From: Dethiobacter alkaliphilus
GTDB lineage: Bacteria; Bacillota; Dethiobacteria; DTU022; UBA8154
DNA length: 64,000 bases
NCBI GenBank assembly: GCA_016841605.1
Contig: JAENYV010000004.1
Location: forward strand, 124,001-188,000
Reading direction: 5' to 3'
The notes under the pieces were generated by a model. The model did no database searches. It was given only the letters and a program-made list of their open reading frames with translations, and had not been told where the DNA came from. Both the position numbers and the translations under genes were made by a program. Of the stretch, positions 1-64,000 are shown in pieces (the first letter of the stretch is position 1; each line of letters begins with the position of its first letter).

Positions 1-2922
1 ACATATCTTTTTGTTGCCGATCCTACCCTGGAATATATTGAAAATAACCTGATGAATGAGCTTTTTAACGATTTACAACTCGGGTTCATGGTTTTTCTAG
101 ATTCAGACGGAGAAGTGGTTTTCCAGAAAGGTTATGACCTTTTTGAGAAAGACGAAATTCTCGTTCCCTCCGGCCTGAAAGAGCACCTGCAGCCCGGTAG
201 CCTGCTTATACCACAGCACTCTTCGGGGGATAAAAAAGAACTTATTTCGGAAAAAGGAGAAATCATCTCCGGTCTTATCCTCCTGGAAGAAGGGCCTGTC
301 CTGGTCGCCTCTTCTCCGATTCTGACCAGCCGCTATGAAGGCCCGTCAACGGGGACGCTCCTGATAGGAAGTTTTTTAAATTCTACTGAAATATCCGGCA
401 TTGCCGAAAAATTATTTTTAAATCTTACTGTTCTATCACCCGAAGCGGTCGATATCCCGGAAATAGAAGAACTTGCTTCATCCTCACCGGGAGAGATATT
501 GGTTGTCAGGGAAAGAAGCGGTGAGATAATTGAAGGATATACTTACCTGAGCGATATTTACGGAAAGCCCGCTCTACTTATTAAAGTGGAACTTCCCCGT
601 GAAGTGTACGGAATTGGGAAAAAAGTTCTTACCTTTTTCCTTCTTTCTCTTTGTTTTATTATTCTAGCATTTTGGGGCGGGGTTTTTTCTTTTCTGGAAA
701 AAACTATTCTCTCCAAGTTGACCCGCCTGATTCGTTCGGCAAGAGAAATGAAGGCCTCCTCCGGATTTTCTCCCTCTATGGGTGGGGAGGAAGAACAGGA
801 TGAACTTACCCTGATAGCCAGGGAAATAAAGACGATCCTGGGTAAACTGGAAAACTCACAAATTAAAATGAAGCAGAGCGAGGAGCAGTTAAAGGTTATT
901 TTTGAAGAGTCACCGGTGGGGATTGCCCTGCTGGATCAGGATGGACGTTTTCTAAAAAGTAATTTCTCCTTGCAAAAGTTGTTGGGATTGCAGGAAAAAG
1001 AACTGCACAACAGCACATTATTGGAGAATATTTATCCCGGCGACCTTTTGCAGGGGGTAACCATGATCGAGGATCTCCTGTCGGGTAAACGGGATTATTG
1101 CCAGATAGACAGTAGATTTGCCCGTAAGGATGGAGAATTGGTCTGGGGTCGACTCTCCCTGACCCTGGTGAGAGATTTTATGGGGGAATTTCAATATGCC
1201 CTGGGTATGTTGGAGAATATTTCGGAGTACAAAAGAGTCGAAGAGTTTCTGCAGGAAAATGAAGAAAGGCTTTATCTGCAGAATAAAATACTTATGGAAT
1301 TAACCATGAAGGGTGCATGGATTAATGAGAGCCTTGATGAGGCCGTCAAAGAGATCGTTGAGGCAGCCTCTCTCCTTATTCCAGTGGAGCGGGTCAGTGT
1401 CTGGTGGTATCGCGATGCTTTTTCCGGAATAACCTGTTTTGATCTCTATGAGAAAAGCAAAAACTCCCATTCCAGTGGTCAAGAGCTTTCCAGCGAGAAA
1501 TTTTTTTGGTATTCTCGCAGCCATCTGGAAGGGGATGCCATCGCTGCTGTGGATGTTTTTGCCGACCCCCGGACCAGCGTTTTTCAGCCCGACTATTTTT
1601 TAAATACGGGAATTGCCTCTCTTCTGGATGCTCCTATCTGGCTGAGGGGAAATCTGGTAGGGGTTTTCAGCTTTCAACACGTGGGAAATCCCCGGGAATG
1701 GTCCAGTGAGGATCGCAGGTTGGCCATGACCATGGCTACTTATATTTCGCTCTGCCTGGAAGAAGATGCCCGTAAAAAGGCTGAAAAAGCGTTGGATGAG
1801 GAGATAGAAAAAGCGAGGCAGGTACACGAACGCTCCCTTCAGGAAGAATTCCCTGAAGTAGAGGGGATTGATTTTGCCGCTCATTATCAGCCCGCCCGGG
1901 TCCTGGGAGGAGATTTTTATCATGTTATGCGCAAAGGCAGGCAATTAATTTTTTATCTGGCCGATGTATCCGGACATGGGCTTGATGCCGCTATTTTGAG
2001 CGTCTTTATCAAAAATACCATTGACAATTATTTGTATTTAGAGCATGTTGAGGGGAAACTTTTTACACCGGAAGAAATTCTACGTTATTTAACAGAGAAG
2101 TTTTACAAAGAAAAGTACCCGGAGGATTATTTCCTCTCCATTTTTCTTGGGGTTTTAGATTTAAATACCAATATATGTAGTTTTTCCGGGGCGGGGTTTC
2201 AAAATTCTCCTTTTGCAGTTTTACCCGGGGGAGAGTGCGTTCTTCTGATTAGCAAGGGAATGCCCATTTCCTCGGTCCTATCCGACGAGATGATGGATTA
2301 CCGGGCTGTCTGCCAGGTGTTTCCTCCCGGAACAACTGTTCTTTTTACTACCGACGGGCTTGCTGAGCAGATACAAAATGGGGAAGAATACAGCGAAAGA
2401 TTAAAAAATATTTTTCTCGACTACTGTCATCTTAGCCCTGAGCAAATTGTCCAGGTAATTAATAATGATTTTAAGAAATTTAACGGAAGTTTGCAGGGTG
2501 ATGATGATATTACCTTTTTAATAATGCAGTCATCCCGTAAGGCAAAGAGCCTGTCTCTGGAGCTGAAAAGCATTTTTCAGAGCGTTGAAGAGGCAGCAAA
2601 GAAAGTTGAACTATTTTTAGAAAGAGGAAAAGGATTTGACCTGCTGTCTCTCCGAGAAATTCTTACCAATGCCATTGAACATGGCAACAAATTTTCCCCC
2701 TACAAAGAAGTTTTTCTGAAGGTGACGGAAACGGACAGGTATGTTAAAATAATTGTTCAAGACCAGGGTGAGGGTTTTAACTGGCAGGAAATAATAGAAA
2801 AAAAGCTTAACCCGGAAAGTCTGGATGAAAGAGGGCGGGGTATTTTCCTGGCCAAAATGTCTTCCGATTTTTTAGCTTTTAATAGCAGGGGCAACAGAGC
2901 GACTATTATCATCATGTTGTAA
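1..2922 (+). CDS. Membrane sensor SpoIIE/RsbU-type PP2C phosphatase, 5' partial
   Basis: The frame is open from base 1, so the gene starts upstream of the window; the first internal ATG is at 52. Numbering from that ATG: residues 1-180 look like an extracytoplasmic CHASE4-type sensor domain, which normally follows an N-terminal membrane helix (here cut off). A hydrophobic segment at about 192-215 is the second membrane helix, followed by a HAMP-like linker, a PAS domain (about 279-395), a GAF-like domain (about 410-572) and a PP2C/SpoIIE phosphatase domain (about 605-826). Metal-binding motifs are GGDFY (D621), ADVSGHG (D639), TTDG (D768) and GDDD (817-819). The C-terminus (840-956) is an RsbW-like HATPase with N-box ILTNAIEHGN and DQGEGF. 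The family dephosphorylates anti-sigma-factor antagonists, so this is probably an input module of a partner-switching pathway. No STAS partner is visible next to it. Malic enzyme follows after 17 bases. Confidence 0.9.
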   Translation, partial: TYLFVADPTLEYIENNLMNELFNDLQLGFMVFLDSDGEVVFQKGYDLFEKDEILVPSGLKEHLQPGSLLIPQHSSGDKKELISEKGEIISGLILLEEGPVLVASSPILTSRYEGPSTGTLLIGSFLNSTEISGIAEKLFLNLTVLSPEAVDIPEIEELASSSPGEILVVRERSGEIIEGYTYLSDIYGKPALLIKVELPREVYGIGKKVLTFFLLSLCFIILAFWGGVFSFLEKTILSKLTRLIRSAREMKASSGFSPSMGGEEEQDELTLIAREIKTILGKLENSQIKMKQSEEQLKVIFEESPVGIALLDQDGRFLKSNFSLQKLLGLQEKELHNSTLLENIYPGDLLQGVTMIEDLLSGKRDYCQIDSRFARKDGELVWGRLSLTLVRDFMGEFQYALGMLENISEYKRVEEFLQENEERLYLQNKILMELTMKGAWINESLDEAVKEIVEAASLLIPVERVSVWWYRDAFSGITCFDLYEKSKNSHSSGQELSSEKFFWYSRSHLEGDAIAAVDVFADPRTSVFQPDYFLNTGIASLLDAPIWLRGNLVGVFSFQHVGNPREWSSEDRRLAMTMATYISLCLEEDARKKAEKALDEEIEKARQVHERSLQEEFPEVEGIDFAAHYQPARVLGGDFYHVMRKGRQLIFYLADVSGHGLDAAILSVFIKNTIDNYLYLEHVEGKLFTPEEILRYLTEKFYKEKYPEDYFLSIFLGVLDLNTNICSFSGAGFQNSPFAVLPGGECVLLISKGMPISSVLSDEMMDYRAVCQVFPPGTTVLFTTDGLAEQIQNGEEYSERLKNIFLDYCHLSPEQIVQVINNDFKKFNGSLQGDDDITFLIMQSSRKAKSLSLELKSIFQSVEEAAKKVELFLERGKGFDLLSLREILTNAIEHGNKFSPYKEVFLKVTETDRYVKIIVQDQGEGFNWQEIIEKKLNPESLDERGRGIFLAKMSSDFLAFNSRGNRATIIIML

Positions 2923-2939
2923 AGGAGATGACCTTTTAA

Positions 2940-4277
2940 ATGAATAAAGAAGAGTTGTTAAATAAGGCTGGAAAGCCCTCTGCAGATGCCATGAAGCTGC
3001 ATCCCTTTTACCGGGGAAAGATCGAGGTTACTCTGAAAGCTGCTGTGCGAGACTATAAAGACTTTGCTGTCTGGTATACCCCGGGGGTGGCAGCACCCTG
3101 CCGTGATATCCAGGAGGAAAAGGGCCGCGTTTATAATCATACAAATAAAGGAAATTTTGTTGCTGTAATCTCTGATGGGACCCGGGTCCTGGGCCTGGGT
3201 AATATTGGTCCGGAAGCTTCCCTGCCTGTCATGGAAGGCAAAGCCCTCCTCTTTAAGTACCTGGGTGGTGTGGATGCTTTTCCTATCTGCCTGGATACCG
3301 GGGATCCGGAAGAAATAATCAGAACGGTTAAGATTCTGCAACCTTCTTTTGGCGGTATTAATCTGGAGGATATTGAAAGCCCCAAATGTTTTTATATTCT
3401 TGACCGCCTGCGGAAAGAATGCCATATTCCCGTCTGGCACGATGACCAGCAGGGAACGGCTTGTGTTACTTTGGCAGGATTAATCAATGCCCTGAAGATC
3501 GTGGGAAAAGATTTGTTAAAAGCCCGTATAACCATGATTGGAGTCGGTTCTGCCAATGTTGCGACCATGAGGCTGCTGTTGGCTGCCGGCGTTCCTCCGG
3601 GGAACATTATCATGTGTGACAGCAAGGGAATTCTGCATAAGGAAAGAAACGACATCACAAAGGAGCATCAGGAAAAGCTCAAGATTATGGAGCTGACAAA
3701 TAAAGAACAGCGAACCGGCGGGATGGCGGAGGCTATGGAGGGGGCTGATGCTGTTATCGCCCTTTCCAAGCCGGGACCCGATACCATTAAGAAGGAATGG
3801 ATCAGAGCCATGGCCAGGGATGCTATTGTCTTTGCCTGCGCCAATCCCATTCCCGAAATCTGGCCTTGGGAGGCCAGGGAAGCCGGCGCGGCAATTGTAT
3901 CTACAGGGCGTTCTGATTTCCCCAATCAGGTCAACAATTCCCTGGGCTTTCCCGCTATTTTTCGCGGCGTCCTGGATGTCCAGGCCAGGACCATTACAGA
4001 TACGATGTGTATCGCGGCAGCGGAAGAGCTGGCTGCTTGTGCGGCGGAGAAGGGTTTAAATCCGGAGAAAATTTTACCGACAATGGATAATTGGGAATTT
4101 TTCCCGCGGGTGGCGGCTGCGACGGCCATGAAAGCTATTGAAGAAGATGTGGCGCGTCTGGTCCTGACCCGGGAGGAAATCATGAACCTGGCCAGGGAAA
4201 AAATAGGCCGCGCCCAGGAACAGGTCAGAATTCTTATGGAAAAAGGGATTATACCACTGCCTCCCTCCGAAATATAG
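2940..4277 (+). CDS. NAD(P)-dependent malic enzyme
   Basis: Cytoplasmic oxidative decarboxylase converting malate to pyruvate and CO2. The 445-residue length fits the short bacterial malic enzymes. Visible motifs: WYTPGVAAPC carrying the family tyrosine near residue 36, the SDGTRVLGLGNIGPEA block near 70-85, the metal-binding VWHDDQQGTA segment near 165-174, and a Rossmann nucleotide-binding segment GVGSANVATM near 200-210. The ATG is preceded by AAAGGAGATG at suitable spacing. It lies 17 bases downstream of the phosphatase gene on the same strand and may be co-transcribed with it. It is a central-metabolism gene and is not obviously tied to the aromatic clusters. Cofactor preference cannot be read with certainty. 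Confidence 0.93.
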   Translation: MNKEELLNKAGKPSADAMKLHPFYRGKIEVTLKAAVRDYKDFAVWYTPGVAAPCRDIQEEKGRVYNHTNKGNFVAVISDGTRVLGLGNIGPEASLPVMEGKALLFKYLGGVDAFPICLDTGDPEEIIRTVKILQPSFGGINLEDIESPKCFYILDRLRKECHIPVWHDDQQGTACVTLAGLINALKIVGKDLLKARITMIGVGSANVATMRLLLAAGVPPGNIIMCDSKGILHKERNDITKEHQEKLKIMELTNKEQRTGGMAEAMEGADAVIALSKPGPDTIKKEWIRAMARDAIVFACANPIPEIWPWEAREAGAAIVSTGRSDFPNQVNNSLGFPAIFRGVLDVQARTITDTMCIAAAEELAACAAEKGLNPEKILPTMDNWEFFPRVAAATAMKAIEEDVARLVLTREEIMNLAREKIGRAQEQVRILMEKGIIPLPPSEI

Positions 4278-4621
4278 TAAAACATGAAGCCCGGCTGAAC
4301 AATAGAAGGGAAGGGACAAGAATATACGGCACTCGGGCAAAGCGTCGGACCGGTGCTCCGGTTTATTTGCCTGCAAGTACAGCGGCTCTTCTTAGCCCTT
4401 CGCTTACCTACCCGGCAAGCTGCCCTCCATGACAGCGAGCCGGCTGCAGATGTCCTGTCTGCAGGGTAAGCTTGAGGGCTGCGTTTCGCCGGGACTTTGA
4501 GCGGCCGGAAAAAGTCGCATTTTGCCCGGCACTTCACCCGAGCGCCTGGCGTATAAGAAAGTTATGGGGAAATTTGCGGTGTCATGGGGACGGTTTAAGC
4601 GTCACCGGACCGTAGCGGCAG
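4278..4621. other. Convergent intergenic region, no gene seen
   Basis: This 344-base gap lies between the 3' ends of malic enzyme (+) and the YmdB-type gene (-). It is noticeably more GC-rich than the AT-rich gaps later in the window. A short hairpin (CTGCAGA, 4444-4450, pairing with TCTGCAG, 4458-4464) is present, but there is no clear U-tract. A long minus-strand open frame runs through it from inside malic enzyme; it has no start signal or recognisable family and is taken as a shadow of that gene. Confidence 0.5.
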
Positions 4622-5401
4622 TTATGCTATCTCAAAGATTCTCCGGATCTCCAGTGCCTTTCCGCTGTCCGGGTCCAGGTTGATGACAACACCGTTGAGC
4701 ATGCATTCTCCCTCGGCCAGCTTCCATTTCATGGGCAGTCCGGTCATAAATTTACGCAGGATCTCATCAGGATCCAAGCCCAGAATGGATGTATAAGGTC
4801 CTACCATACCGGCGTCGCTGATATAAGCGGCTTTTTCCGGATAGATCCTCTCGTCCGCGGTCTGAACATGCGTATGTGTGCCGATTACAGCACTGGCTTT
4901 ATCTCGCAGCAGCCAACCCATGGCCAGTTTCTCGGATGTTGCCTCAGCATGAAAATCGACAATAAGGAGAGGAGTTGTTTTAAGGAGAATTTCAACCTCT
5001 CTTTTTGCTGTGTTAAAAGGGCAGTCAGACTGGGCAGGCATAAAAAGCCGACCTGCAAGGTTTAGGACCCCAACCTGAAAGCTGCCGACCTGGAAAATCT
5101 CCGCTCCTTTTCCCGGAATGGAAGGTGCGAAATTTGCCGGCCTTAGCAGCCTTTTTTCTCCATCAATTGCCCCCAGGATATCTTTTTTATCCCAGATATG
5201 GTTTCCTGAGGTGAGAATGTCAATTCCCGTCTCGAATAACTCCTGCATAACCGAAGGTGTTAGCCCAAGACCTCCCGCGGCATTTTCTCCGTTGGCGATA
5301 GTCAGGTCTATGTTAAAGCGTTCTTTCAAGCCCGGCAACATTTTTTTGACAAGCTGCCTCCCCGGTTTCCCAAAAATATCTCCCAAAAATAAGATTTGCA
5401 T
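4622..5401 (-). CDS. ymdB: YmdB-family metallophosphoesterase
   Basis: A 259-residue cytoplasmic calcineurin-like phosphoesterase of the TIGR00282/YmdB family; the Bacillus subtilis member hydrolyses 2',3'-cyclic AMP and affects biofilm and motility programmes. The dinuclear metal site is visible as GDIFG (residues 7-11), the NGENAAGG segment, SGNHIWD, the DFHAEATSEK histidine block and GTHTHVQTADE. Length and motifs match full-length members, so the gene is intact. It is transcribed away from the phosphatase/inositol genes and has its own upstream region (5402-5590) shared with the divergent suhB-like gene. The specific cyclic-nucleotide substrate is inferred from the family only. Confidence 0.92.
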   Translation of the reverse strand: MQILFLGDIFGKPGRQLVKKMLPGLKERFNIDLTIANGENAAGGLGLTPSVMQELFETGIDILTSGNHIWDKKDILGAIDGEKRLLRPANFAPSIPGKGAEIFQVGSFQVGVLNLAGRLFMPAQSDCPFNTAKREVEILLKTTPLLIVDFHAEATSEKLAMGWLLRDKASAVIGTHTHVQTADERIYPEKAAYISDAGMVGPYTSILGLDPDEILRKFMTGLPMKWKLAEGECMLNGVVINLDPDSGKALEIRRIFEIA

Positions 5402-5590
5402 ACTGATCCCACCTTTTTATAAAGAAACTTTTCTTTATTGTAGCAGAAAAATGAAAAAAAGCCAGTAAAGTATAGAAATGAGACCGTTTCTGCAATATAT
5501 TTATAACTGGGCCGGAAGTCCGGCTCGGAAGTCAAAAAGTCGGAGAAAGCAGAGAAAAGTACCATTAATATAAACAGGAGGAAAGAAGAA

Positions 5591-6397
5591 ATGCTGGATT
5601 TGCAAGAAGTCTTGGCGGATGTCTGCCGGTGGGCCGGAGAAATTGGGAAATTGCAAAGGGAAAAATTTGGGGAGAAGCATACGGTTCATACAAAAAGCTC
5701 CCCTATCGATTTGGTTACCGAGGTGGATGAATTGTCGGAGCGATATCTTTTGACCTGTATTAAAAAAAAGTATCCCGGGCATGAAGTTTATGCGGAAGAG
5801 AGCGGAAGGGCAGGGATGAAATCGGAATACATGTGGGTAATTGATCCCCTGGACGGCACCGTCAATTATAATCAGGGTATTCCAATTTTTGTTATCTCAA
5901 TTGCCCTGCGACACGTAAATGAAACAGTCCTGGGGGTCATCTACCAGCCGGTCCTGGATGAACTTTTCACAGTGGTTAAAGGAGAAAAACCCCGGCTGAA
6001 CGGTTCCGAGATTCAGGTCTCCCGGAAAACCCGGCTGGAGGACAGCGTTTTGGGTTCGGGCTTTCCTTACGACCGGGCTAGGCACAAGGATAATAATGCC
6101 AACTATTTTTCCCACTTTGTTCCCATGGTCAGGGGACTGAGGCGTATGGGAGCGGCTGCTTACGATCTGGCCTCCGTCGCTGCCGGGAGGCTTGATGGTT
6201 ACTGGGAACTAAATCTGAGTCCGTGGGATGTGGAGGCGGGCGCTTTGCTCGTTCGGGAAGCGGGAGGTAAAGTCCTCTTTTTACCGGAAAAAAGGGGTGT
6301 GTCTATTGTTGCAGGCAATAAAACGATCTGCGACCGCATTTTTGCTGAGATAATGAGAGTGGACGGTGAAGAATGTGACTGTCCTCCAATAAGGTAG
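5591..6397 (+). CDS. Inositol-monophosphatase family phosphatase (SuhB-like)
   Basis: A 268-residue Mg-dependent phosphatase of the inositol monophosphatase/FBPase/CysQ superfamily. The metal-binding motifs are visible: DLVTEVDELSE (near 40-50), the EESG glutamate near 69, DPLDGTVNYNQG (the classic DPLDGTxN block, near 86-97), and the C-terminal PWDVEAGALLVREAGG block near 210-226. AAACAGGAGG lies 8-9 bases before the ATG. The true substrate could be inositol phosphate, another sugar phosphate or PAP; sequence alone does not decide. It stands alone, divergent from ymdB and followed by the AT-rich regulatory region of the PucR-type gene. Confidence 0.9.
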   Translation: MLDLQEVLADVCRWAGEIGKLQREKFGEKHTVHTKSSPIDLVTEVDELSERYLLTCIKKKYPGHEVYAEESGRAGMKSEYMWVIDPLDGTVNYNQGIPIFVISIALRHVNETVLGVIYQPVLDELFTVVKGEKPRLNGSEIQVSRKTRLEDSVLGSGFPYDRARHKDNNANYFSHFVPMVRGLRRMGAAAYDLASVAAGRLDGYWELNLSPWDVEAGALLVREAGGKVLFLPEKRGVSIVAGNKTICDRIFAEIMRVDGEECDCPPIR

Positions 6398-6452
6398 GGC
6401 AAACTTGTAGAAAAATATTTCAAAAAATTCCATATAAAATATTAGTTGATAC

Positions 6453-6481
6453 TTGACAAAATTATTAAAAAAAAATATCAT
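6453..6481 (+). promoter_or_regulatory. Sigma-A-type promoter upstream of the pucR-like gene
   Basis: TTGACA at 6453-6458, a 17-base spacer, and TATCAT at 6476-6481 (5 of 6 to consensus). It lies in a very AT-rich stretch after the suhB-like gene and points toward the PucR-type regulator, leaving a leader of about 280 bases. The ACTTGACAAA around the -35 also occurs at the promoter of the second gntR gene (50786-50795). Confidence 0.6.
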
Positions 6482-6497
6482 ATAACATATAGAGTAG

Positions 6498-6512
6498 TTA
6501 TGTCAGACATTA
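6498..6512. promoter_or_regulatory. Palindromic operator (ATGTC-A-GACAT), site 1
   Basis: The core ATGTCAGACAT (6500-6510) is a perfect inverted repeat around one central base; the flanks extend it to TTATGTC-A-GACATTA. It starts 16-17 bases after the -10 at 6476-6481, the expected place for a repressor that blocks early elongation. The 19 bases 6500-6518 are identical to 50832-50850 in front of the second FadR-type gene. The likely binder is one of the two FadR-type proteins encoded here (inference). Confidence 0.6.
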
Positions 6513-6765
6513 ATATGTTCATTCACTAGCTTGGGCATATTTTTTCTCCTTAATTCCAATATAATGGTATTTTCTCATAAGCCCGGTAATATTACTTACT
6601 ATAGAAATTCCTTCCTTCCAACCCGCTCATAGGCTGCAATGGTCTTCTAGTATGTTCATTAAAACCTATTGATTTTTAAATTTATCAGGCAGTAACCCAT
6701 TCAGGGTATGGACATAACCGTGACAAGCTTTTATCGTATGAATAAAATGCTAGGGGGTTAATTGT

Positions 6766-8067
6766 ATGTTAAGGAAGAAAGATGTTTATAATGATGCGTT
6801 ATTAAAAATGACCATAAACGGTAGTGGTTATCAAGGTATTGTCGACTTCCTGGCTCAAAAGCTCCGGGCGGACATTCTTATTGAAAATGAATTTTTCTGT
6901 GTACTTGCACGTTCTTATTTTAATAAATCTACTTTTCCAAATACAGATACAAGTAAAAATAAGAAGATGAAATTTTTGAAGCCACAGTATTTTGATCCAA
7001 AGATTAAAGAATACGTCACGATGCTTCATAGGACTCTCCGGCCTGTTGAATTACCGGAGCTGCCGGAGTATGGAATAAAGGAGCCCAGAGTGGTATTCCC
7101 TATAACAATTAAAAACAAGATAAAGGCATATCTAAATGTCTTTAAGAAGGATTTCACGAATGAAGAAATTATAGTTATTAATACAGCTCTGAATAGCCTA
7201 ATGTTACTAGAAACTATCAGGCATGTCCAGACAGTAATAGGAGGTAGAATTATAAAGAGCTTAATTTTCAGCCTTATGTCCGGTGATGAAAATGATATTA
7301 ACAGTAATATTAATATCGTCAAAAAGACTTTGAATATTGAATTGTTTCAGGAAAGTTTTTTTGCTCTTGTTAAAATTAGTAACGCAATACGAAAACAGTG
7401 TTTGGAAGGTGCTTTACGTAGTATCCGCAGCGATCTTAACATAAATGCCATCGTAACCGCAATTAGTGAGGATCAGGGGGTATTGTTAATTAAATCTGAT
7501 GACATTACAAAATTGAAATCAGTGGCAGTTTCCGAGACCCTCCAAGCGGTATTTGAGGCGCTTAAAATGATTTTTCCGGACAGTAGAGTAAAAATAGGTG
7601 TAGGCCGGCAATGTTTTAATCATCAAGATTACAAGCTTGCTTTTAAAGAAGCTAACAATGCCCTCTCTTTTACAGGTCTCCCAAAAGAAAGTGAAGAAGG
7701 CGTAATTTACTATCATTCTCTGAGGTTGATGGAAGTTTTGTTGCAGACACAAACTATATTTCCGGGATTTGTAAGAGGAATTCTGGGAAAATTACATAAT
7801 TACGATATTGAAAAGAATATCAATCTGATTGAAAGTATAGAGTGTTATTTAAAACATGATTGCAATATTCAAAGTGCAGCTCGGGAATTATTTATTCATC
7901 CTAACACTCTTAGATATCGTCTGGAAAGGGCGGAAAAAATCTCCGGCCTAACCTTAACGGATAATGATACAAAGTTAGAGCTTCAGTTAGCTATTAAACT
8001 TTACAAATATCAAGGAGAGAACTTCTTTGAATCACGGCAAAAGCGGGAGTGTAAAATTTCTGTATAA
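6766..8067 (+). CDS. PucR/CdaR-type transcriptional regulator
   Basis: A 433-residue protein with a C-terminal PucR-type helix-turn-helix (about residues 350-425): NIQSAARELFIHPNTLRYRL followed by an EKISGL block, the family signature. The middle part (about 150-330) resembles the GGDEF-like linker domain of CdaR/PucR regulators. The N-terminal 130 residues resemble the sensory region common in regulators of aromatic-acid and purine catabolism but are not assigned to a named domain. It starts at ATG 6766 with an AGGGGG ribosome site. A promoter and FadR-type operator lie about 260-310 bases upstream, so it may be subordinate to the cassette repressor. It is a candidate activator of the catabolic genes downstream. 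Confidence 0.85.
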   Translation: MLRKKDVYNDALLKMTINGSGYQGIVDFLAQKLRADILIENEFFCVLARSYFNKSTFPNTDTSKNKKMKFLKPQYFDPKIKEYVTMLHRTLRPVELPELPEYGIKEPRVVFPITIKNKIKAYLNVFKKDFTNEEIIVINTALNSLMLLETIRHVQTVIGGRIIKSLIFSLMSGDENDINSNINIVKKTLNIELFQESFFALVKISNAIRKQCLEGALRSIRSDLNINAIVTAISEDQGVLLIKSDDITKLKSVAVSETLQAVFEALKMIFPDSRVKIGVGRQCFNHQDYKLAFKEANNALSFTGLPKESEEGVIYYHSLRLMEVLLQTQTIFPGFVRGILGKLHNYDIEKNINLIESIECYLKHDCNIQSAARELFIHPNTLRYRLERAEKISGLTLTDNDTKLELQLAIKLYKYQGENFFESRQKRECKISV

Positions 8068-8200
8068 ATGAGTATTACATCTTTTTTATAAAAGACTATT
8101 TCAGCACCACAAAAGATAAAGATGGTAGTTTGGAAGTAACGCTTCCGGCTACTCATTTTGAAAGAGCATATTTTGTGCCGGCAAAAGAGAGGAGGGAAAG
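8068..8200. other. Short gap with possible coding remnant
   Basis: Between the PucR-type gene and the broken xdh small-subunit gene. The plus frame from about 8086 to 8202 is open and protein-like (reads ...GSLEVTLPATHFERAYF...), but has no start and no family I recognise. The last 40 bases align with the sequence before the intact xdh gene at 62760-62801, including GTGCCGGCAA and the GAGAGGAG ribosome site. This shows that the duplicated block includes the upstream region. Confidence 0.3.
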
Positions 8201-8545
8201 ATGACCCGGCAAGAAAAAAAATCTTCCGGCGCTGCGTTTAAAGGAAAGCGCCATATCAACGTTACGGTAAACGGACAGCTCTACGAATTGGCAGTAGGAA
8301 CAGGGGCAGGAAAGGTTAATCCAAGCGATACCCTTTCCTTTACGCTCAGGGAGACTCTTGGGCTTACCGCGACAAAAGTATCCTGCGACAGTGGTGCTTG
8401 CGGAGGATGTACCGTGCTCATGGACGGAAGAGCGGTTCTATCATGCATGCTGTTAAAGGATGAAGATTATTCGGAATCTTCTGTTATACACCATCCGTCC
8501 ATGTACGACATGTTCAAATGCGGGTTCATCCTTTCCGTTATCTGA
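8201..8545 (+). pseudogene. Truncated molybdenum-hydroxylase [2Fe-2S] small subunit
   Basis: The first 86 codons are nearly the same as the intact gene at 62802-63338 (same MTRQEKK start and same CDSGACGGC first [2Fe-2S] motif, C62/C67/C70/C82). After SCMLLK the reading departs completely and stops at 114 residues instead of 178. The second [2Fe-2S] domain (CGFC...CRC) is therefore missing, and such a protein could not relay electrons from a molybdenum cofactor. No large subunit follows; instead the convergent gntR gene ends 26 bases away. It is read as a duplication scar, the remnant of the tail of another cassette copy that was joined to copy 1. The ribosome site is preserved, so a short ferredoxin-like peptide might still be made. 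Confidence 0.85.
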
Positions 8546-8571
8546 ACAGCCCTCCACGTTTGCTCCTTACT

Positions 8572-9294
8572 TTAGAGTTTTCGTCTTTTGCTAACTTCAA
8601 GATAGAGCTTCCTGTAAGCTTCTATATCGAAGATTATTGCCTTTTCGGCCTCTTCGGGATCACGATTTTTAATGGCTTTATAAATTGCATAATGGGTTTT
8701 CATTACAAGATCAATATCGCTTTCTTCCAGGGTGATTTTTGAGTAAGTTTGAAATATAAGCTTACGAATAGCCTGGACTATATAATAAAGAACCATATTC
8801 TGTGAAGCTAAAGCAATAATTTCATGCAACTCAAAAGTTCTTTTATCAAATTCTTCTTTTGAATCTACTCTCAAATCAAGAATTTTTGACATTGCTTCAA
8901 GATTTTCCGCTGAACGGTTAAGTGCTGCCATTTTTACAGTTATACATTCAATCGCTTTTCTTGCCTCCATCAATTCATCGAAACTGGCTCTTTGTGTTTG
9001 TAAAAGTAAATCAAGACCATTGACAATTATATCTGAGTTAATTTTCTTAACGAATCTTCCTCCCTTATAGCCCTGCACAGTAGTAATTAATCCTATCCCT
9101 TCCAACTCCCTTAAACCTTCGCGCGTAGCCGCACGACTTATTCCTAAAGTCTGGGACAGTTCTATTTCAGTCGGCAGTTGATCCCCGACATTATATACCC
9201 CGGAAATAATGTAATCTTTCATCATTTCAAAAACGTAATTATGAGCGGAGCTCTTTTTGTAAGGTTTAAAATCAGGCTTAATCTTTTTGTTCAT
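8572..9294 (-). CDS. FadR-type (GntR/FCD) transcriptional regulator, copy 1
   Basis: A 240-residue GntR-family repressor. Residues about 15-80 form the winged helix (QLPTEIELSQTLGISRAATR recognition region, then the wing GYKGGRF); residues about 95-235 are an all-helical FCD ligand-binding domain. It is a close paralogue of the protein at 50889-51626, with the same start and similar length. It is divergent from the dehydrogenase gene across a 471-base control region with two palindromic sites, which suggests autoregulation and control of cassette 1. The ribosome site reads GGGGAGGGG on the minus strand. In copy 2 the equivalent gene lies on the same strand as the cassette, so this gene has been inverted or repositioned. 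FCD domains usually bind small organic acids or acyl-CoAs; the effector is unknown. Confidence 0.92.
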   Translation of the reverse strand: MNKKIKPDFKPYKKSSAHNYVFEMMKDYIISGVYNVGDQLPTEIELSQTLGISRAATREGLRELEGIGLITTVQGYKGGRFVKKINSDIIVNGLDLLLQTQRASFDELMEARKAIECITVKMAALNRSAENLEAMSKILDLRVDSKEEFDKRTFELHEIIALASQNMVLYYIVQAIRKLIFQTYSKITLEESDIDLVMKTHYAIYKAIKNRDPEEAEKAIIFDIEAYRKLYLEVSKRRKL

Positions 9295-9337
9295 AAAAAC
9301 CCCTCCCCTAATAATTCTTTTGAAATAAATTACATAC

Positions 9338-9352
9338 TAATGTCCGACATAA
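9338..9352. promoter_or_regulatory. Palindromic operator (ATGTC-C-GACAT), site 2
   Basis: ATGTCCGACAT at 9340-9350, flanked as TAATGTC-C-GACATAA. It lies about 45 bases upstream of the gntR1 start and overlaps the candidate minus-strand -10 at 9349-9354. This is consistent with negative autoregulation (inference). Confidence 0.6.
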
Positions 9353-9377
9353 TTACGATAATTGTTCTTATTGTGAA
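9349..9377 (-). promoter_or_regulatory. Candidate promoter of gntR1 (minus strand)
   Basis: Reading the minus strand: TTCACA (9377-9372), a 17-base spacer, then AATTAT (9354-9349). The -10 runs directly into the palindromic operator, so a bound repressor would exclude polymerase. Spacing is ideal; the -10 matches consensus at only 4 of 6 bases. Confidence 0.4.
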
Positions 9378-9680
9378 TAATGATGTCTTATTGCTAAACA
9401 ATTCATCCAAAAGTGCTCTAATTTTTTGCTTTTTTAATTAATTTTAGAAAATCTTTCTATTACGTAATATTATTCTACTAAATATCATCTTTTCTGTAAA
9501 GAATAATGTCTTATTATTAGACAGTTTTTTAAATAATATACTTTTCTAATAATCTTCAAGGCTGCACTGTTAATTGAAGATGGTGCGGGCATGAGCTAGC
9601 AGCGTATCAACAAAAACAGTATCCGGAAAGAGTTGGTACAAAAGTTGCAAAATAATAGCAAATATATATTTTCTGACTGG

Positions 9681-9708
9681 TTGCAATAATGCGAGAATGT
9701 CATACTAA
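9681..9708 (+). promoter_or_regulatory. Candidate promoter of cassette 1
   Basis: TTGCAA at 9681-9686 and TACTAA at 9703-9708 with a 16-base spacer, 58 bases before the dehydrogenase start. The -10 overlaps operator site 3 (9706-9720). Consensus match is modest, so the placement rests partly on the operator overlap. Confidence 0.35.
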
Positions 9709-9720
9709 TGTCAGACATTA
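9706..9720. promoter_or_regulatory. Palindromic operator, perfect 15-mer (site 3)
   Basis: TAATGTC-A-GACATTA is a perfect inverted repeat around a single central base, the best copy of the motif in the window. It sits about 45 bases upstream of the dehydrogenase start. FadR/FCD regulators typically bind short palindromes of this size, so this is the probable operator for cassette 1. Confidence 0.7.
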
Positions 9721-9765
9721 ACACGTAAATCATCGCAAGAGAAGTATTAAGGAGGAAATGATATT

Positions 9766-10791
9766 ATGCCAAAAGTTGTTAGCTATTTTCCCAAAGAATT
9801 ATTTGAGAGGAGAAAGGTGGGGATACCTCCCGAGTGGGATGTAAACTTTGCTAAAGATTGGGGAGAAGAGGAGGTCATTGAGGCCTGTAGGGATGCAGAT
9901 TTATTGTTGGTGCCGGCGGCAAACCCGCCAATTACTGCCAAAGTAATCCAAAATATTAACACCATTCGCTTTCTGCAGGTGTTTGGCGCTGGTTTTGATA
10001 AAGTTGATATTGATGCCGCCAGGGAGGTTGAGCTTCCAGTAGCCAATACACCGGGGCAAAATGCCACAACTGTGGCTGAATTTACCATTGGTATGCTTGT
10101 TGCCTTGCAACGGAAAATTTTAATTGGTAAACGGGAGGTGAAAGCCGGCAATCACGAAAGTATTCACCGAGAGTTTATTATAAGCGGATTGAAGGAAATA
10201 AGAGGTGCCACAATAGGGCTGCTGGGTTTGGGAGCTATTGGTCGCCTGGTTGCCCGGATGGCCAACTTTATGGGAGCGAAAGTGAGCTATTATGACCTTT
10301 ATCGTGCAGATAAGAGCATTGAGGAAGAGTTAAAGGTTACTTACTGTTCGTTCGAGGAACTGCTTGCGAATAACGAAGTAATAAGTCTGCATGTTCCCCT
10401 GAATAATCATACACGCGGATTAATATCAAAAGATGAATTTGCGTTAATGCAGCCGGGAACTTTGCTTATTAATACTGCCCGGGGCGAAATTATTGACCAG
10501 GCTGCCCTAGTCGAAGCATTGGAAAGCGGACATCTCGGCGGGGCTGCTGTAGACCACTTTGCACCGGATCCACCGCCAATCGACCATCCTCTCTTGACCT
10601 TATCAGCAGCAGCAAACGACAGATTAATTATCACACCTCATATCGCAGGTGTCACGGCCGGATCTTTTACCCGTATGTTAAAGGATGCTGTGGAAAACCT
10701 GCAGCGTGTGGCAGCAGGGGAAAATCCCAGGTATGTGGTTAACGGTATTGCCCGGGCAAGAAGTCGGGGAGAGAGTCAAAAAGCTTCCTGA
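9766..10791 (+). CDS. D-2-hydroxyacid dehydrogenase, copy 1
   Basis: A 341-residue NAD-dependent D-isomer-specific 2-hydroxyacid dehydrogenase. The Rossmann fingerprint GLLGLGAIGR is at 151-160. Catalytic Arg239 is in NTARG and His292 in TPHIAG. The usual glutamate of the DVFxxEP motif is aspartate here (D268 in HFAPDPP), and the same change occurs in copy 2, so it is a family trait rather than an error. These enzymes interconvert 2-oxo acids and D-2-hydroxy acids. Beside a CoA ligase and 2-hydroxyacyl-CoA-dehydratase-like subunits, a natural role is forming the hydroxy acid that is then activated and dehydrated (inference). It is the first gene of cassette 1, with operator and promoter just upstream and an AAGGAGG ribosome site. 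Confidence 0.9.
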   Translation: MPKVVSYFPKELFERRKVGIPPEWDVNFAKDWGEEEVIEACRDADLLLVPAANPPITAKVIQNINTIRFLQVFGAGFDKVDIDAAREVELPVANTPGQNATTVAEFTIGMLVALQRKILIGKREVKAGNHESIHREFIISGLKEIRGATIGLLGLGAIGRLVARMANFMGAKVSYYDLYRADKSIEEELKVTYCSFEELLANNEVISLHVPLNNHTRGLISKDEFALMQPGTLLINTARGEIIDQAALVEALESGHLGGAAVDHFAPDPPPIDHPLLTLSAAANDRLIITPHIAGVTAGSFTRMLKDAVENLQRVAAGENPRYVVNGIARARSRGESQKAS

Positions 10792-10843
10792 CAAGAAAGG
10801 TAACCGGTAAATCTTTACAAGCAAAGAAGTAGTAAACTTGACT

Positions 10844-10884
10844 GTGGGTATGTGGACCACGCTTTGCGTTGCCCACATACCCAC
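10844..10884. other. Strong 12-bp hairpin between dehydrogenase and ligase
   Basis: GTGGGTATGTGG (10844-10855) pairs perfectly with CCACATACCCAC (10873-10884) across a 17-base loop. No U-tract follows, so it is not a typical terminator. It may be an mRNA-stability or processing element. It lies in a 211-base gap (10792-11002) that is only 24 bases in cassette copy 2, so it belongs to sequence present only in copy 1. Confidence 0.6.
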
Positions 10885-11002
10885 TAACCCCCATTACTGC
10901 AAACGATTTTTATATTAAAAGCTTTAAAAATCAAATGAGCAATATCCGAACCGGCAATTTACGTCCAAATCGGCGGCGCTCATAGAGATAGGAGGATAAA
11001 AG

Positions 11003-12589
11003 ATGACCGTAAGCAAATGGATGCACGTAGGAACGGTTTTGAAGATGAATGCCCTAAATTTTCCTGATAAGTTAGGCTGCCAGGACAAATATAAAAGCTT
11101 TACCTTCAAAGAATGGAATGAGCGGTCTTGCCGTCTGGCCAATGGTTTGCAGGAGATGAGGGTGGGGTACGGCGAGCGGGTTGCCGTTCTATCATACAAC
11201 CGCGTCGAATGGATGGATATTTACTCATCCTGTGCCAAAGGAGGACAAATCGCTGTTCCCATATTATTTCGCCTTGGACCTAACGATTTTGAGTATATAC
11301 TCAATCATGCCGAATGCAAAGCCTTTATAGTGGAAGAACCATTTATCGAAAGCGTTAATAGCATTCGTGATAAACTTAAAACGATACCAGAGGGCAATTT
11401 TATCTACCTGGGGGACGGTAAAGCCCCCGAAGGATACCGGCATTACGAAGACATTTTAAGCGGCAGCTCTCCGGAAGAGCCGGAGGTCATAGTAGATGCC
11501 AAAGACCCCTGGACAATAATGTACACCTCCGGAACAACAGGCAAACCCAAAGGAGTCGTTCGTAACCACGAAAGTAATTTGGCCCAATACCTCCTCAATA
11601 ACATCAACATGGGCGTTTTGCCGACAGATAAGCCTCTACTTGTCATGCCGAGCTGCCACGTCAATTCTGTTTACTATTCCTTCTGCTATACCTATGTTTC
11701 AGCACCGGTAATGATCTATAACTCAGTTAGCTTTGACTCCGAAGACCTGCTAAAAACTATTGAGGAATTCAAACCAACCTTTACCTCCCTTGTTCCAACC
11801 CATTATACTATGCTACTAAGCTTGCCGGACGAGGTAAAGAAGAAATATGACGTTAGCAGCATGAGGCAGCTTCTCATTTCTTCGGCGCCGGCCAGGAAAG
11901 AACTCAAGCTGGCTATTATGGACTATTTTAAGTCGGCAGAACTCTGGGAGGCTTATGGTTCCACCGAAACGGGTTTGATAACCTGCTTACGTCCGGAGGA
12001 TCAGTTCCGCAAGCTGGGATCAGTAGGTAAAGAGATTTTCGGCATTGACGAAATTAAGCTGCTTAATGAAGACGGCAACGAAGTGCCGCAGGGGGAAGTC
12101 GGGGAATTGTACACCAGATCTCCCCTCGTTTTCCAGGAGTACTGGAAAGATTCCGAAAAGACAAAAGAGTCATTCTATGGTGAATGGTGCACTGCCGGCG
12201 ATATGGGGAAAAAGGATGAAGACGGTTATTACTACCTGGTAGATCGCAAGAAAAATATGATTATCACCGGGGGAGAAAATGTCTATCCATCTGAAATTGA
12301 AGAAATTCTTGCCTCTCACCCGGCCATAAAGGATGTTGCTGTGATCGGTATTCCTGATCAGAAATGGGGAGAAGCCATCAAAGCCGTCGTGGTTTTAAAA
12401 CAGGGGTATAAATTCAGCGATGAGATGGGCAGAGAAATCATGGAGTTTACCAAGGGCGGGCTGCCCGGGTTCAAACGTCCCAAGTCCATTGATTTTATCA
12501 GCGATGAAGAAATGCCCAGGACAGCTACCGGTAAAATTCTGCACCGCGTTCTCAGGGAAAAGTACGGAACCTGGAGCGAGGCCAAATAG
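11003..12589 (+). CDS. AMP-forming acyl-CoA ligase, copy 1
   Basis: A 528-residue ANL-superfamily enzyme that activates a carboxylic acid with ATP and CoA. The adenylate P-loop YTSGTTGKPKGV lies near 172-183, the YGSTETG aromatic/adenine motif near 318-324, the hinge DRKKNMIITGGENVYPSE near 415-432 and the C-terminal catalytic lysine in PRTATGKILHRV near 509-520. It begins at ATG 11003 behind ATAGGAGG. It is nearly identical in length and layout to the ligase at 52725-54311. By its cassette position it probably activates the D-2-hydroxy acid made by the neighbouring dehydrogenase, or the aryl acid that starts the pathway; the acid itself cannot be told from sequence. Confidence 0.9.
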   Translation: MTVSKWMHVGTVLKMNALNFPDKLGCQDKYKSFTFKEWNERSCRLANGLQEMRVGYGERVAVLSYNRVEWMDIYSSCAKGGQIAVPILFRLGPNDFEYILNHAECKAFIVEEPFIESVNSIRDKLKTIPEGNFIYLGDGKAPEGYRHYEDILSGSSPEEPEVIVDAKDPWTIMYTSGTTGKPKGVVRNHESNLAQYLLNNINMGVLPTDKPLLVMPSCHVNSVYYSFCYTYVSAPVMIYNSVSFDSEDLLKTIEEFKPTFTSLVPTHYTMLLSLPDEVKKKYDVSSMRQLLISSAPARKELKLAIMDYFKSAELWEAYGSTETGLITCLRPEDQFRKLGSVGKEIFGIDEIKLLNEDGNEVPQGEVGELYTRSPLVFQEYWKDSEKTKESFYGEWCTAGDMGKKDEDGYYYLVDRKKNMIITGGENVYPSEIEEILASHPAIKDVAVIGIPDQKWGEAIKAVVVLKQGYKFSDEMGREIMEFTKGGLPGFKRPKSIDFISDEEMPRTATGKILHRVLREKYGTWSEAK

Positions 12590-12658
12590 CACAAAAATGG
12601 AAATGAACTACCGAAAATAAGCTTTTTAATAAAGACATTATAAAGGAGGAAGCGAACA

Positions 12659-14416
12659 TTGAAGAAGATGATGACGGGGAACGAAGCGATAGCGTATGGT
12701 GCTTACTTAAACGGGGTACGGGTAGGTGCGGCTTATCCCGGTACGCCCAGCACGGAAATTATGGACAATTTATCCAAATATCAGGGCGTATATGCCGAGT
12801 GGTCTCCCAACGAGAAAGTTGCACTGGATACGGGGACAGGGGCCGCGTATGCCGGTACCAGGGCAATGGTATCCATGAAGCATGTGGGTGTAAATGTTGC
12901 ATCTGACTCGCTTTTTTATGCCGTCTATACCGGACTGAAAGCGGGCCTGGTGATCGTAAGTGCAGACGATCCCGGCATGCACAGTTCCCAAAACGAGCAG
13001 GATAACCGCAACTATGCCAGATTTGCCAAATTACCCATGCTCGAGCCTTCCGACAGCGAGGAAGCCAAGGAATACGTCGGAATCGCCCTGGAGATGAGCG
13101 AAACCTTTGACACACCGGTAATGTTGCGGACAGTAACCCGTATTTCGCACTCATCAACTCCTGTGGAAATTTCGGAAGAGGGTCCACCTGCACCGCCGTC
13201 GGAACCCCCCCTTTATGAAAGAAACCCTCAGAAATTTGTTATGGTCCCGGCTTATGCACGTGGGCGTCACATTGTGGTAGAAGAGCGTATTAAAAAAATT
13301 GCTGAATATGCGGAAAACATCTCTATTAACAGAATTGAGCCCGGTGACGATAACATAGGAATCATTGCAGCCGGTTCAGTATACCAGTATGCGAAGGAAG
13401 TTTTCCCTGAGGCTACCTTTCTCAAACTGGGGATGGTCTATCCTCCGCCCGAAAAGCTTATTCGCGAGTTTGCTTCCCGGGTAAAAATGGTAGTTGCCAT
13501 CGAAGAGCTTGATCCCTTCTTTGAAGGTCAGATCAGGCAGATGGGTATTGAAGTTAGGGGTAAAGACATCTTCCCCATTGTTGGAGAATTTAACCCGGGA
13601 CTCATTCGTCAATGTTCAGTCTCTGCGGGTCTCATTCCGGCTTTCGAGGCTACAGCAGAAGCAGCTGCCGCGGGCACTTCCACTACGGAATTGCCTATTC
13701 GTCCGCCCATGCTTTGTCCGGGTTGCGGTCACCGGGGCATGTTTCACGTTTTCCGTGAGTCTGGGGCACTGGTTTTAGGTGATATCGGATGCTATACGCT
13801 GGGCTCTGCCCCTCCCCTCAGTGCCATGCATACCACCGGATGCATGGGTGCCGGCATCGGTGTTGCCCACGGCATTGACAAGGCCGGCGTAAAAGACCGG
13901 ATCATCGCTGTTATAGGAGACTCTACCTTTTTCCATGCCGGTATTCACCCCCTTATTAATGTACTCTATAACGAAAGCACTGTAACCGTTGTTATTGCCG
14001 ATAACAGTGTAACGGCCATGACAGGTCATCAGCAGCATCCGGGTACCGGGATCACCCTGCAAAAAAAGACTACCAGGGCTGTAAATCCGGAGCAGCTTGT
14101 CCGGAGCCTTGGTTTTGATAAAGTGGACATTTGTGACCCCTATGACCTGGACGGCTTGGCAAAAACCTTAGAAGACCACCTGGGAAGCGGTAAGCCTTCG
14201 GTCATTATAGTCAGGCGTCCCTGCGTCCTTTATACCAGAGAAAAGAGCAAAGCTCCTCAAATAGATCCTGAACTCTGTGTAAACTGTGGCACCTGCCTTG
14301 AGTTGGGCTGTTCACCGCTTATGCAGGCAGAAGATTACGTTACCATCGATCCGATTTTGTGTAACGGATGCGGTCTCTGCATACAGGTATGTCCTGCCGG
14401 GGCCATCAGCAAGTAA
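12659..14416 (+). CDS. iorA: Indolepyruvate:ferredoxin oxidoreductase alpha subunit, copy 1
   Basis: A 585-residue TPP-dependent 2-oxoacid:ferredoxin oxidoreductase subunit of the IOR type. It oxidatively decarboxylates arylpyruvates or similar 2-oxo acids to acyl-CoA and reduces ferredoxin. The N-terminal domain (AYPGTPSTEI near 25-34, then an ASKHVG-like block MKHVGVNVASDSLF) precedes the TPP domain. There GDSTFFHAGIH and ADNSVTAMTGHQQHPGTG (about 420-465) bind TPP and Mg. A C-terminal two-cluster ferredoxin domain carries CVNCGTC, then CNGCGLCIQVCPAGA. The start is TTG at 12659, 8 bases after AAAGGAGGA; copy 2 also uses TTG at the same place. In this cassette it may supply low-potential electrons to the BcrBC-like proteins, or make an arylacetyl-CoA. 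Confidence 0.92.
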   Translation: MKKMMTGNEAIAYGAYLNGVRVGAAYPGTPSTEIMDNLSKYQGVYAEWSPNEKVALDTGTGAAYAGTRAMVSMKHVGVNVASDSLFYAVYTGLKAGLVIVSADDPGMHSSQNEQDNRNYARFAKLPMLEPSDSEEAKEYVGIALEMSETFDTPVMLRTVTRISHSSTPVEISEEGPPAPPSEPPLYERNPQKFVMVPAYARGRHIVVEERIKKIAEYAENISINRIEPGDDNIGIIAAGSVYQYAKEVFPEATFLKLGMVYPPPEKLIREFASRVKMVVAIEELDPFFEGQIRQMGIEVRGKDIFPIVGEFNPGLIRQCSVSAGLIPAFEATAEAAAAGTSTTELPIRPPMLCPGCGHRGMFHVFRESGALVLGDIGCYTLGSAPPLSAMHTTGCMGAGIGVAHGIDKAGVKDRIIAVIGDSTFFHAGIHPLINVLYNESTVTVVIADNSVTAMTGHQQHPGTGITLQKKTTRAVNPEQLVRSLGFDKVDICDPYDLDGLAKTLEDHLGSGKPSVIIVRRPCVLYTREKSKAPQIDPELCVNCGTCLELGCSPLMQAEDYVTIDPILCNGCGLCIQVCPAGAISK

Positions 14417-14477
14417 CTGCTCATAAGTCGTTTGACTAATGAATTTTGAATATTTGAAAGAACAAGGAGGATGCAAG

Positions 14478-15065
14478 GTGAAAAACATTGACATTTTAAT
14501 GGCCGGCGTAGGAGGCCAGGGCACCATTTTGGCCAGCAATATATTGTCGGAAGTAGGTCTGGAATTAGGATATACCGTAAAAAAATCAGAAGTACACGGT
14601 ATGGCCCAGCGGGGAGGTACAGTAGAGAGCCATGTTCGCTGGGGTGATAAAGTCTACGCACCCTTGATTGAGCAGGGACATGCAGACTTCCTTGTGGGCT
14701 TTGAAATGTTGGAAACAGCTCGGTGGCCGTTATATTTAAAAAAGGGTGCTGTTGTGATCGTAAACCGTTACCGGATTCCTCCGCCTGTTGTAAATCTTGG
14801 AAAAGCAAAATACCCCTCCGAACAGGAGATCAAATCCATATTAACATCTGCCGGAGGGCGTGTAATATGGGTTGAAGGAACTCGGATAGCCGAAGAGCTT
14901 GGCAACCCCGCTATGGCTGGGGTAGTTTTATTAGGCGTGCTCTCTAACATGCTGGGCTGTAACGAGGATGCCTGGGTGAAAGTTATTCAGCGTCTGGTTC
15001 CGGAGAAATTTTTAGAGCTGAATAAAAAAGCATTCCTGGCCGGCCGGGCTTTACAAGTAGCGTAA
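14478..15065 (+). CDS. iorB: Indolepyruvate:ferredoxin oxidoreductase beta subunit, copy 1
   Basis: A 195-residue gamma-domain-type subunit (POR_N family) that completes IOR with IorA. It opens with the characteristic DILMAGVGGQGTILASN block and has KKSEVHGMAQRGGTVESHVR near 38-57, the usual IorB signature. An ATG at 14439 exists in frame, but GTG 14478 is preferred. It follows AAGGAGG with good spacing and matches the only start available in copy 2 (56256). It lies 61 bases after iorA and is probably translated from the same transcript. Confidence 0.92.
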   Translation: MKNIDILMAGVGGQGTILASNILSEVGLELGYTVKKSEVHGMAQRGGTVESHVRWGDKVYAPLIEQGHADFLVGFEMLETARWPLYLKKGAVVIVNRYRIPPPVVNLGKAKYPSEQEIKSILTSAGGRVIWVEGTRIAEELGNPAMAGVVLLGVLSNMLGCNEDAWVKVIQRLVPEKFLELNKKAFLAGRALQVA

Positions 15066-15151
15066 TAGTATTCTCTTTTGAAACACAGCTCCTGTTAAAA
15101 GTAAGCGAACCGGCTTCGCTCGATGAGAAATAAGCAGAAAGGAGAGTGCAA

Positions 15152-16306
15152 GTGAATACAGGATTGAACATAGAAGTGCTGGAGTACTTTAATAAAGTAA
15201 CGGAAGATCCCGGTCAGGAAGCCAGGCTGTGGAAAGAGGAAACGGGCGGGAAAGTAATTGGTTTTCTTCTGACCGATGTACCTGAAGAATTGATCCATGC
15301 GGCGGGGTTTTTTCCTTTTGGCATCTCTGGAGGGAAAAGGAGGATGAGTCTGGCTGATGCTCACCTGCAAATATGGACCTGTTCTTATGTTCGCAGCAAC
15401 CTTGCAATGGCCCTTGGAGGAGAGCTCGATTTTTTAGACGGTCTTGTCATCCCCCAAAGATGTGATGAAACCAGAATGGTTATGGGCATCTGGAAACACC
15501 AAAAACCACTTTCTTTCATGGACAATTTTCGTCCTCCCCGGCAGGTGGAGAGGCCCAGCGCTAAAAATTATTATCTTGGAGAACTGAGGAGATTTAAAAA
15601 AAAGCTGGAAGAGTTCCGCGGCTCAGAGATTACCGATGAAGAGCTAAAGCAGAGTATTAGGCTATATAACAGCAATAGAACTCTTCTGGAAAAGCTTTTT
15701 GACCTTCACAGGCAAGATCCGTCCCTGCTTAGCAGCCGGGAACTATACAATATCATCATGGCTTCCATGATCATTTCCAGGAAAAAACTGAACCGGCTTT
15801 TGAACCGGCTACTGGATACCTTAAACCCCAAGCTGCCCGAAGAGACTGATTGCAGGGTAAAAATTTTTATCTCCGGAACATTTCTGGAGCCTTTGGAAAT
15901 TGCCGATTATATTGAGGAAAGCGGCGGAACCATAGTTGGAGACGACCTAAAAAGCGGATCCCGTTACTTTAACGGTAATGTTCCGGAAGAAGGCGACTTT
16001 CTGGAAGGATTTGCCGAAAGACAGATGCAGAAAATGCCTTCGGCAAGTTTTGATACTTCAACAAATCCGAGAAGGCACTTTTTGGTAAATGCTGTCAAAG
16101 AAAAAAATGCAGATGGGGTTCTTCTCCTTCACCTCAAGTACTGTGAACCGGAGAACTTTGATTATTATGATACAAAGCAGGCACTGAAAAAAGCCGGAAT
16201 CCCAGTACAAAAGATCGATACTGAGTTTGGAGAGACTTCACTGGGACAGCTCCGGACAAGAGTACAGGCTTTCATGGAAATGCTGGGGGGTGTGGAACTA
16301 ATATGA
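15152..16306 (+). CDS. BcrC/HgdB-like Fe-S dehydratase/reductase subunit, copy 1
   Basis: A 384-residue member of the 2-hydroxyacyl-CoA dehydratase / class I benzoyl-CoA reductase catalytic-subunit family (HgdB, FldC, BcrC). The C-terminal block LKYCEPENFDYYD...TSLGQLRTRVQAF is diagnostic. Candidate cluster cysteines are C77 (WTCSYVR), C104 (PQRCDETR) and C331 (YCEP). GTG 15152 is chosen over GTG 15146, which would sit on top of the AAAGGAG site, and because copy 2 starts at the matching codon. It overlaps the next gene by 4 bases, so the two subunits are translationally coupled. The partner ATPase activator (HgdC/BcrAD type) is not found in this window. The reaction could be syn-dehydration of a 2-hydroxyacyl-CoA or reduction of an aryl-CoA. 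Confidence 0.87.
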   Translation: MNTGLNIEVLEYFNKVTEDPGQEARLWKEETGGKVIGFLLTDVPEELIHAAGFFPFGISGGKRRMSLADAHLQIWTCSYVRSNLAMALGGELDFLDGLVIPQRCDETRMVMGIWKHQKPLSFMDNFRPPRQVERPSAKNYYLGELRRFKKKLEEFRGSEITDEELKQSIRLYNSNRTLLEKLFDLHRQDPSLLSSRELYNIIMASMIISRKKLNRLLNRLLDTLNPKLPEETDCRVKIFISGTFLEPLEIADYIEESGGTIVGDDLKSGSRYFNGNVPEEGDFLEGFAERQMQKMPSASFDTSTNPRRHFLVNAVKEKNADGVLLLHLKYCEPENFDYYDTKQALKKAGIPVQKIDTEFGETSLGQLRTRVQAFMEMLGGVELI

Positions 16307-17514
16307 GTGAAAAGAAAACCTTCAAAACAGCAGCACTAATGAAAGAACTTATGAAAAAATACTATGAAGATGGTCTCTCTGCCCGAAAATCGGGCATCCC
16401 GGTGGCCTGGGTTACCGCAGTTTCTCCCGTGGAAATTGTCTATGCTGCAGGTTTATTTCCATATTATCCCGAAAACTTCGGAGCCATCGCCGCAGCGAGA
16501 AAAATCGCTGATAAACTTTCTGTTGTAGCCGAATCCAAAGGCTACGCCCACGACCTCTGCGCTTATGCTCGCTGTGGAATCGGGGACGCTTATGCATCCG
16601 AACACCCTGTGGGAGAAATTATTAAGCCGGACCTGTTGCTTTGTTGTAATACGCAATGCGGCAGCCTTCCCAAATGGTTTGAAGTGGCCGGCCGTTTTTA
16701 TAAAGCACCATATTTTCTTCTGGATGCCCCACAGATTGGGGCTGAACCGGAGAATTTGGTCACAAACTATTATTTGGAACAGTTAAAAGAGTTAATCTCC
16801 TTTCTGGAAGAGGTGACCGGAAAACCTTTTGATTATGACCGGTTCGGCGAAGTACTGTACTATTCCAATGAAGCGTGCCGTCTCTGGAACGAAGTACTGG
16901 ATACCGCCGCGCAAAAGCCGGCTCCTTTTGGATTCTTTGATGCCTGTTTCCATATGTTTCCAATTGTAACCATGAGAGGAACAAAAGAGGCTGTAGTTTA
17001 CTATCAAGCTTTAAAAGATGAGGTGGAAGAAAGGATCATAAAGGAAAATTATGCTGTCCCCAACGAACGGTATAAAATCTATTTTGACCATATTCCCCTG
17101 TGGCCTAAACTACGCTGGTTTTCCGACCTTTTTGCCTCCCATGGTGCGCTGATGGCAGTTTCTCTGTATACCCATTCCTGGGCTTATTTCTTTGACCGGA
17201 ATCGTCCCCTGGAAAGTTTGGCCGAACAATATACCCAGGAGTTTGTAAATCGTTTTTTTGATTACAGAATAGAGTTAAAGTTAAGATTAATGCGCAAGTA
17301 TAATGTCGACGGTTTTGTTCTTTTTTCCAACCGAAGTTGTAAGCCGAATGCTATCGGTCTTTATGATAAACGCAATATCATCAGTAGTATGGCAGGGATT
17401 CCCGGTGTGGTTTTTGAAGCGGATATGTCCGATTTGCGGTTTTTTTCCGAAGAGCAGGTTTTGGCCAAACTTGAGCCTTTTTTTGAGCAATTGGAGTCTA
17501 GAGGGAAAAAGTGA
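16303..17514 (+). CDS. BcrB/HgdA-like Fe-S dehydratase/reductase subunit, copy 1
   Basis: A 403-residue second catalytic subunit of the same family. The C-terminal SNRSCKPNAIGLYDKR and PGVVFEADMSDLR blocks resemble BcrB/BadE and FldB. Cysteines C86, C91, C114, C115, C119 and C346 (SNRSC) include the likely [4Fe-4S] ligands. Its start codon overlaps the stop of the preceding gene (ATGA). With that subunit it should form a heterodimer needing a one-electron activating donor. The presence of IorAB immediately upstream recalls Thauera, where a ferredoxin-reducing 2-oxoacid oxidoreductase accompanies benzoyl-CoA reductase. It is followed by a hairpin at 17526-17562. Confidence 0.86.
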   Translation: MSEKKTFKTAALMKELMKKYYEDGLSARKSGIPVAWVTAVSPVEIVYAAGLFPYYPENFGAIAAARKIADKLSVVAESKGYAHDLCAYARCGIGDAYASEHPVGEIIKPDLLLCCNTQCGSLPKWFEVAGRFYKAPYFLLDAPQIGAEPENLVTNYYLEQLKELISFLEEVTGKPFDYDRFGEVLYYSNEACRLWNEVLDTAAQKPAPFGFFDACFHMFPIVTMRGTKEAVVYYQALKDEVEERIIKENYAVPNERYKIYFDHIPLWPKLRWFSDLFASHGALMAVSLYTHSWAYFFDRNRPLESLAEQYTQEFVNRFFDYRIELKLRLMRKYNVDGFVLFSNRSCKPNAIGLYDKRNIISSMAGIPGVVFEADMSDLRFFSEEQVLAKLEPFFEQLESRGKK

Positions 17515-17857
17515 TTTTAAAGCGGAAAGGGGGGCTGAAAGGCTTTTATACAGGCTCCCTTTAAATATCAACTTATTTGATCAGGGAAGAGGGCTTTTTA
17601 TCGTTAAAATAGTCACAAAAATACCATAACTGACAATATTACATATAAACAAATAAAGATATATATTTATAATTTTCGCCAAATAGTCGGTTATGTTTAA
17701 ATAAATTTAAAAAATATTCAGAAGGGGGGTGGCTAATTCACAGTAGTAAGTAGAAGAGAATGTTCAAATTTGAAGATGTCAATGTTATTACAAGTTAAAA
17801 AAGAAAACATTTGTAAAAATTAATATATAGAGAGAAAAAGAGAGGGAGAGAAATAAA
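17515..17857. other. AT-rich gap after cassette 1 with terminator-like hairpin
   Basis: A hairpin forms from AAAGGGGGGCTG (17526-17537) and CAGGCTCCCTTT (17551-17562), with one mismatch and one wobble. It is followed by an AT-rich stretch rather than a clean U-tract. The rest up to the dctP ribosome site (GAGGGAGAG) is about 80% A/T and has no recognisable gene or confident promoter. Confidence 0.4.
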
Positions 17858-18949
17858 ATGAGAAAGCATTTTAAATTTCTGGTTTTAATATCCCTGCTAA
17901 CATTGCTAGTTGGAATATTAGCAGGTTGTTCTCAACCCGAGCCTTCCAGCGAGCCTGAACCCACTCAAGTTGACGAGGAGAATGTGGAAAGAATATCCAT
18001 AAATCTTCGTCTGGCCCATTTTTGGCCGGCAACACATTGTGCTGAAACAATTCTCGCTCAGAGTTGGGCCGCTTTGGTTAATGAAGTCACAGACGGTCAA
18101 ATTACCATAACCAGCTATCCTGGTGAAACATTATTAACAGCAGCAGAAATTTATGACGGGGTTTATAACGGGATAGCGGATATAGGTATATCTTGTTTCT
18201 CATATACAAGGGGGCGCTTCCCTCTACTGGAAGCCTTTGAACTTCCCGGTATAGTTTATAATAATTCTAAAGCGGCAAGCAAGGTCGCCTGGGAAGGCAT
18301 CAAAAAGCTTAATCCTCTTGAGGTGCAGGATACTAAATTGATGATGGTTCTTACCACAGGCCCGGGAGACCTCTTTACAAAAGTTCCCGTTAGAAACCTG
18401 GAAGATCTTCAAGGGCTCGAAATCAGGGCCACAGGATTATCAGCAAAGACACTGGAAACACTTGGGGCTACCCCTGTTGCGATGCCTCAATCCGAAGCTT
18501 ATGAAGCGATGTCCAGAGGAGTAGTTCAGGGAAATTTAGCTCCTCTGGAGACCCTGGAAGGATGGAGACATGCAGAAGTTACGGATTATGTCACGCTGAC
18601 CCCTTTCCTTTACAATACCCTGTTTTTTGTAACAATGAACCTGGATGTCTGGAATTCCATACCGTTACACCTTCAGGAAGTTATTACAGAAGCAACAGAA
18701 AACTTTTTTGATGAAGTAGCTATCGGTCTTTGGGATATGCAAAACGAGTCTGCTATTGACTTTGCCGTCGCAGAGACCAACCAGGAGATAATTGAATTAA
18801 GTGACGAGGAGAAAACAAAATGGATAGAACTCGTCCAGCCTATACAGGATCAATTTATTGAAGAGATGGCCGCAAAAGGCCTTGATGGCGCGGGAGCACT
18901 TCAAATCGCCAAAGAACTCTCAGATAAATATAACGAAATTTACAAGTAA
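17858..18949 (+). CDS. dctP: TRAP transporter solute-binding lipoprotein (DctP type)
   Basis: A 363-residue extracytoplasmic receptor of a tripartite ATP-independent transporter. Residues 1-24 are a lipoprotein signal with lipobox LAGC, followed by a Pro/Glu/Ser-rich linker typical of Gram-positive lipoproteins. The DctP fold is seen from FWPATHCAE near 54, the VPVRNLEDLQGLEIRATG block near 177-194 and EAYEAMSRGVVQG near 211-223. The arginine in IRATG is at the position of the family's carboxylate-binding arginine. DctQ and DctM follow on the same strand after a strong hairpin. The ligand is probably an organic acid, possibly aromatic given the PaaK-like ligase downstream. Confidence 0.92.
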   Translation: MRKHFKFLVLISLLTLLVGILAGCSQPEPSSEPEPTQVDEENVERISINLRLAHFWPATHCAETILAQSWAALVNEVTDGQITITSYPGETLLTAAEIYDGVYNGIADIGISCFSYTRGRFPLLEAFELPGIVYNNSKAASKVAWEGIKKLNPLEVQDTKLMMVLTTGPGDLFTKVPVRNLEDLQGLEIRATGLSAKTLETLGATPVAMPQSEAYEAMSRGVVQGNLAPLETLEGWRHAEVTDYVTLTPFLYNTLFFVTMNLDVWNSIPLHLQEVITEATENFFDEVAIGLWDMQNESAIDFAVAETNQEIIELSDEEKTKWIELVQPIQDQFIEEMAAKGLDGAGALQIAKELSDKYNEIYK

Positions 18950-18953
18950 TTGT

Positions 18954-18999
18954 AAGGGGACATTCCTTTGGGATACACCCCTAAGATGGATGTCCCCTT
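18954..18999. other. Intercistronic stem-loop dctP-dctQ
   Basis: AAGGGGACAT (18954-18963) pairs perfectly with ATGTCCCCTT (18990-18999), with further inner pairing possible. It lies just after the dctP stop. Such stem-loops commonly protect the 3' end of binding-protein mRNA so that the receptor outnumbers the permease; that role is inferred. Confidence 0.65.
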
Positions 19000-19032
19000 A
19001 TATCAAATCTTTTAAAGATAGGACGGTTCTTA

Positions 19033-19524
19033 ATGGATAAAATTGAAAAATTGGTAGGTCAATCAACAAAATTTCTTGACCAAATTGCCGGGCTGGCGAT
19101 AATCGCTGTAATGCTGCTGATTGTTTTTAACGTAATTTTGAGAACAACAGTGGGGACCCCCATCCTCGGCACCTACGAATATGTTGGTTTTATAACAGTA
19201 ATAATTATTGGTCTGGCCATATCTCATTGTGCCTTTCAAAACAGCCATATAGCTGTGGGGTTTATCATGGACAAATTTCCTGAAAGAGTGAGAATTCCGG
19301 TTGATTTTTTGATACATTTAGCATCCATAATCTTTCTGGCACTCTCTTCGTTCCACGTTTTTAAATATGCGCAGAGTATGGTACTGACGGGTGTCGTATC
19401 TCCTACGACCAAAACTCCTATTTATCCGTTTATTTGCATGGCAGCTCTCGGTTTAGCAGTTTTATGTGCAGTACTTTTGGTCAGAATGATTAAATTAACT
19501 ATAAGGGTGAAAATAAATGAATGA
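19033..19524 (+). CDS. dctQ: TRAP transporter small permease (DctQ type)
   Basis: A 163-residue membrane protein with four hydrophobic segments (about 16-38, 50-68, 90-108, 128-152), as in the DctQ family. It retains the conserved LRTTVGTPILGTYEYVGF region after the first helix. Its 3' end overlaps the dctM start by 8 bases, so the two are translationally coupled. It forms the membrane complex with DctM and uses a sodium or proton gradient to import the ligand captured by DctP. Confidence 0.9.
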   Translation: MDKIEKLVGQSTKFLDQIAGLAIIAVMLLIVFNVILRTTVGTPILGTYEYVGFITVIIIGLAISHCAFQNSHIAVGFIMDKFPERVRIPVDFLIHLASIIFLALSSFHVFKYAQSMVLTGVVSPTTKTPIYPFICMAALGLAVLCAVLLVRMIKLTIRVKINE

Positions 19525-20827
19525 AATAACTGCAGGTTTACTGGCAATCTTGCTTTTTTTCATCTTGCTGGGACTTAAAATGCCGATAGCCTTCGCGATG
19601 GCTCTCTCCGGATTTCTTGGTTTTAGCTATATTGTCTCTCCGGAGGCAGCCTTTAGAGTTGTATCCAAAGATATCTACTCTACCTTCTCCTCCTATACTT
19701 TAAGCGTGATCCCTATGTTTGTTTTTATGGGTTTTGTTGCTTATTACTCAGGCATAGGTTCGCGTCTTTTTAACTTTGCCTATAAATTAATCGGCCATCT
19801 ACCCGGCGGGCTCTCTATTGCAACTCAGGTAACATGCGGGCTATTCGGTGCCGTATGCGGCTCCAATACGGCTACAGCGGCTACTGTTGGCGCTATTGCT
19901 ATGCCGGAAATGAAAAAATATCGTTACAACGACAGCTTATCAACAGCAAGTATTGCAGCCGGAGGAGCACTGGGTGTCCTCATCCCTCCAAGCGTTATTT
20001 TTATTGTCTACGGCATCTCAACAGAACAGTCTGTAGGCAGTCTGTTCATGGCTGGGTTAATCCCAGGCTTTATGCTGATGTGTTTCTACATGATTACTGT
20101 ATATATCTTGGCAAAAAGGAATCCCCTTCTTGCCCCCCCGGGACCGAAGTTTTCCTGGCATGAACGGTTAACATCCCTGGGTGGGGGAATTTGGGAAGTA
20201 TTCTTAATATTTGCCTTATCTCTTGGAGGACTTTTCAAAGGATGGTTCACGCCGACAGAAGCAGGTGCGGTAGGTGCTTTTGGCATTTTAGTTCTATCGT
20301 TAATAGAAAGAAAACTAAAACTGGAAGGATTAAAGAAAGCATTAACGGACTCAACAAGGACAACAGCGATGATCATGCTGCTGGTAGCGGGAGCGGTAAT
20401 ATTCGGCAGATTAATGGCAGTAAGCCGCATACCTTTTGAGCTGGCCAGTTGGGCCGGAAATCTGCCGTTGCCTCCTTTTGCCGTCATGGCCATTATTCTA
20501 GTCATATACCTTATTTTAGGTTTTTTTATCGATGCTCTAGCACTTGTCCTTTTAACTATACCTATTTTTTATCCCGTCGCAGTGAATGTCCTGGGTTATG
20601 ACCCTATCTGGTTTGGAGTAATTATCGTCATGGTAGTAGCCATGGGAGTTATAACGCCTCCTGTAGGGATGAATGTCTACATTATCAAAGGAATAGTCCC
20701 GGATGTGCCTCTGGAGACAATATTTAAAGGCATATGGCCCTTTCTGGGAGCATTAGTACTATGCATCGCCCTTTTAATCATCTTTACACCCATCGCAACT
20801 TTTTTACCGAGTTTATTATCATATTAA
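19517..20827 (+). CDS. dctM: TRAP transporter large permease (DctM type)
   Basis: A 436-residue polytopic protein with roughly 12 membrane segments, the expected length for DctM. Family motifs seen include the GLFGAVCGSNTATAATVGA segment near 111-129 and GALGVLIPPSVIFIVYG near 150-166, the signatures of TRAP large subunits. It completes a DctPQM system whose genes are separated only by the dctP-dctQ stem-loop and an 8-base overlap. A PaaK-type ligase gene follows after 258 bases, suggesting uptake and immediate activation of the same acid. Confidence 0.93.
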   Translation: MNEITAGLLAILLFFILLGLKMPIAFAMALSGFLGFSYIVSPEAAFRVVSKDIYSTFSSYTLSVIPMFVFMGFVAYYSGIGSRLFNFAYKLIGHLPGGLSIATQVTCGLFGAVCGSNTATAATVGAIAMPEMKKYRYNDSLSTASIAAGGALGVLIPPSVIFIVYGISTEQSVGSLFMAGLIPGFMLMCFYMITVYILAKRNPLLAPPGPKFSWHERLTSLGGGIWEVFLIFALSLGGLFKGWFTPTEAGAVGAFGILVLSLIERKLKLEGLKKALTDSTRTTAMIMLLVAGAVIFGRLMAVSRIPFELASWAGNLPLPPFAVMAIILVIYLILGFFIDALALVLLTIPIFYPVAVNVLGYDPIWFGVIIVMVVAMGVITPPVGMNVYIIKGIVPDVPLETIFKGIWPFLGALVLCIALLIIFTPIATFLPSLLSY

Positions 20828-21085
20828 CAAAGTTCCTCTACCGGTGTGTATATTTATTATGTTCTTATCAATGGTAAAATGGCAGATACTTTTAAAATTT
20901 GCCGGACTCTTCAATTATTGATGAAAACATCTCAATATTGTTTTTCATTTATATAAAAGAAAAGAGGGTATGCAAAGCAGGCTTTCACTTTACGGTATAT
21001 TCAGTAGGAGGTTCGACGTTTTTGAAAGATTAACCATAGTTTTAAAAACAGAAACACTAATAAAACTCTAGGGAGGGTATCTTGG

Positions 21086-22381
21086 ATGGCATTTTTTAAC
21101 GAGCGTTGGGAGACAATGGACCAGGATCAGTTAAAAGAGGTGCAGCTAAAAAAATTTCAAGATCAGGTTCAAAGGATGTATAAAAATTCCTTTTACAAAA
21201 AACGCTTTGAGGAAACCGATATTACACCAGACGATATTAAAAACTGGGAAGATATTAAAAAAGCGCCCTTTACTTACAAAAATGATCTGAGGGAAAATTA
21301 TCCCCTGGGTCTGCTGACCGGAAACTGGGAAGAAGTCGTCCGTGTTCACATGACCTCCGGTACAACTGGGACTCCAACACCTATGGTATATACGCAAAAC
21401 GACGTGAATGTTTGGGCTGAGTGCATGGCGAGAAATTTTATTGCCGGCGGGCTCAAAAAAAGCGATGTTGTTCAACAAGCTCATGGTTTAGGGCTTTTCA
21501 CCGGCGGTCTAGGTTTTCATTACGGGCTTGAGCGTGCCGGTGCAAAGGTTATTCCAACCAGCTCCGGAGGTACCGAACGGCAATTGAGACTGATGCAGGA
21601 GTGGGGTACTACAGTTTTTACGGGAACTCCATCCTATGCTGCATATATTGCGGAGATAGCTATTGAACGGGGTATTGATCCGGTGAAAGATTTGAAATTA
21701 AGGTTAGGGTTTCATGGCGGAGAGCCTGTTTCAGGTGAGTTAAGGCAAAGAATTGATGAAAGAATTGGTTACAAAGCTCATGGTGGGGGCATGAGGACTT
21801 GTTACGGTTTGACGGAGATGGGCGGTCCAATAGGCATGGATTGTGAGAGTACTAATGGCATCCATCTCTGGGGGGATCATTACTTAGTAGAAGTATTGGA
21901 TCCGGAAACTCTGGAAGACGTAGAAGCTGGTAACGCAGGCGAGCTGGTTCTTACCAACCTCAGTTTTGAAGCGATGCCCATTTTACGCTACCGGACGGGT
22001 GATAGGGTTGTCGTAAATTTTGATACCTGTGAATGCGGCCGGACTCACCCACGAATAACCAATTTTCTGGGCCGCGTTGACGATATGCTTCTTGTCAGCG
22101 GGACGAATGTTTTCCCCAGCCAGATTGAATTCGTTCTTCTCCGGCATCCCGGGATGAGTGAAAATTGGCAGCTTGTCGTCGGAGATAACAGAGGACTGCA
22201 TACGCTAAAAGTAGAAGTTGAGCCAGTCCAGGGGGCGCAGATCGATAACGCCTTTGTAAAAGAACTGGAAAAAGAACTGCACAGTCACCTGGAGATTACA
22301 TGTAAAGTGGATATAAAACCGATCGGCACTCTCCCAAGGTTCGAGGGGAAAGCAGTCAGGGTAAGAGACGAGCGTATCTAG
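21086..22381 (+). CDS. Phenylacetate-CoA ligase-like (PaaK family) AMP ligase
   Basis: A 431-residue short ANL ligase of the PaaK type, which lacks the long N-terminal domain of ordinary acyl-CoA synthetases. Motifs: TSGTTGTPTPMVYTQND near 91-107, CYGLTEMGG near 240-248, RYRTGDRV near 303-310, GRVDDMLLVSGTNVFPSQIE near 328-347 and the C-terminal GKAVRV with the catalytic lysine position. ATG 21086 follows GGGAGGG. A rho-independent-type hairpin follows (22486-22526). PaaK-type enzymes activate phenylacetate, benzoate-type acids and, in some anaerobes, isophthalate or phthalate. Placed between a TRAP transporter and a UbiD decarboxylase, an aromatic carboxylate or dicarboxylate is the likely substrate (inference). 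Confidence 0.9.
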   Translation: MAFFNERWETMDQDQLKEVQLKKFQDQVQRMYKNSFYKKRFEETDITPDDIKNWEDIKKAPFTYKNDLRENYPLGLLTGNWEEVVRVHMTSGTTGTPTPMVYTQNDVNVWAECMARNFIAGGLKKSDVVQQAHGLGLFTGGLGFHYGLERAGAKVIPTSSGGTERQLRLMQEWGTTVFTGTPSYAAYIAEIAIERGIDPVKDLKLRLGFHGGEPVSGELRQRIDERIGYKAHGGGMRTCYGLTEMGGPIGMDCESTNGIHLWGDHYLVEVLDPETLEDVEAGNAGELVLTNLSFEAMPILRYRTGDRVVVNFDTCECGRTHPRITNFLGRVDDMLLVSGTNVFPSQIEFVLLRHPGMSENWQLVVGDNRGLHTLKVEVEPVQGAQIDNAFVKELEKELHSHLEITCKVDIKPIGTLPRFEGKAVRVRDERI

Positions 22382-22454
22382 CTTTTTGTCCTGACTTTGA
22401 GGATTTTACGGGTTTCAACAGTGAAATACTTTTTAAAAGATAGAAACATAAAAG

Positions 22455-22483
22455 ATCAGGTAGAAGAGTCTGCTTCACCTGAT
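22455..22483. other. Hairpin after PaaK-like gene
   Basis: ATCAGGT (22455-22461) pairs with ACCTGAT (22477-22483) across a 15-base loop. It lies just before the stronger terminator-like hairpin. Confidence 0.4.
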
Positions 22484-22485
22484 TG

Positions 22486-22526
22486 AAAGACCCTCACATT
22501 TACTATTCTTATATGTGGGGGTCTTC
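22486..22526 (+). terminator. Terminator-like hairpin of the PaaK-like gene
   Basis: AAGACCCTCACAT (22487-22499) pairs with ATGTGGGGGTCTT (22513-22525) with a single T-G wobble, making a 13-bp stem and a 13-base loop, followed by CTACCTC. The stem is strong, but the downstream U-run is short, so the terminator call is moderate. Confidence 0.55.
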
Positions 22527-22618
22527 TACCTCTACACATTGTTACTTCCATCTTTAATGAAGGATTCCCGAGCAACCCGCCTCTAAAAATATAAATTATC
22601 GCTTGACAAAATACTCTA

Positions 22619-22723
22619 ATAGCGAATGAGAGATTAATTGTCATACCTCATATAGCAGGTATTACTGCCGGCTCTTTTGCCCGTATGCTAAAGGATGCTT
22701 TGGAAAACCTGGTTTGGCATTAA
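22619..22723 (+). pseudogene. 3'-terminal fragment of a third D-2-hydroxyacid dehydrogenase
   Basis: Reads ANERLIVIPHIAGITAGSFA, then RMLKDALENL, and stops. This is the catalytic-His and C-terminal segment of the dehydrogenases at 9766 and 51690, matching mostly base for base (for example GCCGGCTCTTTTGCCCGTATGCT is shared with copy 2). Everything upstream of the alanine is missing and it begins about 11 bases after a TTGACA element. It is clearly a remnant of another cassette copy. Confidence 0.85.
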
Positions 22724-22874
22724 CGGGCAGACAGGGTCGTCTGCCCCTGCTATTATATGGAGGGGCATGGGGATAATCCCCTTTTCCATAAGGGTTTTGA
22801 TGAAGATAGAGTACAATCTCCAAACCACTTCTGGCAAGGCTGGAAAAAATCTCCGGCCTTGCCTTGATGGTAAT

Positions 22875-22965
22875 TCAAGATATTTCCTTAACCAGTCCTC
22901 TCTTTCCCTCGCCCAGATTTCTATTTCCTGCCACTCATTACAATTACTTATGGTGTTTTTTTGTA
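22875..22965 (-). pseudogene. ISAs1-family transposase N-terminal remnant
   Basis: The minus strand reads NCNEWQEIEIWAREREDWLR, then KYLELP. This matches the GA.xWxEIExxGxxxxxWLxxxLxLP segment near the N-terminus of ISAs1/H-repeat transposases. The next residues (normally NGIPSHDT) are absent, so only about 30 codons remain. The assignment rests on motif memory and is moderate. Confidence 0.45.
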
Positions 22966-22996
22966 TCATGTTCACAAAAGTAAGTTATATTTATGG

Positions 22997-23065
22997 GTAA
23001 GGTTTGTGGAAAGATTCAATAGATTGAAAAAAGTTTTTGAGTTATTGTATAAATACGACATTTAA
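22997..23065 (+). repeat. Transposase C-terminus-like remnant, repeated at 45.26 kb
   Basis: The plus frame reads VRFVERFNRLKKVFELLYKY, then DI and a stop, like the tail of a DDE transposase. About 55 bases (22997-23050) align with 45259-45315, sharing GTTTGTG, ATTCAATAGATT and TGAGTTAT blocks. The second copy has an internal stop. The IS family is not established. Confidence 0.4.
23024..23053 (+). promoter_or_regulatory. Candidate promoter of the ubiD operon
   Basis: TTGAAA (23024-23029) and TATAAA (23048-23053) with an 18-base spacer, 38 bases before the ubiD start. It lies inside the transposase-like remnant, so the operon may be driven by a promoter created or delivered by an insertion. 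Confidence 0.35.
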
Positions 23066-23091
23066 AAAACAAATTTGAGGAGGTTTTGATA

Positions 23092-24606
23092 ATGAATATG
23101 AAAAAAGACGTAAGAAGTGTGAGGAGCGCCCTTGAGTATCTTGACAACAAAGGTGAAGTTATCCATGTGACAAAAGAAGTTGATCCGATCCTTGAGATAT
23201 CCGGTATTCAGAAGGCGCTTGACGGCGGACCGGCAATTCTTTTTGAAAAGATTAAAGGTTTCCCGAATTTTCGCAATGTAGGCAATATTTTGAGCCGCAG
23301 AGAGACAATCGCTGACCTGTATGATGAAGACGACACGAAACAGTTAAAGTTTAGATTTAAGGATGCCCTGAATAAACCGCTACCGCCGAAGGTAGTCGAT
23401 GAGGCTCCGTGCCAGGAGGTCGTAATTACCGACAACATTGACGCGTTGGCAACACTGCCTATAATCCAGCACGGTCCGAAGGACGTAGGACGCATACTCG
23501 GTGGAGGCATTAACCTGCTCATGGGGAAGTTTTTTGGTGAGGGGAGCAATGTTTCGTTCAACAGGACACACTTTCGGGGTAAGGACTGGGCATCCCAATC
23601 CCACGCTCAGATAACCCATATCGGAATGATTATGTCCAAAACCAACCGGGACGATAGAATACCTGTCACGGTCAACATTAACCCGCCGCTGTCGGTACAG
23701 ATGGTAGCCGGGGCTTGGAACGTGCGCACTTTAGTACCTCATGGTGCTGACGAGCTTGGTATAGCCGGCGCCTTCCAGCGTTCGCCGATAGAAATCGTGA
23801 AGGCGAAAACAGTAGATACCTATGCTATCGCCAACTCGGAAATCGTCCTTGAAGGCTATTACGAACCAAGCAGCCAGAACGTATGGGAAAGCGATGCCGC
23901 GGAGGAGTTAGGAAAGCAGACGGTATTACCTTTCTTCCCGGAATGGGAAGGCTACCTCGGCAGGTCATGGATAGTTCGCAAGTTGCAGGTAACCGCAATA
24001 ACATACCGCAAAGACAAACCCATCTTCCACACCGCAATGGCCCGCGGCTTTGAGTATGCCGGGTATGATATCCTGCGGGAGGCTGAAATAATAGAGATGG
24101 CTGACAGGCTTGCCCCGGGTATCCTGGTCGATTGTTTTGTACCTATCTGCATGCAGTGGGGCGGCGGTATGTACCTCCAGTTCCGGAAAGCAAGGCCGCA
24201 AGAGGAAGGATTCCAGCGTAATATTCTGATGGCCGCCCTTGCCAATTGTCCGGGAATGCGGTTGGTTGTCGGCGTCGATGAGGATGTAGATATCTATAAT
24301 GCTGATGATATAATGTGGGCGATTGAAAGCAGGGTAGACCCTGATAAAGATATAATGAGCCTGCCCAGGGGACAGAGAGGCATAGCTGCACAGCCTATGG
24401 AGGTAAAGGAACGCGGCGTTGGCGGTTGGGAGGGCGGCATTGCCATTGATGCTACCAAACCGTTCAACGATATCTGGAAGTTCGAGCGTGGTCACTACCC
24501 TTCAGATATGGTCGACCTCAAGAAGTGGCTGACAGACGAGCAGATCGCAAAGGTTCAGTTGCAGCAGTCCGAGTACGCCAGGCTCTGCAGTAAAAGAGGT
24601 TGGTGA
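23092..24606 (+). CDS. ubiD: UbiD-family (prenyl-FMN) decarboxylase
   Basis: A 504-residue member of the UbiD superfamily, which uses prenylated FMN to (de)carboxylate aromatic or alpha,beta-unsaturated acids. The length and the overall run (VGNILSRRETIADLY, LGGGINLLMGKFFGEGSNVS, VVGVDEDVDIYNADDIMWAI and the C-terminal LPRGQRG...DATKP block) are characteristic. The start is placed at ATG 23092, 8 bases after TGAGGAGG, rather than at the in-frame TTG 23086. It heads a tightly spaced six-gene operon. No intact UbiX (which makes the cofactor) is present; a decayed ubiX lies at 30.3 kb. After a PaaK-like ligase, an aryl-CoA or aromatic-acid decarboxylation is likely, as for isophthaloyl- or phthaloyl-CoA decarboxylases (inference). 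Confidence 0.92.
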   Translation: MNMKKDVRSVRSALEYLDNKGEVIHVTKEVDPILEISGIQKALDGGPAILFEKIKGFPNFRNVGNILSRRETIADLYDEDDTKQLKFRFKDALNKPLPPKVVDEAPCQEVVITDNIDALATLPIIQHGPKDVGRILGGGINLLMGKFFGEGSNVSFNRTHFRGKDWASQSHAQITHIGMIMSKTNRDDRIPVTVNINPPLSVQMVAGAWNVRTLVPHGADELGIAGAFQRSPIEIVKAKTVDTYAIANSEIVLEGYYEPSSQNVWESDAAEELGKQTVLPFFPEWEGYLGRSWIVRKLQVTAITYRKDKPIFHTAMARGFEYAGYDILREAEIIEMADRLAPGILVDCFVPICMQWGGGMYLQFRKARPQEEGFQRNILMAALANCPGMRLVVGVDEDVDIYNADDIMWAIESRVDPDKDIMSLPRGQRGIAAQPMEVKERGVGGWEGGIAIDATKPFNDIWKFERGHYPSDMVDLKKWLTDEQIAKVQLQQSEYARLCSKRGW

Positions 24607-24607
24607 T

Positions 24608-25816
24608 ATGGGTGCTCTAGAGGGTATAAGGGTTCTCGATTTATCCCGCTTCCAGTCAGGACCGGTGTGCGGAATGATGCTTGGCGACATGGGAGCAGAA
24701 GTAATCAGGGTTGAAGAATTAGATGGGGCCCCGGATAGACACTGGGGCCTTACCGGCCCGGATGGAGAAACCCTTTCATACAAAGTTGCCGGGCGAAGCA
24801 GAAAAGCTATGACGTTGAAGTTTAATAGCGAAGAAGGAAAAGAGATATTCAGAGAGCTTGTAAAAAAAGCTGATGTTGTTCTCCATAACTTTACGCCGGG
24901 TGCCCCCTTTACAGAGGAGTTGAAGTACGACGTTTTAAAGAAGCTGAATGAGAAAATAATAGTTGCGGCAATTTCCGGGTTCGGTCAGAATGGACCGGAT
25001 CGAGAGCTTGTGTGTTTTGATCATGTCGCACAGGCAAGGTCGGGCAGTTTGCTACTTACCGGATTCCCCGGTGATCCGCCTCTGAAAGCAACCATCACAA
25101 GCAACGACATGATGACGGGACTATTTGCCGCCATTGGTATTTTGACCGCACTTTATGAGAGGCAAAGAACAGGTGTGGGGCAGTTTATTGATGCATCCCT
25201 TTTTGATACTTCATTTTTCTGTAGCCAGTTGATGGGTGCCCTCATACTCTACGATGTTTACGGGGAAGTAAGAATACAGGTCGGAAATCTCGGCTTCCAT
25301 GCTTATATCGGAATATTTGAGACAATGGATAAGGAATGGGTCTTAATTTCAGGGGCAACGAACAATATCTGGAGAAGATTGGCGAGGTCGATAGGAAGAG
25401 AGGATATGGTATCTGACCCGAGGTTTGCAAAAAATGATATGGTGAGATTTGAAAACGCGAAGCTAATAGATGTCGCCATCGGAGAATGGGCCGGGCAGAA
25501 AACCGCCGAAGACATCATAAAAACATTGCAAGCGGTGCGGGTGCCTTGCAGCATAGTCAATACCATAGACAGGTTGAAAAAGGACCCTCAGGTAGAGGCA
25601 CGGGAGATGATTCAATACGTTGAGGACCCCGGGGTCGGAACAATTCCCCTGCCCAATTTCCCTTTTAAGATGTCGCGCACTCCAGGAGCAATTACTTCAC
25701 GTGCTCCCCTTGTGGGTGAACATGATGAGGAAATATACTGCGGGCTACTCGGTTACAGCGAGAGTAAATTGGAGGAGCTTCGCAATAAAGGCATAATAAA
25801 AAAGCCTGAAAAATAA
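24608..25816 (+). CDS. Class III (CaiB/BaiF) CoA-transferase
   Basis: A 402-residue formyl-CoA-transferase-type enzyme that moves CoA between carboxylic acids. The N-terminal LEGIRVLDLSRFQSGPVCGM block and VLHNFTPGAPF near 91-101 are family features. The catalytic aspartate is most likely D167 in SNDMMTGL. It starts one base after the ubiD stop, so the two are co-translated. In benzylsuccinate-type pathways class III transferases exchange succinyl-CoA for the substrate; here a single gene rather than a pair is present. The CoA donor and acceptor are not identifiable. Confidence 0.92.
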   Translation: MGALEGIRVLDLSRFQSGPVCGMMLGDMGAEVIRVEELDGAPDRHWGLTGPDGETLSYKVAGRSRKAMTLKFNSEEGKEIFRELVKKADVVLHNFTPGAPFTEELKYDVLKKLNEKIIVAAISGFGQNGPDRELVCFDHVAQARSGSLLLTGFPGDPPLKATITSNDMMTGLFAAIGILTALYERQRTGVGQFIDASLFDTSFFCSQLMGALILYDVYGEVRIQVGNLGFHAYIGIFETMDKEWVLISGATNNIWRRLARSIGREDMVSDPRFAKNDMVRFENAKLIDVAIGEWAGQKTAEDIIKTLQAVRVPCSIVNTIDRLKKDPQVEAREMIQYVEDPGVGTIPLPNFPFKMSRTPGAITSRAPLVGEHDEEIYCGLLGYSESKLEELRNKGIIKKPEK

Positions 25817-25852
25817 GGATGAGCCTGTTAGCTGGGAAGGAGGTAACGTAGA

Positions 25853-27253
25853 ATGGTAGGCATTATCTCATACGGCAGCTATATACCTAAATGGCGTCTT
25901 TCGCGAAACGCTATTGCGACCGGCCTTAAAGGAGAAAAGGCAATTGCAGGGTTTGACGAAGACTCCATCACAATGGCTGTTGAAGCTGGGGTGAATTGTC
26001 TTAATAATATCGGTCGGGATTCGATAGACGGTGTCATCTTTTGCACCACCACATCACCCTATTTAGAGAAGCAAGCAGCCTCAGTTGTGGCGAAGGCTCT
26101 GGACCTGCGGAGAGATATATTCACCGCCGACTCGTTGGGCTGCCTCAGAGGAGGCACCATCGGTCTGCAGATCGCACTTGACATGGTGAAGGCGGGTTCG
26201 GCAAAGAGAATTCTCGTGACCGCTGCGGACTGTAGATTAGGTGCGCCCGAGTCGGGGATGGAAAAAGACTTCGGCGACGGCGCGGCAGCGATCCTGGTAG
26301 GGGAAACGGAAAAGCCTGTTGCCGTAATTCAGGGAAGTTATTCGGTTTCCAACGAGCTTATGGACGTCTGGAGACTGGCAGGAGAAACCTTCGTCAGTAT
26401 GGAGGAGGATAGATTCATAGAGGAAGAAGGTTACAAAAAAACAGTCCGTGAAGCAGTGAACGGGCTCATGCAGAAGTACGGAGCAGAGCCGAAGTCATTC
26501 GCCAAGGCTGTTTTTTACACCCCGAATCTAAAAAGTTATCAGGGCCTTCCCAAGGGTTTAGGATTGAATCCGGAGCAGATGCAGGATTGCCTGTATGACA
26601 GGATCGGCAATACGGGTACTTCATATCCCCTCTTGCTGTTGGTTTCCGCTCTCGAAGATGCAAAGGCAGAAGATAAGATCCTTTTTGCAAGCTATGGAGA
26701 TGGAAGCGATGCGTTCATTCTTGAAGCAGGACGAACTTCTCAAGATGGAGCGCAGGGAATAAGACGATTTTTTGAAAATAAGACAACAGTAGAAGATTAC
26801 CGCAGGTACCTTAAATGGAGAGGGATATTGCCCCTGGACAAAGGGAAAGCCGTTCTTATCCCGAGAACCTCGCTCAAAGCTATGATGCGGAGACAGGATG
26901 AAATACTTCGTATGTACGGAGCGAAATGCAAGGTGTGTGGAACGATTCAGTACCCTCCTCAGAGGATATGCACCCAATGCCATAGCAAGGACCAGTTTGA
27001 TCAGGTCAGGTTATCGGATAAGAAAGGGGAAGTTTATACGTGGACGGCAGATTTTGGTGCGGGAGGCTTAGAAACGCCGATTATCACACTGACGAATCTC
27101 GAGGGCGGGGGCAGGGTGTTCTGCATCATTACTGATACAACAGCTCAGGAGATGAGTGTGGGTCTGCCTGTTGAATTTGTCCTCAGAAAAAGCTATGGAC
27201 AGACCATTCCTGAATATATCTGGAAAGTTAGACCAACGCAGATAAAGGCTTAG
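25853..27253 (+). CDS. HMG-CoA synthase/KAS III-like protein fused to DUF35 Zn-OB domain
   Basis: 466 residues. Positions 1-310 follow the ketoacyl-synthase III / archaeal-type HMG-CoA synthase fold: Cys97 in SLGCLRGGTIG is at the nucleophile position, the FGDGAAAILVG block is at 140-150, and IGNTGTSYPL at 251-260 carries the conserved Asn. The usual HMG-CoA synthase Glu is replaced (CTTTSPYLEKQ near 64-74) and the catalytic His is Tyr222 (FYTPNLK). Canonical HMG-CoA synthesis is therefore doubtful. Residues 355-466 are a DUF35 domain with a zinc ribbon C359-C362-C373-C376 and an OB-fold. In archaea, HMG-CoA synthase, DUF35 and thiolase form one complex; here two are fused and the thiolase gene is next. 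It may be a structural or altered acyl-transfer subunit. Confidence 0.85.
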   Translation: MVGIISYGSYIPKWRLSRNAIATGLKGEKAIAGFDEDSITMAVEAGVNCLNNIGRDSIDGVIFCTTTSPYLEKQAASVVAKALDLRRDIFTADSLGCLRGGTIGLQIALDMVKAGSAKRILVTAADCRLGAPESGMEKDFGDGAAAILVGETEKPVAVIQGSYSVSNELMDVWRLAGETFVSMEEDRFIEEEGYKKTVREAVNGLMQKYGAEPKSFAKAVFYTPNLKSYQGLPKGLGLNPEQMQDCLYDRIGNTGTSYPLLLLVSALEDAKAEDKILFASYGDGSDAFILEAGRTSQDGAQGIRRFFENKTTVEDYRRYLKWRGILPLDKGKAVLIPRTSLKAMMRRQDEILRMYGAKCKVCGTIQYPPQRICTQCHSKDQFDQVRLSDKKGEVYTWTADFGAGGLETPIITLTNLEGGGRVFCIITDTTAQEMSVGLPVEFVLRKSYGQTIPEYIWKVRPTQIKA

Positions 27254-27284
27254 AACAGGGAGGATATATATAAGGAGGATATAT

Positions 27285-28466
27285 ATGGAGGGCATTAAGG
27301 ATAAAGTCGCAATAGTCGGAATGGGCTGCAGTCAGTTCGGGGAGCTTTGGGAAAAGAGTGAAGAAGATCTGATAGTGGAGGCAGTGTATGAGGCATACGA
27401 AGATGCAGGGATAGATCCTAAGGATATTCAGGCTGCGTGGCTTGGAAACGTTCGAACGGCAATGCGCGGGTCTGCACTGGCGATACCTTTGAAATTGGAA
27501 TTCATCCCCATAAGCAGGGTAGAAAACCAATGCTGCTCAGGGACGGACGCATTCAGAAATGCGTGCTATGCAGTGGCGGCAGGGGTGTACGATATCGTAT
27601 TGGTGGTCGGTTTTGAAAAGCTGAAAGATGCAGGGCCTGAGCGGATGACTGCCCGCTACAACTATCCCGACATATTTCCCCAAGTGCCGATCGGCCTTGC
27701 CGCGCAGGAATTTGCCTTAAAAGGGACGAGGTATTTTCATGACTACAAACTCAGCTTTGAGGATGGCAAAAGGATGCTGTCCAAGATAGCCGTGAAGAAC
27801 CATCACAACGGGATGATGAGTCCGAAGGCGCAGTTTCATAAGGAGATTACGATAGAGCAGGCAATGAAGGCGCCTATGATCGCAAGTCCCCTTGGATTAT
27901 TCGATGCATGTGGCGTAAGCGACGGGGCTGCAGCCGCGATCATAACCCGGACCGACATGGCAACGAATTTCAGGGACGACTATGTCCTCGTCAAAGGGAT
28001 AGGGTTGGTTTCGGGTGCAAAACAGGCGGCGCTTCAGTCTGATGTGGATTTGATCCATTTTGAAGAGAATGTGCGGGCTGCAGAGATGGCGTACAGGGAG
28101 GCAGGCATAACCGACCCCCTAAAGCAGCTTGGCCTTGCGGAACTGCATGATTGCTTCACCATTACCGAAGCGATCACTTGTGAAGACCTTGGCTTCTGTC
28201 CGAGAGGCAAAATAAAGGAATATGTTGATGCAGGTGTTTTCGAGCTAGACGGCGAGCTTGGCGTTAATACCGATGGCGGATTGAAATGCTTCGGTCATCC
28301 TCTTGGAGCTTCGGGTATAAGAATGATCTACGAGCTCTATAAGCAGATGCAATACAAAGCCGGGCCACGACAACGCAAAAAAGTCCGGCTGGGTCTTACT
28401 CATAATCTGGGCGGCACAACAGGTGCTTATTCTGTTATGGTAGCCATTTTTGGTCAGAGGGATTAA
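27285..28466 (+). CDS. SCP2-type thiolase (acetyl-CoA acyltransferase family)
   Basis: A 393-residue thiolase of the lipid-transfer/SCPx branch. Nucleophilic Cys83 is in ENQCCSGTDAF, with the HDCFTITEA histidine near 288 and CFGHPLGASG near 344-353. Such enzymes work together with DUF35 proteins, here supplied by the C-terminus of the preceding gene. The intergenic gap carries two successive GGAGGATATAT ribosome-site repeats. By position it carries out the thiolytic cleavage (or acyl-chain condensation) that closes the beta-oxidation sequence of this operon. Confidence 0.92.
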   Translation: MEGIKDKVAIVGMGCSQFGELWEKSEEDLIVEAVYEAYEDAGIDPKDIQAAWLGNVRTAMRGSALAIPLKLEFIPISRVENQCCSGTDAFRNACYAVAAGVYDIVLVVGFEKLKDAGPERMTARYNYPDIFPQVPIGLAAQEFALKGTRYFHDYKLSFEDGKRMLSKIAVKNHHNGMMSPKAQFHKEITIEQAMKAPMIASPLGLFDACGVSDGAAAAIITRTDMATNFRDDYVLVKGIGLVSGAKQAALQSDVDLIHFEENVRAAEMAYREAGITDPLKQLGLAELHDCFTITEAITCEDLGFCPRGKIKEYVDAGVFELDGELGVNTDGGLKCFGHPLGASGIRMIYELYKQMQYKAGPRQRKKVRLGLTHNLGGTTGAYSVMVAIFGQRD

Positions 28467-28487
28467 TGATGATTAGGAGGTAAGATT

Positions 28488-29258
28488 ATGGCACTTCATT
28501 ATACAAAAGAAGGTCACGTCGCGATTTTCACCATTGACAGACCTGAGGCGAGGAATGCATTCAATACGCAAATGCTGGAAGATTTTAGCAGGACAATGAT
28601 GGATTTCCGCGACGATCCTGATTTGTGGGTAGGTATCATCACCGGCACAGGAGAAGAAGCGTTCTGCGGAGGCACTGATGCAAAAGAAAGGTTACCTATT
28701 CTCAGGAAACATAGAGGTAACCCCGACGTTACTCCTCCGAATCCTTTGCGTGGTTTTGAACTGTTTAAACCGCTTATTGCCGCTGTAAACGGACTGGCCA
28801 TGGGAATGGGTACCGAGATTGTCCTTGCCTGCGATATCCGGGTTGCCTCAGAAAAAGCCCGTTTTGGTTTGACGGAGGTGACACTGGGCCTTATGCCGGG
28901 ACAAGGCGGAGCCACACGGCTACCCCGCATGATTCCCTGGTGCAGGGCAGCAGAGATGATACTTACCGGTGCAGTCATAGATGCCCGGAAGGCAGAGCAC
29001 TACAATCTGATAAACGAAGTTGTCACGCCCGGAGAGCTGATGTCGGCAGCGAGGAAATGGGGGGAGCGTATCTGCAAGGCCGCGCCGCTGGCAGTAAAAT
29101 CAGCAAAGGAAAACATGAGCAGGAGTCTCAACATGAGTTTAAGCGACGGATTGCGTCTGGAAAGCACCCTGGTGAGTTTTCTTGTAGGTTCGGAGGATTT
29201 TGCCGAGGGTATTAGAGCTTTTGGAGAGAAACGTAAACCTGAATACAAAGGTAAATAA
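28488..29258 (+). CDS. Enoyl-CoA hydratase/isomerase family protein
   Basis: A 256-residue crotonase-fold protein. The oxyanion-hole regions are AFCGGTDAKE near 62-71 and the GLAMGMGTE segment. The catalytic glutamates of classical hydratases are represented by E in FGLTEVTLG and by E in RAAEMILTG, so hydratase activity is plausible. It lies in the middle of the ubiD operon, 21 bases after the thiolase, with AGGAGG before the ATG. It hydrates an alpha,beta-unsaturated acyl-CoA for the dehydrogenase that follows. Other crotonase reactions (isomerase, hydrolase) cannot be excluded. Confidence 0.9.
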   Translation: MALHYTKEGHVAIFTIDRPEARNAFNTQMLEDFSRTMMDFRDDPDLWVGIITGTGEEAFCGGTDAKERLPILRKHRGNPDVTPPNPLRGFELFKPLIAAVNGLAMGMGTEIVLACDIRVASEKARFGLTEVTLGLMPGQGGATRLPRMIPWCRAAEMILTGAVIDARKAEHYNLINEVVTPGELMSAARKWGERICKAAPLAVKSAKENMSRSLNMSLSDGLRLESTLVSFLVGSEDFAEGIRAFGEKRKPEYKGK

Positions 29259-29277
29259 GAATTAAGGAGAGACCGGA

Positions 29278-30192
29278 ATGGCAGACAATAGAGAAATAAA
29301 AAAAGTTGGAGTAGTGGGATGTGGAACGATGGGATCGGGCATTGTCCAGGTATGTGCGCAAAATGGTTATGAGACAATTGTGTCCGAGGCAAACGAAGAC
29401 ATTTTAAAAAAGGGATTGGCAAAGATAGATGCGTTTCTAACAAAGGGACTGGAGAGAGGTAAGGTTACTCAACAGGAAAAAGAGTCTACTCTTGGCCGCA
29501 TTAAAGCCGCCGGCAGCATGAACGATCTTTCCGATTGCGATTTGGTGATCGAAGCCGTGAACGAGAATATTGATTTAAAAAGGAAAATATTTGCACAACT
29601 GGACGAGATTTGCTCTGATCATACATTGTTGTGCACAAATACATCAAATTTGTGCATTATGGAGATAACACAGGGGCTGAAAAAAGCGGAAAAAGCTCTT
29701 GGTCTCCATTTTTTTAACCCGGTCCCTCTCATGAAGCTGGTGGAGATTGCCCCGTCCATAGTTACCGCCAGTGATACCGTAAAAGCAATAATAAACTTCA
29801 TCAAATCCATAGGTAAGGAGTATGTGGTAGTCAAAGACACTCCTGGTTTTATCGTAAATCGTTTAAATTCACCCTATACACTAAATGCCATTCGCCTGTT
29901 CGAGAATGGGATTGCCTCGATAGAAGACATTGATAAGGCCGTAAAATTAGGTCTTAATTTTCCCATGGGACCCTTTGAATTAATGGATTTTGGCGGACTT
30001 GACATGATGTATGTTTCTGTGAAAGGACGTTATGAAGAACTCCTGGAGCCGCAGTATTCGGCGCCCGTACTTCTTAAAAGGATGGTATTGGCTGGGCGTT
30101 TGGGCCGGAAAGTGGGCAAGGGTTGGTATGAATATAACGAAAAAGGGGAGAAGATCGGCGTTTTGAAGACGACAAAGGACATCGAGGGCTAA
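29278..30192 (+). CDS. 3-hydroxyacyl-CoA dehydrogenase
   Basis: A 304-residue monofunctional NAD-dependent 3-hydroxyacyl-CoA dehydrogenase (PaaH/Hbd family, normally about 280-300). The Rossmann loop VGVVGCGTMGSGIVQV is near 11-26, the catalytic histidine in LHFFNPVPLMKLVEI near 143-157, and DTPGFIVNRL near 183-192. The C-terminal domain has MGPFELMDFGGLD. It is the last intact gene of the ubiD operon; a decayed ubiD fragment begins immediately after its stop codon. Confidence 0.93.
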   Translation: MADNREIKKVGVVGCGTMGSGIVQVCAQNGYETIVSEANEDILKKGLAKIDAFLTKGLERGKVTQQEKESTLGRIKAAGSMNDLSDCDLVIEAVNENIDLKRKIFAQLDEICSDHTLLCTNTSNLCIMEITQGLKKAEKALGLHFFNPVPLMKLVEIAPSIVTASDTVKAIINFIKSIGKEYVVVKDTPGFIVNRLNSPYTLNAIRLFENGIASIEDIDKAVKLGLNFPMGPFELMDFGGLDMMYVSVKGRYEELLEPQYSAPVLLKRMVLAGRLGRKVGKGWYEYNEKGEKIGVLKTTKDIEG

Positions 30193-30193
30193 G

Positions 30194-30260
30194 CTGAAAA
30201 GATATAATAAGCCTGCCCGGAGTGACAGAGAAGTATAGCTGCACAGACAATGGAAATAGA
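30194..30260 (+). pseudogene. Decayed ubiD 3'-region fragment
   Basis: About 65 bases (CTGAAAAGATATAATAAGCC onward, through ATAGCTGCACAG) align with 24341-24405 in the intact ubiD gene, the part encoding its LPRGQRGIAAQPMEV segment. Frames are broken and the homology fades after about 30260. It starts right after the stop of the hydroxyacyl-CoA dehydrogenase gene. Confidence 0.7.
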
Positions 30261-30327
30261 TGGGAGCGCTTGAGCAAACTTTGAAGAGGTTTGGTGAAAG
30301 AGAAAGATGAATCACACTTGTTGATAG

Positions 30328-30580
30328 AACAATCTGTTAATCCGAGCAGCCGATGTAATTCTAAAAGAATAAAGAAAGCTGCTTCTTATAATTAGGAAGA
30401 CGCCTTTTAACTTGGGGCACCTATATTTATTGATGACAGTTGCTGAGATGGGTGGGATATTACTGCCACCCATGCCGGCTTTTACAATTTTCCAAAACAA
30501 TTGACGACCTTATTAACCAGACGGTTGGAAAGGTATTGGATCAATTCAACTTCGATTTAGAATTTTCGTCCCGTTGCCTT
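30328..30580 (+). pseudogene. Decayed ubiX (flavin prenyltransferase) C-terminal half
   Basis: One frame reads NNLLIRAADVILKE, stop, RKLLLIIRKTPFNLGHL, then MTVAEMGGILLPPMPAF. After a shift near 30485 it continues KTIDDLINQTVGKVLDQF. This is the ordered C-terminal half of UbiX/Pad1 proteins (NLLxRAADVxLKExRKLxLxxRETP and TIDDLVxxTVGRVLD). One in-frame TAA and a net +1 frameshift make it non-functional. Together with the ubiD fragment just upstream it is the fossil of a ubiD-ubiX pair. Confidence 0.85.
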
Positions 30581-30650
30581 ATAAAGGCGTCAAAGGAGCA
30601 AATAACTTACCTTCTTTTGTTTGGAATATTTTAACTTTAGGAGGATTTAT

Positions 30651-32234
30651 ATGGCTTCGTTTATGACTGCTAACACAATAATGAAGAGAAACGCAAAATT
30701 ATATCCTGACAAAATTGCGTATATTGACCGGTACAATGGAGCAAGAAGAACATTTAAACAACTCAAAGACCGAATAAATCAATTGGGAAATGCACTGGTT
30801 GCCATGGGTTGCCGCCCAGGGGACAGGGTTGGCTATATTTCTCTAAATGATTATGTCTGTATAGAGTTAATGTTAGGCGTCCCATGTAACAAATTTCTTT
30901 ACGTTCCGCTTAATTACAGACTGGCGGGCCCGGAATTGGCCCGGATTATTAATAATGCTGAAATTAAAGTGCTTATTGTCAGCGAGGATTTTTTGTCAAC
31001 CATTTTATCTTTAGTTTCAGAGCTAAATACTGTGACTGATTATATATTGACTACCGACGATCCGTCCAGGGTGCCTGCGGGTTGGCAGCAATACGAAGAT
31101 TGCCTGGCGAAAAACTCCACCCGGGATCCCGGACTGGGTGAACCTGAGGAAGATGACACGGCCGTTATCCAATATACAAGTGGAACTACAGGTATTCCTA
31201 AAGGGGTGATGCAGACTCATCGAAATTACTATGCTTGTGCCAGGGCACAAGTGATAACAACAGATTTTCGGTTTAATGATATAGGTGTAATTGTTACACC
31301 ATGTTTTCATTCATTTGCTACTGTACCTATTTATGCATATTATTGGAGAGGATGTACCATCGTTATATTAAAACGGTGGAATGTGGAAGAATTTTGTCGG
31401 GCTATCGAAGAAGAACGTATTTCGGCAGGGAAGATTGTTACTACTATGCTCAATGAATACTTACAGTACCCGGATAAAGATAAATTTAATTTATCAAGCC
31501 TGAAAAAAATTGGATTTGCCGGTTCACCAATGCCCCCGGAAATTTGGGTTAATTGCGTTAAGAAATTTGGGAAAATATTTAGTACTGCCTTGGGAATTAC
31601 GGAAACCACCGGAACTGTTACCAGTCTAACTAGGGAAGAACTGGAAAATGTAGAACCGGGATCAAAATTATATAAATCAATTGGCAGGGATGTCTTTGGA
31701 ATGGAAGTCAGAGTAATAAACGAAGCGGGGGAAGATGTTGCTCCAGGAGAGATGGGAGAAATTATTACCAAAGGCGAGCATGTAATGAAAGGATATTGGA
31801 AAGATACGGAAGAAACCGCCAAGGTATTAAAAGATGGGTGGTACCATACGGGCGATGCCGCTATGTTAGACGAGGAAGGATATATATATCTTGTTGATAG
31901 GATCAAGGACATGATTATCACCGGTGGAGAAAATGTTTATCCGGCAGAGGTAGAAGCTGTACTCTACGAACATCCTGCAATTAAGGAGGCAGCAGTCATA
32001 GGTGTGCCGGATCCCCGTTGGGTTGAAGCAATAAAGGCTGTGGTTTGTATAAAGGAGGGACAGAATGTAACTGCCGGAGAAATCATTCAGTTTTGCAAGG
32101 GAAAGATAGCGGGTTATAAAGTTCCGAAATCTGTTGATATTATTAAAGAGTTGCCCAAGAACCCCAGCGGAAAAATTCTTAAGTTTGAATTGCGTGATCT
32201 TTACTGGAAAGATCGTGAAAGTAAGCTTAGTTAA
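30651..32234 (+). CDS. AMP-forming acyl-CoA ligase
   Basis: A 527-residue long-type ANL acyl-CoA synthetase. YTSGTTGIPKGVMQTH lies near 171-186, ITETTGT near 315-321, the HTGDAAMLDEEGYIYLVDR hinge block near 402-420, GGENVYPAE near 429-437, and the C-terminal lysine motif NPSGKILKFELRD near 504-516. ATG 30651 follows TAGGAGG; the in-frame codon at 30621 lacks a ribosome site. It is related to, but clearly distinct from, the two cassette ligases. It stands between the ubiD/ubiX scar and the first TAXI TRAP system. It activates an unidentified acid, perhaps the one imported by that transporter. Confidence 0.9.
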   Translation: MASFMTANTIMKRNAKLYPDKIAYIDRYNGARRTFKQLKDRINQLGNALVAMGCRPGDRVGYISLNDYVCIELMLGVPCNKFLYVPLNYRLAGPELARIINNAEIKVLIVSEDFLSTILSLVSELNTVTDYILTTDDPSRVPAGWQQYEDCLAKNSTRDPGLGEPEEDDTAVIQYTSGTTGIPKGVMQTHRNYYACARAQVITTDFRFNDIGVIVTPCFHSFATVPIYAYYWRGCTIVILKRWNVEEFCRAIEEERISAGKIVTTMLNEYLQYPDKDKFNLSSLKKIGFAGSPMPPEIWVNCVKKFGKIFSTALGITETTGTVTSLTREELENVEPGSKLYKSIGRDVFGMEVRVINEAGEDVAPGEMGEIITKGEHVMKGYWKDTEETAKVLKDGWYHTGDAAMLDEEGYIYLVDRIKDMIITGGENVYPAEVEAVLYEHPAIKEAAVIGVPDPRWVEAIKAVVCIKEGQNVTAGEIIQFCKGKIAGYKVPKSVDIIKELPKNPSGKILKFELRDLYWKDRESKLS

Positions 32235-32756
32235 GAGATAAAAATTTGTACTTTCAAAAAAAAATCCTTTATTAAAGAGATACATGGTAGTCCTTGCCAC
32301 AATCTCTAAAATAAAGGAGAATTCGAATACAAGCCAAGGATACCACAAAAACACCATCTAAGCAACAATTTTGAGCCAATTTTTCAAAAATTTTTAAATA
32401 TAACATATTTTTTTAAATCACCAACCAACTTGTTAGTATAAGCAAATACAAGAGAAAGGAGAGATATTTGTGAAAATAAAAATAGTAATAAATATTTGAC
32501 AAAGTTGTTAAGGGGTATGTTATTGGAGAAGTTAAGGGAAAGTTGGGGGCATAATACAGGCTATTATTGGAATAGTAGAAACTGGAAATAGAAGTAGGAA
32601 CTAAGTAAGCACCTCGTTGGCACCCGGAAATTTACCAAGCTACTAATTATATTTACCACATTTTGTCCTAAACATCACGTGCCCGAATATCATCATCGTG
32701 AGAAATGGGTAATTAAAACTATTTCTGGCTTTGTCCAGGTTTAGGAGGGGAAATTT
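32235..32756. other. AT-rich gap with a large hairpin and possible promoter
   Basis: A two-part stem lies at 32265-32318: TCCTTTATT with AATAAAGGA and AGAGAT with ATCTCT, separated by a symmetric AA/AA internal loop. A-rich sequence precedes it, so in minus orientation it would resemble a terminator with a U-tract. A TTGACA (32496-32501) followed by TGTTAT (32518-32523) is a weak promoter candidate. A nine-codon GTG reading frame after AAAGGAGAG (about 32463-32500) is probably accidental. No gene is recognised. Confidence 0.4.
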
Positions 32757-33857
32757 GTGCAGAGGAATTTTTGGGTGGTCTTGTTTCTAGTATTTACAAT
32801 TGGTTTGATACTTAGCGGTTGCCGGACTAGTCCTGCAGCTAATGAACCCGCAAAAGAGGCGGAAGAAGAAGTAACAGAGTCTGCAAAAGAGGAACCAAAA
32901 GAGCTGCCGGCAACCGTTGGAATGGGAACGTATGCTGTTGGTAGTACGGGATATATTGTCGGAACCGGCGTGGCCAAAGTAGTTAGTGAATTTTCGCCTA
33001 TTAAGGTAATAGCACAACCAACTGCCGGGCCTAATGCTTTTGTACCTTTGATGGACAGTGGAGAGCTTCAGTTAGGTTTACAAACCGGAAACGATGTTGG
33101 TTGGGCCTATACTGGAGGAACGGGCTATGACAAGGCATATAAGAGCATCCGCGTTTTGGTTCGCGGTCATGATATCCCCACGATTCCGCTGGTAGTACGG
33201 GTAGATTCAGGTATTAAGAGTACCAAGGACCTGCTAGGCAAGCGCGTAGCGGGTGAATACGGGGGCTCCAAATCTATCTTGGCAGTTGTAACGGCCGGAT
33301 TAGAAGCCGGCGGCCTCACCTGGGATGATGTTAATGTAGTGCCGGTCCCCGATCCTAGTACGGGTAACCGTGCCTTACAAGAAGGTAGAATTGATGCATG
33401 CTTTGGCGGCAATCCCAATGGTGCCCAATATCTTGAAATTGACACGGCGACTCCCTTGCATGTGCTGAATTTCGGTGATATACCTCCCGAACAGTCGAAT
33501 AACCCGCCTAAGGAGATATTTGAAATCTTAAAAAAACATCAACCTGCTGCCGACGTATATCTCCAGAAGAAAGAGGGCTACCTTAAATCGGATGCTACCA
33601 TAATTATATACCCATATTGGTTCACCGCCTCGTCCGAACTTAGCGCAGATGCCGCCTACGAAATCGTTAAGCACCTTTACGAAAACGATAAGGAGCTACA
33701 TCCCATTCACCAGCTTCTGAGCCTCTGGAAACAGGAAACCATGTTCGATCCTGCTCCAAATGCGCCGTATCACGAGGGGGCCGTGCGCTTCTGGAAAGAG
33801 ATCGGATTATGGACCCCAGAAGCCGAGGCAAACCAGACAAAACTTCTGGAGCAGTAG
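32757..33857 (+). CDS. TAXI-family TRAP solute-binding lipoprotein 1
   Basis: A 366-residue TAXI-type receptor. The N-terminus is a lipoprotein signal with lipobox LSGC at about residues 19-22, then a Glu/Ala-rich linker to about residue 52. The mature domain opens with the TAXI-like GTYAVGSTGYIVGTGVAKVV segment near 57-76 and has the AQPTAGPNAFVPLMDSGELQLGL block. The start is GTG 32757 behind TAGGAGGGG. The fused permease follows after a 14-bp stem-loop. TAXI receptors bind small acids such as glutamate or aromatic and other organic acids; the ligand here is unknown. Confidence 0.9.
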   Translation: MQRNFWVVLFLVFTIGLILSGCRTSPAANEPAKEAEEEVTESAKEEPKELPATVGMGTYAVGSTGYIVGTGVAKVVSEFSPIKVIAQPTAGPNAFVPLMDSGELQLGLQTGNDVGWAYTGGTGYDKAYKSIRVLVRGHDIPTIPLVVRVDSGIKSTKDLLGKRVAGEYGGSKSILAVVTAGLEAGGLTWDDVNVVPVPDPSTGNRALQEGRIDACFGGNPNGAQYLEIDTATPLHVLNFGDIPPEQSNNPPKEIFEILKKHQPAADVYLQKKEGYLKSDATIIIYPYWFTASSELSADAAYEIVKHLYENDKELHPIHQLLSLWKQETMFDPAPNAPYHEGAVRFWKEIGLWTPEAEANQTKLLEQ

Positions 33858-33898
33858 AGGCATTCTCCTAAAGAGCAGACGATCTTTTAATCGAAAAG

Positions 33899-33935
33899 TC
33901 TCAGTAGTACGCTTGCAACGAGCGTACTACTGAGA
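33899..33935. other. Intercistronic stem-loop, TAXI system 1
   Basis: TCTCAGTAGTACGC (33899-33912) pairs perfectly with GCGTACTACTGAGA (33922-33935) around a 9-base loop. It lies between the receptor and permease genes, as in the DctPQM operon. A role in differential mRNA stability is inferred. Confidence 0.7.
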
Positions 33936-33969
33936 ACTAGTTAATAGAAAGAGGTGAACAAAAAGATCA

Positions 33970-35970
33970 ATGTCTAATGAGAATGCGGATCAAAAAAATC
34001 TTGAGAAACCAAAGGAAAAAGTAATCGGAACCGTGGATGGCCGCTTTCGGATGCTTCCCGGTCTGCTTGGGATAGTGCAACACGTGATCCTGTGTTCTAT
34101 TCCTGTTATAGGTATTCTATTCATAATGAACGTTCACATGTACTTCGGTTTGTACATTTACACAGAGCAGTATATCGGACTTTTCTTGGCACTCATTTTT
34201 GCCAGTGTCTTTCTATCTACCCCTGCCACAGAAAAATCTCCGCGCAACTATCTGCCCTGGTATGATGCACTTTTGGTTCTGACGGGACTGGTGGTAGGCC
34301 TTTATCTCACGTGGTACTACCCGGTAATCTCTGTTACTCAGGGAGAACTTCTTCTTGAACGGGCAGTTTTGGGGGTCATAACTATTTTGATCATCCTTGA
34401 GGCAATACGTCGTTTCACCGGGTGGGTCCTTTTTAGCGTGATAAGCGCCTTCATTTTTTATGGTTTTTACGCTCACCTATTCCCGGGGACCTTACGGGGT
34501 CTTTCCACCTCGTGGAAAAAGCTGAGCATATATCTTTACCTCGATCCCAACAGTATGCTCAACCTTATAGTCATAGCCGCTTCAATTGCACTAGCCTTTA
34601 TCTTTTTTGGCCAAATATTGCTATCGTTTGAAGGAAGTAAACATCTTACCAATATAGCTTTACTGGGTTTTGGTCGCTATCGTGGTGGTGCTGCGAAGAC
34701 AGCGGTAGTGGGATCGAGTCTTCTCGGGACACTTAGTGGTGGTTCCATCTCCAACGTACTAATCTCCGGGTCGGTCACAATCCCGTTGATGATCCGTACC
34801 GGCTACCGGCCGGAGATGGCTGGGGCCGTTGAGTCTATCGCTTCCTCGGGGGGCAACCTTATGCCGCCGGTTATGGGTGTTGTAGCTTTTCTAATAGCAG
34901 AAAACCTGGGTATTTCGTACGCGGATGTGGCTATTGCCGCTATCGTGCCGGCTTTGCTCTTTTACCTAATCTGCTTTGTCCAGATCGATCTGCAGGCAGG
35001 AAAAGAAGGGTTGCGAGGCCTTCATAAATCTGATATCCCTAAGGCGCAGACAGTTTTGCGCGAAGCATGGGTTGTCATTCCCTGCATCGGTATTCTTGTT
35101 TATCTATTAATGATTGTCCGTATGACTCCCGCTATAGCAGGTGTTATTTCGTCTATTGTTTCGACACCGTTCCTTTTGTTGTCCAGGGACGTCCGCAAAG
35201 GCATCATGCGCCGCATTTTTTCCGCGCTAGAAGGTTCCGGCCGGATGCTAATGAATATTGCAGTCATTATTGCAGGTGCAGGAATAATTGTCGGAATTGC
35301 CAATGTCAGCGGATTCGGTTTCAATGTAACCTATACCCTTTCTATTATCGGGGCGAATAATAAAATTCTACTTCTTATACTTGCAGCAGGAGCCTCGGTT
35401 ATTTTGGGGATGGGGATGCCTTCAGTGCCGGCCTATGCATTAGTAGCCACACTTGTTGCTCCGGCGCTGGTGCAGCTAGGGGTTCTTCCAATTGCAGCCC
35501 ACTTGTTCATTTTTTATTTCTCTATGGTCTCCAACTGGACGCCGCCGGTTGCCCTCGCCTGTTTTGCCGCTTCAACCATCTCGGGCGCAAGCGCTAACCG
35601 TACCGGCTTAATCGCTATGCGTCTAGGAGTGCTGGCTTATATATTACCATTTTTATTTGTCTATTCACCGGCACTTATTCTCAAAAGTGACAGTTGGGTA
35701 GTTATTCTTACCTCCGTGGTAACGGCGATTATTGGTACTGTGCTCTTAGGTATCGGATTAGTCGGTTACTTGTTTCAGCATATTCCGAAAATTCGCCAGG
35801 TTTTGTATTGTATCGCCGGCGCTGCCCTTCTTATTCCGATTCAAGATACCATAACGATTAGAGGTGCTGCAATAAACGGCAGTGGTTTAATATTCGCCGT
35901 TCTACTGATCTTATGGGAATTAAGGTGTAATCGAAATCGAATTTTAACGACATCTCTTCCTAATGTATAA
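33970..35970 (+). CDS. Fused TRAP permease (DctQM, TAXI type) 1
   Basis: A 666-residue polytopic protein in which DctQ-like helices precede the DctM-like domain, the arrangement that accompanies TAXI receptors. After about 25 hydrophilic residues there are roughly 17-18 hydrophobic segments. Typical stretches include the GRYRGGAAKTAVVGSSLLGTLS region near 237-258, SIASSGGNLMPPVMGVVAFL near 289-308 and GMGMPSVPAYALVATLVAPA near 479-498. A short AGAGGTG site precedes the ATG. It is paralogous to the permease at 46958-48889. Confidence 0.93.
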   Translation: MSNENADQKNLEKPKEKVIGTVDGRFRMLPGLLGIVQHVILCSIPVIGILFIMNVHMYFGLYIYTEQYIGLFLALIFASVFLSTPATEKSPRNYLPWYDALLVLTGLVVGLYLTWYYPVISVTQGELLLERAVLGVITILIILEAIRRFTGWVLFSVISAFIFYGFYAHLFPGTLRGLSTSWKKLSIYLYLDPNSMLNLIVIAASIALAFIFFGQILLSFEGSKHLTNIALLGFGRYRGGAAKTAVVGSSLLGTLSGGSISNVLISGSVTIPLMIRTGYRPEMAGAVESIASSGGNLMPPVMGVVAFLIAENLGISYADVAIAAIVPALLFYLICFVQIDLQAGKEGLRGLHKSDIPKAQTVLREAWVVIPCIGILVYLLMIVRMTPAIAGVISSIVSTPFLLLSRDVRKGIMRRIFSALEGSGRMLMNIAVIIAGAGIIVGIANVSGFGFNVTYTLSIIGANNKILLLILAAGASVILGMGMPSVPAYALVATLVAPALVQLGVLPIAAHLFIFYFSMVSNWTPPVALACFAASTISGASANRTGLIAMRLGVLAYILPFLFVYSPALILKSDSWVVILTSVVTAIIGTVLLGIGLVGYLFQHIPKIRQVLYCIAGAALLIPIQDTITIRGAAINGSGLIFAVLLILWELRCNRNRILTTSLPNV

Positions 35971-36328
35971 CTATGTATAAGGGTTAAACTTTTAAGAATA
36001 TATCATAATAAATATTATCAGAAAATTATCAGTAAAAAAAATAAACAATAATATCTTTTTTCCGGTGCTGAACAAAACACTCCGCATGGAGATAGAAAAC
36101 TCTAGTCAAGGCGCCCGGAGCATTACGAAATCAAATAAATATAATTTTGGTAAAATTAAGTTAACTATCGCTCACTAATAATTATTTAATATTTATCTAC
36201 AAAAAGGGGTGAGGTTTAATTCTAAAAAAGTAGCCCATCGAATGAGTAATCCAATGAAAAAGTCGGGAATTGCAGAGTGTGGAATGATGGATTAACGAAG
36301 TAATTTTATGATTTGGGGAGGTAAGAAA
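35971..36328. other. AT-rich gap upstream of the bbs-like operon
   Basis: A 358-base, mostly A/T stretch. Near its end a short frame at 36254-36295 reads MKKSGIAECGMMD and stops; it weakly resembles the Rossmann start of the 3-hydroxyacyl-CoA dehydrogenases (KKVGVVGCGTMG), so it may be another fossil. No confident promoter is seen. Confidence 0.35.
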
Positions 36329-37120
36329 GTGACCTTAGAAGCTTTGTTGACCGAAAAGAGTGGTTCGATTGGCATCATTACTTTAAATCGGCCTCAACAG
36401 ATGAATGCCTTAAACAGACAGCTATTGCACGAGCTTAGCGAACTTCTTGAAAAGTACGAAAGTGACGGGAGCGTAACAGCTTTAGTATTAACAGGTAGTG
36501 GACCTAAGGCATTCTGCGCTGGAGCTGATATTAAGAGAGATACCGCATCGGAAAGAGATCACCTTGCCAATTTCCTCGATTTCTCACGACTTACGCGCCA
36601 AACATTCCATAAAATCGAGGTGTTCAAAAAGCCGATTATCGCAGCGATCAATGGGCACGCTTTAGGCGGAGGCCTGGAAATGTGCCTTTGTTGCGACTTA
36701 CGAGTAGCTTCAGAAAAAGCGAAATTGGGATTAACGGAAACAAAATTGGGAGCCATACCTGGCGCCGGCGGTACGCAGCGACTGCCACGACTGATTGGGC
36801 TTGCATTGGCAAAGCAGCTAATTTTTACCGGCAATTTCATTACTGGAGATGAAGCTTATAGAATCGGATTGGTTAACACAGTAGTTCCACCGGAAGAGTG
36901 TTTGAACAAGGCGGTTGAGTTAGCGAATGAAATTTCTGAAAGAGCACCGTTGGCGGTGCAAGCTGCCAAGAAATGTATCAACATAAGCCTGAAAGTTGAT
37001 CCTGAATCCGGGCTTGATTATGAAGCAGAATGTACAAAGTTCTTAGTAGGCAGTGAAGATCATCACGAGGGCTTTAGCTCTTTCCGAGAAAAACGCAAGC
37101 CGGTATGGAAAGGCCGCTAA
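36329..37120 (+). CDS. Enoyl-CoA hydratase family protein (BbsH-like position)
   Basis: A 263-residue crotonase. NRPQQMNALNRQLL is near 19-32, AFCAGADIK near 63-71, and the ALGGGLEMCLCCDLRVAS block near 106-123. One catalytic glutamate is kept in LGLTETKLG; the second classical glutamate position appears to be Gln (LAKQLIFTG). GTG 36329 is chosen because GGGGAGG precedes it by 8 bases; the upstream in-frame ATG 36308 has no ribosome site. It is the first gene of an operon with the bbs gene set, where the crotonase BbsH hydrates phenylitaconyl-CoA. The substrate here is inferred only by context. Confidence 0.87.
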   Translation: MTLEALLTEKSGSIGIITLNRPQQMNALNRQLLHELSELLEKYESDGSVTALVLTGSGPKAFCAGADIKRDTASERDHLANFLDFSRLTRQTFHKIEVFKKPIIAAINGHALGGGLEMCLCCDLRVASEKAKLGLTETKLGAIPGAGGTQRLPRLIGLALAKQLIFTGNFITGDEAYRIGLVNTVVPPEECLNKAVELANEISERAPLAVQAAKKCINISLKVDPESGLDYEAECTKFLVGSEDHHEGFSSFREKRKPVWKGR

Positions 37121-37169
37121 GAAAATGGAATTATCAGAAAAAAATGCTTGATAGATGAGGAGGATTTTT

Positions 37170-37583
37170 ATGACTAGCGAATTGAAACCGGTAAAAGAAG
37201 GAATTTTTGAGGTAGGGCCGCCTCCGCGGTTACGTGGGGCGATATGTCCGGAGTGTAATCAAAAGTTCTTCCCTAGGCCGATGGTTTGTCCTCATTGCTT
37301 AGGGGAACTGCAGGATGTTTATCTGTCGACAGAAGGAAAGGTTTACACTTATGCAATATTGCGGGTAAAGCCGCCTTACAAGCTGCCCAGACCTTACGCG
37401 GTTGGTTGGGTTCATCTTGAAGCCGATGGTATAAAAATTCACACTCTATTCGACCCGGAAAAGCTGTCGGATTTAGACTTCGGCAGGCAAGTTACGCTGC
37501 GGGTTGGGGCAATCGGTGTTGACAATAACGGCGATAGTTGTTTGCGTTATTACTTTACTCCTCAAGTTGGAGGTGAACAATAA
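37170..37583 (+). CDS. DUF35 zinc-ribbon/OB-fold protein (BbsA-like)
   Basis: A 137-residue protein with a rubredoxin-like zinc ribbon (C26-C29 in ICPECN, C40-C43 in VCPHCL) and a following OB-fold. This is the partner protein of SCP2-type thiolases. ATG 37170 lies 8 bases after GAGGAGG; the in-frame ATG at 37155 is inside that upstream region and has no site of its own. Its stop overlaps the thiolase start by one base, implying a stoichiometric complex. In Geobacter/Thauera benzylsuccinate degradation the BbsA-BbsB pair forms benzoylsuccinyl-CoA thiolase, and the gene order here is the same. Confidence 0.9.
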   Translation: MTSELKPVKEGIFEVGPPPRLRGAICPECNQKFFPRPMVCPHCLGELQDVYLSTEGKVYTYAILRVKPPYKLPRPYAVGWVHLEADGIKIHTLFDPEKLSDLDFGRQVTLRVGAIGVDNNGDSCLRYYFTPQVGGEQ

Positions 37584-38731
37584 TGAGACAGGTAGATATT
37601 ATCGGCGCAGATATGACAGCTTTCGGACCGCAAATTGAGACACCATTGGTAGAATTAGGTGCCAGAGCTGCCATTGGGGCTATTAAAAATGCGGGTATCA
37701 AGCCGTCGCAAATAAATATCGGGTTTTTCGCCAATATGCAGGCGGGTAATATTACCGGGGAGTTTACTGTAGGTCAAAACATATTGTGGGAGGCTGGAGT
37801 AAACCGCATTCCAGTTTTCAATGTCGAGAATGCTTGCACTTCAGGTGCTTCAGCGTTCAATTTAGCCTGGACCAGCATTATTTCGGGAATGTATGACGTG
37901 GCCATAGTTGTGGGAGCCGAAAAGTTGGTAGTGCCGAATCTAGGCTTGCTGCAAGCGGGCGCAACAGAGCTTAATGTTTTAGAAGGAGGGGTAGTAATTA
38001 CTAATTTTGCCTCTCGCGCCAATTTGCACATGGATACTTTTGGCACTACGAAAGAGCAATTGGCTATGGTTGCCGTTAAAAATAGACAACACGCCGGTAT
38101 GAATCCGTTAGCCCAGTTCAGAAAACCAATAACCGTAGAAGAAGTGCTCAATGCTCCTATGATGGCAGACCCGCTGACAAAGCTCAGTTGTTGTCCCAAC
38201 GCTGATGGGGGGGCTGCTGTAGTACTTTGCGCTGCTGAGCTGTCAAACCGCTTTACCTCTAAACCCATTCATGTAAAAGCGTCGGTACTTGTTTCAGGTA
38301 TCTATGATCAATTGCCTGATCTATTTAAATTTGAAGAAGACCTGCGTGCCGGCAGTATGGCATATGAAATGGCCGGCCTGGGTCCGGAAGACCTCCATGT
38401 TGTCGAATGCCACGATGCTTTTACAATTTGCGAGATAATGCATTACGAGGGCTTGGGGTTATGTCCGGTTGGTGAGGGCGGAAGGCTTGTGGAATCAGGA
38501 GCGACCAGTCTTGGCGGTAAAATACCAGTGAATCCCACAGGGGGATTGCTCTCCAAAGGACACCCATTAGGGGCTACGGCAGTGGCTCAAATCGTGGAAG
38601 GTGTGCGCCAACTTCGGGGAGAGGCGGGTGATCGTCAAGTAGAGGGAGCTAAAGTTTATTTGGCCGAATGTATGGGGGCCGAGAAGTTCGGTGATGCAAA
38701 GACCTGCACCATAATTATCCTTCAAAATTGA
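37583..38731 (+). CDS. Thiolase (BbsB-like)
   Basis: A 382-residue SCP2-type thiolase. The nucleophile is Cys85 in NVENACTSGASAF; the HDAFTICEIMHYEGLGLC block near 275-292 and the KGHPLGATAVAQ block near 328-339 carry the catalytic histidines. It is translationally coupled to the DUF35 gene. The histidine motif reads HDAF rather than the HDCF of the other two thiolases in the window, so the three thiolases belong to different sub-branches. With the DUF35 subunit it would cleave a branched 3-oxoacyl-CoA, such as 2-acylsuccinyl-CoA, to succinyl-CoA and an acyl-CoA, if the bbs analogy holds. Confidence 0.9.
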   Translation: MRQVDIIGADMTAFGPQIETPLVELGARAAIGAIKNAGIKPSQINIGFFANMQAGNITGEFTVGQNILWEAGVNRIPVFNVENACTSGASAFNLAWTSIISGMYDVAIVVGAEKLVVPNLGLLQAGATELNVLEGGVVITNFASRANLHMDTFGTTKEQLAMVAVKNRQHAGMNPLAQFRKPITVEEVLNAPMMADPLTKLSCCPNADGGAAVVLCAAELSNRFTSKPIHVKASVLVSGIYDQLPDLFKFEEDLRAGSMAYEMAGLGPEDLHVVECHDAFTICEIMHYEGLGLCPVGEGGRLVESGATSLGGKIPVNPTGGLLSKGHPLGATAVAQIVEGVRQLRGEAGDRQVEGAKVYLAECMGAEKFGDAKTCTIIILQN

Positions 38732-38757
38732 TCGTAAAAAAAGGGAGGTTTTAGAGA

Positions 38758-39516
38758 ATGGATTTGAATTTGTCGGGCAAGACTGCGGCAGTGGTTGGCG
38801 GAGCAAATGGTATCGGAAGAGCTGTCTGTTTGGTTTTAGCTGAAGAAGGGGCTAACATTGGCGTTCTCGACTTAAACATTGAGGGCGCAGAGGAAACCGC
38901 CCGGATGATTCAAGATAAATCCGGTAAAGCAGTCGGGGTAAAAGTTAATCTGGCCGATTATGATAGCGTAAGTACAGCTTTTGGAAAGGTAGTATCAGAG
39001 TTAGGTCCGGTTGATGTGATGGTCTATTGTGATGCTATTACTGAAAACATAGCAACTATTCCCGAGATGAGCTTAGAAAATTGGAATAGAGAAATAGACT
39101 ATACATTGAGCGGCGCTTTCTACTGCGTCAAACAGGTGGGCGAAGCCATGACTGCACGCAAGTGGGGAAGAATCATTTTTGTTTCATCGAGGTCGGTATC
39201 AAGCGGCGCCTACGGACGGTGTGCTTACGTGTCAACGATGGCAGGTCTCTGTGGATTGGCAAAAACCGCGGCATTGGAATATGCCCGCAGCGGGATCACC
39301 AGTAACCTTGTTTTCCCCGGTCTGGCCGACACACCTGATTATCAGGCTCTTCCTGAAGATGTTAAAAGTCAACTTGTCAACAAAGGCCTGATGAAGCGGT
39401 TACAAGATCCGAAAGAAGTAGCTCAGGCCATAGCTTACCTTGCCGGTGAACATGCGCAGAGCATCACCGGCGCGGAGATTAATGTAACAATGGGTGGAGA
39501 ATTGTTCGTATACTAG
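38758..39516 (+). CDS. SDR-family protein lacking catalytic residues (BbsC-like)
   Basis: A 252-residue short-chain dehydrogenase homologue, clearly an in-tandem paralogue of the next gene. The glycine-rich loop reads VVGGANGIGR with the conserved Thr lost. The catalytic Asn is Thr (REIDYTLSG, position 116), and the YxxxK motif is Y157-V-S-T-M161, so the lysine is missing. It is therefore very probably not an active oxidoreductase. In the known BbsCD dehydrogenase, one subunit (BbsC) is an inactive SDR that pairs with the active BbsD; the degenerate-then-intact order fits. The gene is intact and well preserved, so it is under selection, presumably as a structural subunit. Confidence 0.88.
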   Translation: MDLNLSGKTAAVVGGANGIGRAVCLVLAEEGANIGVLDLNIEGAEETARMIQDKSGKAVGVKVNLADYDSVSTAFGKVVSELGPVDVMVYCDAITENIATIPEMSLENWNREIDYTLSGAFYCVKQVGEAMTARKWGRIIFVSSRSVSSGAYGRCAYVSTMAGLCGLAKTAALEYARSGITSNLVFPGLADTPDYQALPEDVKSQLVNKGLMKRLQDPKEVAQAIAYLAGEHAQSITGAEINVTMGGELFVY

Positions 39517-39574
39517 CGCTTATTTATCAGAAGATCAGCTCCTTGTCCAAAAACTTTTAAGGGGGTTTGTGAGA

Positions 39575-40372
39575 ATGGATTTTAATTTGTCGGGTAAGAC
39601 CGCAGTAGTGACTGGAGGGGCCAGAGGTATCGGAAGAGCTGTTTGTTTGGTTTTGGCAGAAGAAGGAGCCAATGTCGGTATTCTCGACCTGGGCATTGAG
39701 GGGGCGGAGGAAACCGCCCGGATGATTCGGGAGAAATCCGGTAAAGCGCTGGCGGTGAAAGTAGACCTGGCTGATTATGAAAGTGTAGACACGGCCTTCG
39801 GGAAGGTAGTTTCCGAGTTTGGGCCGGTCGACGTGATGGTCTATGTTGCTGCGATCACAGATAACATGGCGACTATCAAAAAGATGGAATTAACGAAGTG
39901 GAAGAGAGAGATAGCCGTCAATCTGTCCGGTGCTTTTTACAGCATCAAACAGGTTTGTAATTCCATGATCGAACGCAAGTGGGGAAGGCTTATTTTCGTT
40001 TCATCAAGAGCAGGTCTGGATGGAGGTTTTGGACAATGTTCCTACTCTTCAAGCAAAATGGGACTCATCGCCTTGGCAAAGACGGCGGCATGGGAGCTTG
40101 CGCGAATGGGGATTACCAGTAATGTTGTCTTCCCGGGCCTGGTTAATACCCCTGCTACGCAGTCTCTCCCTAAAGATGTTATGCAACGTATTGTTGCAAA
40201 AAATACGATGGGTCGATTGCAAGAGCCTGAGGAATTGGCTTATACCATAGCCTATCTTGCCAGTGAACAGTCTAAAGGCATTAACGGTGCAGAGATTATG
40301 GTAAACATGGGCCCGCAAAAATTTGCTTTTAATCTTATGAACCTTCCCGGGGATGAATTAGCTTTTCAATAA
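39575..40372 (+). CDS. SDR-family 3-hydroxyacyl-CoA dehydrogenase (BbsD-like)
   Basis: A 265-residue classical SDR with intact features: VVTGGARGIGR at 11-21, Asn116 in AVNLSG, Ser143/144, Y157 and K161 (SYSSSKMG). It is closely similar to the preceding protein over the first 170 residues. ATG 39575 follows AAGGGGG; the open frame extends upstream into the previous gene's end without a start signal. By analogy with BbsD it should oxidise the 2-(alpha-hydroxyalkyl/benzyl)succinyl-CoA intermediate with NAD, in a heteromer with the degenerate subunit. Confidence 0.92.
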   Translation: MDFNLSGKTAVVTGGARGIGRAVCLVLAEEGANVGILDLGIEGAEETARMIREKSGKALAVKVDLADYESVDTAFGKVVSEFGPVDVMVYVAAITDNMATIKKMELTKWKREIAVNLSGAFYSIKQVCNSMIERKWGRLIFVSSRAGLDGGFGQCSYSSSKMGLIALAKTAAWELARMGITSNVVFPGLVNTPATQSLPKDVMQRIVAKNTMGRLQEPEELAYTIAYLASEQSKGINGAEIMVNMGPQKFAFNLMNLPGDELAFQ

Positions 40373-40434
40373 TCAGGTCATTTAGCTTTTGTTAATGTAA
40401 CTTATACTTTCCAGTTGGAGGTAAACCTAATTCT

Positions 40435-40472
40435 ACGATGGCATATTCATCCCTGGATGAGTATGTCATCGT
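40435..40472. other. 16-bp stem-loop before the acyl-CoA dehydrogenase gene
   Basis: ACGATGGCATATTCAT (40435-40450) pairs with ATGAGTATGTCATCGT (40457-40472), with two G-T wobbles, around a CCCTGG loop. No U-tract follows. The stem also covers the start of a 53-codon reading frame (40438-40599, preceded by TTGGAGG) that resembles nothing I know. It separates the SDR pair from the acyl-CoA dehydrogenase and could set relative expression. Confidence 0.55.
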
Positions 40473-40570
40473 TGTCACAGGTACGAATTTCTTTGGCAGT
40501 TGTATCCGGATTAAAGATGCTGTATTGATGAAAATGAGATTAAAGAATCATATCTTAGGAGGGATTATTT

Positions 40571-41746
40571 ATGGACTTTACAATAACTGAAGAACAACAG
40601 TTATTAAAGAAGAATATCGGAGACTTTGCCCGGCAAGAGCTGGCTCCTTTGGTACGGGAGGTAGATGAAAAGGAAGGCTTTTCTTGGGAGATTTGGCGTA
40701 AGCTGGCGTCCATCGGCATTCTAGGCTTATGTGGCCCTGAAAAATACGGAGGTGAGGGAGTAACTAGTCTGCTCACTCAGGTTATGGTCATTGAGGAATT
40801 GGCCCGTTATGATTTTTCTTCTGCAGGGAATCTTACTTCCAATTGGGCGCTAATTCGTAGACTCAATGAAGACGGTAATGAAGAGCATAAAGCTCGCTAT
40901 TTGGAGCGACTCTGTAACGGCGAAATAGTGGGTTCTTTTGCCCAGACCGAGCCTGATTCCGGTTCGGATGTTGCTTCGTTACGTACTACTGCTCGTCTTG
41001 AGGACGGATACTACATCATTAACGGTGATAAGTGCTTTGTAACACAAGCTGGAGAGGCAGAGTTCACAATGGTTGCTGCCCGGACCGGCCAAGAAAAGAG
41101 CAAAAGTGTTATCAGCATGTTTTTAGTGGAAAAAGACAGGCCTGGCTACATTCTCGGACAAAAAGAAGCAAAACTTGGTTTCCGGGGGTCTACCACACGT
41201 TCATTGGCCTTTAACGACTGTAAGGTTCCGGCTTCTAACCTGTTGGGGCAGGAGGGAAAAGGTCTCAAGTCGGCATTAAGGGGCCTTGCGAATGGGCGGT
41301 TGCTTACAGCGGCTCAAGCGCTTGGTCAGGCGCAAGCAGCGCTGGACGCTTCAATTAAATATAGTAAGGAGCGCGTTCAGTTTGGCAGGCCTATTGGAAA
41401 TTTCCAACTTATCCAGGGGATGCTTGCAGATATGGCAATTGGGCTTGAGTCGGCCCGGTGGTTGACGTACTACGCTTCCTGGCTAAGGGATAACGATAAG
41501 CCTTTTGCTATCTATTCTTCGATGGCTAAAACCCTTGCTACTGATACGGCTATGAAGGCAGCTGTGGATGCAGTGCAGATTTTTGGAGGCTATGGATTCA
41601 TGCGTGACCAGCCGGTCGAAAGTATCATGCGCAATGTCAAGATCACCCAGATTTATGAAGGAACCAATCAAATTCAACGACTGATAATTGCCCGTGAATT
41701 GCTGGGGGAAAAGAAATCATTTAGGGAATTGTACGGTCAAAACTGA
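40571..41746 (+). CDS. Acyl-CoA dehydrogenase (BbsG-like position)
   Basis: A 391-residue FAD-dependent acyl-CoA dehydrogenase of normal length. AQTEPDSGSDVASLRTTA near 127-144 is the FAD/substrate signature, KLGFRGSTTRSLAFNDCKVP lies near 205-224, and QIFGGYGFMRDQPVE near 339-353. The catalytic base is the Glu of QIYEGTNQIQR near 364-370, the position used by short/medium-chain and BbsG-type enzymes. It follows the SDR pair by about 200 bases with AGGAGGG before the ATG. In the bbs scheme this enzyme would introduce the double bond into the 2-substituted succinyl-CoA. Confidence 0.92.
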   Translation: MDFTITEEQQLLKKNIGDFARQELAPLVREVDEKEGFSWEIWRKLASIGILGLCGPEKYGGEGVTSLLTQVMVIEELARYDFSSAGNLTSNWALIRRLNEDGNEEHKARYLERLCNGEIVGSFAQTEPDSGSDVASLRTTARLEDGYYIINGDKCFVTQAGEAEFTMVAARTGQEKSKSVISMFLVEKDRPGYILGQKEAKLGFRGSTTRSLAFNDCKVPASNLLGQEGKGLKSALRGLANGRLLTAAQALGQAQAALDASIKYSKERVQFGRPIGNFQLIQGMLADMAIGLESARWLTYYASWLRDNDKPFAIYSSMAKTLATDTAMKAAVDAVQIFGGYGFMRDQPVESIMRNVKITQIYEGTNQIQRLIIARELLGEKKSFRELYGQN

Positions 41747-41773
41747 TCAGAAAATTTTAGGAGGAATTTTTAA

Positions 41774-43432
41774 ATGGGTCAGGATATTGCGCGGGAGAGA
41801 GTTATGCATCGGCTTCTCGAACGGCAAGCAGAAAAATATGATGAGCGTACTTATATGTATTTTGAAGGCAAAGATTTCAGTTTTAAGGATCTTAATAGTG
41901 CAGCTAACAGGGTTGCCGGCGCACTGCAGAAATTGGGGATTGTTAAAGGGGACAAAGTAGCTGTCGTGATGGAAAACTGCCCCGAGGTAATTTTTTTAAT
42001 GTTCGGCCTTTCCAAGGTAGGCGCTATTTTGGTACCAATTAATATCTTCCACAAAGGTGAAGTAATGACCTACATGGTAGATCATTCAGATAGTAGGATA
42101 ATAGTCATGCATAGCCAATATATTGATCGGTTGGGGGCGGTGTTGCAAAAAACAACTAAAATAAAGTCGGTAATAGTGCTGGAAGGAAACAGCAGCGACC
42201 GGAAGTCAGATGAAAGCGGTGATGTAAGTGTCGATATGATTAGGGAACAGATCGGCGCACTTGGCAAGCAAGTGCTGGGATGGCCAGAGTTCATCGAAAA
42301 TAGTGGCAGTTATAGACTGACAGATGTCGTCTGGTCCGATCCGCTCCTGCTTTTATACACCTCCGGAACCACCGGACTATCGAAGGGGGTTTTACTTCCG
42401 CACAATCTTTTCTACTGCCAGCCGGAGCGTACTTACAACTGGGTTTTGGAACAAAATATAGACGAGAATGATTGTATCTACGTGCCAAGCCCACTTTTCC
42501 ATGCCGGAGGTTGGCACGCCGGCATTAATCTGGCTTTGCTAAGTGGCGCACGTATTTTGCTGGTCAGAAGGTTCTCTGCGAGCAAGTACTGGGGTGATAT
42601 TAAACGTTATGGCTGTACCTATGTTACTATCGGCGGACCAACTTTGCCGATTTTACTCTTAGCTGAGCCTACCTCTTACGATGCTGACAATCCTTTACGA
42701 GCTGTTTTAGCCGGACCAGCGTCAGAGCAGCTCTGTGCAGCTTATGAGCCACGGTTCGGGGTTAAGGTTTTAGAATTCTATGGTTCAACCGAGCTTGGTG
42801 CTCCGGCGATGAATCAATTTTCGAACCGCAAGGTTGGTGCCTGCGGGAAGATACTTCCTGACTTTGATTTAAAGATTGTTGACGACAATGGTGTCGAGCT
42901 CGGAGTCAATATGCCCGGTGAAATTCTCGTCCGTCCCCTGCAACCGTATTCAACGATGCTTGAATATTATAATATGCCTGAAAAGACTGTTGAAGCCTGG
43001 AGGGACCTTTGGTTTCACACTGGTGATTCCGGACGGGTCGATGAAGACGGCTTCCTTCATTTTGTCGATCGGAAAAAAGACTCGATCAGGCGTAGGGCGG
43101 AGAACGTCTCATCCTTTGAGGTGGAGAGAGTAATTAACTCGCATCCGGCTGTGATACAATCTGCCGTATACGCAGTAAAATCGGAATTTTCAGTAGATGA
43201 TGAAGTAATGGTAAGTTTGGTGCTTAAGCCGGGAGAAAGCCTCTCTCCGGTGGATCTTATTTCCTTTTGTGAGGAACAAATGGCCTATTTTATGGTGCCA
43301 AGATATGTGCGTTTTGTGGACGATCTCCCCAAAAATGCTGTTAACCGCGTAGAAAAATATAAATTGCGTGAAGAAGGAGTTACTACCGGTACCTGGGACC
43401 GGGAAAAGTCCGGTTACAAGCTTAAACGCTAG
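41774..43432 (+). CDS. AMP-forming acyl-CoA ligase (CaiC-like)
   Basis: A 552-residue ANL ligase. YTSGTTGLSKGVLLPHN lies near 194-210, YGSTELGAP near 335-343, HTGDSGRVDEDGFLHFVDRK near 415-434, and IRRRAENVSSFEVE near 438-451. That last block resembles crotonobetaine/carnitine-type ligases, with Ala replacing the usual Gly of RRGEN. The C-terminal lysine is in NRVEKYKLR. It is the last gene of the bbs-like operon, 27 bases after the dehydrogenase. It probably activates the acid entering this pathway, in place of the BbsEF CoA-transferase of the classical operon. Confidence 0.9.
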   Translation: MGQDIARERVMHRLLERQAEKYDERTYMYFEGKDFSFKDLNSAANRVAGALQKLGIVKGDKVAVVMENCPEVIFLMFGLSKVGAILVPINIFHKGEVMTYMVDHSDSRIIVMHSQYIDRLGAVLQKTTKIKSVIVLEGNSSDRKSDESGDVSVDMIREQIGALGKQVLGWPEFIENSGSYRLTDVVWSDPLLLLYTSGTTGLSKGVLLPHNLFYCQPERTYNWVLEQNIDENDCIYVPSPLFHAGGWHAGINLALLSGARILLVRRFSASKYWGDIKRYGCTYVTIGGPTLPILLLAEPTSYDADNPLRAVLAGPASEQLCAAYEPRFGVKVLEFYGSTELGAPAMNQFSNRKVGACGKILPDFDLKIVDDNGVELGVNMPGEILVRPLQPYSTMLEYYNMPEKTVEAWRDLWFHTGDSGRVDEDGFLHFVDRKKDSIRRRAENVSSFEVERVINSHPAVIQSAVYAVKSEFSVDDEVMVSLVLKPGESLSPVDLISFCEEQMAYFMVPRYVRFVDDLPKNAVNRVEKYKLREEGVTTGTWDREKSGYKLKR

Positions 43433-43468
43433 GTCTTTAACAGTATTTACTATTCGAACAAGGTAAAG

Positions 43469-43592
43469 CCGGCAACTCGGTTATGAAATATCTTTCGGAC
43501 GGTAATGTTCGGATTTATGGGAACAATCCCAAAGTGAAGATCGTTTTCTCTTACTTCTCTTGCTATTTATCGTAACCTTATTGAGTTGCCGG
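43469..43592. repeat. Small inverted-repeat element
   Basis: CCGGCAACTC (43469-43478) and GAGTTGCCGG (43583-43592) form a perfect 10-bp inverted repeat bounding 124 bases between the ligase and MFS genes. Just inside the arms, GGTTA and its complement recur with an offset. No target-site duplication is evident. It could be a MITE-like remnant or an extended RNA stem. Confidence 0.35.
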
Positions 43593-43651
43593 AAGTACCG
43601 GACTTGGCAGTAACTGCGTTTTTACTAAGCATATAAGAAGGAGGTGATGCT

Positions 43652-45031
43652 ATGCTTTATTTATTTCTGGCAAATTTTTTATCGGTAATGAATTTGATGT
43701 CAATAAAAATACTTATTCCAAATATTATGGTAGATTTAAAAATTAATATTAACCTGGTGATCTGGTTAATTAATGCGTTTTCTCTTCCCCTTGCCATACT
43801 CCTACCTGTTTTTGGACAGCTTGGAGACCTCTATGGTTCCAGGCGCCTTTTTAATTTTGGAATACTTATTTTTGGAATAGGATCAATGTTGTGTGGTTTT
43901 GCCACATCTTTTGCTTTTTTGATAATAGCGCGAATAATCCAAGCTGTCGGGGCTTCACAATTCCTTCCTTCAGCTATTGTTCTTTTATTGGAGCAAACAC
44001 CAGATCATTATAGGGGTAGTGTTCTCGGGAAATGGACTGCAGTAGGTGCTACCGGAGGAATACTTGGACAAATATTCGCCGGGTTATTGACTGATGTATT
44101 CTCTTGGAAAAGTTCCTTTTTTTTCTATGTCCCTTTAGCTGCAATTATTTTCTTGCTATCTTTAAAAAAAGCTTCATCCGCAACAACTGGAAAAACCGAT
44201 CTATTAAAAGTAAAAGGCGGGAATGCTGAGAAAAGCACTTCTTTTGATTATTACGGAGTTTTGACCTTAATGTTAGCTGTTACATGTTTTCTGTTGGGTA
44301 TAACCTTGTTGCCGGATTTGACTTGGAACAATATTTGCGTTAAGGCAATATTTGGCGGTTCATTTTTGCTCTTGTTTTTGTTTTACCGCATCGAACGTGT
44401 CATCCCTACTCCTTTTTTTAATTTTAAATTGATGGCTAATCTCCGGTTTTCTCTGGGACTTTTTGTGGCAATTATTGAAGCGTTTGTTTATTCAGGGCTT
44501 ACCTTCTTTTTGCCGCTTTTTTTAAATACGGTGAAAAATTTTAGTTTGACTCAAACGGCTCTTTTACTTACTCCCACAGCAGTAACCATATTTTTTATGT
44601 CTCCTCTGGGGGGGCGTGTCTCAGACCGTATGGGTTGCGGATTGCCTATTTGCATGGGAACTATGCTATGGGCTGTTTCATGCCTTTTACTTTCCGGCAT
44701 AACTGTACAGACCGGCTATAGATTTATTTTTCTTTGTGTGGTCATTAATGGTATAGGGTTTGGGTTCATAAGTGTTCCTGCTTTAAATGCCGTCTTATCC
44801 GCAGTTTCTCCGGATAATCGTGGCTTTGCCGGGGGCTTTCATAATATGATTCGTTTTATTGGCAGTGCATTAGGAACAACTATTTTAGGTATTATTTTTT
44901 ATGCCTCAAGACCTGTTAGCTTTACAGGTATTTCGAGTGCGGGTGCCGGTTTTCATGAAGTATTTACGACTAGCTTTATTGTTTGCTTATTGGGGGCACT
45001 TGCCGGTGTTAAACTAGCAATCCAGAAATAG
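43652..45031 (+). CDS. MFS transporter, DHA2-like
   Basis: A 459-residue major facilitator protein with about 14 hydrophobic segments. Motif A is seen as GQLGDLYGSRRLFNFG near 56-71, and a GRVSDRMGCG-type loop appears in the second half. The extended inter-half loop (about 170-195) and the length are typical of DHA2 drug or solute exporters. AGAAGGAGGTG precedes the ATG. In this setting it may export an inhibitory intermediate or import an organic acid; no specificity can be read. It is followed by a strong bidirectional hairpin. Confidence 0.88.
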   Translation: MLYLFLANFLSVMNLMSIKILIPNIMVDLKININLVIWLINAFSLPLAILLPVFGQLGDLYGSRRLFNFGILIFGIGSMLCGFATSFAFLIIARIIQAVGASQFLPSAIVLLLEQTPDHYRGSVLGKWTAVGATGGILGQIFAGLLTDVFSWKSSFFFYVPLAAIIFLLSLKKASSATTGKTDLLKVKGGNAEKSTSFDYYGVLTLMLAVTCFLLGITLLPDLTWNNICVKAIFGGSFLLLFLFYRIERVIPTPFFNFKLMANLRFSLGLFVAIIEAFVYSGLTFFLPLFLNTVKNFSLTQTALLLTPTAVTIFFMSPLGGRVSDRMGCGLPICMGTMLWAVSCLLLSGITVQTGYRFIFLCVVINGIGFGFISVPALNAVLSAVSPDNRGFAGGFHNMIRFIGSALGTTILGIIFYASRPVSFTGISSAGAGFHEVFTTSFIVCLLGALAGVKLAIQK

Positions 45032-45386
45032 TATTATGAATGGGAGAAGTTTATCAGAAATATTACAGCGATAAACAATTAACAGAGAAAATTAATGAAA
45101 ATTTAAAGGTAGTGATAAGGTTAATCAAAGAATACTTAAATAAATAATTGGAAAGTGGTGTTGAAAGAAGCTTTCGGAGATTTAATAAATAAGCTCGTAG
45201 TGTTAACCACGAGCTTATTCTGGTTTTATATAGTGTTAACAAAAATAAGCGATCTTTATAGGCTATGTTTGTGAAAAAATTCAATAGATTATAGAAAGAT
45301 TCTGAGTTATCATGCAATTAAGGGAGGTCAAAAGTATCAGAAATCCTTTAATGAAAGGATAAAAAAATGAATGGGGGAGAACAAAA
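45032..45386. other. AT-rich gap with terminator and repeat
   Basis: It holds the hairpin at 45188-45219 and a 55-base stretch (45259-45315) related to 22997-23050, which in this copy has a stop inside the transposase-like frame. The rest is A/T-rich with no gene. Confidence 0.45.
45188..45219 (+). terminator. Terminator after the MFS gene
   Basis: AATAAGCTCGT (45188-45198) pairs perfectly with ACGAGCTTATT (45209-45219) around a 10-base loop and is followed by CTGGTTTTATAT. The stem is strong, with a short T-run a few bases downstream. It separates the MFS gene from the second TAXI system. Confidence 0.6.
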
Positions 45387-46439
45387 ATGAAAAAAAGAAA
45401 TGCTGTATTATTGGTAATTTTTTTATCTCTGATAACTCTTAGTATGGTGAGCTGTACTTCCGGCGATAAGACGGCAGGAACGGAAGAAAACGATTGGCCG
45501 GGCTCTATTTCTATCGCAACAGTCGGCACAGGTGGCAGCTATTTTGTTATTGGTAATGGATTAGGCAAAATGATAGAAACACATTTAGATGTTCCCATTG
45601 TCATGACAAATTCTTCAGGAGCCGAGGAGACCGCTCGTCTCATTGAAGCAGGTCATGCTCAACTTGGTTTTATCACTCCTGATGTAGGTTATGATGCCGA
45701 AAGAGGATTAGCTAATTTTGAGGAGCTTGGTCCTGTGCCGATTCGAGCGGTTATTCAAGATTTTCCCTTAACGTGGAATATTTTTACGTTGGAGGGGTCC
45801 GGAATTAACTCGGTTGAAGACTTAAAAGGTAAAGTGGGTTTTTATACAAGAAGGGGGTCCCCCGTGCAGGAAAGGATTTTTAACAGTGTTATAGATGCTT
45901 ATGGACTCACAAAAGATGATTTGGGTACAACTTTAATATATGATACCGACGAAGAGTACCAAGATGGACTAAAAGTAAATAAAGCAGCTTTTGCCACTGA
46001 TATGGGGGTTCACCCTGCAGCAAAGTGGGAAGAGTTGGCCACTTCGTATCCTCTCAAACTGATTGGAGTAGATGATGAACATTTGAAAAAAGTTCAACAA
46101 ACATTGCCATGGGTGTTTGGCAGTCCTGTCTCCGCAGGTACTTATAACACCATGTCTGAAGATGTCCAGGTTCCGACAATTTCTATTTATATTGCTACTC
46201 ATGCTGATATGTCGGAGAACTTTGTTTATGAGCTAACTAAGATGGTATGGGAGAATTTTGATGAGTTTGCAGGAATACACCCGGTTGCTGCCCTTTTTAG
46301 CCCGGAAGCTGTGGAGAGAACAACCTTTGCTTACCATGCCGGAGCAATTAAGTATTATAAAGAGATAGGTATCTGGACAGAAGAATTAGATGAACGGCAA
46401 TCTAAAATCTTAGCTGAAATAGAAGAAGCGAAACAATAG
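45387..46439 (+). CDS. TAXI-family TRAP solute-binding lipoprotein 2
   Basis: A 350-residue TAXI receptor. Signal peptide with lipobox MVSC (cysteine near residue 23), then a short linker. The mature domain begins ISIATVGTGGSYFVIGNGLGK near 48-68, the canonical TAXI (glutamate-binding-like) opening, with NSSGAEETARLIEAGHAQLGF near 88-108. It ends in a hydrophilic tail. GGGGGAG precedes the ATG. It is divergent in sequence from receptor 1, so the two systems probably import different acids. The fused permease follows 518 bases later. Confidence 0.92.
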   Translation: MKKRNAVLLVIFLSLITLSMVSCTSGDKTAGTEENDWPGSISIATVGTGGSYFVIGNGLGKMIETHLDVPIVMTNSSGAEETARLIEAGHAQLGFITPDVGYDAERGLANFEELGPVPIRAVIQDFPLTWNIFTLEGSGINSVEDLKGKVGFYTRRGSPVQERIFNSVIDAYGLTKDDLGTTLIYDTDEEYQDGLKVNKAAFATDMGVHPAAKWEELATSYPLKLIGVDDEHLKKVQQTLPWVFGSPVSAGTYNTMSEDVQVPTISIYIATHADMSENFVYELTKMVWENFDEFAGIHPVAALFSPEAVERTTFAYHAGAIKYYKEIGIWTEELDERQSKILAEIEEAKQ

Positions 46440-46957
46440 GGCCTTATTTAATCTGTAAAAAACAGTTTAACCTTGACGGTCCGGATTTATTGCCCTGCAA
46501 AAAAAGGTGGTGGTAGAACATCCCTGATTACCGAAGAAGAAGCCACCTGGTATTATGGGTTACCATTTATCAGGTGGTCTTTGAAAAACTGGTCCAGGGG
46601 AGGTTGATAACATTGTTTAACTAGGGGTGTGATATCTTATCGTCGTGCTTGACCGAAAGATAACAAAACTATGCCCATGTGAAAAAACATAAAACCTATT
46701 ATATTAGCTTTCCTTCGATAACTTAAGGCACCGTTATCCGCAAGAAACTACATTATCCCGAATAACTTCTCCCCACATAAGCACAAGAGCGAAGAAGTGG
46801 GCAAAAGAGATTCCCAAGAAGAACGAAAGAAGAGAAAAGTTGCTTGACAGAGCACGAGGCCAGAAAAATATTGTTTAAGCGTGAAAAAAATTATCGGTTA
46901 CCGAAATTAACCGGATGCTTCTGTTGAAGGAAATTAAAACAAAAACGGAGGAAAGCT
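46440..46957. other. Long gap inside TAXI system 2
   Basis: These 518 bases separate receptor and permease, against 112 in system 1. A stem CCACCTG (46543-46549) / CAGGTGG (46571-46577) sits about 100 bases after the receptor. A TTGACA (46844-46849) with AATATT (46867-46872) is a weak promoter candidate for the permease. The part from about 46650 to 46900 looks like degraded coding sequence but I could not assign it. Confidence 0.35.
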
Positions 46958-48889
46958 ATGAATAGAGCATTAATTATTAAAGCAGTAAGCATTATTTTAA
47001 TGTTTGTCGGGATTCTATTTGTAGGCAATATTTTTGAACTTTTTGGGGTATATATTTCTATTGTGCCTTATATGGGATTTATTGTAATGCTAGGCTTAGT
47101 ACTATCGTTTCTAATCTTTCCGGCTAAAAAAGATATGGTTAGGGAAAAATTGCCATGGTATGATATTTTACTTATTTTGTGTTCAATAGCAGGGCCAGGA
47201 TATATAGCCTTTTTCTCCGCACGCTGGACACCTCTAATTATCAAAGGAGCTACGTTACTAGAAGGAATTTTGTCATTGCTTACGGTTATTGCCATTATAG
47301 AAGCAACAAGACGGATGGTTAATACTTCCATGGCTATTATAACAGCTTTTTTTGTTGTCCATTTGTTATTTGGAGCTTATTTCCCGGGCTTTCTTCGAAC
47401 ACAGGCTTTTTCTATTGAGCGAATAGCTACCGTATTTTATTTGAGAACGACCGGAGTGTTTGGGACACCGGTACTGATAGCAACGACAGTATTTGTTTCG
47501 TTGATGCTTTTTTCCGCTTTTCTTGTGAAGTCGAATGCCGGACGTTTTATCCTTGATTTTGCATTTTCATTAACCGGGGGATGGAAAGGCGGCCCTGCTA
47601 AGGCTTCAATCATAGGGAGTACTATCATGGGAACCGTGGTCGGAGCCGCAACGGCTATTATAGTTACTCTCGGGACAATTACGATACCATTAATGAAAAG
47701 GACGGGTTACTCGTCGGAATTCTCCGGGGCAGTAATGGCGGTTGCGGCAAATGGTAGCCAGATTGCTCCGCCGGTAATGGGAATCGTAGCCTTTATCATG
47801 GCCGAGGTATTAGGTGTTTCGTATTGGGCAATTGTTGTTGCTGCTGTACTCCCGGCTTTGCTTTATTACATCGTGTTATTTTTGCAAGTACATTATAGGG
47901 CATGTAAACTGGGGTTAACAGGTTTGCCTCGGACAGAATTGCCGTCACTAAAAGAGATATTGCGATGGGGGTGGTATTTTTTAGTTCCGGTTCCTATCTT
48001 AATCTATTTTATAGCGATACTTTCTTTACCGGTCCAACATGCTGGTCTTTATACTGCTGTGGTAACTTTATTTATTATTTTAATAGATAAGCTAAAAAGC
48101 AACAAATGGCAATTGAAGTTGCAGTTAGAACAATTAAAAGGTTCCATAGTATGGCTTTTTGACTGTTTTGAAACAGCAACCCAAGGATTATTAGTTCCTT
48201 TAATAGGTTGTGCTGCTGCAGGGATTATTATCGGTTCTCTTTATGCAAGCGGCTTAGGATTTCGGCTATCAATGATTCTTCTTGGAATAGCCGGAGAAAA
48301 CGTGCTGTTACTTCTTATTTTGTCAGCCGTTGTCTCATATGTGCTCGGAATGGGTATGACCTCTGTCCCTTGTTATTTAGTATTAGCAATTTTAGTATCT
48401 CCTGCCTTGGTTGATATGGGTATAAATCCGATTGCCGCCCATTTCTTCATGTTTTATTTTGGGATTATGTCGTTTATAACCCCGCCGGTAGCCATAGCAG
48501 TGTTTGTTGCTTCAGGAATAGCAGGAGGAGATCCTATCAGGACCGGACTTTCAGCGATGAAATTAGCTATCACCAGCTATATAGTACCGTTTTTGTTTAT
48601 CTATGATTCCACTTTGTTAATGCAAGGTTCAGTAAGTGCTATCGTTTTACATTATTTAGCATATGTGATAGGTTTTATTGCTATCGCTAGTGCCCTGGAA
48701 GGATATATTGCCAAAAACACTACTGGGATCGAAAGGCTTCTTCTGCTAGTCGGAGGAGCTTTCATGCTATTTCCAAATTTTACATTTTGGCAGGTCAAAG
48801 TTGTAGGATTAATAATTTTAGCTTTAGTATGGATAATGCATATGAAATCTGTAAAAATTGGGAAAATATCGCCTTTGCAAGCAGGATAG
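46958..48889 (+). CDS. Fused TRAP permease (DctQM, TAXI type) 2
   Basis: A 643-residue membrane protein, paralogous to 33970-35970, with about 17 hydrophobic segments. The stretch GGWKGGPAKASIIGSTIMGT near 207-226, AVAANGSQIAPPVMGIVAFI near 264-283 and GMGMTSVPCYLVLAILVSPA near 464-483 are the counterparts of the corresponding blocks in permease 1. ACGGAGG precedes the ATG. It acts with the receptor at 45387; the long gap between them suggests an inserted or decayed sequence. Confidence 0.92.
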   Translation: MNRALIIKAVSIILMFVGILFVGNIFELFGVYISIVPYMGFIVMLGLVLSFLIFPAKKDMVREKLPWYDILLILCSIAGPGYIAFFSARWTPLIIKGATLLEGILSLLTVIAIIEATRRMVNTSMAIITAFFVVHLLFGAYFPGFLRTQAFSIERIATVFYLRTTGVFGTPVLIATTVFVSLMLFSAFLVKSNAGRFILDFAFSLTGGWKGGPAKASIIGSTIMGTVVGAATAIIVTLGTITIPLMKRTGYSSEFSGAVMAVAANGSQIAPPVMGIVAFIMAEVLGVSYWAIVVAAVLPALLYYIVLFLQVHYRACKLGLTGLPRTELPSLKEILRWGWYFLVPVPILIYFIAILSLPVQHAGLYTAVVTLFIILIDKLKSNKWQLKLQLEQLKGSIVWLFDCFETATQGLLVPLIGCAAAGIIIGSLYASGLGFRLSMILLGIAGENVLLLLILSAVVSYVLGMGMTSVPCYLVLAILVSPALVDMGINPIAAHFFMFYFGIMSFITPPVAIAVFVASGIAGGDPIRTGLSAMKLAITSYIVPFLFIYDSTLLMQGSVSAIVLHYLAYVIGFIAIASALEGYIAKNTTGIERLLLLVGGAFMLFPNFTFWQVKVVGLIILALVWIMHMKSVKIGKISPLQAG

Positions 48890-48941
48890 CTTTGTAAACG
48901 GAGAAAGCGTATAAATATTTTGCTAATAAGGAGTGAATGCT

Positions 48942-50717
48942 TTGAAAAAAGTAGAAGGCGGAAGCTTTATTATTGATGATATAGACTATCAGAATGTGTT
49001 CGTTCCGGAAGAATTCACGGAAGAACAAAAAATGGTTGCCCGTACAATGGAGGATTTTTTTGAGCGAGAAAGTACATCTCTTGGAGATGATGCCACAAAA
49101 TTAAATTACGATTTAACTTTAGATGTCATAAAAAAGGCCGGGGAAATTGGTATTTTGAGCGCATGTCTCCCCGAAGAATATGACGGTTTAGGTATTGATG
49201 GGATAAGGTTTGCCTTAATTAAAGAGAAGCTTTGTGCAGGGCCATACTCGATCCTTACGATCGTTAGTAACCTAACCGGGATTGGAATGCTTCCCATTGT
49301 TTTTTTTGGAACGCACGAACAACGGGAAAAATATTTACCGGATCTTTCGTCCGGTCTAAAAACGAACTCATTTGCTTTAACTGAACCATCGGCAGGTTCA
49401 GATGCCGCTAGTATTAAAACAACTGCAAAACTGTCGGAGGATGGTAAATATTACATTTTAAACGGTAGTAAGGTATTTATTACGAATGCCGGCTTTGCAG
49501 ATGTCTTTACCGTATTTGCTAAAATCAATGGTAGCGATTTTAGCGCATTTATTGTCGAGCGAGATGCTGAGGGTTTAACTATTGGACCAGAGGAACAAAA
49601 AATGGGATGGAAGGCTTCTTCTACCTGTTCTATTTATTTAGAGGATGTAAAAGTGCCGATTGAGAATCTGCTTGGCAAAGCCGGTCAAGGGCATGTTATT
49701 GCCTTTAATGTGTTAAATTTCGGCCGGCTTTCAGTAGGAGCTCTTTGTCTTGGTAATTCTAAAGATGCAATTGAATGTTCAGCAAAATATGCCAACGAGC
49801 GTACGCAGTTTAATCGTAAAATTTCCTCCTTTCCTCTAATTGGAAAAAAATTAGCTGAAATGAATATCAAGATATTTGTTTTGGAAAGTATGGTTTACCG
49901 TACTGCTGATCTTTTTGACAAAGTATTGGGAGAACTTGATTTTAGTGATCCGGATGTGGGGAACAAATCCAGAAAAGTAATTAGCGAATATATGCTGGAA
50001 TGCGCTGTCATAAAAGTATTTGCAACAGAATCACTTGATTTTATAGCTGATGAAGGGTTACAAATTCATGGTGGTTATGGTTATATACAAGATTATCGCA
50101 TTGAAAACATTTATCGGGATGCAAGAATAAAACGTGTTGTTGAAGGTACAAATGAAATTGTTCGCTTATTTATTACCGGTACTTTGAGCAAACGTATATT
50201 AAAGGGACAATTTAATAAACTGCAAAAAGCCTTGGAAAAGATATCAATAGAATTAGAACAATTTACTTTTAATGAAAGCTTTGAATGTGTTTTGGATCAT
50301 GAAACTTATTTAGTGAAAATATCTAAAAAAATATTTTTATTTTTATTTGCACAAGCATTTCAAATATATAAAGCAGAAATTGAAGAAGAACAAGAAATTT
50401 GTGCCTGTTTAAGTGACATCGTTATCAATATATTCGCTATGGAAAGCGCTCTGCTGCGAACGAAAAAATTGATTGCTCAAAAAGGGGAAAACTCGGCCCG
50501 GAATGTAATAAACATGACTACAACTTTTATTAACGAATCATTTGATCAAATCAAAAATTTTTCTAAAGTAATTTCATGTGCCATAAAAACCGGCGATGAA
50601 CTTAAAAATCAACTTTCAATATTAACCAAAGTGTCACGCAAATTACCGGTCAATACCATTTCCTTAAAACGTCAGATTGCGAAGAAAGTGATTGAAGCGG
50701 AAAAATATATTATTTAA
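48942..50717 (+). CDS. Acyl-CoA dehydrogenase with C-terminal extension
   Basis: A 591-residue acyl-CoA dehydrogenase. The core (about 25-425) has SFALTEPSAGSDAASIKTTA near 144-163, MGWKASSTCSIYLEDVKVP near 226-244, IHGGYGYIQDYRIENIYRD near 374-392, and the catalytic glutamate in VVEGTNEIVRL near 398-408. About 160 further helical residues follow, as in VLCAD/ACAD9-type enzymes, where the extension mediates membrane association or dimerisation. TTG 48942 is chosen, 8 bases after AAGGAG; GTG 48933 overlaps that site. It is followed by the control region of cassette 2 and may serve that cassette's beta-oxidation. Base composition is more A/T-rich than its downstream neighbours. Confidence 0.88.
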   Translation: MKKVEGGSFIIDDIDYQNVFVPEEFTEEQKMVARTMEDFFERESTSLGDDATKLNYDLTLDVIKKAGEIGILSACLPEEYDGLGIDGIRFALIKEKLCAGPYSILTIVSNLTGIGMLPIVFFGTHEQREKYLPDLSSGLKTNSFALTEPSAGSDAASIKTTAKLSEDGKYYILNGSKVFITNAGFADVFTVFAKINGSDFSAFIVERDAEGLTIGPEEQKMGWKASSTCSIYLEDVKVPIENLLGKAGQGHVIAFNVLNFGRLSVGALCLGNSKDAIECSAKYANERTQFNRKISSFPLIGKKLAEMNIKIFVLESMVYRTADLFDKVLGELDFSDPDVGNKSRKVISEYMLECAVIKVFATESLDFIADEGLQIHGGYGYIQDYRIENIYRDARIKRVVEGTNEIVRLFITGTLSKRILKGQFNKLQKALEKISIELEQFTFNESFECVLDHETYLVKISKKIFLFLFAQAFQIYKAEIEEEQEICACLSDIVINIFAMESALLRTKKLIAQKGENSARNVINMTTTFINESFDQIKNFSKVISCAIKTGDELKNQLSILTKVSRKLPVNTISLKRQIAKKVIEAEKYII

Positions 50718-50787
50718 TGTTATTTGTTGTTAATGTCGTGTAACGATATTAGTTAATGCCTCAACATTGTCCATTTTCAAAAAGTAC

Positions 50788-50816
50788 TTGACAAATAGAC
50801 CAAAAACCAATACTAT
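50788..50816 (+). promoter_or_regulatory. Promoter of gntR2 / cassette 2
   Basis: TTGACA at 50788-50793, a 17-base spacer and TACTAT at 50811-50816. The flanking ACTTGACAAA is shared with the promoter at 6453. The operator starts about 15 bases after the -10. Confidence 0.6.
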
Positions 50817-50829
50817 TTATTTAACGTAA

Positions 50830-50844
50830 TGATGTCAGACATTA
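50830..50844. promoter_or_regulatory. Palindromic operator (ATGTC-A-GACAT), site 4
   Basis: ATGTCAGACAT at 50832-50842, extended on the right as GACATTA. It is positioned just downstream of the gntR2 promoter and 46 bases before its start codon, as expected for autorepression. Bases 50832-50850 are identical to 6500-6518. Confidence 0.65.
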
Positions 50845-50888
50845 ATATGTAATTCCTTAAGGCACGTATACACATAAGGAGCGGTTTA

Positions 50889-51626
50889 ATGAACAAAAAG
50901 TCTAAACCAAAATTTAAACCTTACAAAAAAAGTTCTGCTCATAATTACGTTTTCGAGATCCTGAAAGATTACATTATTTCAGGAGTATATAAAGTCGGCG
51001 ACCAATTACCGACTGAAGTTGAGTTGTCCCAGACTTTCGGAATAAGCCGTGCGGCTACGCGTGAAGGTTTAAGAGCGTTGGAAGGGATAGGACTAATTAC
51101 CACGGTACAGGGCTATAAGGGAGGAAGGTTCGTTAAGAAAATTGATTCGGAAATAATTGTTAGTGGTCTTGATTTGCTTTTGCAAACAGAGAAACCCAGT
51201 TTCGGTGAATTGTTTAATGAATTGATAGAAGCAAGGATAGCGATTGAATGTGTAACTGTGAAAATGGCAGCACTTAACCGCTCAGAAGAAAACCTTGCGG
51301 CAATTTCCCAAGTTCTTGATTTGAGAGTAGATTCAAAAGATGAATTTTATAATAAAACTTATGATTTACATGAACTAGTTGCTTTAGCGTCACAAAATAA
51401 GGTTCTTTTTTATATAGTCCAGGCTATTCGTAAGCTTATTTTTCAAACTTATTCAAATCTTGCTTTGGAAGATAATAATATTGACCTTGTTATGAAAACC
51501 CACTATGCAATTTATAGTTCCATTAAAAACCGCGATCCTGAAGAAGCTGAAAAAGCAATGATACTGGATATAGAATCCTATAGGAATCTTTATCTTGAAG
51601 TTATCGAAAAGCATAAAAAAGGATAA
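50889..51626 (+). CDS. FadR-type (GntR/FCD) transcriptional regulator, copy 2
   Basis: A 245-residue paralogue of the protein at 8572-9294. The winged-helix region (residues about 15-80, with QLPTEVELSQTFGISRAATR) is almost unchanged between the copies, so both should recognise the same operator. The FCD domain differs more, including a small insertion FNELIEAR near 107-114 relative to copy 1, which may reflect different effectors. It is the first gene of cassette 2, on the same strand as the catabolic genes and 63 bases from the dehydrogenase. ATAAGGAG precedes the ATG. Confidence 0.92.
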   Translation: MNKKSKPKFKPYKKSSAHNYVFEILKDYIISGVYKVGDQLPTEVELSQTFGISRAATREGLRALEGIGLITTVQGYKGGRFVKKIDSEIIVSGLDLLLQTEKPSFGELFNELIEARIAIECVTVKMAALNRSEENLAAISQVLDLRVDSKDEFYNKTYDLHELVALASQNKVLFYIVQAIRKLIFQTYSNLALEDNNIDLVMKTHYAIYSSIKNRDPEEAEKAMILDIESYRNLYLEVIEKHKKG

Positions 51627-51689
51627 GCTGAATCAAATTGAAGGGAGGAAAGTTGTTAATTAAAAAGAGAGCAAAGAAAGGGGTGTATT

Positions 51690-52700
51690 ATGCCAAGAGT
51701 TGTTAGTTTTTATCCGCTGGAATTATTTAAAAGGGACAAAGTGGAGATTCCTTCCGGGTGGGATTTTCTTTTTGCAAAGGACCGCGGAGAAAAAGAGATT
51801 ATTGAGGCTTGCAAAGGAGCGGATTTCTTGCTTGTTACAGCGGCAAATCCACCTATTACAGCGCTAATTATTCAAAATATTGACTCTATATGCTTGCTGC
51901 AGGTGTTCGGGGCCGGTTTTGATAAAATCGATATCGATGCCGCAAGGGAAGTTAATCTTCCTGTAGCCAATACTCCAGGTCAAAATGCCACTACTGTGGC
52001 TGAATTTACCATCGGGGCGCTCGTTGCTCTTCAACGAAAAATTTTCATCGGCAACCGGGAGGTCAAAGCCGGAAACCATTATGCTATTGAGCAACATTTT
52101 ATAAGAAGTGGGCTGAAGGAAATAAGAGGCGCCGCAATCGGGCTACTGGGCCTGGGAGCTATAGGACGCTTGGTTGCCGGACTGGCTAATTTTATGGGCG
52201 CCAAAGTGAGCTATTATGACCCATACCGTGTAGACAAAAGTATGGAGGAAAAATTAAATGTTACTTACTGTTCGTTTGAGGAATTGCTTTCCAATAACGA
52301 AGTAATTAGCCTGCATGTTCCCCTGAATAAAGATACCCGCGGATTAATATCAAAAGATGAACTTGCTTTAATGCAGCCGGGAGCTTTGCTTATCAATACT
52401 GCCCGAGGCGAAATCGTTGATCAGGACGCCCTCGCAGAAGCATTGGAAAGCGGACATCTCGGCGGGGCTGCTGTGGACCATTTTTCACCGGATCCCCCAC
52501 CCGCGGACCACCCTCTCTTAACCTTATCGGAAGCAGCAAATGAAAGATTAATTGTCACATCTCACATAGCAGGTGTCACCGCCGGCTCTTTTGCCCGTAT
52601 GCTGAAGATGTCTGTGGAAAACCTGCAGCGTGTGGCAGCAGGGGAAGATCCCAGGTGTGTAGTTAACGGTATCACCCGGGCTAGATTCTCAAAGAACTAA
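51690..52700 (+). CDS. D-2-hydroxyacid dehydrogenase, copy 2
   Basis: A 336-residue counterpart of 9766-10791, collinear except at the C-terminus. GLLGLGAIGR is at 151-160, catalytic Arg239 in NTARG, Asp268 in place of the usual Glu (HFSPDPP), and His292 in TSHIAG, where copy 1 has TPHIAG. It has no separate operator between it and gntR2, so it probably shares the 50788 promoter. Reduction of an arylpyruvate-type 2-oxo acid, or oxidation of the hydroxy acid, is the likely reaction. Confidence 0.9.
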   Translation: MPRVVSFYPLELFKRDKVEIPSGWDFLFAKDRGEKEIIEACKGADFLLVTAANPPITALIIQNIDSICLLQVFGAGFDKIDIDAAREVNLPVANTPGQNATTVAEFTIGALVALQRKIFIGNREVKAGNHYAIEQHFIRSGLKEIRGAAIGLLGLGAIGRLVAGLANFMGAKVSYYDPYRVDKSMEEKLNVTYCSFEELLSNNEVISLHVPLNKDTRGLISKDELALMQPGALLINTARGEIVDQDALAEALESGHLGGAAVDHFSPDPPPADHPLLTLSEAANERLIVTSHIAGVTAGSFARMLKMSVENLQRVAAGEDPRCVVNGITRARFSKN

Positions 52701-52724
52701 TTCAATAAGATAGGGGGAGAAGAA

Positions 52725-54311
52725 TTGACCGTAAGCAAATGGATGCACGTAGGAACTGTTTTGAAGATGAACGCCCTAAATTATCCTGATAAGCTGGGCT
52801 GCCAGGATAAATACAAAAGCTTCACCTTCAAAGAATGGAATGAGCGGTCATGCCGCCTTGCCAATGCCCTGCCGGAGATAGGTGTAAGCAACGGCGAACG
52901 GGTAGCCATCCTTTCTTATAACCGCGTTGAATGGATGGATATTTATGCCTCCTGTGCCAAAGGAGGGCAGATTGCTGTTCCCCTTTTGTTCAGACTGGAA
53001 CCGTCAGAATTTGAATATATTGTCAACCACTCCGAGTGCAAAGCTTTTATTGTAGAAGAACCTTTTATTAGCAAAGTCAACAGCGTTCGTCATAAACTCA
53101 CTACGATACCGGAAGAAAACTTTATTTATCTGGGGGAGGGTAAAGCCCCCGAAGGATACCGGCATTACGAAGACCTTCTAACCGGCAGTTCTCCGGAAGA
53201 GCCGGACGTAGTGGTAGACTCGGAAGACCCCTGGACAATAATGTATACATCCGGAACAACAGGCAAACCCAAAGGAGTCGTCCGCAACCATGAATGTAAT
53301 ATGGCCCATTATCTGCTCAACAACATCAACATGGGTGTACGACCGACAGATAAACCTCTACTTGTTATGCCGACCTGTCACGTCAACTCTGTTTATTATT
53401 CTTTCTGTTATACCTGTGTTTCAGCACCGGTCATGATCTATAACTCAGTTAGCTTTGATCCTGAAGACCTGCTGAAAACTATTGAGGAGTTTAAACCGAC
53501 CTTTACATCCCTTGTTCCGACTCATTATACCATGATACTGGATTTACCCGACGACGTAAAGAAAAAATATGATGTGAGCAGCATGAGACAGCTCCTCATT
53601 TCTTCGGCACCGGCCAGGAAAGAACTCAAGTTGGCAATAATGGACTATTTTCAGTCGGCAGAGCTCTGGGAGGGCTATGGTTCTACTGAAACAGGCTTGA
53701 TAACCTACTTGCGACCGGAAGATCAGTTTAGGAAACTTGGGTCAGTCGGAAAGGAAATATATGGAATTGATGCCGTCAAGTTACTTGATGAAGACGGTAG
53801 CGAAGTTGCACAGGGGGAAGTTGGGGAACTTTACACCAGGTCACCCCATGTTTTTCAGAAATATTGGAAAGATTCGGAAAAAACCCAAGGGTCGTTTAAT
53901 GGTGAGTGGTGTACAGCCGGGGATATGGGGAAAAAGGATGAAGACGGTTATTATTACCTGGTAGACCGCAGGAAAAACATGATTATAACGGGAGGAGAAA
54001 ATGTCTATCCATCTGAAGTTGAAGAAGTAATTGCTTCCCACCCGGCGGTAAAGGATGTTGCAGTAATCGGTATTCCGGACCCAAAATGGGGAGAAGCGAT
54101 TAAAGCTGTCGTGGTCTTAAATCAGGGTAATAAATCAGGTGACGAAATGGCCAGGGATATTATGGAGTTTACCAGGGGGAAGATGTCCGGATATAAACGG
54201 CCGAAGTCCGTCGATTTTATCAGTGACGTAGAAATGCCCAGGACAGCGACCGGTAAAATACTGCATCGTGTTCTCAGGGATAAGTACGGCACATGGAGTG
54301 AGGCCGGCTAG
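52725..54311 (+). CDS. AMP-forming acyl-CoA ligase, copy 2
   Basis: 528 residues, the same length as copy 1 and collinear throughout. YTSGTTGKPKGVVRNHE lies near 172-188, YGSTETG near 318-324, DRRKNMIITGGENVYPSE near 415-432, and the C-terminal PRTATGKILHRV. The start codon is TTG 52725 after TAGGGGGAG, whereas copy 1 uses ATG at the same residue. The gap to the dehydrogenase is only 24 bases, so the hairpin-bearing spacer of copy 1 is absent. Confidence 0.9.
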   Translation: MTVSKWMHVGTVLKMNALNYPDKLGCQDKYKSFTFKEWNERSCRLANALPEIGVSNGERVAILSYNRVEWMDIYASCAKGGQIAVPLLFRLEPSEFEYIVNHSECKAFIVEEPFISKVNSVRHKLTTIPEENFIYLGEGKAPEGYRHYEDLLTGSSPEEPDVVVDSEDPWTIMYTSGTTGKPKGVVRNHECNMAHYLLNNINMGVRPTDKPLLVMPTCHVNSVYYSFCYTCVSAPVMIYNSVSFDPEDLLKTIEEFKPTFTSLVPTHYTMILDLPDDVKKKYDVSSMRQLLISSAPARKELKLAIMDYFQSAELWEGYGSTETGLITYLRPEDQFRKLGSVGKEIYGIDAVKLLDEDGSEVAQGEVGELYTRSPHVFQKYWKDSEKTQGSFNGEWCTAGDMGKKDEDGYYYLVDRRKNMIITGGENVYPSEVEEVIASHPAVKDVAVIGIPDPKWGEAIKAVVVLNQGNKSGDEMARDIMEFTRGKMSGYKRPKSVDFISDVEMPRTATGKILHRVLRDKYGTWSEAG

Positions 54312-54402
54312 AGCTACAGCGCATTTGATACAAAAAGATGAAAAGACTTTGGAATTGTTCCCATGGCTTAGCCGAAAAAGAAATTTCTAAGGAGGGATAA
54401 CA

Positions 54403-56163
54403 TTGAAGAAAATGATGACGGGGAACGAAGCAGTAGCATATGGTGCTTACTTAAACGGGGTGCGGGTCGGAGCGGCTTATCCGGGGACACCCAGCACGGA
54501 AATTATGGATAATTTCTCCAGATATCCGGGAGTATATGCCGAGTGGGCCCCCAACGAGAAAGTTGCCCTGGATGTAGGGATCGGTGCCGCCTATACAGGT
54601 GCCAGAGCCCTGGTATCCATGAAGCATGTAGGTATAAATGTGGCAGCCGACTCACTTTTTTATTCTGTCTATACCGGACTAAAAGGCGGCCTGGTCCTGG
54701 TTAGTTCCGACGATCCCGGCATGCACAGTTCCCAGAACGAGCAGGATAACCGCAACTATGCCAAATTTGCAAAATTACCCATGCTTGAGCCCTCCGACAG
54801 CGAAGAAGCCAAGCAGTTTATGGGAATTGCCCTGGAGATGAGTGAAACCTTTGATACCCCGGTCATGCTGCGCACCGTAACTCGCATTTCGCACTCATCG
54901 ACCCCTGTGGAAATCTCGAACGAGGAGCCCCCTGCAGCGCCGCCCGAACCTCCGCTCTATGAAAGAGATGCCGTCAAATTCGTTATGGTTCCCGCCAATG
55001 CACGTCGGCGTCACCCGATCGTAGAAGAGCGTATAAAAAAGCTTGCCGAATATGCTGAAAACACTCCCATCAACCGGATTGAGCCCGGGGACGATACCAT
55101 AGGGATTATCGCCGCGGGTTCCGTCTACCAGTATGCACGGGAAGTTTTTCCGGAGGCTACCTTTCTAAAATTGGGTATGGTTTATCCACTGCCTGCAAAG
55201 CTTCTCCACCAGTTTGCTTCCCAGGTAAAAACTGTCGTTGTTATCGAAGAGCTAGATCCCTTTTTTGAAGACCAGATCAGGCTCATGGGCATTGAAACCA
55301 GAGGCAAAGATATTTTCCCCATCATTGGAGAATTCAGCCCGGCCCTTATACGTGAGCGTTCAGTCTCCGCCGGTCTCATTTCAACTCCTGCGGCCGGTGC
55401 GGAAGTCGCTGCGGCAGCAGCAACAGCGACAGAACTCCCCATTCGTCCTCCCATCCTCTGTCCGGGTTGCGGTCACCGGGGCATGTTCCACGTTTTCCGC
55501 GAGTCCGGTGCCCTGGTTCTCGGCGATATCGGCTGCTACACCCTGGGCTATGCCCCTCCTCTCAGCGGCATGCATACCTCCGGATGTATGGGTGCAAGCA
55601 TAGGGGTTGCCCACGGTATCGACAAAGCCGTGGTCAAAGACCGGACTATAGCTGTTATCGGGGATTCCACCTTTTTCCATTCCGGTATTCACCCCCTCAT
55701 CGACGCGCTCTATAATGAAAGCACCGTAACCGTTGTTATCGCCGACAACAGTGTGACGGCCATGACGGGACATCAGCAGCATCCGGGTACCGGGATTACC
55801 CTGCAGAAGAAGAATACAAGGGCCATAAATCCGGAGCAGGTTGTTCGTAGCCTTGGCTTTGAAAAAGTGGACATTTGTGACCCCTATGATCTGAACGGCC
55901 TGGCCCAAACCCTGGAAGACCACCTGGAAAGCGGTAAGCCCTCAGTTATCATAGCCAGGCGTCCCTGCGTCCTTTACACTAAAGCAAAGAGCGCAGCTCC
56001 CCAAATCGACCCGGAACTCTGTGTAAATTGCGGTACCTGTCTTGAGTTGGGCTGTTCGCCCCTCATGCAGAAAGAAGACTGCGTAACTATTGATCCCGTC
56101 CTGTGTAACGGCTGCGGTCTCTGTGTTCAGGTATGCCCTGCCGGAGCTATTATTAAACAGTAA
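54403..56163 (+). CDS. iorA: Indolepyruvate:ferredoxin oxidoreductase alpha subunit, copy 2
   Basis: 586 residues, collinear with copy 1 apart from a short Ala/Glu-rich linker near 330-345 before the CPGCGHRG TPP domain. TPP motif GDSTFFHSGIH and ADNSVTAMTGHQQHPG are intact, as are the C-terminal cluster motifs CVNCGTC and CNGCGLCVQVCPAGA. It starts at TTG 54403 after AAGGAGGG, the same unusual start as copy 1. It forms the oxidoreductase with the IorB that follows and delivers electrons to ferredoxin. Confidence 0.92.
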   Translation: MKKMMTGNEAVAYGAYLNGVRVGAAYPGTPSTEIMDNFSRYPGVYAEWAPNEKVALDVGIGAAYTGARALVSMKHVGINVAADSLFYSVYTGLKGGLVLVSSDDPGMHSSQNEQDNRNYAKFAKLPMLEPSDSEEAKQFMGIALEMSETFDTPVMLRTVTRISHSSTPVEISNEEPPAAPPEPPLYERDAVKFVMVPANARRRHPIVEERIKKLAEYAENTPINRIEPGDDTIGIIAAGSVYQYAREVFPEATFLKLGMVYPLPAKLLHQFASQVKTVVVIEELDPFFEDQIRLMGIETRGKDIFPIIGEFSPALIRERSVSAGLISTPAAGAEVAAAAATATELPIRPPILCPGCGHRGMFHVFRESGALVLGDIGCYTLGYAPPLSGMHTSGCMGASIGVAHGIDKAVVKDRTIAVIGDSTFFHSGIHPLIDALYNESTVTVVIADNSVTAMTGHQQHPGTGITLQKKNTRAINPEQVVRSLGFEKVDICDPYDLNGLAQTLEDHLESGKPSVIIARRPCVLYTKAKSAAPQIDPELCVNCGTCLELGCSPLMQKEDCVTIDPVLCNGCGLCVQVCPAGAIIKQ

Positions 56164-56255
56164 CTGCAGGACATTTCGAAAAGTATATCCCCGGATATTT
56201 TGAATTCTAACTACTGAATCTTGAAGACCTGAAAAGAAACGAGGAGGCATGCAGG

Positions 56256-56843
56256 GTGAAAAAAGTAGACATTTTAATGGCTGGAGTTGGAGGCCAGGGC
56301 ACCATTCTGGCAAGTAACATACTGGCGGAAGTAGGTCTGGAACTGGGATATGATGTAAAAAAATCCGAAGTTCACGGTATGGCCCAGCGAGGGGGTACAG
56401 TAGAGAGCCATGTGCGCTGGGGCGAGAAAGTCTATGCCCCGCTGGTGGAACAGGGACATGCGGACTACCTTATAGGCTTTGAGATGTTGGAAACGGCTCG
56501 CTGGCCCGGATATTTAAAAGAAGGTACCGTTGTGATCATAAACCGTTACCGGATTCCTCCGCCGGCTGTAAACCTCGGTAAAGCAAAATATCCCTCCGAG
56601 CAGGAGATTGAGGCCTTGTTAAAAGGTGCCGGAGGGCGTGTAATTTGGATTGAAGGAACCGGGATAGCAGGGGAACTCGGCAACCCCGCCATGGTTGGAG
56701 TAGTTTTGTTGGGTGCACTCTCCAACCTGTTGGGTGGTGAAGAGGAAACCTGGCTTAAAGTAATCCAGCGTCTGGTACCCGAGAAATTTTTAGAGTTGAA
56801 TAAGAAAGCATTTCTCTCCGGTAAAGCTTTGCAAGTAGCGTAA
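56256..56843 (+). CDS. iorB: Indolepyruvate:ferredoxin oxidoreductase beta subunit, copy 2
   Basis: 195 residues, beginning at GTG 56256 after GAGGAGG. It contains the DILMAGVGGQGTILASN opening and the KKSEVHGMAQRGGTVESHVR block. The start fixes the corresponding start in copy 1. It is the glycine-rich gamma-type subunit that docks onto IorA; it carries no Fe-S motif of its own. It is followed after 64 bases by the BcrC-like gene. Confidence 0.92.
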   Translation: MKKVDILMAGVGGQGTILASNILAEVGLELGYDVKKSEVHGMAQRGGTVESHVRWGEKVYAPLVEQGHADYLIGFEMLETARWPGYLKEGTVVIINRYRIPPPAVNLGKAKYPSEQEIEALLKGAGGRVIWIEGTGIAGELGNPAMVGVVLLGALSNLLGGEEETWLKVIQRLVPEKFLELNKKAFLSGKALQVA

Positions 56844-56907
56844 AAGTATTCTCTCCTGAATATAGCCCTTTGTTGGAGCTGATTTACAAGTAGAAAGGAG
56901 GGAGCAA

Positions 56908-58062
56908 GTGAATATGGGATTAAACACGGAAGTACTGAAGTATTTTAACAAGGTAACAGAAGATCCGGGTCAGGAAGCCAGGCGGTGGAAAGAGGAGACA
57001 GGGGGGAAAGTACTTGGTTTTCTTCTGACCGATGTCCCTGAAGAATTGATCCATGCGGCAGGTTTTTTACCTTTTGGCATCTATGGTGGGGAAAAGGGTA
57101 TGAGCCTGGCTGATGCTCACCTGCAAAATTGGACTTGTTCTTATGTCCGCAGCTGCCTTGCGTTGTCTCTTGGTGGTAGACTTGATTTTTTAGACGGGCT
57201 TGTTATTCCCCAAAGATGTGATGCAACCAGAATGGTAATGGGTATCTGGAATAACCAAAAGCCCCTTTCTTTTATGAACAATTTTCGTCCTCCCCGGCAG
57301 GTGGAAAGACCCAGCGCAAAAAGGTATTATCTCGGAGAGTTGAAAAGATTTAAAAAAGAATTGGAAGAGTATCGCGGTTTAAAAATTGCCGATGACGAGC
57401 TAAAAAAGAGTATTCAGCTTTATAATAGCAACCGAACTCTTCTCTTAAAGCTCTTTGACCTTCACAGACAAGATTCGTCCCTGCTTAGCAGTCGAGAACT
57501 ATACAACATCATCAGGGCTTCCATGATCATACCCAGGGAAAAGCTAAAGGGGCTTCTAATCCGGCTCCTGGATACTTTGAACTACAAATCGCCCCAAAAG
57601 ACTGATCAAAAGATTAAAATCTTTATCTCCGGCACATTTTTGGAGCCTTTGGAAATTGCCGATTATATTGAGGAAAGCGGCGGCACCATCGTCGGGGATG
57701 ATCTAAAAAACGGATTCCGATATATTAACGGCAATATCCCGGAAGAAGGCGATTTACTGCAAAATTTGGCTGAAGGGCAGCTGCGTAAAATACCTTCTGC
57801 TAGTTTTGATAATTCAATAAACCCGAGAAGAAATTTTTTGGTAAACGCTGTCCAAGAAAAAAGAGCAGATGGTTTTCTTCTTCTTCACCTTAAGTACTGT
57901 GAACCGGAAAACTTTGATTATTATGATATCCAGCAGGTGCTGAAAAAAGCCGGGATTCCAGTCCAAAAGATTGAAACTGAGTTCGGAGATACCTCACTTG
58001 GTCAACTCCGGACAAGAGTGCAGGCTTTCCTGGAAATGCTGGGGGGGGTGGAACTAGTATGA
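56908..58062 (+). CDS. BcrC/HgdB-like Fe-S dehydratase/reductase subunit, copy 2
   Basis: 384 residues, GTG start after AAAGGAGGG. It keeps the family cysteines seen in copy 1 (NWTCSYVR, PQRCDATR, LKYCEPEN) and gains an extra one in VRSCLAL. The terminal DTSLGQLRTRVQAFLEML is conserved. Substitutions between copies concentrate in the middle third (about 140-300), which could alter substrate fit. The stop overlaps the next start (ATGA). No activase gene of the HgdC/BcrAD type is visible nearby. Confidence 0.87.
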   Translation: MNMGLNTEVLKYFNKVTEDPGQEARRWKEETGGKVLGFLLTDVPEELIHAAGFLPFGIYGGEKGMSLADAHLQNWTCSYVRSCLALSLGGRLDFLDGLVIPQRCDATRMVMGIWNNQKPLSFMNNFRPPRQVERPSAKRYYLGELKRFKKELEEYRGLKIADDELKKSIQLYNSNRTLLLKLFDLHRQDSSLLSSRELYNIIRASMIIPREKLKGLLIRLLDTLNYKSPQKTDQKIKIFISGTFLEPLEIADYIEESGGTIVGDDLKNGFRYINGNIPEEGDLLQNLAEGQLRKIPSASFDNSINPRRNFLVNAVQEKRADGFLLLHLKYCEPENFDYYDIQQVLKKAGIPVQKIETEFGDTSLGQLRTRVQAFLEMLGGVELV

Positions 58063-59270
58063 GCGGAAAGAAAACTTTCAAAACAGCAGCACTGATGAAA
58101 GAGCTTATGAAAAAAAACTATGAAGACGGTCTCTCCGCCGGGAAATCCGGTATTCCTATAGCTTGGGTCACCGCAGTGTCTCCCGTGGAAATTATCTATG
58201 CTGCAGGTTTATTTCCATATTATCCCGAAAACTTCGGAGCCACTGTTGCAGCAAGAAAAGTCGCTGATAAACTTTCTGCTGTAGCGGAAGCCAGGGGCTA
58301 TGCCCACGACCTTTGCGGTTATGCCCGTTGCGGAATCGGAGATGCTTACGCCTCCGAACACCCGGTGGGAGAAATTATTAAGCCGGACCTGCTGCTTTGT
58401 TGTAATACACAATGCGGCAGTCTTCCCAAGTGGTTTGAAGTAGCCGGCCGTTTTTATAAAGCACCTTATTTTCTGCTGGATGCTCCCCAGATTGGAGCCG
58501 AACCGGAAGAACTGGTTACAAACTATTTTCTGGAACAGTTGAAAGAGTTGATCGTTTTTCTGGAAGAGGTAACCGGAAAGTCTTTTGATTATGACCGGCT
58601 CGGCGAAGTGCTTTACTATTCCAATGAAGCGTGCCGTCTCTGGAACGAAGTGCTGGATACCGCCGCACAAAGGCCGGCTCCTTTTGGATTCTTTGATGCC
58701 TGCTTTCATATGTTCCCGATTGTTACTATGCGGGGAACAAAAGAAGCTGTTGCCTACTATCAGGTCTTAAAAGATGAGGTAGAAGAAAGGATCAAAGAGA
58801 AAAATTATGCCATTCCCAACGAACGGTATAAGATCTATTTTGACCATATTCCACTGTGGCCGAAGCTGCGCTGGTTTTCCGACCTTTTTGCTTCCCATGA
58901 TGCGCTGGTGGCAGTTTCTCAGTACACTCATTCCTGGGCTTACTCCTTTGACCGGACTCGTCCCCTGGAAAGTTTGGCCGAACAGTACACCCGGGAGTTC
59001 GTAAATCGTTTTTTCAATTATAGAATAGAGTTAAAGTTAAAGTTAATGCGTAAATACAACGTCGACGGTTTTGTTCTTTTTTCCAACCGCAGTTGTAAAC
59101 CAACTGCTATCGGTCTTTATGATAAACGCAATATCATTAATAACTTAACCGGGATTCCCGGTGTGGTTTTTGAAGCGGATATGTCGGATTTACGATTCTT
59201 TTCCGAAGAGCAGATTTTGGCTAAACTCGATCCGTTTTTTGAACAGTTGAAATTTTCGGTGAAAAAGTGA
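58059..59270 (+). CDS. BcrB/HgdA-like Fe-S dehydratase/reductase subunit, copy 2
   Basis: 403 residues, the same length as copy 1, with the same cysteine pattern (LCGYARC, LLLCCNTQC, SNRSCKPT) and the same C-terminal PGVVFEADMSDLR. It is coupled to the preceding subunit by a 4-base overlap. In this copy the operon continues directly (55 bases) into a thiolase, whereas copy 1 ends here and a TRAP operon follows. Confidence 0.86.
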   Translation: MSGKKTFKTAALMKELMKKNYEDGLSAGKSGIPIAWVTAVSPVEIIYAAGLFPYYPENFGATVAARKVADKLSAVAEARGYAHDLCGYARCGIGDAYASEHPVGEIIKPDLLLCCNTQCGSLPKWFEVAGRFYKAPYFLLDAPQIGAEPEELVTNYFLEQLKELIVFLEEVTGKSFDYDRLGEVLYYSNEACRLWNEVLDTAAQRPAPFGFFDACFHMFPIVTMRGTKEAVAYYQVLKDEVEERIKEKNYAIPNERYKIYFDHIPLWPKLRWFSDLFASHDALVAVSQYTHSWAYSFDRTRPLESLAEQYTREFVNRFFNYRIELKLKLMRKYNVDGFVLFSNRSCKPTAIGLYDKRNIINNLTGIPGVVFEADMSDLRFFSEEQILAKLDPFFEQLKFSVKK

Positions 59271-59325
59271 ATTTTGTAGAGGAATCACTATTCAAAACCA
59301 AAGTCAAAACAAAGGAGAATAGCGT

Positions 59326-60498
59326 ATGGACAGAAATGTTTGCATAATCGGTGGAGGGATGTCGCACTGGGGGATCCGCCAGGCCTCAGCCAGGGATATG
59401 TTTCAGGAAGCGGGCAAAGCCTGCTTTAATGACATCCCTGGTCTGAGCAACAAAGACGTCGACGGTTTAATTGTTGCCTCGGCTTTTACAGAGCGGAGTT
59501 GTTTCCAGACGCACCTGGCTCCTCTCGTTGCAGAATACTTGGGGATTAAGCCGAAAAACATCTGTGCACGTGTTGAACTGCTCTGTGCCAGCGGCAGCTC
59601 CGGCATCATCCTGGCCTATGGCCTGATCAAAAGCGGCATAGCAGATGTCGTCATGATAACCGGAGGAGAAAAGCTCTTTACCCCGCAGAAATGGGAAGTT
59701 TTCTACAGTGAACTGGGTACTGGTGATCATGACTGGGACGGCTCTCAGGGGCTGGGACTTCCGCCACCATTCTTCTCCATGGTTGCGCAGCGGCACATGA
59801 AGCTCTACGGAACCACAGAAGAACAACTGGCCATGGTCTCAGTAAAGAACAGGCGCAACGGTCTCAACAACCCCAAAGGACAATATCAAAAAGCAATAAC
59901 ACTCGAAGAAGCATTAAACGCCAGACACGTCGTTGCACCGCTGAAACTCTTTGACTGTTGCCCGGTAACCGACGGTGCCGCCGCAGTAATCCTTGCCTGT
60001 GAAGAAAAAGCCAAAGAATATACCGACAAACCACTCGTCTACATTAAAGGAGTAGGCCAGGCCACCGTCAACAACATGTCCGCCAACATGCCCAGCATGA
60101 CAACCTGGGAAGCTCTAAAAATAGCCGGGAACCAGGCCTACAGCAAAGCCGGAGTAAAACCCTCCGATATAGACGTAGCCCAGACCCATGACTGCTTTAC
60201 CATCTCAGAAATAATCGAATCTGAAGACCTGGGTTTCTGCGAAAAAGGAGAGGGCGGCCTCTTCGTCCAGGAAGGGCGTTCCGACTATGGAGGAGACGTA
60301 GCGATCAACACCGACGGGGGTCTGCTAAGCTGCGGCCATCCCTTTGGCGGCACAGGCATAAGGCAGGGAATCGAAATAATGAAACAGCTGCGGGGTGACG
60401 CCGCCAGGCAGGTCGAAGGAGCAAGGACGGGCCTGACCCATAACCTCAGCGGCTTAAGCGCAGCGCATACAGTACTTGTTTACGGGAGGGATATATAA
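59326..60498 (+). CDS. SCP2-type thiolase, cassette 2
   Basis: A 390-residue thiolase. Nucleophile Cys87 is in ELLCASGSSG, with the THDCFTISEIIESEDLGFC block near 284-302 and SCGHPFGGTGIRQG near 338-351. It begins at ATG after AAAGGAGAA. Codon usage becomes markedly richer in C-ending codons from here to about 61.9 kb, unlike cassette genes upstream, which hints at a separate origin for this tail. It ends overlapping the DUF35 gene by one base. Confidence 0.92.
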   Translation: MDRNVCIIGGGMSHWGIRQASARDMFQEAGKACFNDIPGLSNKDVDGLIVASAFTERSCFQTHLAPLVAEYLGIKPKNICARVELLCASGSSGIILAYGLIKSGIADVVMITGGEKLFTPQKWEVFYSELGTGDHDWDGSQGLGLPPPFFSMVAQRHMKLYGTTEEQLAMVSVKNRRNGLNNPKGQYQKAITLEEALNARHVVAPLKLFDCCPVTDGAAAVILACEEKAKEYTDKPLVYIKGVGQATVNNMSANMPSMTTWEALKIAGNQAYSKAGVKPSDIDVAQTHDCFTISEIIESEDLGFCEKGEGGLFVQEGRSDYGGDVAINTDGGLLSCGHPFGGTGIRQGIEIMKQLRGDAARQVEGARTGLTHNLSGLSAAHTVLVYGRDI

Positions 60499-60980
60499 TG
60501 GAAGGTATCTCCATACTCAATGGTAAATACGCAGTAAGCATGGATATGTATCCCCTGCAGGACAAGAACTACAACATGGTCTACAAATTCTATGACAACT
60601 TAAAAGAAGGGCGTTTTACCACAACAAAATGCACAGACTGCGGGGCTCGTTCCTTTCCTCCCCGGATCATCTGTCCTGAATGTCTTTCCGAAAACATGGA
60701 ATGGGTCGACCTTCCCAGCGAAGGAACAGTTCTGGTAGTTGCCGAACAGGAAGCCGGAGTACCCTTAGGCTTTCAAGCCCCCTTAATCCATGCCCATGTT
60801 GACTTAGGAGGAGAACTGACCTATCTCGGCCGCGTCCAGAACTGTAAAGCCGGTGAACTGAAAGAAGGCGACAAAGTCAAACTGGTCGTTATCCCCATCG
60901 AACCTGTACCCGCGGACGGTAAAAAAGGTGCAGTAATACAGCACGAAAGAGTCTTCTTCGCTTTCGAAAAAGTTAAGTAA
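60498..60980 (+). CDS. DUF35 zinc-ribbon/OB-fold protein, cassette 2
   Basis: A 160-residue thiolase partner with zinc ribbon cysteines C45-C48 (KCTDCG) and C59-C62 (ICPECL), then an OB-fold (about 70-155). The first 40 residues are an extra N-terminal helix-like region absent from the BbsA-like protein at 37170. It overlaps the thiolase stop by one base, with GGGAGGG inside the thiolase 3' end as ribosome site. The order is thiolase first, DUF35 second, the reverse of the bbs-like operon. Confidence 0.9.
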   Translation: MEGISILNGKYAVSMDMYPLQDKNYNMVYKFYDNLKEGRFTTTKCTDCGARSFPPRIICPECLSENMEWVDLPSEGTVLVVAEQEAGVPLGFQAPLIHAHVDLGGELTYLGRVQNCKAGELKEGDKVKLVVIPIEPVPADGKKGAVIQHERVFFAFEKVK

Positions 60981-61015
60981 CACTACAGAAAACTTCAATA
61001 GGAGGTTACGGGCAA

Positions 61016-61873
61016 ATGACCATTACCAAGATAGGCGTTATGGGTGCCGGGTCCATGGGCGGCGGCATCGCCCAAATTGCCGCGCAGGCCGGTTATCAAG
61101 TAATACTAAACGACATCGACATCACCTTCGTCGAGAAAGCTCTTGGCCGTATGGATGCATTCCTGAGCAAAAGTGTAGAAAAAGGAAAAATGACCGGAGA
61201 ACAAAAAGAAGAAATCCTGGGGCGTATCAGCAAAAGCGCCGACCTCGCCGATTTTCATGATGTAGATCTGGCTATCGAAGTAATTATCGAAGACCTGGAG
61301 CCCAAGAAAAAAGCTTTCAGCCAGTTGGAGAGCATTTGCAAACCCGAAACATACCTTGCTTCCAATACCTCATCAATGCCCATTACAGTTCTGGCCAATG
61401 CGACAAACAGGCCTGAGCGCGTTGCCGGTATGCACTTCTTCAACCCCCCTCCCCTCATGAGACTCGTAGAAATAATCAGGGGTTACTATACCAGCGATGA
61501 AACAGTTAAAATCACCTCCGAAGTAGCCCAAAAAATGGGCAAAACAACAGTAGAAGTAAAAAGAGACACCCCCGGCTTCATCGTCAACCGGGTCATGATG
61601 GCCCAGTACATCGAAGCCATCCGCCTGCTTGAAGAGGGAGTAGCCAGCATAGAAGATATCGACAAAGCGGTAAAATTGGGCCTGAACCACCCCATGGGAG
61701 CCTTTGAACTGCAAGACTTCGGCGGGATCGATATCGGCTATTACGTTGCCGAGTACTTCTGCGAAGAATATAAAGACATGCGCTGGACCCCGCCCCAGGC
61801 ACTAAAAGCCCTGATGAGGTCCGGAAGACTGGGCAGGAAAACCGGTGCCGGCTGGTATGACTACGAAAAGTAA
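61016..61873 (+). CDS. 3-hydroxyacyl-CoA dehydrogenase, cassette 2
   Basis: 285 residues, the normal length for this family. IGVMGAGSMGGGIAQIAAQ is the NAD-binding loop (6-24), with the GMHFFNPPPLMRLVEI catalytic block near 139-154, DTPGFIVNRV near 183-192 and the C-terminal HPMGAFELQDFGG. It resembles the 29278 protein but is not its close copy. It follows the DUF35 gene by 35 bases with AGGAGG. It oxidises a 3-hydroxyacyl-CoA with NAD ahead of the thiolase step. Confidence 0.93.
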   Translation: MTITKIGVMGAGSMGGGIAQIAAQAGYQVILNDIDITFVEKALGRMDAFLSKSVEKGKMTGEQKEEILGRISKSADLADFHDVDLAIEVIIEDLEPKKKAFSQLESICKPETYLASNTSSMPITVLANATNRPERVAGMHFFNPPPLMRLVEIIRGYYTSDETVKITSEVAQKMGKTTVEVKRDTPGFIVNRVMMAQYIEAIRLLEEGVASIEDIDKAVKLGLNHPMGAFELQDFGGIDIGYYVAEYFCEEYKDMRWTPPQALKALMRSGRLGRKTGAGWYDYEK

Positions 61874-61888
61874 CAAGGAGTGAAAGAA

Positions 61889-62668
61889 ATGTCCGGAAAC
61901 GTTCTTTTAGTGGAAAAGCGCGACAGCATTGCCATACTAACGTTAAACAGGCCTCCATTAAATCCCCTGAGCAGTGCCGTTTTTCGTGAGATGGAAAAAA
62001 TTATACCCCAGTTGGACTCCGACCCCGAAGTAAAAGCAGTAATAGTAACCGGGTCCGGGGATAAAGCCTTTGCTGCGGGTGTCGATATTACTGAGATCAC
62101 AAACCTGTCAACTGTAGAAATGTATGAATTTAACGTTTTGGCCCTATCGGCTTTCAGCAAATTAGAGAATTTAAGCAAACCAACCATTGCAGCGATAAAA
62201 GGTCTTACCCTTGGTGGAGGCTATGAGCTTACCCTTACCTGTGACTTTCGTATTGCCGCTGAAAGTGCCAAATTCGGGCAGCCGGAGATCAACCTGGGCA
62301 TCATCCCCGGGGGGGGTGCTACGCAGCGTCTCTCTCGGCTGATCGGAGTTGCCCGCGCCAAGGAGCTGCTCTACCTGGGAGAAATGATCGATGCAGTTAC
62401 TGCGGAGAGATACGGTATGGTCAACAAAGTCGTCCCCGATGGGGAACTGCTGGAATATGTAGAGAAAATGGCCGAAAAACTGGCGGCAAAACCCGTCGTG
62501 GCCATGAAAATGATGAAAAAAACCATCGGTATAGGTATGCAGTTGGATTTAGCTTCTGCTACCAACCTGGAGATACAAAGCAATATTATAACCTTTGCCA
62601 CCGAGGATCGCGTCGAAGGAATTAAGGCTTTACTGGAAAAGCGCAAGCCCAATTTTGTCGGTAAATAA
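61889..62668 (+). CDS. Enoyl-CoA hydratase, cassette 2
   Basis: A 259-residue crotonase with AFAAGVDITEI near 60-70, LTLGGGYELTLTCDFRIAAE near 101-120, and both hydratase glutamates represented (FGQPEINLG and RAKELLYLG). ATG 61889 lies 8 bases after AAGGAG; the upstream in-frame GTG 61880 overlaps that site. It ends in the typical KRKPNFVGK. It completes a hydratase/dehydrogenase/thiolase beta-oxidation set downstream of the dehydratase-like subunits, consistent with the dehydratase product being an enoyl-CoA. Confidence 0.93.
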   Translation: MSGNVLLVEKRDSIAILTLNRPPLNPLSSAVFREMEKIIPQLDSDPEVKAVIVTGSGDKAFAAGVDITEITNLSTVEMYEFNVLALSAFSKLENLSKPTIAAIKGLTLGGGYELTLTCDFRIAAESAKFGQPEINLGIIPGGGATQRLSRLIGVARAKELLYLGEMIDAVTAERYGMVNKVVPDGELLEYVEKMAEKLAAKPVVAMKMMKKTIGIGMQLDLASATNLEIQSNIITFATEDRVEGIKALLEKRKPNFVGK

Positions 62669-62686
62669 GAAAATGAATAACCTGTG

Positions 62687-62714
62687 CCGGGTGCCGGTGC
62701 AAACCGGTGCCCGG
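62687..62714. terminator. GNRA-capped hairpin between hydratase and xdh genes
   Basis: CCGGGTGCCGGT (62687-62698) pairs with ACCGGTGCCCGG (62703-62714), two wobbles, capped by a GCAA tetraloop, and followed by GAAATTCTTTG. It is very stable but has only a short T-rich tail. It may attenuate or terminate the operon ahead of the molybdenum-hydroxylase genes. Confidence 0.5.
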
Positions 62715-62801
62715 GAAATTCTTTGAACTTTACCCCACTCTAATAAGACTTTGAGAAGATCAAAAGTGCCGGCAAGAGCCGGCGAAAGAGAGGAGAAAAA
62801 G

Positions 62802-63338
62802 ATGACCCGGCAAGAAAAGAAATTTTCCGGTTCTGCGCTTGAAGGTAAGCACCATATCAACCTTACGGTAAACGGACAGCTCTACGAATTGGCAATAGGA
62901 ACAGGGGCAGGTAAGGTTAATCCAAGCGATACCCTTTCCTTTACACTTAGGGAGACTCTTGGGCTTACAGGGACAAAAGTATCCTGCGACAGTGGTGCCT
63001 GCGGGGGATGTACCGTGATCATGGACGGAAGAGCGGTTCTGTCATGCATGCTGTTAAGTATTGAATGCGATGAAAAAGAGATTACTACAATTGAAGGACT
63101 GAAAAATCCAAAAACAGGAGAACTTGATCCCCTTCAGCAGTCATTTATCGATCATACGGCCTTTCAGTGCGGATTCTGCACCCCCGGAATGATCATGAGT
63201 TCCAAGGCTTTACTGAATGATAATCCTTCTCCAACAGAAGAAGAGGTAAAAGAGGCTCTTTCGGGTAATTTTTGTCGGTGTATCAGTCACTATCAAATTG
63301 TAAGAGCTGTTATGGCCGTTTCAGGAAAGGGGAAGTGA
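62802..63338 (+). CDS. Molybdenum-hydroxylase [2Fe-2S] small subunit
   Basis: A 178-residue intact small subunit of the xanthine dehydrogenase/4-hydroxybenzoyl-CoA reductase family. The plant-type [2Fe-2S] motif is C62-C67-C70-C82 (CDSGACGGC...SC) and the second cluster C123-C126-C158-C160 (CGFC...CRC). The N-terminal 20 residues are a charged extension relative to most members. ATG 62802 follows GAGAGGAG. The truncated homologue at 8201 shares its first 86 codons and upstream sequence. It relays electrons from the molybdenum subunit encoded next. No FAD (medium) subunit gene lies between them. Confidence 0.93.
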   Translation: MTRQEKKFSGSALEGKHHINLTVNGQLYELAIGTGAGKVNPSDTLSFTLRETLGLTGTKVSCDSGACGGCTVIMDGRAVLSCMLLSIECDEKEITTIEGLKNPKTGELDPLQQSFIDHTAFQCGFCTPGMIMSSKALLNDNPSPTEEEVKEALSGNFCRCISHYQIVRAVMAVSGKGK

Positions 63339-63343
63339 AATCG

Positions 63344-64000
63344 GTGGCCGAAAATTACAGATATATCGGCAAAGCGATGCCTAGAATGGATGGACAGGAG
63401 ATCGTAACCGGAAAAACAGCCTTCCTTGATGACCTTAAATTCCACAATCTTTTGATCGGGAAGGTCCTGAGAAGCCCTCATCCCCATGCCATGATCAAAA
63501 GAATTGATACAAGCAAGGCAGAGCAGCTCAAGGGAGTTAAAGCGATTATCACGCACGAGACGGCTCCTGATTGGAAAGGCGGCCTCCCGCCCATCCGTCT
63601 TCTTGATCGAAAGGTACGCTACGTGGGAGATGTTGTGGCTCTCATTGCGGCAGAAACCGAACGGATTGCCGATCAAGCGAAGAGGCTTATTAATGTGGAG
63701 TATGAAATACTTCCAGCTGTCTTCGATGACTATGAGGCGATGAAACCCGGAGCCATTCAGCTTTATGACGATCTGCCGGGCAACATACTGCCGCTCGGAT
63801 CAGACGAGATTAGCGGCGCTACATGGGCAACTGAAATTGTAACGGGAGATGTGGAAAAGGGATTTGCAGAGGCCGATGCCATTATAGAAGGAGGCTTCGC
63901 ATACGACAATATACCGAATCCAATTTCCATAGAGTCGCCCGCGGCAGTAGCACTTTGGGAGGAGCCTGACAAAGTGACGCTATGGGTTTCCAATCATAAG
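63344..64000 (+). CDS. Molybdenum-hydroxylase large (Moco) subunit, 3' partial
   Basis: The frame from GTG 63344 stays open to the end of the window (219 codons). The N-terminus reads YRYIGKAMPRMDGQEIVTGK, then FLDDLKFHNLLIGKVLRSPH, the standard start of CoxL/XdhA/HcrA-type molybdopterin subunits (GxxxxRxDxxxKVTGxAxYxxD...G.xxRSPHxHA). The RYVGDVVALIAAET segment near 104-117 is the other family landmark. The start lies 5 bases after the small-subunit stop. The family hydroxylates, or in the 4-hydroxybenzoyl-CoA reductase case dehydroxylates, aromatic compounds. The substrate cannot be decided because the active-site region is outside the window. Confidence 0.9.
   Translation, partial: MAENYRYIGKAMPRMDGQEIVTGKTAFLDDLKFHNLLIGKVLRSPHPHAMIKRIDTSKAEQLKGVKAIITHETAPDWKGGLPPIRLLDRKVRYVGDVVALIAAETERIADQAKRLINVEYEILPAVFDDYEAMKPGAIQLYDDLPGNILPLGSDEISGATWATEIVTGDVEKGFAEADAIIEGGFAYDNIPNPISIESPAAVALWEEPDKVTLWVSNHK

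Follow-up and report, generated by a model that had tools for sequence, protein, structure and literature searches.

The 64,000-nucleotide stretch of DNA analysed here (the window; C13:124001-188000 of a 4.07 Mb, 98% complete source genome, referred to hereafter as G000) carries two copies of a cassette that we assign, with a probability of about 0.7, to an oxygen-sensitive, iron-sulfur radical dehydratase of the 2-hydroxyacyl-CoA dehydratase (HAD) type. The enzyme would serve a route from a (probably aromatic) 2-oxoacid through 2-hydroxyacyl-CoA and enoyl-CoA to aroyl-CoA and would be activated in trans, with an indolepyruvate:ferredoxin oxidoreductase (IOR) forming an oxidative branch. What was read directly comprises the genes and their order, the cluster-ligand pattern, the predicted fold, the presence of activators and the conservation of the locus. 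Most likely, what the cassettes encode is an enzyme of a known kind, unusually arranged, and not a new energy mechanism.

Two cassettes and the route they would serve

ORF and profile searches resolve two operon-like cassettes, each consisting of an AMP-forming ligase, IorA, IorB and the beta and alpha subunits of an HGD-D pair, with a 2-hydroxyacid dehydrogenase gene ahead of each (Table 1). All reading frames of cassette 1 (12659-17514) are intact, and the placement of IorAB directly before the HGD-D pair in both cassettes, claimed in an earlier sequence-only reading, was borne out in coordinates and families alike. The intergenic gaps over the cassettes are short (22-92 bp; 22 bp between IorA and IorB and 80 bp between IorB and beta in cassette 1) and beta overlaps alpha by 4 bp, hence the operon-like arrangement. 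Cassette 2 (52725-59270) is 89% identical to cassette 1 in alpha, 82% in beta and 85% in IorA; judged by these sequences, the two are a duplication. IorA exceeds the cut-off of the IOR alpha equivalog, and its occurrence in 37 of the 43 loci of the alpha clade, spread over several bacterial families, means that the pairing of IorAB with the HGD-D genes is not chance; our literature search found no report of this association of IOR and HAD genes.

Table 1. Features of the window, with the profile or structural evidence for each
Feature	Position	Strand	Evidence
D-isomer-specific 2-hydroxyacid dehydrogenase family, cassette 1	9766..10791	+	PF02826 E=1e-52, PF00389 E=3e-22; putative 2-oxoacid/2-hydroxyacid interconversion
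AMP-forming acyl-CoA ligase, cassette 1	11003..12589	+	PF00501 E=3e-77; under all specific NCBIfam cut-offs
IorA (indolepyruvate:ferredoxin oxidoreductase alpha), cassette 1	12659..14416	+	TIGR03336 679.6 bits, cut-off 650.9
IorB, cassette 1	14439..15065	+	NF005322 237.8 bits, cut-off 237; PF01558
HGD-D beta, HadC-like, cassette 1	15146..16306	+	PF06050 E=7e-85; best NCBIfam HadC 228.9 bits, cut-off 700; closest fold 3o3m_D TM 0.91/0.94; cluster Cys 79, 106, 333
HGD-D alpha, HadB-like, cassette 1	16303..17514	+	PF06050 E=2.5e-73; best NCBIfam HadB 250.2 bits, cut-off 750; closest fold 3o3m_A TM 0.92/0.93; cluster Cys 86, 119, 346; Glu57
PaaK-like arylacetate/aryl-CoA ligase	21086..22381	+	TIGR02155 381 bits, cut-off 646; 85% identical to copy beside BzdPQ on C8
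Enoyl-CoA hydratase, downstream of cassette 1	28488-29258	+	
3-Hydroxyacyl-CoA dehydrogenase, downstream of cassette 1	29278-30192	+	
2-Hydroxyacid dehydrogenase family, cassette 2	51690..52700	+	TIGR01327 190 bits, sub-cut-off; D-2-hydroxyacid dehydrogenase models
AMP-forming acyl-CoA ligase, cassette 2	52725..54311	+	
IorA, cassette 2	54403-56163	+	85% identical to cassette 1 copy
IorB, cassette 2	56256-56843	+	84% identical to cassette 1 copy
HGD-D beta, cassette 2	56908-58062	+	PF06050 E=2e-80
HGD-D alpha, cassette 2	58059-59270	+	PF06050 E=1.5e-74
Thiolase, directly after cassette 2	59326-60498	+	
OB-fold partner of thiolase, after cassette 2	60498-60980	+	
3-Hydroxyacyl-CoA dehydrogenase, after cassette 2	61016-61873	+	
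Enoyl-CoA hydratase, after cassette 2	61880-62668	+	

From this gene content we infer the reaction, its substrate and its direction. The 2-hydroxyacid dehydrogenase would reduce a (probably aromatic) 2-oxoacid and the AMP-forming ligase would convert the product to a 2-hydroxyacyl-CoA, which the HGD-D pair, as the putative catalytic component D of a 2-hydroxyacyl-CoA dehydratase-type radical enzyme, would dehydrate to the enoyl-CoA via a ketyl radical at the alpha [4Fe-4S] cluster. Hydratase, 3-hydroxyacyl-CoA dehydrogenase and thiolase may then shorten the enoyl-CoA to aroyl-CoA and acetyl-CoA, feeding benzoyl-CoA degradation, while IorAB would oxidize this 2-oxoacid as well, giving arylacetyl-CoA and reducing ferredoxin. 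Oxidative IOR and reductive HAD branches of aromatic 2-oxoacid metabolism are known Stickland logic (PMC11574389), and since HADs recycle their electron (PMC11971306), IOR is unneeded as a stoichiometric source of ferredoxin.

The neighborhood of the pair in relatives matches this route in several respects. At loci L123, L126 and L129, the pair is flanked by 3-hydroxyacyl-CoA dehydrogenase, thiolase-OB and enoyl-CoA hydratase genes (the hydratase being absent from L123), and such beta-oxidation neighbors are, as expected, what an enoyl-CoA-forming dehydration predicts. Of 25 relatives that encode class II BamB, 23 have the pair, as against 1 of the 34 that do not (p=5e-13, shared ancestry ignored), which points most naturally to an aromatic substrate passed on to the benzoyl-CoA pathway; in G000 there are three BamB genes, one scoring 1165 bits against the BamB of PDB 4Z3W. 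(A tungsten enzyme encoded beside Dch and Had at locus L081 was considered as a further class II benzoyl-CoA reductase and rejected, aldehyde oxidoreductases matching it far better than BamB.) Among the 43 alpha-clade loci, 32 contain a 2-hydroxyacid dehydrogenase and 15 a PaaK-like ligase. Two observations run against the dehydratase route: in most relatives the 2-hydroxyacid dehydrogenase shares just 27-30% identity with the window copy, and BzdPQ adjoins Dch and Had, which suggests ring reduction.

Cluster ligands and fold of the HGD-D pair

PF06050 matches both products of the overlapping beta and alpha genes, as in the component D of HADs. We compared the pair with HadBC, BzdNO, MbdNO, DCCP and homologues from a plasmid collection, taking the positions of BzdN and BzdO residues from the BzdNO structure (PMC11971306). 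AlphaFold models of the single chains (pLDDT 89.7 and 91.9) place alpha closest to HadB (TM 0.92, rmsd 1.9; 0.88 for both MbdO and BzdO) and beta closest to HadC (TM 0.91), with BzdN nearly level for beta (TM 0.90; phmmer 187.7 vs 186.2 bits). Alignment of the clade shows that alpha Cys86, Cys119 and Cys346 together with Glu57, the HAD pattern of a three-Cys [4Fe-4S] cluster with an open site plus a Glu, are kept in 63 of 63 members. Alpha invariantly has Leu at the position of BzdO His131 and, as in HadB, Trp at that of Leu302. In beta, the equivalents of BzdN Cys73, Cys100 and Cys327 are retained throughout (54/54) and that of Cys36 is lost throughout (54/54), those of Cys263 and Cys293 being lost in the window and in most members; the predicted beta cluster is thus held by three Cys only, as in HADs. 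Modeling for cluster ligands had been proposed together with the sequence-only reading; alignment gives three-Cys sites in both subunits, and the models give HadBC-like folds.

In fold as in profile, both subunits come closest to HadBC/HadI, the (R)-2-hydroxyisocaproyl-CoA dehydratase of Clostridioides difficile (PDB 3O3M), which shares the three-Cys [4Fe-4S] cluster and Glu of alpha, the three-Cys beta, and the proximity of a 2-hydroxyacid dehydrogenase and of CoA activation. Identity is nonetheless ~30%, the subunit order is reversed, and the window has an AMP-forming ligase in place of a CoA-transferase, an activator outside the operon, and the link to IorAB and beta-oxidation. HadB Ser37 is Ala in the window and in 63/63 clade members, such that the active site of the clade is not identical to that of HadB, although a need for Ser37 is not established for all HADs. 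Scores lie far under the HadB and HadC equivalog cut-offs (Table 1), and the clade has no characterized member. By route and not by sequence, the cassettes are likened to FldBC/FldI, the phenyllactyl-CoA dehydratase of Clostridium sporogenes, in the proposed aryl-2-hydroxyacid route and its oxidative arylpyruvate branch (PMC8710772, PMC11574389); the Fld pathway ends with reduction by an acyl-CoA dehydrogenase, whereas the window would use thiolytic shortening.

BzdNOPQ, the BZD-type class I benzoyl-CoA reductase (PDB 8S02), belongs to the same superfamily; its catalytic [4Fe-4S] Cys and Glu65 are conserved in the window pair, and the likely activator of that pair is of the BzdPQ type. We rejected a BZD-type double-cubane reductase, as beta lacks the double-cubane Cys36/263/293 and alpha lacks His131 and Leu302. 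Neither the six double-cubane Cys alone nor His131 could be kept as a decisive test of reductase versus dehydratase: the 3-methylbenzoyl-CoA reductase of known structure likewise has just three of the six Cys in MbdN and no His131 in MbdO, so the ligand pattern rules out the BZD type only. That MBR-type enzyme (MbdONPQ of Thauera chlorobenzoica, PDB 9G87/9GAI) resembles the window system in its three-Cys beta and heterodimeric activator. We know of no link between the MBR type and IOR or 2-hydroxyacids. Membership of the MBR type by closest similarity to MbdO/MbdN was likewise rejected, HadBC being closer in fold and sequence (for alpha, MbdO gives TM 0.88 vs 0.92 and 131 vs 203 bits for HadB), as was DCCP (NF040772, for homodimers with six Cys in each subunit; 189.5 and 52 bits against a cut-off of 350). 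Taken with the downstream genes, the predicted cluster ligands and modeled fold favor a dehydratase over an aryl-CoA reductase.

Activators in trans and in relatives

In a PF01869 search of the whole genome of G000, no ATPase of the BadF/BcrA/HgdC type falls inside the window and no activator gene within either cassette, as the sequence-only reading had noted for the cassettes; the nearest match is a ~1440-aa activase-like protein encoded ~6-10 kb ahead of the first position of the window. The suggestion drawn from that absence, of a possible new low-potential system, does not hold up: the genome encodes intact activators on contigs C8, C26 and C3, and dedicated HgdC-type activators lie beside the pair of clade-mates. 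At 120 kb on C8 there is a heterodimeric BzdP/BzdQ-type pair, with BzdQ above its equivalog cut-off (430.9 vs 380.2 bits) and both cluster-cysteine motifs intact in the two subunits (NDKCAAG/NEKCAAG; CVVFA.SE), set in a gene run amidohydrolase-IorA-IorB-AMP-ligase-PaaK-BzdP-BzdQ-Dch-Had in which Had also exceeds its equivalog cut-off (481 vs 339 bits) and IorAB is the third copy of the genome. C26 has a complete BzdNOPQ-like operon, whose PQ lies beside its own BzdNO-like pair (BZD type, with all six Cys and His131), and C3 has HgdC next to a double-cubane protein (504.9 bits, cut-off 350). The C8 operon is without an HGD-D pair, and tblastn detects no remnants of one between amidohydrolase and IorA (E>0.2); it looks like the combined locus of relatives minus the pair, whose two copies are on C13. 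The window pair would receive its electron by ATP-driven one-electron activation from an ASKHA activator whose genes lie outside the window, the C8 BzdP/BzdQ-type pair being the likeliest candidate.

Relatives show the same parts in other arrangements. A single contig of G014 (C84) carries 2-hydroxyacid dehydrogenase-beta-alpha-IorA-IorB-AMP-ligase and, further on, PaaK-BzdP-BzdQ-Dch-Had; the HGD-D pair and BzdPQ lie within ~7 kb of each other in L110 and L113 (in L113 it is BzdQ, at the contig end), and G006 and G022 are arranged similarly. An HgdC-type activator stands between the AMP-forming ligase and beta once in L130 and twice in L150 (TIGR00241 248-265 bits, cut-off 125), and directly after alpha in L138. 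L150 repeats the window order (2-hydroxyacid dehydrogenase, ligase, beta, alpha); its alphas share 65-66% identity with that of the window, and those of L130 and L138 fall inside the window alpha clade (support 100/100). Dedicated activators next to related HGD-D genes are what the sequence-only reading had itself named as refuting its proposal. In the sister clade, the HGD-D enzyme is paired with HgdC, accompanied in L167 by a GlcD-like protein.

Among 59 relatives, C8-type BzdQ occurs only in genomes that bear the pair (12/12; p=2e-6, computed, like our other association p-values, without regard to shared ancestry). The HGD-D pair supplies the only two HGD-D genes of G015, and BzdP and BzdQ its only two activator matches, with the same holding for G017. 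Nine other relatives have the pair, lack C8-type BzdPQ, and encode an HgdC-type activator with no HGD-D neighbor; in the two of these examined, the orphan HgdC lies in a clpX-lon-ysxC neighborhood, and G045, G055 and G057 have no HGD-D set besides the pair, and one orphan HgdC each. We infer which activator serves the pair by elimination, which rests on draft genomes; activators are present in the pair-bearing genomes examined. For unlinked parts there are precedents: in Desulfotomaculum gibsoniae the bzdNOPQ genes do not form one transcriptional unit (PMC4148979), and Peptostreptococcus stomatis has fldABC without fldI (PMC8710772). The unusual feature is a HAD-like pair with an unlinked and, it appears, exchangeable activator (BzdPQ or HgdC). 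The survey places a BCR/HAD radical-family clade that was uncharacterized and is widespread in aromatic-degrading anaerobic Bacillota. In this clade, catalytic pair and activator have come apart and been swapped: depending on the locus, the activator is an HgdC adjacent to the pair, BzdPQ within the locus or on a different contig, or an orphan HgdC. Should the pairing hold, a dehydratase-like component with a reductase-type heterodimeric activator would offer a test of the fit between activators and catalytic components.

Other readings of the cassettes

These loci also bear on a quite different assignment, in which the pair together with BzdPQ forms a new subtype of class I aryl-CoA reductase (MBR-like, with a three-Cys beta) and IorAB gives ferredoxin as KorAB does in Thauera. 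The sequence-only reading had offered this beside the aryl-lactate route in which IOR forms a parallel oxidative branch; the latter is now the better supported of the two, with its reaction and substrate conditional. We consider the reductase improbable, if the strongest of the alternatives. Pair, BzdPQ, Dch, Had and Oah share one locus in relatives, Had and Oah above their equivalog cut-offs; in G015 and G017 the pair is the sole HGD-D partner open to BzdPQ; MbdN too has three Cys; and bzdNOPQ of D. gibsoniae is not one transcriptional unit (PMC4148979). On the other side, alpha is nearest HadB by profile, fold and the Trp at the Leu302 position, nearly all these genomes have class II BamB (G000 also the BZD-type set of C26), the window cassettes adjoin ordinary beta-oxidation genes and not Dch/Had, and nine relatives keep the pair with a single HgdC-type activator elsewhere in place of C8-type BzdPQ.

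A poor prospect, by our estimate, is that IOR runs in reverse: the PaaK-like ligase would activate an arylacetate and IorAB would reductively carboxylate the arylacetyl-CoA to an arylpyruvate, which would then pass through reduction, ligation and, at the HAD-type pair, dehydration before thiolysis to aroyl-CoA and acetyl-CoA. This would explain the recurrence of a PaaK-like ligase with IorAB and the pair and, if true, would constitute a CO2-fixing chain elongation of arylacetates to benzoyl-CoA-type intermediates; its cost of four ATP equivalents plus reduced ferredoxin counts against it.

Slightly less probable still is a HAD dehydrating an aliphatic (branched-chain or lactoyl type) 2-hydroxyacyl-CoA, with aromatic genes nearby by chance; the closest characterized relative does use 2-hydroxyisocaproyl-CoA, and ligases and 2-hydroxyacid dehydrogenase are not substrate-diagnostic, but IorA scores above the indolepyruvate oxidoreductase equivalog, PaaK recurs in 15/43 loci and co-occurrence with BamB is strong. 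That the pair needs no ATP-dependent activator, IOR-reduced ferredoxin sufficing, is very hard to credit: cassettes and window lack an activator gene and IorAB is adjacent in 37/43 loci, but a single operon is no basis for inferring "no activator", clade-mates carry activators beside the pair or in its locus, the pair-bearing genomes examined have them, and the HAD cluster of P. stomatis that lacks fldI gives lower product and no alternative mechanism (PMC8710772).

Subunit types in the sister clade of the window pair

The sister clade of the probably HAD-type window pair (loci L141-L175) is mostly deltaproteobacterial, and its enzymes are predicted from sequence to be hybrids, in which a BZD-type beta subunit is combined with a HAD-type alpha subunit. 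The six double-cubane cysteines are complete in beta of 32 of the 33 members, while alpha is HadB-like, carrying the equivalents of Ser37 and Trp302; a single HgdC usually accompanies the two. In L167, the example tabulated below, a GlcD-like protein and an Fe-S protein follow these genes. No description of such a hybrid was found in the literature consulted on these enzymes.

Activators and aromatic CoA reductases

The D. alkaliphilus genome holds a complete BzdNOPQ-like operon of BZD type (six cysteines and His131 present), adjoined by a TRAP transporter and an AMP-ligase, and besides it three class II BamB genes. It also encodes two large proteins with BadF/BcrA domains (table). Orphan HgdC-type activators occur within clpX-lon-ysxC surroundings in two relatives (L178, G045:C90; L180, G057:C47), neither neighbourhood containing HGD-D genes. 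In L079 and L081, an AorABC-like cluster (FAD, tungsten AOR and Fe-S subunits) lies immediately 3' of Dch-Had, whereas in other genomes BzdPQ precedes Dch.

Genes around the cassettes

One XdhC-type gene lies before cassette 1 and another after cassette 2, and the shorter of these genes appears to be left over from the duplication that produced the two cassettes; Mo-subunit genes lie beyond the window end, past the intact copy (L092). The aromatic gene island also includes genes for a UbiD-family decarboxylase and, next after it, a class III CoA-transferase.

Coordinates of the features discussed
Feature	Position	Location
XdhC-type 2Fe-2S protein, 114 aa	window 8201-8545	upstream of cassette 1
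XdhC-type 2Fe-2S protein, intact, 195 aa	window 62751-63338	downstream of cassette 2
UbiD-family decarboxylase, class III CoA-transferase	window 23086-25816	aromatic gene island
~1440-aa protein, two BadF/BcrA domains	L019:7775-12109	G000:C13, ahead of window
~1440-aa protein, two BadF/BcrA domains	L020:7984-12291	G000 C19
BzdNOPQ-like operon (L016)	G000:C26:38.6-42.7 kb	
Sister-clade example	L167:8646-12029
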